A stretch of 30,900 nt of DNA from a virus, in the IMG/VR virus record IMGVR_UViG_3300030390_001081, positions 36,251 through 67,150 of that record; one strand, given 5' to 3'. A program made the translations under genes and the position numbers. Shown here one piece after another: positions 1-30,900 of the stretch; the stretch's first letter is position 1; the number at the start of each line of letters is the position of its first letter. The notes under the pieces are model-generated. The model was not told where the DNA came from and searched no databases. It worked only from the letters and a program-made list of their open reading frames with translations.

Positions 1-270
1 GATATGGATTTTTCAGCTATTCCAAATGATCCTGCTACGTGGGGAACTGCTAATTGTCAAATAGGTTCTTTAACTTTTCAACAAAGTAGAGATACTATTA
101 CAGATGAAGTAACTTATAGTAATAGTCCAGTAGGAGCACAAGCTTGGGGTTGGCCTATACATATATGTCACGAAATAGTACAAAATGCAGTTAGATTGAT
201 GACTAGTAATATTGAAAGTGATAATTATCAAAATCAATTTATTGAGGCACAGCAGAGCAAATCAACATAA
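1..270 (+). CDS. Phage structural protein, probable connector/ring type (C-terminal part only)
   Basis: The reading frame is already open at base 1 (GAT before the first ATG at 4), so the true start lies upstream and only about 89 C-terminal residues are visible. The visible part has a WGWPIHICHEIVQNAVRLM stretch followed by NIES. This resembles the 'IVxxAVxLxLENIES' C-terminal helix I associate with small ring/connector proteins of crAss-like phages. It sits directly before the gene whose N-terminus also looks like a ring protein, which fits a capsid-to-neck transition. The terminator-like hairpin after it suggests that it closes the upstream (capsid) transcript. No catalytic motif is visible. 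The structural role is inferred from context and weak pattern memory; the molecular role is uncertain. Confidence 0.6.
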   Translation, partial: DMDFSAIPNDPATWGTANCQIGSLTFQQSRDTITDEVTYSNSPVGAQAWGWPIHICHEIVQNAVRLMTSNIESDNYQNQFIEAQQSKST

Positions 271-294
271 CGAGCTTTTTGCTCCCTGCGCATT

Positions 295-335
295 GATAGG
301 TCTGATTGTTTATACATGACGGCCTATCTTTGTTT
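295..335 (+). terminator. Hairpin plus T-rich tail, possible transcription terminator
   Basis: Bases 295-302 (GATAGGTC) pair with 321-328 (GGCCTATC): seven Watson-Crick pairs and one G-U, with an 18-nt loop. TTTGTTT follows at once. It lies 25 nt after the stop of the upstream gene. A smaller 4-bp stem (GAGC, T5 loop, GCTC) lies at 272-284. The T-tract is interrupted, so termination may be partial. The stem could also be an operator, because its right arm touches the promoter elements that follow. Confidence 0.45.
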
Positions 336-359
336 ATAGAATAATTTATCTTAATTTTG
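329..359 (+). promoter_or_regulatory. Bacteroidota-type promoter (TTTG-N19-TAATTTTG) for the neck/tail gene run
   Basis: TTTG at 329-332 is followed after exactly 19 nt by TAATTTTG at 352-359. This fits the known Bacteroidota primary-sigma consensus (-33 TTTG, -7 TAnnTTTG, about 19 nt apart). The ATG of the next gene begins at 364, four bases after the -7 box, so the transcript would begin at or next to the start codon. A second match to the -7 consensus, TATCTTTG at 325-332, overlaps the -33 box; a TTG at 306-308 is only 16 nt upstream of it. In AT-rich DNA such matches arise by chance, but the location in the only sizeable gap supports it. Confidence 0.55.
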
Positions 360-363
360 CAGT

Positions 364-1260
364 ATGGCTACATTAAATGAAATAGCATATAATATTAAAA
401 ACCTTGCTTATGGAGGTAGTGCTACTACTTCAGAAGAATCTGTAGGTATAAGACAAATAAAATTTTGGATACACTATTACAGAGCTATGCTTATAAAAGA
501 AGAAAGCATGAGCGGTAGAGGTGTAAATACACATTTTTTACAAGAAGTATTATTAGGATCTTTAAAAGATTTTAATTTTAAAAATAAAACTTGGGCAGAT
601 TATGTAACGGAACAAGTTGAAGATCCTTTAGAATTTATTATATTTTCAGAAAGAACAATAAATTTATCTGGAACAGATTCTGAGGTAGTATACAATGAAG
701 ATTATTATGGTAGAGATTTTAAAAATCAACACACTTTTGAAGAAGGTGGTGATTATGGTTTAGCAATTATAAATCTTCCAAATCTTTTGCATGTAGACGG
801 ATACGGTATTAAAAATTTAAGAGTTAGAAGAAATCATAATAGTATTGATTTACCAATTGTTAGTATTAATGAATGGAGAAATAAAAAGTATAATAGATTT
901 ACATCAAAAAGTCCTGCAGCTTCAATATTAATATCTGGAAATGAAGATAAATTAATAGTTGGCAATTTAAAATCTGTATATAGAGAAGCCGCTGGAAATT
1001 ACGATACTCCAATAAGATATAGATTTTATGCTGACGCTTTATATTCAAATCCAACAGACAATGATAGTTGGATTAATGATGATACAAAATATCCAATACC
1101 AGATGTTTTAATAAGTGAGTTAAATAGAAGAATACTTACACAAGAAATGGGCGTTGTAATGCAATCAAAAGAAGATACAATTGATGACGAAAGAGATAGT
1201 ACAAATGTACAGCAGGCGGTACAAGGACAAGTACCTAACCGTCAAAGACGTACACGATAG
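364..1260 (+). CDS. Ring/neck-type virion structural protein
   Basis: This 298-residue protein opens with MATLNEIAYNIKNL. A short linker follows, then RQIKFWIHYYRAMLIKEE at residues 30-47. The pattern (a helix ending in a Gly-rich linker, then 'R-Q-I-x-F-W-I-H-x-Y-R-A-x-L-I') is one I associate with a conserved ring/adaptor structural protein of crAss-like and marine Bacteroidota phages. The middle is mixed alpha/beta and the last ~25 residues are a polar, Arg-rich tail (PNRQRRTR). The start codon lies right behind the promoter and no ribosome binding site is visible. The 3' end overlaps the next gene by up to 77 nt in another frame. Structural assignment is fairly likely; the exact position in the neck is inferred. 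Confidence 0.65.
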   Translation: MATLNEIAYNIKNLAYGGSATTSEESVGIRQIKFWIHYYRAMLIKEESMSGRGVNTHFLQEVLLGSLKDFNFKNKTWADYVTEQVEDPLEFIIFSERTINLSGTDSEVVYNEDYYGRDFKNQHTFEEGGDYGLAIINLPNLLHVDGYGIKNLRVRRNHNSIDLPIVSINEWRNKKYNRFTSKSPAASILISGNEDKLIVGNLKSVYREAAGNYDTPIRYRFYADALYSNPTDNDSWINDDTKYPIPDVLISELNRRILTQEMGVVMQSKEDTIDDERDSTNVQQAVQGQVPNRQRRTR

Positions 1261-1588
1261 TAGTAGTAAGAAATTACCTTATACTAGGTTTTACAAAATA
1301 GTAAAAAGGTTTTTTGAAATATTGTTTAGAGATGTAGTGCAGAGATTAGACCTGGTACATTTACCAAATAAAATGGGTTATATATATTTGGATAAAAAAG
1401 AGCATAAAAGAGCTTTTCATTATAGAATAGATATAAACAAGTCTAATAAAAAAGGAGAAAAAGTAATTTATAAGGTTCCAATACTTGATGATTATTATTA
1501 TAAGATAGTTTGGGTAAGACCACATAAATATAGAAATTGTAAAATAATGCCTTTAACAAAAGTTAAAGAAATAATTAAAAACATTTAA
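1184..1588 (+). CDS. Small basic phage protein, possibly HU/IHF-like or structural
   Basis: The protein has 134 residues from ATG 1184. A TTG lies one codon upstream and another ATG at 1205. No start codon is available after the upstream gene stops at 1260 that would keep the conserved-looking core (KLPYTRFYKIVKRFFEILF, then a LPNKMGYIYL strand), so a real overlap with the previous gene is required. The protein is very rich in Lys, Arg and Tyr. The layout of two helices, a 'VxLPxxMGxxY' strand, basic strands with a YYYKIVW segment and a short C-terminal helix resembles small proteins encoded among crAss-like structural genes. It loosely recalls HU/IHF folds, but I cannot confirm that. It could bind DNA or be a minor neck component. 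Confidence 0.6.
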   Translation: MTKEIVQMYSRRYKDKYLTVKDVHDSSSKKLPYTRFYKIVKRFFEILFRDVVQRLDLVHLPNKMGYIYLDKKEHKRAFHYRIDINKSNKKGEKVIYKVPILDDYYYKIVWVRPHKYRNCKIMPLTKVKEIIKNI

Positions 1589-1589
1589 A

Positions 1590-2051
1590 ATGGCAGATAC
1601 AGACGTAAACGCAGCCGCACTCACGGTAACTATAACAGAATCTTTAGCAGTTGGACATGATGTTACAGCAGATGCAAGAAATTTTGCACAAACAATGACT
1701 CATACATTTGCAACAATAGCTAATGTATCAAAACGTGTTTTAAAATTAGAAAACACAAATTTAACTGAAGTAGCTACATTTGGATCGGGAGAGTCTGTAG
1801 GAACTTTTAAAAGAGCTTCTGTTAAATATATAAGGGTAACCAATTTAGATGGAACAGCAGCTCTGCAAGTAGGTTTAGATGACGAAGACTCTGACGCTGG
1901 TTATACATCAGTAGCTGCTGCTACAAGTATTATGTATACTGGAACTACTGTAGAAGGTGGAACCGATGGATCTACATTAGATAATGCAACTGCTTTAAAA
2001 GTAAAAGGAATTGCTGGACATCAATTAGAAGTGTTTATAGCTTCTACATAA
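1590..2051 (+). CDS. Small beta-rich virion protein, probable decoration or tail component
   Basis: This 153-residue protein is rich in Thr, Ala and Val and starts one base after the previous stop. It has alternating beta-strand patterns, for example YIRVTNLDGTAALQVGL and a C-terminal LEVFIAST. The phrase 'IRVTNLDxT...VGLxDED...YTSV' followed by a Thr/Gly-rich loop and a final 'VEVFIAST'-like strand is of a kind seen in small phage surface proteins with a jelly-roll or beta-sandwich fold. It has no Cys and no signal peptide. Position between neck-type proteins supports a virion role. Family is not recognised with certainty; an auxiliary capsid or neck-decoration protein is most plausible. Confidence 0.55.
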   Translation: MADTDVNAAALTVTITESLAVGHDVTADARNFAQTMTHTFATIANVSKRVLKLENTNLTEVATFGSGESVGTFKRASVKYIRVTNLDGTAALQVGLDDEDSDAGYTSVAAATSIMYTGTTVEGGTDGSTLDNATALKVKGIAGHQLEVFIAST

Positions 2052-2062
2052 AATAATAAATT

Positions 2063-3058
2063 ATGCACACACCTGTTAATAGAGTATTTAATAATGTTTC
2101 TAGAAATCTAGGATTGAATGAATATACAGAACATATAGATACGTGGGCTGAATGGGCTTTCGAAGCAGAGCAATATATTGGTAGTTTAGATACATTTTTA
2201 GAAACAGAAATTACTTATCAATTAGATATTCCTGTAGCTGCAACTGCAGAAATAAAATTTGCAAACAATCCTGTTGATAAAGATTTTATTGAAATAGGTA
2301 GTACAAGATTTTATTTTAGAGATTTATCGTCTGCAGAAAGTTTAGGAGATCAAGACTATATAATATCAATAGCTGCAACTTTAGATTTAACTATGGCTAA
2401 TGTTGTAACTAAAGTATCGACATCATTTTTTGAAAATATAAAAGGTGTTATTCCTGTATGGGATAGTACTACTACAATACTTACATTAACATACGGAAGA
2501 ACTGGAGATGAAGGCAATAATGTAAGTTTAAATACTTCTGGAAACGCAGAAATAACAAAGTTTTTTACAGGAGGTAAAGAAAGAATACATAATAAGCAGG
2601 TAAGACTACCAGACAATATGGTAAAACTTATATCTGTAAGACAAGGTGGAAGCATTATATTTCCTACAAGTGCGCAGTTTAAATCTAAAGTTTCTGAGGG
2701 TTCAAATAGATATTATGTTAATGGTAATAGATTAAACTTTACTAACATAAGTAATACTGCAGATTTAGTTATAACTTATCTTTCTGTACCAATGTCAGAA
2801 GAAGGTTATCCAATGATAAAACAAGGACATGAAGAAGCTATAGCTACATACATTATGTGGAAGTTTAAATTGATAGATTACTATTCTGCAAAAGCACCAC
2901 AATACATTGTTAAAGATTTAGAAAAAAGATGGTATTGGCTATGTGGTCAAGCTAGAGGTAATGATAATATGCCTAACTCATCAGAGTTGTTAAAAATAGG
3001 TAAAGTATTTAATTCTAAAACTAGACCAAGATTATATGATGGTCTTACACAATACTAA
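2063..3058 (+). CDS. Ring/tail-adaptor-type structural protein with an inserted beta domain
   Basis: The N-terminus (residues ~20-55, WAEWAFEAEQYIGS and ITYQLDI) and the part from about residue 175 (HNKQVRLPDNMVKLISVR, then an AIATYIMWKFK helix and RWYWLCGQARG) match the layout of a ring protein of crAss-like phages: a 'W-A-x-E-A-E-x-x-I-G' helix, a 'LPxNxVxLxSV' strand, and a C-terminal helical hairpin. Between them, residues about 58-172 look like an extra domain. It has IEIGSTRFYF, then LTMANVV, then TLTYGRTGDEGNNVSLNT and a final GG. This order recalls the 'ITIGGxxYxF...LANLxxAI...LTAxxxGxxGNxIxL' domain found in many phage tail and neck proteins. The start is 11 nt after the previous stop behind an A/T-only leader. 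The stop overlaps the next ATG (TAATG). Confidence 0.65.
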   Translation: MHTPVNRVFNNVSRNLGLNEYTEHIDTWAEWAFEAEQYIGSLDTFLETEITYQLDIPVAATAEIKFANNPVDKDFIEIGSTRFYFRDLSSAESLGDQDYIISIAATLDLTMANVVTKVSTSFFENIKGVIPVWDSTTTILTLTYGRTGDEGNNVSLNTSGNAEITKFFTGGKERIHNKQVRLPDNMVKLISVRQGGSIIFPTSAQFKSKVSEGSNRYYVNGNRLNFTNISNTADLVITYLSVPMSEEGYPMIKQGHEEAIATYIMWKFKLIDYYSAKAPQYIVKDLEKRWYWLCGQARGNDNMPNSSELLKIGKVFNSKTRPRLYDGLTQY

Positions 3059-6000
3059 TGGCAAAAAAACAACCTAAAGCAAAAATAAAACAAAGCCAAC
3101 CTTCTGGTTTTTTTAAAGGTATGGTGTCTGATGTTGATCCTAGATTACAACCTAAGTCAACATATAGAGATGCGAGAAATATAAAACTTATAAATACAAG
3201 TGGTAATTCGCTTACTATAGAAAATGAGGATGGTAATAAATTAGCTGTCGATTTAGCTGCATTATATCCTAATTATGAATATGACCCAACGGTTATAGAA
3301 TATTTTAGTGAATCGAAAGATGGTACTACTGATAGTCCTTTAGATTTTGCTGGTAATATAGTAGGTCATTATTCATTTAAAAATCAATTACTACTTATTA
3401 TATGTGGTATATTTAGTGATTCTGTTGACGATAAAGATTTTAGAACACAATTTTTATTATTAGAATTTACTCCCAAAGGTAATTTTCGTACATCTACTGA
3501 TTTACGAGTTTGTTATGATAATGTTGGTGAGGTTCCAAATTTAAAAATGGATCCATTAGTAAGTTGTTCTGTAGCTGGTATAGTAGAAAATGAATGCATA
3601 ACAAGAGTATATTGGACAGACAATATGAACTCTTTAAGGTCTTTTTCTTTAAAGGCAGATTTACCTAATTTGTTTATTAATGAATTAGATGTAAAACCAC
3701 AATCAAGATTTTCTCAACCTATTTTAGACGCACAAATATCAGGTGGTTTACTATCTGGATGTTATTCATATTTTTATAAATATGTTACAGATGAAGGTTC
3801 TGTTTCTGGTGTATCTCCATTAAGTAACGTGTATTATGTTTCTGAACATGCAGGTAGTTATATAGGAACATATGGTTCTGCTTCAGGTGTAATTACTGGA
3901 ACTGGTTTACAAATAAAAATAAATGATGTAGATCAAAGATATGATTTTGCAGAAGTTTATGCTGTTTATTGGCAAGATTTAGAAATAGCTCCTACAGTTC
4001 ATGAAGTAGGAACTATACCTATAAGTGGTACAGGAGCAGGAGAAGATATAACATGTTTTCATTCAGTAACAGGACCTCCAGTATCTAATGGTTTAGCAGA
4101 AGTTTTAATACCTTCTAATACTTGGGATGTATGTAAAGATATTGCAATAAAAGATAATATATTATTTGCTGCTAATTTAAAAAGTATAACAAATATAGTA
4201 TCAGCTAAAGAATGGAATGTAAAAGTCCGTAGGTCTTCTTTGTTAAATTTTAGTAATGCAGATCCAGATTATGGTGTATTAACTACTGCTGATCCTTTAA
4301 TAAAAGATTATTATCATGCTTCAGGAAGTTATAATCCTGATAATGTTATAGAACTATTCACTGATGGTTCTTATGAAAAAATGACTTTTAATCATACTTA
4401 TAGGGCGCATAGAGGTGCACATAGGTATATGCCTTTAATGACTGACGGTCCTGTATTGGGAGCGATGTCATATGGATTTCAAGCTACAGGTACAAGTGGT
4501 AACGAGTTAGGTGGATGTAGAGTTTCTTTTAATTTATCAAAAAAATCATCAGACACTACAGGTCCACAAGGTAGAACAACAATTATGTCTTATGGTAGTG
4601 GTAGTGGTGGTTATGGAGATTATTTCACAGAAGCATATACAGATGTAAATCAAGCCAATGGTGATGGATTATATAAAGCAGTATTAAGTAATGTAGGTGG
4701 CGAAAAAGATCCTGGCATTGTAGGTAATAATAGAGGGTATCAAAGAGGAGAAACATATAGATTTGGTGTATTAGTATATGATAAAGCTGGTAATCCAGGT
4801 AATGTATTATATATAGGAGATATACAAATGCCATATCATCACGATACATATTGGCAAAGAGATTTTGGTAATTATGGTGTAGGTTCTTGGGACACGAACG
4901 AAAGAGATGCTTTATATAAAATAGATAGTTACGCAAAAGACTTTAGAGTATCTATAGATGCATCTATGCCAGTTCCAGGTGTTTCAAATAAATATTGTAA
5001 GCCAGATGAAGATATAAATACTGGAAGTTCAAGTCATGGGCCTAAAACTAATTTTTGGTCAACGCCTGGACAATCTCATATTTGGAATTTTGATTTAGGT
5101 TTAATCTTTGAATTTAAAATACCAGATCATGTTAGAGAAAAAATATCTGGGTTTCAAGTAGTAAGAGCACAAAGGAGAGATTCAGATAGAAGTATATTAC
5201 AGCAAGGAGTATTAAAACAAACTGTTTATTATGGAAAAACATTAGCTCAAGATGGATCTAGTACTTCATCTACTGATGAATCAAGTCATGACAGTCCTTT
5301 TTATAGTATGGTACAATTACCATATTCTATTGCTTCAAATCAATCTACAGCATTAGGAGGTCCTACAGCAGTAACAGGTACTGCAACAGGAACAACAAAC
5401 GGAGGTAATATGTTTTGGCCTGAATATGATTTATTTGTGGGAGGTCATTTAGGATTAAATTATTACACTAATGCTTTGTCTCCTGGAGGTAATGCTCAAA
5501 ATTATGCTAGTATTGATGATAATGCACCATTGCAATTACTTGTAATGAAAGATGCAGATGGTTATTTTACTCAAGGCGGTAGTGACAGATTAACTAATTC
5601 AAGATTTTTTGGACAAGATCAATTTGGAATATATACTAACGGAGCTTCAACTTATTCTACAAGACACATGTCTTTAACTTGTTGGGTAATGTATTCTCCT
5701 GATTCAGCATTTGGATTACGTCCTTATAGATTTACTTCACAAGACCATATAAGCATAGTTTCTACAATGAAATTAAGAGATAAAGTAAGAACACAAATTA
5801 GTTCTGAAATATTAGGTAACAATAATTATGGTGGTGTAAGTGGTGCAGTTCGTACATATTTTATGAGTAGTTATAATACTCCAGAAGCTAATGTAGATCA
5901 AGCTAATGAAATTTATCAATATGGTGGTTGGATGGCAACAAATGATAGAGGGGACTATTATAGTAGCATTAAAAGACAAGATAATGCAGAAAGAGCTTCT

Positions 6001-8850
6001 GTAGTCTCAGGACAATGGTCTGTATATGATACATATTTTCATCATTATATATCAGATTGGATTACTGGTGGTGATGGTAATAATAGTTATCTTAATAGTG
6101 ATAGACTTTATGTAACTAGGTCTGATCATAAAACTTTAAATAATTTTAATATACCTACAAATTATGGTGTATTTGGTGGTGTCACTCCTTCCGATCAAAC
6201 TAGTCCTTGGTCGCAAGCGGTAAATGTAGGTAGTGCAAGTATTAGAAAAATGACAGCTCAATACTATAATGGTAACTATTTTAGATTAGCTAGTGGTAAA
6301 CAATTGTATGATGGTGAAATAGTTGATTCATCTTTTTTTGATACATGGAATGATGCGGGTTGGCCTACAGGAGCTAATTCAGGTGGTTTTACTAATCATT
6401 CACTAACATTTGCTCATTTATCAGATGGTGGTGCAGCATGGAGTGAAGGACCTGTTGCACCATATTTAGATGGATCAAACTTTTCTGTAAGTCAAAGTGC
6501 AAAATCTAATAATTCTAATACTAATGGTTTAGTGGGAGGATCTGCTTATCGTTTTATGGGAGAAAGCAATAGATACTCACAAACATATAGTCAAATAAGT
6601 AGAGGCACAAGAGGAATACTTTTAAATATAAGTAAAGCATCAGTCAATCCTTTGTTTCAAGGTAATTTTAATTATTTAAATAGAGAAACAGATAATGATC
6701 ATTTTCAAGGTGCACCTGATTTAGCTAGAGTATTAGTTGATCAAAATTATCATACAAGCAATGGTTCAAAACAAGGTATGGCTAGAAAACATAAAAAAAT
6801 ACCTTATTGTGTTTTAGCTAATATAGTAAGAGATAATCCTGCACAATATGGAGGTAATAGAAAGGATGCTATTGAAAATACAAGATATATAGCTGCTGGT
6901 AATTTTCATCCTATTATAGAAGATAGAGTAGGACATTCATCAATAGTTTTTGGAGGTGATACTTTTGTTACATTGTATTCACATCAAGCTACTACAAGTC
7001 CTTATCCAAGATTTTCTAGATCATCATTTGAAATATTTCCTGTAGAGTCATATGTAAATACTGCACTAAGAAGTGGATTTCATTTAGCTAACAATGATAC
7101 AGAAGTTGGATTTGACCAACAGTCAGAATACGTAAGTAATGATTGGTTGTATAATCCTGTGTATTCACAAGAAAAAAGTTTAAAAAGATTTGTGTCTGTA
7201 AGAGAAACAGATTGTGCTTCTTTAGAATTACCATATCAAATATCATACTCTCAAACAAAATTAAGAGGTGAACCTTATGATGCTTTTAGAACTTTTCCAT
7301 ATTTAAATTTTCACGATGTTGAAGGTGCTTATGGTGAGATTACAGGTTTAATAAATCATAATAATGAAATTTATTTTACACAGGAAAAAGCATTTGGTAA
7401 ATTATTAATTAATCCTAGAACATTTATTAATGATGCCACTACAAGCACACAATTATTTACAGGTCAAGGTCAAACTTTAGAAACGGAACAATATATATCT
7501 AATGTTTATGGCTCAAGACATACAAGAAGTTTAATAAACAGTAATTTAGCTTTATACTTTTTTGATGTAGATAATGAAAAAATTATACAGTTTATAGATA
7601 AAAAAGGATTAAGAGTTTTAAGTGATGAAAAAGGTATAAAGTCGAAATTATCAAGTTATATAAATAAAGGTAGACTAAAAGCTTTTGACAATTATCACGC
7701 AGATACTAATGGTAGAGTTAAAAGAAATGATATGCCTTTAAATTTTATTGGTATACACGGAACTTTTGATTATAAAACAAGAAGAGTTTTTTATACAATA
7801 TTAGATGGACTTAGGGTTGATCCCACAGATAGATCAGATTATCCTGATGGAGATGGAGTTAAGACAGAAGTTATTAATTCAACAACTGTGCCTACTTTAG
7901 GTATAAATCCTTGGATGCCAACGCATAGTGGTGGATATGCTGATAGATGGAGAATTAACAATACTGTTATATATAATGAAGAATTAGATGTCTTTACATC
8001 TTTTTCTGATTTTTGTCCTCCACATTATATAAATCATCAAGGATATATTTATACTACAAAAAATAGATTTGCTTTTAATATTTGGAATGTTTCTTGTGTA
8101 GGCTATCCTGATAGAGTAAATGGCACAGACATTTATTATGTTGGACATCCAGATTATGCTGATGTAAATATGACAACAGCTCAAACAGCTGGAGTTTGGA
8201 AGTCTAACACAATTAAAATGGGTGCTTTACAATTATGGAAGTATGGATCAGGTAATATACCAAATTGGTTTTATGGAGATAGAATGTATACTACAAATAG
8301 TGGCATAAATAATCCTTCAGAAGAATTACAATATGATGCTAATGGTAATGATTTAAGAGAAATAAATTTAAGTTCAAAAATAATACAAACTTCTATTTTA
8401 GATTTTGCAATTAATGATTTTTCTACTGTAAATAAAAAGTTTGATAATTTAAAAATTTACGTTACATCTAAGAAACTAGAAACAGTTGACTTAGGAAACG
8501 TATATCACTATCAAAATAGAGTAAGCGTTGATGGTATTGTTGAACAAGATGATTCAAGTTTTTTTGGATCTTTATTTTATAAAGCTACTTTTACTACAGA
8601 CAATTCCAAATTAGGTGTTTATGCTTTTGAAACAAGAATAGGTATTAATCATAAATATAGAGAAGGAATATTAAGATTTCCATTAAGAACTAATATTTCA
8701 GATATAGTTGATAATGCTGGTAATAATTTGTATGAGTTTGAAAAGTCTAGAATGACAGGAACTTTCCTTACAACAAAACTATATTCGGCTATGGAAGAAA
8801 AATTTAATATCTTTGCAATAAGCTCAAAATTTAGAAAATCATATAATTAA
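3058..8850 (+). CDS. Muzzle/tail-tube-end-type protein, 1930 aa
   Basis: This very long, beta-rich protein (high Gly, Ser, Asn, Tyr) has no signal peptide. It begins with a basic stretch, then GFFKGMVSDVDPRLQPKSTY followed by RDARN (residues ~17-42). This matches the 'F-x-x-G-M-x-x-D-x-x-P-x-L-x-P-x-x-T-Y-x-D-A-x-N' opening of the muzzle (earlier 'tail stabilisation') protein of crAss-like phages, which closes the end of the short tail. The C-terminus (KLYSAMEEKFNIFAISSKFR, then KSYN) also fits the end of that family, as I remember it. At 1930 residues it is longer than the roughly 1300-1500 I recall for gut members, so extra surface domains are likely in the Gly/Ser-rich middle. It is translationally coupled to the ring-type gene before it (TAATG) and one base before the next gene. 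Confidence 0.75.
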   Translation: MAKKQPKAKIKQSQPSGFFKGMVSDVDPRLQPKSTYRDARNIKLINTSGNSLTIENEDGNKLAVDLAALYPNYEYDPTVIEYFSESKDGTTDSPLDFAGNIVGHYSFKNQLLLIICGIFSDSVDDKDFRTQFLLLEFTPKGNFRTSTDLRVCYDNVGEVPNLKMDPLVSCSVAGIVENECITRVYWTDNMNSLRSFSLKADLPNLFINELDVKPQSRFSQPILDAQISGGLLSGCYSYFYKYVTDEGSVSGVSPLSNVYYVSEHAGSYIGTYGSASGVITGTGLQIKINDVDQRYDFAEVYAVYWQDLEIAPTVHEVGTIPISGTGAGEDITCFHSVTGPPVSNGLAEVLIPSNTWDVCKDIAIKDNILFAANLKSITNIVSAKEWNVKVRRSSLLNFSNADPDYGVLTTADPLIKDYYHASGSYNPDNVIELFTDGSYEKMTFNHTYRAHRGAHRYMPLMTDGPVLGAMSYGFQATGTSGNELGGCRVSFNLSKKSSDTTGPQGRTTIMSYGSGSGGYGDYFTEAYTDVNQANGDGLYKAVLSNVGGEKDPGIVGNNRGYQRGETYRFGVLVYDKAGNPGNVLYIGDIQMPYHHDTYWQRDFGNYGVGSWDTNERDALYKIDSYAKDFRVSIDASMPVPGVSNKYCKPDEDINTGSSSHGPKTNFWSTPGQSHIWNFDLGLIFEFKIPDHVREKISGFQVVRAQRRDSDRSILQQGVLKQTVYYGKTLAQDGSSTSSTDESSHDSPFYSMVQLPYSIASNQSTALGGPTAVTGTATGTTNGGNMFWPEYDLFVGGHLGLNYYTNALSPGGNAQNYASIDDNAPLQLLVMKDADGYFTQGGSDRLTNSRFFGQDQFGIYTNGASTYSTRHMSLTCWVMYSPDSAFGLRPYRFTSQDHISIVSTMKLRDKVRTQISSEILGNNNYGGVSGAVRTYFMSSYNTPEANVDQANEIYQYGGWMATNDRGDYYSSIKRQDNAERASVVSGQWSVYDTYFHHYISDWITGGDGNNSYLNSDRLYVTRSDHKTLNNFNIPTNYGVFGGVTPSDQTSPWSQAVNVGSASIRKMTAQYYNGNYFRLASGKQLYDGEIVDSSFFDTWNDAGWPTGANSGGFTNHSLTFAHLSDGGAAWSEGPVAPYLDGSNFSVSQSAKSNNSNTNGLVGGSAYRFMGESNRYSQTYSQISRGTRGILLNISKASVNPLFQGNFNYLNRETDNDHFQGAPDLARVLVDQNYHTSNGSKQGMARKHKKIPYCVLANIVRDNPAQYGGNRKDAIENTRYIAAGNFHPIIEDRVGHSSIVFGGDTFVTLYSHQATTSPYPRFSRSSFEIFPVESYVNTALRSGFHLANNDTEVGFDQQSEYVSNDWLYNPVYSQEKSLKRFVSVRETDCASLELPYQISYSQTKLRGEPYDAFRTFPYLNFHDVEGAYGEITGLINHNNEIYFTQEKAFGKLLINPRTFINDATTSTQLFTGQGQTLETEQYISNVYGSRHTRSLINSNLALYFFDVDNEKIIQFIDKKGLRVLSDEKGIKSKLSSYINKGRLKAFDNYHADTNGRVKRNDMPLNFIGIHGTFDYKTRRVFYTILDGLRVDPTDRSDYPDGDGVKTEVINSTTVPTLGINPWMPTHSGGYADRWRINNTVIYNEELDVFTSFSDFCPPHYINHQGYIYTTKNRFAFNIWNVSCVGYPDRVNGTDIYYVGHPDYADVNMTTAQTAGVWKSNTIKMGALQLWKYGSGNIPNWFYGDRMYTTNSGINNPSEELQYDANGNDLREINLSSKIIQTSILDFAINDFSTVNKKFDNLKIYVTSKKLETVDLGNVYHYQNRVSVDGIVEQDDSSFFGSLFYKATFTTDNSKLGVYAFETRIGINHKYREGILRFPLRTNISDIVDNAGNNLYEFEKSRMTGTFLTTKLYSAMEEKFNIFAISSKFRKSYN

Positions 8851-8851
8851 G

Positions 8852-9835
8852 ATGGCTATAGATTATAGAAACGTATATTCGGACTTTATAGATAGTGGTG
8901 ATGTGAGCATGGATAAAGAGAACCCTAATGTTAGTTCTCCATATACAGGCACATTAAATGAACCTACTAGTGATATGATAATGGAGAATATAGATCCTTT
9001 GCAAACAGGAATGGATCCATCGTCTGCAATACAAACAGGAATATCTATACAGTCGCAAGGTAAAAAAATACTAGAAAATTTAGGAATAGAGAACCCTTTT
9101 GCTAATCCATATGCAACTGAAGGTACACCTGGATTTGCACAAACAGAATTAGGAGGTAATGTTATGTTTAAAGAAGTACCTGCCTCTGAAGCAACTGCAT
9201 TTCAGAATCAAACAACAAATCAAATATTTCAGTCTGATCAGTTATATACTGAAAGCGGTCAAGCATTTGATTCTCTTAATGCAGGAGCAGAAGCTGGAGT
9301 AGATCCTGCAACACTTACACAAGGATCAGAAATGGCTAATACTGTTCCTGTAGCATCAACAAGCACAGGTACTTTTTTAACTGATTTATCAGGACAAGGA
9401 GGTAGTGCTGCGGCAACACAAGCTGGTAGCGTTACAGCATTAGTGGGTACAGGTATAAAAATGTTAGCAGACGATAAAGATCCTACCACAATGAATGTTG
9501 GTGAAACTGTAGGTACTGGATTGCAAGGTGGTGGTACAGGTGTGGCGCTTGCTGGTTATGCTGCAAAAGCAGGTATATTTGGAGCAGCAGGATCAACCGC
9601 ATTATTATCGGCTATTCCTGTTATAGGAATCGCAGCAGCAGCTTTTACTTTACTTAGAGGTAAAAAGAAAAGAGATGAAGCTAGAAAATTAGCTAAAGAG
9701 CAAGAGATACAAGGTGAAACAATGAATCAATACAGAGATTCTTTTGATAACTATGCTGCTCGTAGACAGAGATTTTTAGCAGAACAAAATAAACAACAAC
9801 AAGACGCAGGTCTTAAAAATATATACTCAGCATAA
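8852..9835 (+). CDS. Internal virion/ejection-type protein with a hydrophobic segment
   Basis: This 327-residue protein has no signal peptide. The first ~225 residues are polar and low in Cys/Trp, with many Gln, Thr, Gly and Ala. A long glycine/alanine-rich hydrophobic stretch follows at about 240-268 (FGAAGSTALLSAIPVIGIAA within it). It is followed at once by a basic, helical tail: GKKKRDEARKLAKEQEIQ, then a Gln-rich end. A single membrane-capable segment late in an otherwise soluble virion-cluster protein is typical of podovirus internal or ejection proteins that enter the host envelope during DNA delivery. Position between the muzzle gene and the transglycosylase-like gene supports this. 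The stop overlaps the next start (TAATG). Family not recognised by name. Confidence 0.6.
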   Translation: MAIDYRNVYSDFIDSGDVSMDKENPNVSSPYTGTLNEPTSDMIMENIDPLQTGMDPSSAIQTGISIQSQGKKILENLGIENPFANPYATEGTPGFAQTELGGNVMFKEVPASEATAFQNQTTNQIFQSDQLYTESGQAFDSLNAGAEAGVDPATLTQGSEMANTVPVASTSTGTFLTDLSGQGGSAAATQAGSVTALVGTGIKMLADDKDPTTMNVGETVGTGLQGGGTGVALAGYAAKAGIFGAAGSTALLSAIPVIGIAAAAFTLLRGKKKRDEARKLAKEQEIQGETMNQYRDSFDNYAARRQRFLAEQNKQQQDAGLKNIYSA

Positions 9836-12468
9836 TGGCGGCAATTGACAGAAAAAGATTAGAAGAAAAAATTAAAGAAATATATCCAGGTATATCTGAT
9901 AAGGCAGTTAGATCTTTAATGATAAACATGCATGTAGAAACTGGGTTAAACGATAGCTTCCTTAGAGAAAACGCTTTTAAACATGATCAATTAAGAGAAA
10001 ATAAACTTGATAAAAATGGAAAGCCTTATTTAGTTAGTGCAAATAAAAATTTAGATAAATGGTTAAAAGGTCCACCATTAAAAACAAAAGAAGATTATGA
10101 TGCATTAACAAACGAGCAAAGATTAGGAGTGCAATATGCGGCAGATGAAAATGAAAAGTTTGCTGGAGGATTTGGTTTATTGCAGTTAACACCAGGTGTA
10201 AGAACAGATGGTAAAACTTTAGGAGCATTAAGTCCAAGAAGAGCTAAAAAAAGATTTAAAGTTCTAGCTAAAGAAATGGGTTATAATAATGCAGAAGAAT
10301 TGTTACAGGCAGTAACAACAGACGCTGATGTAGCTGCTGAGTTTAATTTGCAGTATTATAAAAAATATGAAAATTGGGATGCGAAAGAATTAAATCAATA
10401 TGAAGATCCAAAAAAAATGCGAAAAAAGTATTTTAATCCTGGTGAAGGTGATGTTGTAATGGATCCAAAAATTGAACAATCTTCAGCTGATTATGATGCC
10501 AAACTTGCAACGTATAAAGCGGCACCATTAACACAAGAAGATTATGAAAAGTACTATGAAGGTGCAGAAAGTGTTACTATAGAAGGTAATAATATCGTTG
10601 TAGATTTTGGAAATGGAAATGTAATTACAGAACCTAAATCAACAGTAGATACAAATATAAAACAAGAACAACAAATAGATTCTGAGGGGGGTACAGTAGG
10701 TGTTACAGAAACTGTACAAAAAGAAAGTGGACAAATAAATGTTACACCACAACCAAATGTATTAAATCCAGAAGGTGATGAAGTTGTAAGTCCTATTACG
10801 GAAAAAGTTGAAAGTAATGAAGGTGATGAAAGTGGAGGAATGTCTAATGATATTGTAGATGAAAATGATGTAGAAGGTTCAGAATATATAGTTACTCAAG
10901 AAGAAGCAGAACGTGTATATGGACCAACTGCTAAATTGACTGAAGGAAATGGACAAGAAAGAATATCATATACAGATGAAAATGGCGTCTTTAAAGAAGT
11001 TGATAGAAACATTGTTACGAAAGAAACTCCTAATTATGTTGTAGATGATCAGCAATCTGAACAAGACACTACTACTGAAGTTACTGAAGACACTACTACT
11101 GAAGTTATTGAAGAAACTTCTACAGAAGTAATAGATGAACAAACAGAAACTGGACAGACAAATATTACGCCACAGCCAAGAGTAATTGATTCAGAAGGTA
11201 ATGAAGTTGATAGTCCAGTTACGCCTAATACACCGTTACAACGAATTGAGCCAAAATCAACAGGGCCTATACCTATAGAGGGGGGTGAACCTGATTTAAC
11301 TCGTAGAACTGTAGCTGCAGAAGTTAGTACTGATGACAGTGAACAAACTACAGAACAACAAGTAGAAGATTCAGATGCAACTGTAAATCAAACAGTAGAA
11401 TCATCATCTCTTACTCAAGATCAAATAGTAGAAATATATGGACCAGACGCTAGAACATCAACTAATAATGCAGGACAAACACAAATAATTGTTCCAGGTG
11501 TAGATGGAGCTGAAGACGAAATTATAAATATGCCTGATGCTGTAGCTAAAAGAGATAATAGAATTGCATTAGAGGAAGAGAAACAACAAGAAGTTAATGC
11601 AAATGTCATAGGATTAAGAAGAAATGATTTAGATGGATTATCAGAAGAAGATTTAAACACTAGACTTAATCAAACAACTATACCTGATGAAGATAAAGAA
11701 AATATAAGAAGCAAATGGACTAATGCTAATAAAGAAAGTTTATTAGAACAAATATTTAAAAAATACAAAAAAGGTGATGGTAATGCTCTTAAGGACGCAG
11801 CATCTTTAATTAAGTCAGCTGGTGGTGTATCTTCATTGGTTGCAGGTTTTATGGGCGCTAAAGCTGCTAAAAAAGGAATGGAAGAGGTTCCTGTTCCAGA
11901 GCTTAATGGCATGACAAGTGCTTTTAAAATGTATTCACAGCAACAAAAAGCATTATCTGAAAGTGGATTGTCTTATGCTGAAAGAAGAACTATAGAACAA
12001 GGTATAGATGAAACTTATGAAAAAGGTATACAAAACCTTAGAGTAGGTACAGGTGGAGATAGAGCTAAATTTTTAGCAGGTACTGGTGCTTTAGACTATA
12101 ATAGACAAACATCTTTATTAAAAACTGCAGCTTTAGAAGATGAAGCTAGAAGACAAAATAGAGATGCTTACGGTAAGCTTTTAACGTTTGAAGCACAACA
12201 AAATAGAGATAAAGATTTGTTTACAAAATCAAGAGAATATAATCAAGATTTAGCAGATAAAGCTATGTTCCAGAATACAGCATCTTCAGCATTTAAACAT
12301 GTATTTGATAATATTAGATTTGGACAAGATTATAAGCCTTTGATGGATCAAATGAGTATTTTAGCAACTCAAATATCTGGGGTTAGTGGTCTTGTAAATG
12401 ATATTAAAACAGATGAAACATTAAGTAATAACATTGAAGCAACTGATCCAAATGAAACAAGAAATTAA
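9835..12468 (+). CDS. Internal virion protein with lytic-transglycosylase-like N-terminus and repeats
   Basis: This protein has 877 residues. The first ~200 look like a lysozyme/SLT-type domain: a candidate catalytic Glu35 in the phrase HVETGL at the end of a helix, then FGLLQLTP at 113-120, comparable with the 'GLMQ' motif of soluble lytic transglycosylases. Residues ~230-575 are acidic and low-complexity and hold three copies of a short module beginning TQEDYEKYY (233), TQEEAERVYGP (354) and TQDQIVEIYGP (527). There are also two copies of an 'N-[VI]-T-P-Q-P' segment (~303 and ~443) and three copies of an 8-residue repeat (411-434). The C-terminal ~230 residues are Ala/Gln-rich helices, including a short hydrophobic SLVAGFMGAKAAKKG. 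Inferred role: carried inside the virion and ejected to locally open peptidoglycan. The substrate and activity are not proven. Confidence 0.65.
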   Translation: MAAIDRKRLEEKIKEIYPGISDKAVRSLMINMHVETGLNDSFLRENAFKHDQLRENKLDKNGKPYLVSANKNLDKWLKGPPLKTKEDYDALTNEQRLGVQYAADENEKFAGGFGLLQLTPGVRTDGKTLGALSPRRAKKRFKVLAKEMGYNNAEELLQAVTTDADVAAEFNLQYYKKYENWDAKELNQYEDPKKMRKKYFNPGEGDVVMDPKIEQSSADYDAKLATYKAAPLTQEDYEKYYEGAESVTIEGNNIVVDFGNGNVITEPKSTVDTNIKQEQQIDSEGGTVGVTETVQKESGQINVTPQPNVLNPEGDEVVSPITEKVESNEGDESGGMSNDIVDENDVEGSEYIVTQEEAERVYGPTAKLTEGNGQERISYTDENGVFKEVDRNIVTKETPNYVVDDQQSEQDTTTEVTEDTTTEVIEETSTEVIDEQTETGQTNITPQPRVIDSEGNEVDSPVTPNTPLQRIEPKSTGPIPIEGGEPDLTRRTVAAEVSTDDSEQTTEQQVEDSDATVNQTVESSSLTQDQIVEIYGPDARTSTNNAGQTQIIVPGVDGAEDEIINMPDAVAKRDNRIALEEEKQQEVNANVIGLRRNDLDGLSEEDLNTRLNQTTIPDEDKENIRSKWTNANKESLLEQIFKKYKKGDGNALKDAASLIKSAGGVSSLVAGFMGAKAAKKGMEEVPVPELNGMTSAFKMYSQQQKALSESGLSYAERRTIEQGIDETYEKGIQNLRVGTGGDRAKFLAGTGALDYNRQTSLLKTAALEDEARRQNRDAYGKLLTFEAQQNRDKDLFTKSREYNQDLADKAMFQNTASSAFKHVFDNIRFGQDYKPLMDQMSILATQISGVSGLVNDIKTDETLSNNIEATDPNETRN
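11065..11136 (+). repeat. Three tandem 24-bp coding repeats (acidic Thr/Glu octapeptide)
   Basis: Three consecutive 24-nt units encode DTTTEVTE, DTTTEVIE and ETSTEVID (residues 411-434 of the transglycosylase-like protein). The first two units are nearly identical in DNA and the third has drifted. They lie inside the acidic linker. This looks like recent slippage or duplication lengthening a flexible spacer. Confidence 0.85.
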
Positions 12469-12486
12469 GTTTAATATAATAGTAGT

Positions 12487-14709
12487 ATGGCCGAACAAAA
12501 AGACGCAGCAATAAATATGATGGGACAGTCACTGTTTTCAGGTGACGCCTACAATCAAAGACAGCAAAACTTTAATATGGCTTCTCAAGCTTTGCAAATG
12601 CAAGCTCAAAGACAGCAAGCTAATAATGAGCTCAGTGGTGCTGTAAGAGATAATTATGAGCAAACTGTAACAACTGCTAATGCAGCAGCTGTTAGACCTT
12701 ACGATAAAAAAAGATTAGATACTATATTAGGTGGTGGTTATGAAAGAGTTATAGAAGACATAAAAAATAACTATAATGGCGATTTCATGACTTATTCTAA
12801 TAGTATAGATGCAAGTGGAGTTAGTGGAGCAGATAAAATTAGAAATATATTTTTTAATGATGACTTACAAGGTTTATATCAAGAGTTAAATCATAATAAA
12901 AAACAGTTTACTAAAATTATAGATTTACAAAAAAATAATAAATCACATTTAATACCAAAAGCTTATTCTTTAGCTTTAGAAGAATGGCAACAAAATGGAC
13001 CTACAGACTCTAAACCAACTTTATCTAGACTGCCAACATTTTATCAATTACAAGATCCAAGTGCAGCTTTAGAAGAAAAATTTGAAAGTATAGGTGGTAA
13101 TTATGGCGCTAATCCAGAAGATATTTTAGAAGTAGCTAGTAAAGAAATAAGTCATAATATGTCTTTAGAAGGTTATACTAAAGATGAAATGGAAGTAATT
13201 AATAGAGATTTAGCTTTAGGTAGAGGTCCAGGATATGATGCTGCTATAGAATTTGTAAAAAACAATCATCTTACAAGTGGAATGGTAAATCCTCAAAGTA
13301 CTGATTTTATTAGTGGAAAACTTGAATATGGTAAAGGTGATATAATAGTACAAGTAGCAGATGAGCTAAATGAAGAATCATATAAAATATATGCTAATGA
13401 GGATTACAAATCTATAGTTAAAGGTGTTAACACAATTTCTGATGGATATGTAAAACAATTACAAACAATATCTAGTGCAAAACAGACACAGTTACCATTC
13501 GAAAATTTAGGTCCTTTAAGAGGTAAAGGTAAAAGGATAGTTACAGGTGGTGTTTTATATGACAATAGCGCTGATATGAAAAATATATTAGAATCTACTT
13601 TGCCTGGATACGAAACTGAAATGGGTTCTGAATTTGGATTAAATAATGGACAATTAGTTTTAGATAATTATAATTTTTTAAAACACGGAAATGTTTACCA
13701 TGCAGATAGTGGTACTTTATTAGGTGGCGATGAATTGTTTGACGCAGTTGATGGTTTGACTGTTGCAGCTGGATTTGGATTAGCTGGTGCAGGAGCTGGT
13801 TCTGTTACAGGTCCAGGAGCAGTATTTACTGGAGCTGGAGGATTTGTTGCTGGTGCATTAACTTATGCTTCAACAACTGAATTAAATGCATTTAAAGATT
13901 TCACTATAGACAAAATAGTTTTAGGATATAAGGTTAATATGGGTAATGGTGAGTATGAATTAATGTTAGATTTTGAAGACAAAGGTGATGGTGACTTTAA
14001 AGAATATATGAAAAAATTTGATTTTGATGGGTCTGATAGTTTAGCTGGTACTGTAGAACCTGTACATTTAGCTTATGGTAGAGATCAAGATCTAACATTT
14101 TCAGATGGTTATTTAATTGAATTAAATTTTAATGATAGTGCGGTTGAAAAAATAAAAACTGCATATTCAGGAGAACGAGGTGAATTTGATAGAGTTATTA
14201 AAGAAGGTATACAAGGATCAAAAGGATATAACTCTAGTATAGAAGCTCAAAAATTAAAAGCAAATAGAACTGTTGCTAATGTGCAAAAAGCACAAACATT
14301 TGTAAACAATATGTTTGGAGATAATCCTGAAACAGTAAATAACATACAAAATACTTTTGGTCAACCATTACAATTATATGCTAAATCAGCGAATATACCT
14401 GAAATAAAAGGTAAAGAAAATCAAAGTTTATTATTAGCAGAAATTCTTGTATCTTCGCAATACTTTAAGGATGATAATGGTAAGTATAGCAAAATAAGTG
14501 ACGATAAAGGAACAAAAATAGCTCAAGATGCTTTTAATAAAATACAAGGTATAGGAGGTATGATGTCACAAAATAAAGCAAAACTTTCTATGTATCAATC
14601 AATGAAAACGCAAGACATTCTTAAAGGTTTTACTTCTTTTTATTCAGATGATATGATAAAAGATATGAAACAATTAACTATTGCATTAAGAGATTTAAAA
14701 GGATTATAA
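12487..14709 (+). CDS. Internal virion (cargo/ejection-type) protein, 740 aa
   Basis: The N-terminal ~70 residues are Gln/Ala-rich and helical (MAEQKDAAINMMGQSLFSG, then runs with QRQQ and AQRQQA). A mixed alpha/beta body follows. At residues ~424-462 there is a long Gly/Ala-rich hydrophobic stretch (AAGFGLAGAGAGSVTGPG and on to FVAGALTY), which could insert in or cross a membrane. The C-terminal part is polar and helical. There is no catalytic motif and no Cys cluster. It lies between the transglycosylase-like internal protein and the giant polymerase-bearing protein. It starts after an 18-nt gap (AATATAATAGTAGT leader, no Shine-Dalgarno). The resemblance in build to the 327-aa protein suggests the same job: packaged in the virion and injected with the DNA. 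Family not recognised. Confidence 0.6.
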   Translation: MAEQKDAAINMMGQSLFSGDAYNQRQQNFNMASQALQMQAQRQQANNELSGAVRDNYEQTVTTANAAAVRPYDKKRLDTILGGGYERVIEDIKNNYNGDFMTYSNSIDASGVSGADKIRNIFFNDDLQGLYQELNHNKKQFTKIIDLQKNNKSHLIPKAYSLALEEWQQNGPTDSKPTLSRLPTFYQLQDPSAALEEKFESIGGNYGANPEDILEVASKEISHNMSLEGYTKDEMEVINRDLALGRGPGYDAAIEFVKNNHLTSGMVNPQSTDFISGKLEYGKGDIIVQVADELNEESYKIYANEDYKSIVKGVNTISDGYVKQLQTISSAKQTQLPFENLGPLRGKGKRIVTGGVLYDNSADMKNILESTLPGYETEMGSEFGLNNGQLVLDNYNFLKHGNVYHADSGTLLGGDELFDAVDGLTVAAGFGLAGAGAGSVTGPGAVFTGAGGFVAGALTYASTTELNAFKDFTIDKIVLGYKVNMGNGEYELMLDFEDKGDGDFKEYMKKFDFDGSDSLAGTVEPVHLAYGRDQDLTFSDGYLIELNFNDSAVEKIKTAYSGERGEFDRVIKEGIQGSKGYNSSIEAQKLKANRTVANVQKAQTFVNNMFGDNPETVNNIQNTFGQPLQLYAKSANIPEIKGKENQSLLLAEILVSSQYFKDDNGKYSKISDDKGTKIAQDAFNKIQGIGGMMSQNKAKLSMYQSMKTQDILKGFTSFYSDDMIKDMKQLTIALRDLKGL

Positions 14710-14710
14710 T

Positions 14711-17700
14711 ATGGGATTTGATTTAAATGAGTTCTTTCAATCACAGGTTAAAGGAGCTAGAGGTGGTTATCAACAAGCACAAGATGATTTAAAACAAGAT
14801 GTAGATAATTATGATGTAGGTGGGCCTATGGATGCTAATCCTGGAGAAGATTTTTCTATATCGCAAGGAGATATATCTGCATCTGCATTACAGCAAAGAA
14901 CATCATTTAGAACTACGGGTAGAGGTTCTGGATTTCAAACTCCAGAAATGATTATACCTGAAGATCCTAATGTGCAAGGAGCAATAGATCAAGATAGATT
15001 TTTAAAACAATCTATGACAAGAACTGAAGACATTGCAAGATCTGAAGTTTCTAGATTACAAAGATCACTTATAGCAGGTAGTGGACAAGTAGTAAGTATG
15101 GTAGGGGATATATTTAATTTTCTACATGCAATAACTCCTGATACAGGAGAAACATTTGAACCATTTGAAACAGTAGGAACATTCTTAACAAAGCATGGTG
15201 ATAAAACTATGAATGAGTATAAGAATACTTATATACCAGAAGAATTAGAAACGATAGGTGTAAATGATATGTTCAATCCTACTTTTTGGACAGGTGATGT
15301 AGCTCAACAAGTACCAAATTTTTTATCTATGCTTACTCCTGGTGTACTAGGTACTAAGCTTGCAAGCAAAGGATTATTAAAATATTTACCAAAATATACA
15401 AAAGCATCGAGAGGATTTTTAGATGATACTGTCGGTGTTGTAACAAGAACAAAAGGTGGTCTTGGTAGTTTAACTCCTATTATTAATGTAGGAATAGAGG
15501 GTGCAGATGATTTTATATTATCTAGATCAGGTAAGGCTTTATCTGCTTTTCTTGGTGGTGGTATTGGTACAACTATGGTAGATGGAGCTACAATAGCAGG
15601 ACAAACATATAGACAGGGATTACAAGTAGGTTTAACAGAAGAGGAGTCTTCTGTAGCTGCCGCTAATGTATTTGGAAATAATTTTGCATGGGCAGGTATA
15701 AATGGTATATCATGGGGATTAACTTTTGGTGGAGTTAGATTAGCTCCTGTCAGAGGATTAGTCAATAAAATGCCTAAGAATACTTTTGGTAAAACAGTAT
15801 CTGGTATATTGCAAAGTAGAATTACCTCTGGAATAAGTAAAGCAGGATTAGAAGCTGTAGAGGAATCATTCCAAGAAACTTATCAAGATTGGGTGCAAAA
15901 AAGACAATTAGCAAAAGCTCAGGGAATACCATTTGAATATGATGGAGATTATTTATACCTTAGTTCAGGTTATGCTGAATATTATAATAGTCCTGAAAAC
16001 AATAGAACAAAATATGTAGCTGGTGCTACAGGTATATTAGGTGGAGGATTTTCATCTATTATAAATGACACTGCAAAGCAACAGCTTGCTATGGACAGAC
16101 AACGTGAGATTTTAGAACAAAATCTTGATTTGTTAAATGATAATAGTAGAACATCTAGATTAGCAGTTGTAGACAACGTAGTAAAACATTCTGTAGAATC
16201 TAGAGAAACAGGAGAGTTAACAGCTTATTTACAGCAACAATTAGACAAGGGTATTATAGATCAAAAATTATTTGATTTTTATACTAACGTAATAAACTCA
16301 TATGAAGAGTTATATAATAGAATACCAGAATATATAGAAGAAACAGAAGGGTTTGGTAAAGAACAGTATTTTTCTAATTTAACTTTAGTAGAAAGAAATA
16401 AGAATGCATTAAAATATAGTGAGGAAGAATTACAATCTTGGAAAGATGCTAATAAAGATTCAGAAGGAACTAAAGGTTACAATGAAGTATTAGCACAAAA
16501 AGAAGGTGAGCTTGCAGAACTTGCAAATGAACTTGAACAAGCTAGCGCAAAAGCTCGTGAAATAAACTTAGGTATAGAGCAAGAAATACTTACTGAAAAT
16601 AGAAAGTTTAAAAAAGGTGTTTCTGTTACACCTGAAGGTAAGTTAACAAGAGGTGAAGGTAAAAAAGTTGGAGGAAAATTTGCACCTGAAAGTAAGTTAG
16701 ATCAAGAACAAAAAGAAGATATACTTACAAAAGAAGCAGAAAAAAAACAAGCAAAAGAAGAGTCGAAAGAAAGCGAAAAAACAGAAGAACAAACAGAGGG
16801 TGAACCATCTGTAGTTAAAAGAGTAGTAGACAAAGCAGGAGATATAGCTCGTAAAACAGGTGAAAGATTAGGAATAGTAAGTGCAAAAGAAGAAACACCT
16901 GAAACAACTCCTACAGAAGAAACAACACCAGAAGTAGCTGCAGAATCAAAAACAGAAACAAAACAACAAGCTTCAGAAGATGTGTCTGTATCTAAAGTTG
17001 CATCTAAAATTAAAACAGGAACTTTATCTCCAGAGAATGTTAGAACACAAGATAAAACTGATGTTGACGCTGCAGTTAAAAGTGTTGCGCAAAAATTAGA
17101 TAGTGGTGTTACTGCAGATAAACTTACTGAAAATGAAAAAACTATTGCAATTGAATTTGCACAAGAGGTAAGACAAGCGCGTAAAAAAAAAGTAGAAACT
17201 AAGACTAAGAGTAAGACAAAAACTGAAACTAGTCAAAAGTCTAAACCTAAACCAAGAGATAAAAAAGGTAAAAAGTCTAATTATAAATCAGCTAATCAAG
17301 CTGTAACTAAAAACCTCAACTTTAGATTAAGAAATGCTAGAATAGCAAACACAATGTTTATACAAGATAAACTTGGAATTGCTGTTGGTGTAATAGACTC
17401 TTCATACAATCACTTTGGTACTACTCCCGCATACGAAGTAGCTGGAGCAATATTTGTAGATCCAAATAAACTATATCAAGAATTATTTGTACACGAATAT
17501 ACAGGACACATTTATTTTAGAGCAAATCAAGATAGTCCACTTATAAAAAAGTTTATACAGGAATATGCTAATTCTAACGAATATGCTGCTATGAAAGGTA
17601 GGTATCCAGAATTAGAAATGTTTACCTATAATGGACAAGAACTTACATTGTCAGAAATATCACAAGACTTACACGAAAGGTCTTTTAATAAAGATGATAA

Positions 17701-20700
17701 TTTTTATTATGCAGAGTTAGAAGCAGACTTACAAGCTCTTATAGATATAGTTGATGAAATAGCAGCTAATGAAACTGCAGGTGCTTATGAAGGTACAGGA
17801 GTTACAAAACAAATAGAAGACTATGCTGAGTTAAAAAGAATGTTACAAGAAAATAAACTTGTAAAAGAACTTAAGCCACAGCAACAGATGGCACTAATGG
17901 AAGAAGGTTGGGCTACATATATTTCTGATCCTGACAATCCTAATACAAGAGAAGACGCTAGAAAAATATTTGATGGATTAATGGAGAATCCAGAAGAAAA
18001 CAAAAAACGTAAATCAAGAATAAAACGTTTTTGGAATATTGTAAGTAAACAAGGTAAGTCTATAGAAAAAGAAGCTACTACAACACTACAAAGTAAAGAA
18101 GGATTAGCTGGACTATCTTTAGATGAAATTAAAAGCAGACTTACTTCTGATATGCTAAGAATGACTCCAGAAGAGGTAAGACAAGGTAGAGCTACTAGTT
18201 CTAGAAGAATGAACTACAAGCCTAATAGAAGTCTTACAGATACATCTGTATTTGAAAATGAGTTAGCAACTAATGTATATAACGAGCTTGTTAACAATCC
18301 TAAACTAATAAAAGAATTTGCAGAAAGATATAAAGACAACCCATCTGATTTATTACAAGACGAAGAGTTTATAAATGTAATAGTAGAAAGTATGACTCAG
18401 TTGTCATATCAATATGGTGTGCATAACAGGTTTGCTGAAGCTATAATATACAATACTAAAAAATTATCTAAACTTAATAGAGAGGTAATTGATTTACAAA
18501 AGAAAATAGATTCTGCTACTAATTTAGATAGTAGAAGAGAGTTTGTAAAACAAGCTAAATTTAAAAGAGCACAATTAGTAAAAGCAGCAGCTAAAATACA
18601 ACCTAAAGATATAGATACAACAACTATACAAATGGGTGACAATAGTATGAGTGTAAGAAACTTTGCACAAGCTATTGCATTTAAAGTAATGAATCGTAGA
18701 GGTATTAACTCTGCATTTAATAAATTTAATGCTCAAGTATCTAAACTTTCTAAAGATGCTACTTTATCAAAAATAGAAGAAACTTTTAATAATGCATTAA
18801 AAAAAGAAGGTTTATCTGATTTACAAATAGAAGGACTTGCTAGCGAACAATTGCGTGTAGTTATAGACGAATATGAAAAAGTATTTGGTTTAAACTATCA
18901 TGGATTAGATGCTATTACTGATATAAATGAATTAGTAGACTATAGTGATAATATACTTAATATCTACAATAAAGATAAAGATGAGTTGTTATCTGGTTTA
19001 TCATCATTGATGATGGACTTTACTAGAGTTTATATGCAAACTGAAGAGGCGCAGTCTAAAAAGAAAACATCTAGACAACCTTATGTAAAACAAAAAGCTT
19101 TGGGTGCTATGGCAATCATATTGCAAACAGCACAACAACACAGGGGTGACTTGCAAGGATTTATAGGATCTATAAGGTCTAATAAGAATAGCTCTGTAAG
19201 AGCATTTTTAAAGTATTTAGAAGATAGATTACAAGTAGAAGGTGTAAAGTATAAGAAACCACTACAGTTACTTAGAACTAAAGAGAGATCTGGAGTTATG
19301 AAAAGTTTAGCAGATCACTTGTTAACATCTGTGTGGATTAACTTTAGCAACAAAACTAACGAACAAATATTTAATACAGTACAAAGAGGTAATGATTCTA
19401 CACAAACAAATGATTTAGATTTATTTAATGAAGAAACAACTGCAAGTGAAGAAAGAGCTTTAGTTGCAAGAGTAATAAAAGAAGGTGGCTTTATATTTAA
19501 CCAGGGTAAAGATGGAGCAAGAAGACGTAGAGATGTAGCGTTTACACAAAAAATGATAGACGCTATACGTGGACTTAATGAAGATAAGTCAACTACATTT
19601 CAAGATGCCGAGTCTATACTTATGGAAATGTTTGATGTATATGGAGGTAATTATTTCTTTTGGAATACATTAGAGCAAACTGGTGTAGTAGATGGTAAAA
19701 ACAGAATATCATTAAATGATTGGTTTAAAAAGAATGAAAAGAAAATAATTAAAGCTTCTAAAGATCCTAAGATAGCTGTAGATGTCTTTGCTCCTGTATT
19801 GCAACAAGCAGCATTAAACAGTAGAGTATTCTATTACTTTACTATGATAAAGAATGCAGAGGGTAATCCATCAAATACTATGAATAGTCGTAGTTTTATT
19901 ATTAATCAAAATGAAAGACTAAATGAGTTTTTTACAAGAAAGGATAATGAAACAGATCAAGAATATAATGATAGAGTTTTTGATAGAGCGAAAGCATTAA
20001 GAGATATTTATGGCGATAATGCATATCTACCTTTTGAATTAAAAACAATAGATGGTGTATTTACCGTACAGCCAAAACAAAATGTATTAAAATTTAGAGG
20101 CGGTCTTATATCTCAGTTAAACAATAAAGGTTTGAATTATGTTAGACTTACACCACAAGAACTTATGGTTAGTGAGATGACTGACTTTATAAGCGCTTTA
20201 GGTAGACGTAGACAAACAGACTCTGATGGTAATATAGTTGATACTACATATATGCAGCAAGTAGGTGTATTTGCTGAAAAAACAAGAATGTACTATGTAG
20301 AAACAAAGTTGTTAAAAGACACACAAATTAAAGAAGAAATAGATTTAAGACTGTCTGAATACGTAGGACAAACATATCAAGATGGTAAATTAATATTACC
20401 ATTTATAAAATCTAAAGGTAAAAAAGCTGTTATAGATGAAGTATATGTAAATAAACAAGTAAGGTTATTAGGTAATCATATTAATAATAATTTACATTTA
20501 TATAAAGACAATGTAGATTTTCAAAATTTATTTGATGGCAATAAATTAAATGCACAAGGTAAAAAAGCTTTGCGTACATACATTCTTAATTATGGAATAA
20601 ATAGATTCCAGGCACAAAGAATGTTTATTGGGGATCATAAACAATTTAAAAACGAAACTGATTATGTTAAGCGTAGTGCAGGTGCTATAGCTAGACAAAT

Positions 20701-23700
20701 GCCCACTGATATAAATCAAAAGGTAGATCTACTAATATTGAAGGATCAAGAATTAGATGGAGATAGCGAAATGGATGCGCAAGGATATATGTTGCAAGAA
20801 GATGCAGACATAGTAGGAAACCAGTATGGTTTAAACTTTATGCGTAATGATTTTGAAACTGCTAGACATTTTAAATATGTTTATTACGGACAAGATTTAA
20901 GAGAGGATGCATTAGTTAATAATGTATTTGGTCCACATTCTGCAATGTACGCTAAAGCAAATGTAATGTCTATTACTAAAGATATGGAAAATAAAAATCC
21001 ATACTTAGCTAGCGTAGCAGAATTATTACGTGCTCGTAAAAAAGATTTAACTAATAGAAAAGAAAACTATCAAGTAGTAGCTTATCAAGAATCAGCTATT
21101 AAAACAGCTCCTTTTAAGTTAGAAGACTACACTATTAACTTAGACAATACAACTAGTTCTGGTGTTAATGCATTATATGAAATGCAGATAAAAGAACAAT
21201 ACGATAACTTGTACTCTAACGAAGAAGGCTATGTTGGATTAGATGGACAAAACTTTGGTGTACAACTTATATTAGATAAAGAAAAGTTTACATCACCAAT
21301 GGCCGCACAGTCATACTCACAACACCTTACTAATACTACGCCTGAAACTGAATTACTTGCACAAGGTGCACACCGTGCAATTGCAAGAGCTATGCAGTAT
21401 CAGTTGGAGGAATCAGGAGTAAAGAAGTATTATAATGTAGATGAATATACAGAGTCAAAACAAATATCTCTTAACAAGTCTTTGTTAGACAAGATAAGTT
21501 CTAACTGGGCTGGTAATCCTACTGCAAACTTAAGTGAATATGCAAGTCCATTTTTTCCTAAGTTAAATGTATCACGTAACTCTATATTAAATAAATTAAT
21601 TGTTGAGGTAGGTACAAAGGTAACAACACCTGGTACAATTGCATTTCAAGTAACTCCATATGGATATAACCTAAAATCATTTACAACTCTTGGAGCATTA
21701 AAAGAATCTGCTGCAGATCAAAATGAAAGAAATACAATAGACAAGTTAATTAATAAGTATGATAGTAACCTTACAGTTTCTGAAGTTATACTACCATATA
21801 ACATGCAAAAAGATTATAATGTAGGTGATATTATATTGGGTAGTAGAATACCTTCACACGCAAAATCTACGCAACCTGTATTAGTTGTAAAAGACTTTTT
21901 TGATAGAGATGCTGGTAGTATAATTGCTGTAGGTACTAAAGTATCTAAAGCTATGGGATCTGACCTTGATGGTGATGCTATTTTTGTAAATGGTAGGTAT
22001 GTTAAAAAGAATTTAAAATTATCTGAAACTGCATACAATAGAGCTTTTGATAATATAGTAAGTTTAAACGGACATCCTGCACATCAAGCAGAAGCATCTG
22101 AATCTATTGAATTTGAGGATACGGCAAAAGATGCTTTAAAGTTTTCTGAAGAAACATTAGGAAGAAAGCAAGATAGTTTTGCAGAAGAGTCTAGTCAAAT
22201 GATGCCTATAGGTATGTTAAATGCATTTAATGAAAATGTACCTGCTGGTGGTATGATTGGTATAGCAGCTACTATGCAAAGAGATTTAAATTATTTTGCA
22301 CATCACAATGCTGAGTTAGACTTTAGCGTAAGAATAAATGGTGTTGAAAGAAATAAAATAACAGATGATGGAGGTTTAACTTATTTACAAACAGCAAAAG
22401 TTTTAAACATTATACTTGATAATCCTAAGTATCAATATGCAAGAAAGTTAGGGTTTACATATGAAACAATTAAAACTGCAATGCTGTTGTTAAGAATGGG
22501 TTATAGTTTTAATGAGGTAGCTACAATACTTAATAGTCAGGGTGCATTAAAGTATGGTAAGTACGCATCAGAGAGAACTGTTATTAATGTAAATGATATG
22601 TCATACTATACGCCTGGACAAAAGGCTATGGTAGAATACTATGAAAGCGAAAACAATAATAAAGAAATAAATAGCTCTATAGAGTTCTTATCAAGAAAAC
22701 AATCGCCATCATTATATGTTAGACAAAACATTGATCCTCAGTTAAAAGTAGATAAAGGTGGTGTAATTAATCTTGACTTTAGTGATGTACAAAGCAACGA
22801 GTTTAATATGCAAGTAGTTAAGCTGCTTGATAATTTAAATAAAGTTGGTACAGAAGTGTTTAATGCTGGTAGAATTATTGGTGCATATGGTTTAACTATG
22901 CAGAATGGATTTCAAGTAGATAAACTTATATCAGACTTTAATAATGTAGGTTCTAAAGATTCTAGATTTATAGAAGGCCCTATAAATAAATTAAAAGCTG
23001 ATCCTATTATACAGCATAATATTAAAGTTCTTAATAAAATAAAAGAATTAGATCAAGAAATTAATACACAATATAGTACAGAAGCTGTAGCCGTACAAAA
23101 AGAAATAAATAAAATTGTTAGCTCTGACCAGCAAAACATATTTGAAAGTCATCCTATAGCTGTAAGACAATATCAATTATTTAGAATGCAACAAGACCTA
23201 TCTGTCTTACAAGATATGCCATCTATTGATGCATTGTTTGCTCAGATTGAACAAGTTAAACTAGAAAACGATAAACTGCCATATGAATTACAAAACAGAT
23301 TTATTGCTGATGGTATAATTTTAAACCCTGAAACAAAGTCTGTGTCTTTAAATAGTAGATTTGTTGATTCTAATATACCAGAGTCTGATTTATTTGTATT
23401 ACAAAGACACTTTGATTTATTAGATCAAAATAGAGGCATAGGAGCATTTGATGTTGCACCAGGTACACCAAGAATAGAAGTAGAAAGAGTAGAAAATGAA
23501 GATGGTTATATTCCTAAATATGCTGACTTTACTACTGATTTAAGAAAGACATTTATACAAATGGATTTTTTACAAAATGGCTGGATAGGTTCATCTTCTA
23601 CCTCTGTATTGTGGAGTCCTAATACACATGGAGTTGATTTTAAAATAAACCAAGAACTAAATAACCTTATACTTGATAACAAGCGTACAGTTACTAATGA

Positions 23701-26620
23701 AGAAGCTAAAAGTATTGCACTAAACTTTTTAAAAGATTATTCTTTTAATGCTCCTTCTGTTACTATGAGAGAAAGCGATATATCAGAAGATGGAACAGTA
23801 TATGTTATAGCTGGTTTCCCACCGCCTGTTGTAGATAAATTACAAAAAGAAAATACACAACACGTTGTAAAGTCTTGGGATAACACAGATAAAAAATACA
23901 GAACTTTTGAATATGTAGATGGTAAGTATTATTTAATTGGTGAGTCTAAGTTTAATCCTAAAACACAAGAACAGCATAATAGAAATAATAAAACTAAAAC
24001 ATTTAAACAAGTTACTAGAAAAGCAGTTGATAGAACTTTCTTTGCTAAAAGATCTAATAAAGGTAAATACAAAGGTGCTAACGATGTATCTGACACTATA
24101 ACTAATAGAGCTGAACAATCTGGTATACCTACTAAAGCATTATCTAAAGATGCTTACTTTCAAATTAAAGGTTTGTCTTCTCGTAACAGAACTATTTCTG
24201 CTGGTACTGAACAGTATTATAATAAAATGTATGAGAACTATGTAGATCAACATCAAGATTTATATGATACATTGTATTTACCAAATATTAAAACTAACAA
24301 ATACAAAGAAATGTCTGAAGGTGAATTAGTTAGCATTTCTGTTGACCTAATTAATTTTGATAAAGTATTATATAATCAATATATAGAATACATTGGCGTA
24401 GAGCTTACTGAAAGAATGGAGAAAGAGCAGATAGCAAACATTGCTAAAGTAGCTAACAAAAATAATATATCTCTTGTAGGTAAAGATTTGGGCGCTTGGG
24501 AATCTTGGCTTATATCTAATAATTTAAAACAAACTAATCCTGAAGTACAGAACATTATAAGAAAACTTCAAAATGATTACATGAAGTTTGTAAAAGATTA
24601 TAGACGTGAAGCTATGATAATATCTAAATTAGAAAAACAGATTAAAGATAATAGACTATCTAATCTTACTAACTCACAAATGGTTGGACTGTTTCTAAAA
24701 GGAAAGCTTAATGATTATATATATAAAAATTTATATAAAACAAAAGTAAACGCAGATGGTAGAGAGTTTATTGTACTTAGATCTGAAGAAGAAATAAAAG
24801 GTTTACCTCAATATGAAATTGAGTTTTATTTTAAGTTTAAAGATATGGTGCAAAAATATAGTCCTGGTATTGATGAATCATCTATACCTTACAAGTCTAT
24901 GTCTGGTATACCTTCATTGGCTAGACACGGTTTATTAGGATTATACAAATCACAAATAGGTAGTACTTCTGATTTAAATAATATAAAAGTATTAGGAGAG
25001 TTGCCAGATGGAACTACAGAGATAAGAACATTTGCTGAGTTTAAAACATTGTATGAAGCTAAAACAAAAGATTCTTTATTGAATAAAGCTAAAAATATTG
25101 TAAGATTAGAAAAAGTTCGTAAGCGTGCTGTAGCAGCATCTAAAAGAGGAATGAATGATGATAAGACTCCTATAATTTTAAATAAAGCAGAGAGAGCTAC
25201 AATGACTGATAGCGATATATTCTACAATATGATTGACAATAAAAATGTTAGTGTGTCTGAACTTGGTTCTAAAGACCTGGGCGATATACTTAAATCATAT
25301 GTTCATAGTAATATGTTTAAACATGGATCACAAAGATTTAGACAAGATTATTTAAATACAGTTAATGTTATTACAGATAAAAATGGTAAAAAGTATTTTG
25401 AAGAAACTTATCAACAATGGGCAGTTAGAAACGAGAAAGATGATTTCTTAGGGATGCAGTCTTACTTACCATTAATTGATGGAGCTATAGCACTAAACAA
25501 GCTTAAGGGTAATGACAACATGGTTGATTACTTACAGGAAGTTTGGAAAGATAATATTATAGGTGGTAAAAAACAAAAAGCATTTAAAGGTCCATTTGAT
25601 TGGGCTGTAAATAAATTAGTAGATTTAACTACACTATCATATATTGGTTTAGATTCTTCTGTTGTTATTGGTAATGCTGCCATGGGTAAGTATACATCTT
25701 TACGTGCTAAAGGTGGTAAAGAATTTATAAGTGGTGAGAAAAGATTTTGGCAAGGTTTTCTTGGTGGACAAGAATCTGTAAAAGATAAACTTACTCGTGC
25801 TAAAAAGTTAGAGTTTGGTTCTACAAATAAAACCTCAGCTATGTTGAATGAATTATTTAAGTTTGAATACTATCAGTATGAGGATATATCTGCAGTACAC
25901 AAACAAAATCCTTTGTTTAGACTTGCTTTATGGCCAATGGAACAATCTGAAAAATGGATACAAGGTGTAATGTTCTTTGGACAAATGTCACAAAAACAAT
26001 GGAACTCGTATGATGCTGATGCTGATGGTAATTTATTAGTAAAAGCTGTAGATGGTAAGTTTTATAAATACAGTGATTTAGAATTAAGTGATGTTAGTGA
26101 AGATGCATTAAGTATAGATCGTATTAATCAGATAGTATTTGATGTAAAAAAACAACAAGGATTTGGTTACTCGCCATTAGATCAACGTAGATTATCTATG
26201 TACTCCTGGGGTAGAGCTTTAGGACAATTTAAAAAATATTTCTTTTCATTAAGTAGAGAAAGATTTGGATCTGAAAATATAGACATGTATGGTAATGCGG
26301 ACGTAGGTACTTATCGTGCAGCATTTGAATATACTAAAGATATGTATCAAGGTAAAAAAGATTTTAATGATTTTAAAAAGTTACCTAAATACAAAAAAGA
26401 TGCAATAATAAGATATGTAAGAGGTGTGGCTGTTACGTTTGCAGCAATGTTAGCATATGGATTATCATCTGAAGATGATGATAGTATTATATCAAATCAG
26501 ATTAATAAAACTGCACACGCAAGAATACAAGAACAAAATATTTTCTTTAATCCAGAAAGATTAAAATTTATGGCTACACCGCCAGCAGTGAATTTTGTTT
26601 CGGATAGATTAGGATATTAA
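14711..26620 (+). CDS. Giant virion protein with two-barrel RNA polymerase and zincin-like motifs, 3969 aa
   Basis: One uninterrupted frame fills 39% of the window. Residues ~1-460 contain Gly/Ala-rich hydrophobic segments (~278-345) like those of ejected phage proteins. About 560-860 is a Lys/Glu-rich coiled-coil and low-complexity linker with a basic end (KTKSKTKTE). HEYTGH lies at 928-933 (zincin-like). Candidate RNA polymerase landmarks follow: DAQGYM at 2022, a SAIK motif with Lys2131, GSRIP followed by SHAKST, and DLDGD at 2418-2422. DxDGD is the metal-binding active-site signature of multisubunit and crAss-like/YonO two-barrel polymerases. The best-studied relative, Cellulophaga phage phi14:2 gp66, is about 2180 aa, so this protein carries about 1800 extra residues. 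The last ~400 residues are helical with a hydrophobic stretch (~3904-3918). Inferred role: injected with the DNA and transcribes early genes. Polymerase assignment is strong on motif and context; domain borders are estimates. Confidence 0.8.
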   Translation: MGFDLNEFFQSQVKGARGGYQQAQDDLKQDVDNYDVGGPMDANPGEDFSISQGDISASALQQRTSFRTTGRGSGFQTPEMIIPEDPNVQGAIDQDRFLKQSMTRTEDIARSEVSRLQRSLIAGSGQVVSMVGDIFNFLHAITPDTGETFEPFETVGTFLTKHGDKTMNEYKNTYIPEELETIGVNDMFNPTFWTGDVAQQVPNFLSMLTPGVLGTKLASKGLLKYLPKYTKASRGFLDDTVGVVTRTKGGLGSLTPIINVGIEGADDFILSRSGKALSAFLGGGIGTTMVDGATIAGQTYRQGLQVGLTEEESSVAAANVFGNNFAWAGINGISWGLTFGGVRLAPVRGLVNKMPKNTFGKTVSGILQSRITSGISKAGLEAVEESFQETYQDWVQKRQLAKAQGIPFEYDGDYLYLSSGYAEYYNSPENNRTKYVAGATGILGGGFSSIINDTAKQQLAMDRQREILEQNLDLLNDNSRTSRLAVVDNVVKHSVESRETGELTAYLQQQLDKGIIDQKLFDFYTNVINSYEELYNRIPEYIEETEGFGKEQYFSNLTLVERNKNALKYSEEELQSWKDANKDSEGTKGYNEVLAQKEGELAELANELEQASAKAREINLGIEQEILTENRKFKKGVSVTPEGKLTRGEGKKVGGKFAPESKLDQEQKEDILTKEAEKKQAKEESKESEKTEEQTEGEPSVVKRVVDKAGDIARKTGERLGIVSAKEETPETTPTEETTPEVAAESKTETKQQASEDVSVSKVASKIKTGTLSPENVRTQDKTDVDAAVKSVAQKLDSGVTADKLTENEKTIAIEFAQEVRQARKKKVETKTKSKTKTETSQKSKPKPRDKKGKKSNYKSANQAVTKNLNFRLRNARIANTMFIQDKLGIAVGVIDSSYNHFGTTPAYEVAGAIFVDPNKLYQELFVHEYTGHIYFRANQDSPLIKKFIQEYANSNEYAAMKGRYPELEMFTYNGQELTLSEISQDLHERSFNKDDNFYYAELEADLQALIDIVDEIAANETAGAYEGTGVTKQIEDYAELKRMLQENKLVKELKPQQQMALMEEGWATYISDPDNPNTREDARKIFDGLMENPEENKKRKSRIKRFWNIVSKQGKSIEKEATTTLQSKEGLAGLSLDEIKSRLTSDMLRMTPEEVRQGRATSSRRMNYKPNRSLTDTSVFENELATNVYNELVNNPKLIKEFAERYKDNPSDLLQDEEFINVIVESMTQLSYQYGVHNRFAEAIIYNTKKLSKLNREVIDLQKKIDSATNLDSRREFVKQAKFKRAQLVKAAAKIQPKDIDTTTIQMGDNSMSVRNFAQAIAFKVMNRRGINSAFNKFNAQVSKLSKDATLSKIEETFNNALKKEGLSDLQIEGLASEQLRVVIDEYEKVFGLNYHGLDAITDINELVDYSDNILNIYNKDKDELLSGLSSLMMDFTRVYMQTEEAQSKKKTSRQPYVKQKALGAMAIILQTAQQHRGDLQGFIGSIRSNKNSSVRAFLKYLEDRLQVEGVKYKKPLQLLRTKERSGVMKSLADHLLTSVWINFSNKTNEQIFNTVQRGNDSTQTNDLDLFNEETTASEERALVARVIKEGGFIFNQGKDGARRRRDVAFTQKMIDAIRGLNEDKSTTFQDAESILMEMFDVYGGNYFFWNTLEQTGVVDGKNRISLNDWFKKNEKKIIKASKDPKIAVDVFAPVLQQAALNSRVFYYFTMIKNAEGNPSNTMNSRSFIINQNERLNEFFTRKDNETDQEYNDRVFDRAKALRDIYGDNAYLPFELKTIDGVFTVQPKQNVLKFRGGLISQLNNKGLNYVRLTPQELMVSEMTDFISALGRRRQTDSDGNIVDTTYMQQVGVFAEKTRMYYVETKLLKDTQIKEEIDLRLSEYVGQTYQDGKLILPFIKSKGKKAVIDEVYVNKQVRLLGNHINNNLHLYKDNVDFQNLFDGNKLNAQGKKALRTYILNYGINRFQAQRMFIGDHKQFKNETDYVKRSAGAIARQMPTDINQKVDLLILKDQELDGDSEMDAQGYMLQEDADIVGNQYGLNFMRNDFETARHFKYVYYGQDLREDALVNNVFGPHSAMYAKANVMSITKDMENKNPYLASVAELLRARKKDLTNRKENYQVVAYQESAIKTAPFKLEDYTINLDNTTSSGVNALYEMQIKEQYDNLYSNEEGYVGLDGQNFGVQLILDKEKFTSPMAAQSYSQHLTNTTPETELLAQGAHRAIARAMQYQLEESGVKKYYNVDEYTESKQISLNKSLLDKISSNWAGNPTANLSEYASPFFPKLNVSRNSILNKLIVEVGTKVTTPGTIAFQVTPYGYNLKSFTTLGALKESAADQNERNTIDKLINKYDSNLTVSEVILPYNMQKDYNVGDIILGSRIPSHAKSTQPVLVVKDFFDRDAGSIIAVGTKVSKAMGSDLDGDAIFVNGRYVKKNLKLSETAYNRAFDNIVSLNGHPAHQAEASESIEFEDTAKDALKFSEETLGRKQDSFAEESSQMMPIGMLNAFNENVPAGGMIGIAATMQRDLNYFAHHNAELDFSVRINGVERNKITDDGGLTYLQTAKVLNIILDNPKYQYARKLGFTYETIKTAMLLLRMGYSFNEVATILNSQGALKYGKYASERTVINVNDMSYYTPGQKAMVEYYESENNNKEINSSIEFLSRKQSPSLYVRQNIDPQLKVDKGGVINLDFSDVQSNEFNMQVVKLLDNLNKVGTEVFNAGRIIGAYGLTMQNGFQVDKLISDFNNVGSKDSRFIEGPINKLKADPIIQHNIKVLNKIKELDQEINTQYSTEAVAVQKEINKIVSSDQQNIFESHPIAVRQYQLFRMQQDLSVLQDMPSIDALFAQIEQVKLENDKLPYELQNRFIADGIILNPETKSVSLNSRFVDSNIPESDLFVLQRHFDLLDQNRGIGAFDVAPGTPRIEVERVENEDGYIPKYADFTTDLRKTFIQMDFLQNGWIGSSSTSVLWSPNTHGVDFKINQELNNLILDNKRTVTNEEAKSIALNFLKDYSFNAPSVTMRESDISEDGTVYVIAGFPPPVVDKLQKENTQHVVKSWDNTDKKYRTFEYVDGKYYLIGESKFNPKTQEQHNRNNKTKTFKQVTRKAVDRTFFAKRSNKGKYKGANDVSDTITNRAEQSGIPTKALSKDAYFQIKGLSSRNRTISAGTEQYYNKMYENYVDQHQDLYDTLYLPNIKTNKYKEMSEGELVSISVDLINFDKVLYNQYIEYIGVELTERMEKEQIANIAKVANKNNISLVGKDLGAWESWLISNNLKQTNPEVQNIIRKLQNDYMKFVKDYRREAMIISKLEKQIKDNRLSNLTNSQMVGLFLKGKLNDYIYKNLYKTKVNADGREFIVLRSEEEIKGLPQYEIEFYFKFKDMVQKYSPGIDESSIPYKSMSGIPSLARHGLLGLYKSQIGSTSDLNNIKVLGELPDGTTEIRTFAEFKTLYEAKTKDSLLNKAKNIVRLEKVRKRAVAASKRGMNDDKTPIILNKAERATMTDSDIFYNMIDNKNVSVSELGSKDLGDILKSYVHSNMFKHGSQRFRQDYLNTVNVITDKNGKKYFEETYQQWAVRNEKDDFLGMQSYLPLIDGAIALNKLKGNDNMVDYLQEVWKDNIIGGKKQKAFKGPFDWAVNKLVDLTTLSYIGLDSSVVIGNAAMGKYTSLRAKGGKEFISGEKRFWQGFLGGQESVKDKLTRAKKLEFGSTNKTSAMLNELFKFEYYQYEDISAVHKQNPLFRLALWPMEQSEKWIQGVMFFGQMSQKQWNSYDADADGNLLVKAVDGKFYKYSDLELSDVSEDALSIDRINQIVFDVKKQQGFGYSPLDQRRLSMYSWGRALGQFKKYFFSLSRERFGSENIDMYGNADVGTYRAAFEYTKDMYQGKKDFNDFKKLPKYKKDAIIRYVRGVAVTFAAMLAYGLSSEDDDSIISNQINKTAHARIQEQNIFFNPERLKFMATPPAVNFVSDRLGY
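17492..17509 (+). other. HEXXGH zincin-like motif in the giant protein
   Basis: Codons 928-933 encode HEYTGH in the context LFVHEYTGHIYF, a helix of the kind that carries zinc ligands. The six-residue HEXXGH form differs from the usual HEXXH and is known from peptidase family M49. Candidate downstream acidic ligands are YYAELEADL (about 75 residues later) and ALMEEGWATYI. Proteolytic activity is an inference. Confidence 0.5.
21962..21976 (+). other. DLDGD catalytic motif of a two-barrel RNA polymerase
   Basis: Codons 2418-2422 read D-L-D-G-D, preceded by VSKAMGS and followed by AIFVNG. About 45 residues before it is the phrase GSRIPSHAKST. The order 'R-x-P-x-H...S...V-x-x-G-x-D-x-D-G-D' parallels the NRAPTLH...NADFDGD region of bacterial beta-prime subunits and the corresponding region of crAss-like virion polymerases. 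The three Asp residues would hold the catalytic Mg2+. Confidence 0.8.
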
Positions 26621-26624
26621 TTAT

Positions 26625-26632
26625 TATATTTG
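26625..26632 (+). promoter_or_regulatory. Bacteroidota -7 promoter element (TATATTTG) before the surface/envelope gene block
   Basis: TATATTTG matches TAnnTTTG exactly and lies in the 26-nt gap after the giant gene, 14 nt before the next ATG. No good -33 TTTG is found at the expected 17-23 nt spacing; the nearest TTTTG ends at 26597, 27 nt upstream. It may be a weak or phage-modified promoter giving a short leader. Confidence 0.4.
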
Positions 26633-26646
26633 TAAAAAATAATAAC

Positions 26647-27012
26647 ATGGCAAATACAAATGACGTAAATGGTGCAGCACTAGGTAAATATGGTGTAGCT
26701 TATATGGATACAACCGATTTATTTACACCACCAAATGGTATGGTGATTGTAGCTATACAGTTTCTTGCACAAAATACTTTAAATACTTTAACGTCTTTTG
26801 ATACTGATTCTGGTACTAGAAGGTATGCGAATACTGCTAATGCAGCACATGCAGCAGAGGATAATTTAGAAGGAAAAAATGGTGCGCAGTTAGACAATAC
26901 TGCTATATTTCCAGTAGGAACAATTATTTATGGTAGATGGAGTACTGTAAAATTACAAACTGCAGATTCTAATGGAGGTATATTAATTTATTTATCACCA
27001 AAAGGTAGTTAG
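26647..27012 (+). CDS. Small virion decoration/fibre protein, paralogue A
   Basis: This 121-residue beta-rich protein has no signal peptide. It starts MANTNDVNGAALGKYG, has a hydrophobic strand (GMVIVAIQFLAQ, 31-42) and ends with FPVGTIIYGRW (88-98), a VKL strand and IYLSP. It aligns along its whole length with the protein at 27444-27812: the same N-terminus ([AT]-LG-[KQ]-YG), the same central strand and the same 'FPxGxxIxGRWxxVxL...Y' ending. The 'FPxGxTIYGRW' ending is one I know from small surface or fibre-type proteins of marine phages, so a trimeric decoration role is likely. It is the first gene behind the second promoter element. Confidence 0.6.
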   Translation: MANTNDVNGAALGKYGVAYMDTTDLFTPPNGMVIVAIQFLAQNTLNTLTSFDTDSGTRRYANTANAAHAAEDNLEGKNGAQLDNTAIFPVGTIIYGRWSTVKLQTADSNGGILIYLSPKGS

Positions 27013-27013
27013 A

Positions 27014-27436
27014 ATGTCAATTAAAAAAGATTATACAAATAGTACTATAAGAAACGATTACAAAAGTAGAGTTAAAAGTCAAACTCTTACTAAAATTGTT
27101 GTAGAAAATGAAGAAAAAAGAAGTAGAGCGGAACTATTAGATATGGTTGAAGAATTATTTGAAGGACAAAAAAAACAATTAGACTTTAGAGATCTACGAG
27201 CTATGATTCATATGCTTGTAAAATCTGTAGAAAATAATACAGATGATGATACAGGAGCTACAGCTGGACAAGTAACAGCTATCAACGCTAATACAGCTAA
27301 AATAACTCAAGGTTTAAATACAGCAAACTCAAGTATGACATTTGATATAATTGAGAGTAGAGGTGCATATAGTATAAGAATTAATGTCGTTTGCGATGAC
27401 GGCCAAACAAGAACATTTACAACAAGTTTAAGATAA
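27014..27436 (+). CDS. Fibre-like structural protein with coiled-coil/shaft motif
   Basis: This protein has 140 residues. A basic N-terminal ~30 residues is followed by an amphipathic helix (AELLDMVEELFEGQ and LRAMIHMLVKSV, ~39-72). An acidic linker and GQVTAINANTAKITQGL (85-101) come next. The 'A-I-x-A-N-T-A-K' heptad is common where trimeric phage fibres change from coiled coil to shaft. The C-terminal 35 residues form predicted beta-strands (SIRINVVCDDGQTRTFTTSL). It starts one base after the previous stop and lies between two paralogous small surface proteins. Inferred role: a short fibre or fibre-attachment protein. It has no enzymatic motif. Confidence 0.55.
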   Translation: MSIKKDYTNSTIRNDYKSRVKSQTLTKIVVENEEKRSRAELLDMVEELFEGQKKQLDFRDLRAMIHMLVKSVENNTDDDTGATAGQVTAINANTAKITQGLNTANSSMTFDIIESRGAYSIRINVVCDDGQTRTFTTSLR

Positions 27437-27443
27437 AAAAATT

Positions 27444-27812
27444 ATGGCAAATAATACAGATATATATAATGCAACGCTTGGTCAATATGGATCATCGTTT
27501 ATTACAGGTGACGGTGGAACTGTCGATTTAAATGGTACTTCATCAACAATGTTTGTAATAGCAATTACAATGTTAGCTGATACAACATTTCAGAACTTAC
27601 AAACTTATAAAGGTGAGATAAAATCTATAAGTACAGTTACAGCTGAAAATGATCATGATGCAGAATTTGGTGCAGCATCAAATGCTACTGATATTACTAC
27701 ATCACACACTTTTCCAAAAGGTGTAACAATATTTGGAAGATGGGATTTTGTAGAACTTAATAGTGGAACTTGTGTTTGTTATTTTGCACCACAACCATTT
27801 AATGTGTCGTAA
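27444..27812 (+). CDS. Small virion decoration/fibre protein, paralogue B
   Basis: This protein has 122 residues and is paralogous to the protein at 26647-27012. It starts MANNTDIYNATLGQYG, has a central strand MFVIAITMLAD and ends FPKGVTIFGRW (90-100) with VELNSGTCVCYF. The middle region (~55-88) differs most and would be the exposed, variable part. It has two Cys residues near the C-terminus (CVCY) that paralogue A lacks. It begins 7 nt after the previous stop behind an AAAAATT leader, and its stop overlaps the next ATG (TAATGA). Inferred role: surface decoration or a receptor-contacting knob; both paralogues may form a mixed assembly. Confidence 0.6.
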   Translation: MANNTDIYNATLGQYGSSFITGDGGTVDLNGTSSTMFVIAITMLADTTFQNLQTYKGEIKSISTVTAENDHDAEFGAASNATDITTSHTFPKGVTIFGRWDFVELNSGTCVCYFAPQPFNVS

Positions 27813-28855
27813 TGATAAAAACAATACTATATATTTGTTTAGCATTTTTTTGTGCATTATCAAGTATAACTGTTGATGCGCAAATAAAAAACCTATATAA
27901 ATTTTCTACATTTTATATTGCTGCAAATGGAGGTACTTCTTTGTCAGATCGTAACATATATAATGTACAAGACATACTTACTACTGCTACAGAAGAAACT
28001 CCTTATGATTATTCTTTAACTGCAGGCATTAGAAAAATTAAAAGATTTCAATACGAACCTACCAGTCCTTTTAAGGATGGTACAGAAACTACATATAGTG
28101 ATGCAGCTACTATAGGTTTATCTCCGTTTGAATTTTTATTTGAAATAGACTACAGAAGACAAGAAGGTATAGAATACATAAATCAAAATCATTTTTTACG
28201 TTATGTAAAACCAATATGGTTAGCTAAAGCAGAATACATTCTTGATGGTTTTGCTGATGTTGAATATTATGAAACAACACAAAGATTAAGATTAAGAGGT
28301 AATAAAAAACTATCATTTAATTTAGGAGCTATACAAAGAATATCTGAACCCTATGGATATGATCCACTAGAAGAATGGATATTATCTAATGGTAACTTAC
28401 ATTATACATACTTAGCAATACAAGAAGGATATACTATAGATGTATATGATAATCAATATATAGATCCACAAGGTAACATTGTAGCAACAAGTTCAGCTGT
28501 GTGGGATGAGGTAGTTATACCACAAGTTTTATCAGATTATGTAGAAAGTAAAAGAGATGAACTTACAAACCAATGGGTACACTCTATTGTTTTGGGTTTT
28601 GATTATTATACATACAAAAAAAATGCATGGTTACATGTATGGGGTAATTTTATACCTTATCATTACAATGATGGAGGTGAATACTCTTATCATAACTTTA
28701 ATGATGGAGAACAATGGTACGACTATTCTGGTGGTTTAATATTTGGTTTGAAAATTAACAAACATTTAGGTACTTTTGTAGAAGGAAAATATCATAAGTA
28801 TTGGAATAGAGAATGGTATGATTTTAAATTTGGAATAAATTATATAATATTTTAA
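27812..28855 (+). CDS. Exported protein, probable outer-membrane beta-barrel
   Basis: This 347-residue protein has a clear signal peptide: MIK, then a hydrophobic core LYICLAFFCALSS, with cleavage predicted after VDA23 so that the mature protein begins with Gln24, as is common in Bacteroidota. The mature part is full of alternating aromatic strands, such as TAGIRKIKRFQYEP, LRLRGNKKLSFNLGA, SIVLGFDYYTYKK and GLIFGLKINKHLGTFVEGKY. It ends in KFGINYIIF with a terminal Phe, the classic C-terminal signal for outer-membrane barrels. Polar loops between strands are long. Start overlaps the previous stop. Phage-encoded, it may alter the host surface (receptor masking or superinfection exclusion) or have been co-opted into the virion. 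The first is my preferred inference. Enzyme family not recognised. Confidence 0.65.
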   Translation: MIKTILYICLAFFCALSSITVDAQIKNLYKFSTFYIAANGGTSLSDRNIYNVQDILTTATEETPYDYSLTAGIRKIKRFQYEPTSPFKDGTETTYSDAATIGLSPFEFLFEIDYRRQEGIEYINQNHFLRYVKPIWLAKAEYILDGFADVEYYETTQRLRLRGNKKLSFNLGAIQRISEPYGYDPLEEWILSNGNLHYTYLAIQEGYTIDVYDNQYIDPQGNIVATSSAVWDEVVIPQVLSDYVESKRDELTNQWVHSIVLGFDYYTYKKNAWLHVWGNFIPYHYNDGGEYSYHNFNDGEQWYDYSGGLIFGLKINKHLGTFVEGKYHKYWNREWYDFKFGINYIIF

Positions 28856-28856
28856 A

Positions 28857-29132
28857 ATGGCAAAAGAACTTAACGAAGAAACAGGGTTCAATATAAGTGT
28901 AAAAACATTAATAGGCATAGGTTTTGCTATGGCAACTATAATTAGTATGTGGTTTGTTTTACAAGCTGATATAGCAGAAGCTAAAGAACTTCCTAAGCCA
29001 GAAATTTCTAAGATGGAATTTAATATGAAAGATGTTAATATACGTCAATCTATTAAGAACACAGAGAAAAATGTGGAAAAGTTAGAAGAGCGAATGATTC
29101 GCATGGAGGACAAAATTGATGCATTAAGATAA
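28857..29132 (+). CDS. Small one-TM coiled-coil protein (holin- or spanin-like candidate)
   Basis: This 91-residue protein has a polar N-terminus of about 16 residues, one transmembrane helix at ~18-36 (TLIGIGFAMATIISMWFVLQ) and a charged C-terminal half. From ~58 that half forms a strong heptad coiled coil (VEKLEERMIRMEDKIDALR). There is no cleavable signal. The N-terminal anchor plus periplasmic coiled coil fits small phage membrane proteins such as inner-membrane spanins or single-TM holins. It lies one base after the outer-membrane barrel gene and overlaps the start of an exported thioredoxin-fold gene, so a lysis or envelope role is plausible. No lysozyme gene is adjacent, which weakens the lysis idea. 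Confidence 0.55.
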   Translation: MAKELNEETGFNISVKTLIGIGFAMATIISMWFVLQADIAEAKELPKPEISKMEFNMKDVNIRQSIKNTEKNVEKLEERMIRMEDKIDALR

Positions 29133-29485
29133 TGAAAAAGATAGCAGAATGGAAGATATTTGGAATGTACTTGTTAGTATTATTTTTATTGTTAGCCTCA
29201 CATACTGCTTTCTCTCAGGTAAAAGTGATACACTTTAATGCTGATTTTAATTCAGCTAATGATGTAGCTTGGTTCGTGAAATTAAATGAATGTGATAGAC
29301 AAACGCTTTTGATAGAGCAAAATGATAATCAAATTAAATACGAAATAGCTATTGTACCAACAATAATAGTGTTTGATGACGGTAAAGAAGTAAAAAGATT
29401 TCAAGCAGACATAAGTTTTAAAATGGCTGCCACAAGAAAAGAAGTACAAGAATATATTGACGAATTAATAATAAGCAAATTTTAA
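29132..29485 (+). CDS. Exported thioredoxin-fold protein lacking the CxxC site
   Basis: This 117-residue protein has an N-terminal signal (MKK, core YLLVLFLLLAS, cleavage after TAFS28 giving mature Gln29). The mature ~89 residues follow thioredoxin order: strand KVIHFN (31-36), the active-site loop position, a helix to Cys54, strand TLLIE, KYEIAIVPTIIVFDDGKEV (69-86) with cis-Pro76, and a C-terminal helix VQEYIDELI. Aligned to F-W-A-P-W-C-G-P-C, the active-site Cys pair is Asn40 and Asn43 (NSAN), so ordinary disulfide chemistry is not possible; a lone Cys54 remains. The phrase 'VxHFNAxxN...VPTxIxFDDGxEVKRFQAxI' is one I recall from many Bacteroidota phages, so it is probably a conserved late protein acting in the periplasm or virion. 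Function unknown. Confidence 0.7.
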   Translation: MKKIAEWKIFGMYLLVLFLLLASHTAFSQVKVIHFNADFNSANDVAWFVKLNECDRQTLLIEQNDNQIKYEIAIVPTIIVFDDGKEVKRFQADISFKMAATRKEVQEYIDELIISKF

Positions 29486-29486
29486 T

Positions 29487-30218
29487 ATGTTAGTTTTAAG
29501 TAATTGTATATCGCTTCCATCTATAGATTTTGTTGAAGATTTTCAACTTACTAGTGTAACAGGTTTAAAAGCTTGGTATAAATTTAATACTGGTATAACA
29601 TTAGATACAAACTCTGGAACAGAAACTGTAGTATTACAATGGGCTGATAGTAGTGGTAATACTGATAAAGATATGGATTTAACATTAGCTACTAGTTTAA
29701 CAGAAAATGTAGCAAATTACAGTTCTTCAACTGGAGGAATAGAATTTAGAACTGGTGATAAATCAATATTAAATACAGATAGCGACCAACTTAATTTAGG
29801 TGCTTTTACAATATTTGGAGTTATTGATATTGTAGAAAGTGGAGCAGCAAATGAAGCTATATTAGGTAGACTAGGTAATGATGAATTAAGATTTTATAGA
29901 GGTTCATCTGCTTCAGGTTTTAGAGCAAGAATAAATGGCGCAAATAAAGATATAAATTTAGACAGTAATTTACCTAATGACAAATTATTGTTTACGGTAA
30001 TTAGAGCAAGTGATGGTACTATTTCTGTACGTATAAATGGAACAACACAAAGCAACACCTCTTCATTAGCAATTACTAATTTATTTGATTTTTTAAGAAT
30101 TGGTAATGCTTCAACAGATAGTGATGTGTATGAAATTGCAATTTATGATAACGAAGTAAGTGCTGATAATATTACTCTTATTGAAAATAATATTAACATA
30201 AGAAACAATATAAATTAA
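29487..30218 (+). CDS. LamG/concanavalin-like carbohydrate-binding protein
   Basis: This 243-residue protein has no convincing signal peptide. After ~25 residues it reads GLKAWYKFNTGI, then VLQWADSSGN (~50-58), a standard entry strand and loop of LamG/laminin-G-like (concanavalin A-like) domains. Later come LGAFTIFGVIDIV, LGRLGNDELRFYRG, 'TVIRASDGTISVRINGT' and a final strand DSDVYEIAIYDN followed by a short helix. This matches the single-domain jelly-roll lectin fold, with the 'VYEIxIYDxxLS' ending usual for LamG proteins. In phages such domains sit on tail fibres or capsid surfaces and bind glycans. It starts 1 nt after the Trx-like gene. Inferred role: adhesion of virions to host or environmental polysaccharide. 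Confidence 0.65.
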   Translation: MLVLSNCISLPSIDFVEDFQLTSVTGLKAWYKFNTGITLDTNSGTETVVLQWADSSGNTDKDMDLTLATSLTENVANYSSSTGGIEFRTGDKSILNTDSDQLNLGAFTIFGVIDIVESGAANEAILGRLGNDELRFYRGSSASGFRARINGANKDINLDSNLPNDKLLFTVIRASDGTISVRINGTTQSNTSSLAITNLFDFLRIGNASTDSDVYEIAIYDNEVSADNITLIENNINIRNNIN

Positions 30219-30219
30219 A

Positions 30220-30900
30220 GTGAATAATTTTACAAAATTTTTATACGCATTTATAATGCTATTTGTTTTTACGCTGTCTACAGCGTTTTCGCAATGTCCT
30301 AACGGAACATATGTAAACATAGTAATTAATCCTGATCAATACCCAGAAGAAACTTCATGGGCTATTATATCATTGCTAGAAGACACCATTGTTTCAGGTG
30401 GACCTTACGAAGACATAGTAGATTATCAGCCGCAAGTTATTCAGGTATGTATACCTAATGGAGAGTACTTGTTTAATATATCTGATTTATATGGTGACGG
30501 TGTTGCAGGAAGTCTATGGGGTGGACAAGATGGGTCTTACTACGTAGTTCACTGTGGTGATACTTTAGTTCAACCAGACTCCGCTAACTTTGGCTTTAGC
30601 GCTTTTCATGGTTTTGCATTAGAAGATTGTGCTCCACCACCACCTGTATTTGGTTGCATGAACAATAACTACTTAGAATTTTTACCTATAGCTACTGTAG
30701 ATACTGGTATGTGTTTTACAGAAAAAATATTTGGTTGTACTGATGTAGAATCTTTTAACTACGATAGCATAGCTAATACAGATATACTAACAGACAGCTG
30801 TACACACACGCTAGAATTAACAGATTTAGCTGGTAATGGTTGGGCTGGTTCATATCTACAAGTTTATCAAGGTTATAATTTTATAGGTGAGTTTACTTTA
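30220..30900 (+). CDS. Secreted Cys-repeat (GCTD-type) adhesin-like protein, 3' end outside the window
   Basis: The frame opens at GTG 30220 one base after the previous stop and is still open at 30900 (227 codons visible). An in-frame ATG at 30256 would cut off the basic N-region, so GTG is preferred. A signal peptide is clear: NNFTKF, core LYAFIMLFVFTLS, cleavage after TAFS24, mature Gln25-Cys26. Next comes a beta domain with DLYGDGVAGSLWGG and GSYYVVHCGD. Two Cys repeats follow: GC at 145-146 to C165, and GCTDVESFNYDS at 172-183 ending at C194. Then a second domain begins (LELTDLAGNGWAGSYLQVY). The 'GCTDxxxxNYxxxA...DxSC' repeat is widespread in large secreted, often type-IX-secreted, Bacteroidota surface proteins. 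In a phage it may be host-derived and act as an adhesin or envelope decoration. Whether a T9SS C-terminal sorting domain exists is not visible here. Confidence 0.7.
   Translation, partial: MNNFTKFLYAFIMLFVFTLSTAFSQCPNGTYVNIVINPDQYPEETSWAIISLLEDTIVSGGPYEDIVDYQPQVIQVCIPNGEYLFNISDLYGDGVAGSLWGGQDGSYYVVHCGDTLVQPDSANFGFSAFHGFALEDCAPPPPVFGCMNNNYLEFLPIATVDTGMCFTEKIFGCTDVESFNYDSIANTDILTDSCTHTLELTDLAGNGWAGSYLQVYQGYNFIGEFTL

Follow-up and report, generated by a model that had tools for sequence, protein, structure and literature searches.

The window analysed here is a stretch of 30,900 nucleotides, one strand of the IMG/VR virus record IMGVR_UViG_3300030390_001081 (positions 36,251 to 67,150). It ends inside a gene for a secreted protein of host-like appearance, which raises the question of whether this gene belongs to the phage and where its product goes. 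A sequence-only reading had proposed that the phage had captured a host adhesin module and perhaps used the type IX secretion system (T9SS) of its host. After comparing the window with viral and cellular relatives, we consider it very probable that the gene encodes a cargo of the host T9SS and is part of a four-gene phage envelope module. This reading is based on a signal peptide with Q at position +1, a beta domain with GC..C repeats, a sorting domain in the orthologues, and the fixed company of exported and membrane proteins. The features concerned are the following:

26647..27812, + strand: three small genes (121, 140 and 122 aa) between a 3969-aa gene and the module, outside the conserved module
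27812..28855, + strand: module gene 1, exported protein of ~347 aa with a C-terminal Phe, probable outer-membrane beta-barrel (barrel fold at low confidence)
28857..29132, + strand: module gene 2, 91-aa protein predicted to form a coiled coil and with a membrane segment at its N-terminus
29132..29485, + strand: module gene 3, secreted thioredoxin-like (Trx-like) protein without CxxC, from a weak fold match and co-occurrence
29487..30218, + strand: LamG/ConA-like gene without signal peptide, in the slot between the Trx-like and cargo genes (Laminin_G_3 8e-5, below the cut-off)
30220..30900, + strand: 5' part (227 codons of about 610) of module gene 4, the putative T9SS cargo, a Cys-rich secreted protein with a GTG start; full-length relatives carry PF18962/TIGR04183
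30220..30291, + strand: signal peptide, residues 1-24 of the cargo, with cleavage expected before Q25 (Bacteroidetes Q-rule)
30652..30714, + strand: GC..C unit 1 (GCMNNNYLEFLPIATVDTGMC), a looser relative of the repeat, from sequence and alignment
30733..30801, + strand: GC..C unit 2 (GCTDVESFNYDSIANTDILTDSC), the canonical repeat, from sequence and alignment

The frame at 30220-30900 was still open at the end of the window, where the source record stops as well (G000:67150). None of 2000 base shuffles of the 681 nt kept the frame open, and the alignment of the cargo across 14 viral loci gave amino acid identities of 54-85%, a coding conservation indicating that this is a real gene. The GTG start aligned with ATG in 47 loci and was also GTG in L133 and L151, the nearest two relatives, indicating that the start is real as well. 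A Sec signal peptide was called by inspection and hydropathy from the hydrophobic N-terminus and the Q at +1; the cleavage context is ..LSTAFS before the cut and QCPNG after it, with Q25 as the first residue after the signal peptide. The +1 column was invariant for Q in 13/13 aligned cargo sequences and also among the Trx-like proteins of the module, and a Q-rule for signal peptidase I sites has been described in Bacteroidetes (PMC5837995). Both DLYGDGVAGSLWGG and DLAGNGWAGSYLQV were found in the window's cargo translation. The frame had first been described as having a GTG start, a signal peptide, DLYGDGVAGSLWGG and two GC..C repeats, and this description was confirmed, with one repeat canonical and the other looser. 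Its direct coupling to the LamG gene was also borne out by the cargo start, which lies one base past the LamG stop.

We then completed the gene from related sequences. A second cargo copy lies at 2417-4225 of the source record G000 (67,150 bp); it encodes 602 aa, is 83% identical to the window copy over the shared part and ends in YPNPAKERIYFTKFVNVQVYNSRGALV...SGIYHLLIKYDNIRLQKTIIKLD. Over its final 75 bases the window matches this second copy exactly, which makes a 75-bp repeat at the contig end. The closest relative, the ungapped G410, shared 94-97% identity with most of G000:2455-46798 (~44 kb), while G000:761-2426 had its match, at 91% identity, in another phage, G413. According to these identities the apparent duplicate is probably a scaffold artefact, and the first ~2.4 kb of G000 are best explained as a scaffold chimera between two phages. 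A true duplication of the module within one genome was rejected, since 14 relatives each carry a single copy and G000:1-~2454 matches G413 while the remainder matches G410. The piece at G000:1-2454 (L019), which lies outside the window, comes from another phage and is joined inside the cargo gene. The G410 match runs through the 10-N gap of G000 at 36241, ahead of the window, indicating that the window and the middle piece of G000 are one phage. The G410 cargo has a GTG start, 610 aa and the same C-terminal half, and ends in a T9SS type A sorting domain; an early stop just beyond the window, which had been named as a possible refutation, is not what this relative shows. The window itself ends before this domain, and the orthologues together with the join at the shared 75-mer suggest that its cargo gene most likely continues into one.

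The sorting domain was assessed with PF18962 and TIGR04183, the T9SS type A profiles, at their curated cut-offs. The C-terminus of the 602-aa copy scored 29.1 bits with PF18962 (cut-off 27) and 27.4 with TIGR04183 (cut-off 23). PF18962 was detected in 13/15 records and lay above the cut-off in 10/15, and copies truncated at contig ends were among the misses; it was above the cut-off in 28/50 further records, with one match each, in frames of cargo-gene size. A profile built from these phages recovered the domain in 60 of the 61 complete genes of the close family, and a 22-bit match of L079 to this profile was discounted as spurious. The AlphaFold model of the cargo had a mean pLDDT of 44 overall and of about 80 over the last ~60 residues (about 540-600); the model of the GC-repeat region was too poor for use. 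The C-terminal model matched 8glk_D, the NucA signal in the T9SS complex (prob 1.00, TMt 0.65), as well as the RgpB CTDs 7pq4, 5ag8 and 5hfs, and the same T9SS CTD structures were found weakly in a profile search. Extending the gene through its relatives in search of a T9SS sorting domain, as the sequence-only reading had suggested, thus revealed one in almost all complete genes of the close family, which supports the proposed use of host type IX secretion.

About 30 homologues, mostly more distant, carry at their end, in place of PF18962, a stretch of about 40 residues with the pattern ITDLLGRPxxxxxNxLLFFIYDDGTVEKKIIK. This short tail (DLLGRP...LLFFIYDDGTVEKK) was found on the cargo of L127, L169, L192-L194, L209 and L215-L287 and at the cellular loci L291-L300, and it was present in 20/395 cellular Bacteroidia genomes. 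In the cellular proteins inspected the tail was C-terminal, and several of them, including a multicopper oxidase and a GH16 enzyme, had signal peptides. PorV and PorP/SprF were encoded by 10/10 genomes tested, nine of them with the short tail. No Pfam or NCBIfam name was found for the tail, and its identity as a truncated PF18962 was rejected after an hhalign comparison that was not significant. Since the HBP35 signal has been mapped to the last 22 residues of that protein (PMC11285876), a short T9SS signal is possible, and our guess is that this tail is also one. A tail family common to phage and cellular secreted proteins, without a name in the libraries searched, is thereby added here.

We next considered the company of the cargo gene. 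All four module genes were present in 70/70 evaluable viral loci when the barrel was the seed (71 counted before L079 was discounted), in 69/69 when the cargo was the seed, and in 43/44 when the Trx-like protein was the seed; these sets share loci, so that they cannot be counted as independent, and comprise up to 182 evaluable viral loci. Searches of IMG/VR confirmed 190 loci for the barrel and 261 for the Trx-like protein, and neighbouring module genes often overlapped by one base. The window's module forms one operon and recurs in 14/14 relatives, all of them viral records, so the assignment of the gene to the phage operon held. One could imagine, from the host-like protein and from the end of the window in a 75-bp repeat at the contig end, that the gene is a host gene beside the phage or that the assembly joined phage and host DNA, the latter having been named as a possible refutation. 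We regard this as extremely improbable, given the recurrence of the module in these viral records and loci, the absence of the barrel from 395 Bacteroidia genomes (a search without a positive control), and the phage-phage nature of the detected chimera, which lies outside the window. Upstream of the module, the 3969-aa gene (14711-26620) was homologous only to the large protein of G011 among the relatives compared, and a different giant protein occupied its place in G001 and G002.

The position separating the Trx-like gene from the cargo gene was variable. The slot survey showed that it was empty or held either LamG-like proteins with a short MLGLGNS-type start or small basic proteins, and the LamG relative of L017 scored 34.6 bits, above the cut-off. 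The occupants in the window, L015, L017 and L061-L200 were interchangeable; the LamG-like ones lacked a signal peptide and the basic ones started with MAFKMK. The coupling to LamG therefore stands as adjacency in the window and not as a fixed partnership, LamG being one of several occupants of this slot.

The module appears to have moved between phages. Its proteins were 40-93% identical where the terminase, portal and capsid proteins of the phages compared reached only 20-28%. Compared with G005, the module proteins were 67-93% identical, the endolysin-like protein 85% and the holin-like protein 78%, whereas the terminase was 26%, the portal 28% and the capsid 25% identical. Other relatives gave the same contrast, the lowest module identity being 41% (coiled-coil protein). 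The nearest named phages by TerL (about 30%) and MCP (about 26%) were crAss-like and Flavobacterium phages, with 28-31% (TerL) and 25-28% (MCP) to the crAss-like ones, and the TerL and MCP relatives infect Bacteroidota. Together with the Q-rule at the signal peptidase I sites, these relatives are consistent with Bacteroidota hosts. A search of 50,697 phage records found no cultured relatives of the cargo, barrel, coiled-coil or Trx-like proteins.

Genes for holin-like (g8) and DUF5675 endolysin-like (g12) proteins neighbour the module in several relatives, and they were 67-89% identical across phages with TerL 20-28% identical. This neighbourhood, and the 91-aa protein whose membrane segment and coiled coil give it a topology compatible with a spanin, would fit a module for lysis or exit. 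The coiled-coil protein would then be spanin-like at the inner membrane, with the barrel and Trx-like proteins as its partners in the outer membrane and periplasm, and the cargo would loosen or decorate the surface for virion exit. However, no match to spanin families was found, a T9SS-exported protein is not in itself required for lysis, and an endolysin was present in only 49/71 and a holin in 30/71 evaluable flanks. A putative part in envelope breakage or exit is thus the main alternative purpose, possible but doubtful. Spanin, holin and adhesin identities for the module genes were rejected, as there was no family match.

For the ~347-aa protein, the PDB matches of the model were dominated by barrels, but the model, with a pLDDT of 46, was too poor for use and no match reached E<0.001; the protein is probably an outer-membrane beta-barrel. 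Its mean column identity was 57-79%. PorV and PorP/SprF were rejected as its identity: there was no Pfam match to PF11751 or PF19572 (PorV, PorP/SprF) in 31 members, and hhalign against PorV/PorP profiles gave a probability of 4-5%, where the positive control itself reached only 15%. The Trx-like protein had a weak thioredoxin-fold match, and the CxxC active site was absent in 11 relatives. A further reading takes the module as phage-owned surface display on the host T9SS, in which the barrel would be a dedicated carrier or anchor standing in for PorV or PorP/SprF, the Trx-like and coiled-coil proteins would hold or fold the cargo in the periplasm, and the tail (full CTD or short) would be exchanged per host lineage. 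We consider this rather improbable; if true, it would mean an obligate dependence on type IX secretion late in infection.

The GC..C repeats had been taken as a hallmark of large, often T9SS-secreted surface proteins, which proved to be an over-reading. Sibling phages carry GC(T/M)D..NYN..A repeats in a large protein as well, and structural proteins of cyanophages (S-CAM3, S-H9-2) are matched by a relative rich in repeats, so the repeats alone are not diagnostic of T9SS cargo. Phage proteins of 1456-2509 aa carry them internally (L008:1625-5995, G010:31696-32298 and similar). Since some of these large phage proteins are annotated as structural, a virion role is conceivable, in which the cargo, encoded downstream of tail genes, would decorate the tail or head, and its signal peptide and CTD would be decoys or serve attachment at release. 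This role is very unlikely, because the signal peptide with Q at +1 and the full T9SS CTD are conserved across the close family, the neighbouring module proteins are exported too, and a cellular homologue has the same plan.

That homologue, of 795 aa, was found in two metagenome-assembled Bacteroidota genomes (L131/L132). Like the phage cargo, this cellular T9SS type A cargo has a signal peptide, a INPDQYPQETSW domain, a GC..C repeat and a C-terminal sorting domain. Its N-terminal domain was 31% identical to that of the phage cargo (E 2e-12), with the INPDQYPQETSW core in common, and its T9SS domain scored 49.5 and 52.7 bits (52.7 in L132). It carries one GC..C repeat, and a lysyl oxidase domain lies between the N-terminal part and the sorting domain; the phage cargo, in contrast, lacks the lysyl oxidase domain and has many more repeats. 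On inspection, the genes beside the homologue had an ordinary metabolic look, which makes a prophage unlikely. These features fit a capture of the cargo from a host in which the enzyme was lost and the repeats expanded, a direction that we infer. Of the proposed capture of a host adhesin module, the host capture thus fits the cellular homologue, whereas "adhesin" was a guess, no adhesion domain having been identified.

If the cargo is exported by the host T9SS, as we favour, it would be made late in infection with the rest of the envelope module, and host Sec and signal peptidase I would export it. Its disulfides would form in the periplasm, and the host T9SS would recognise its C-terminal domain and bring it to the cell surface, where it may stay or be released. 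The three other module proteins (barrel, Trx-like and membrane/coiled-coil) would assist the cargo or act with it at the envelope. The purpose that we propose, with somewhat less than even confidence, is late remodelling of the surface of the infected cell, which might shield it from further adsorption and keep progeny from re-adsorbing to the cell or its debris. Given the presence of the module in hundreds of contigs from uncultivated phages whose head genes diverge strongly, many phages of Bacteroidota should, while infecting, either rely on type IX secretion or manipulate it. For uncultivated viruses, the kind of sorting tail may also serve as a handle on the host lineage.

Among known systems, PorV and PorP/SprF are outer-membrane barrels serving T9SS cargo, and PorP/SprF genes lie beside type B cargo (PMC10202324). 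The probable phage barrel of ~345 aa is likewise always encoded beside a T9SS cargo, but it has no detectable sequence or profile relation to PorV or PorP/SprF, and the cargo domain is of type A, not type B. T9SS sorting domains were also noted in the crAss-BACON cluster-2 phages of Bacteroidetes (PMC6949934, Viruses 2019), and the TerL of the window phage is about 30% identical to crAss-like TerL. In the accessible part of that report, however, the T9SS ORFs are BACON proteins near head genes, with no barrel/Trx module described. Cryophage encodes T9SS cargo for which particle adhesion was suggested (PMC7468147, Nat Commun 2020); as here, the cargo has type A sorting domains and the use of the host system is presumed. 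This precedent and the host-like architecture would suit a moron-type accessory gene that alters the host outside the lytic cycle, for example in adhesion to particles. We consider this unlikely, since the Cryophage cargo genes are variable and the present module, with its conserved barrel, is near-obligate. The Cryophage cargo also consists of variable island genes (endoglucanase, GH39, PA14), whereas here a single non-enzymatic-looking Cys-rich protein belongs to a fixed four-gene module in many phages. No earlier report of this module was found in the open-access literature. Phage-encoded T9SS cargo was thus known from two reports, as scattered or variable genes; what is new, as far as we found, is its place in a near-obligate, conserved four-gene module.
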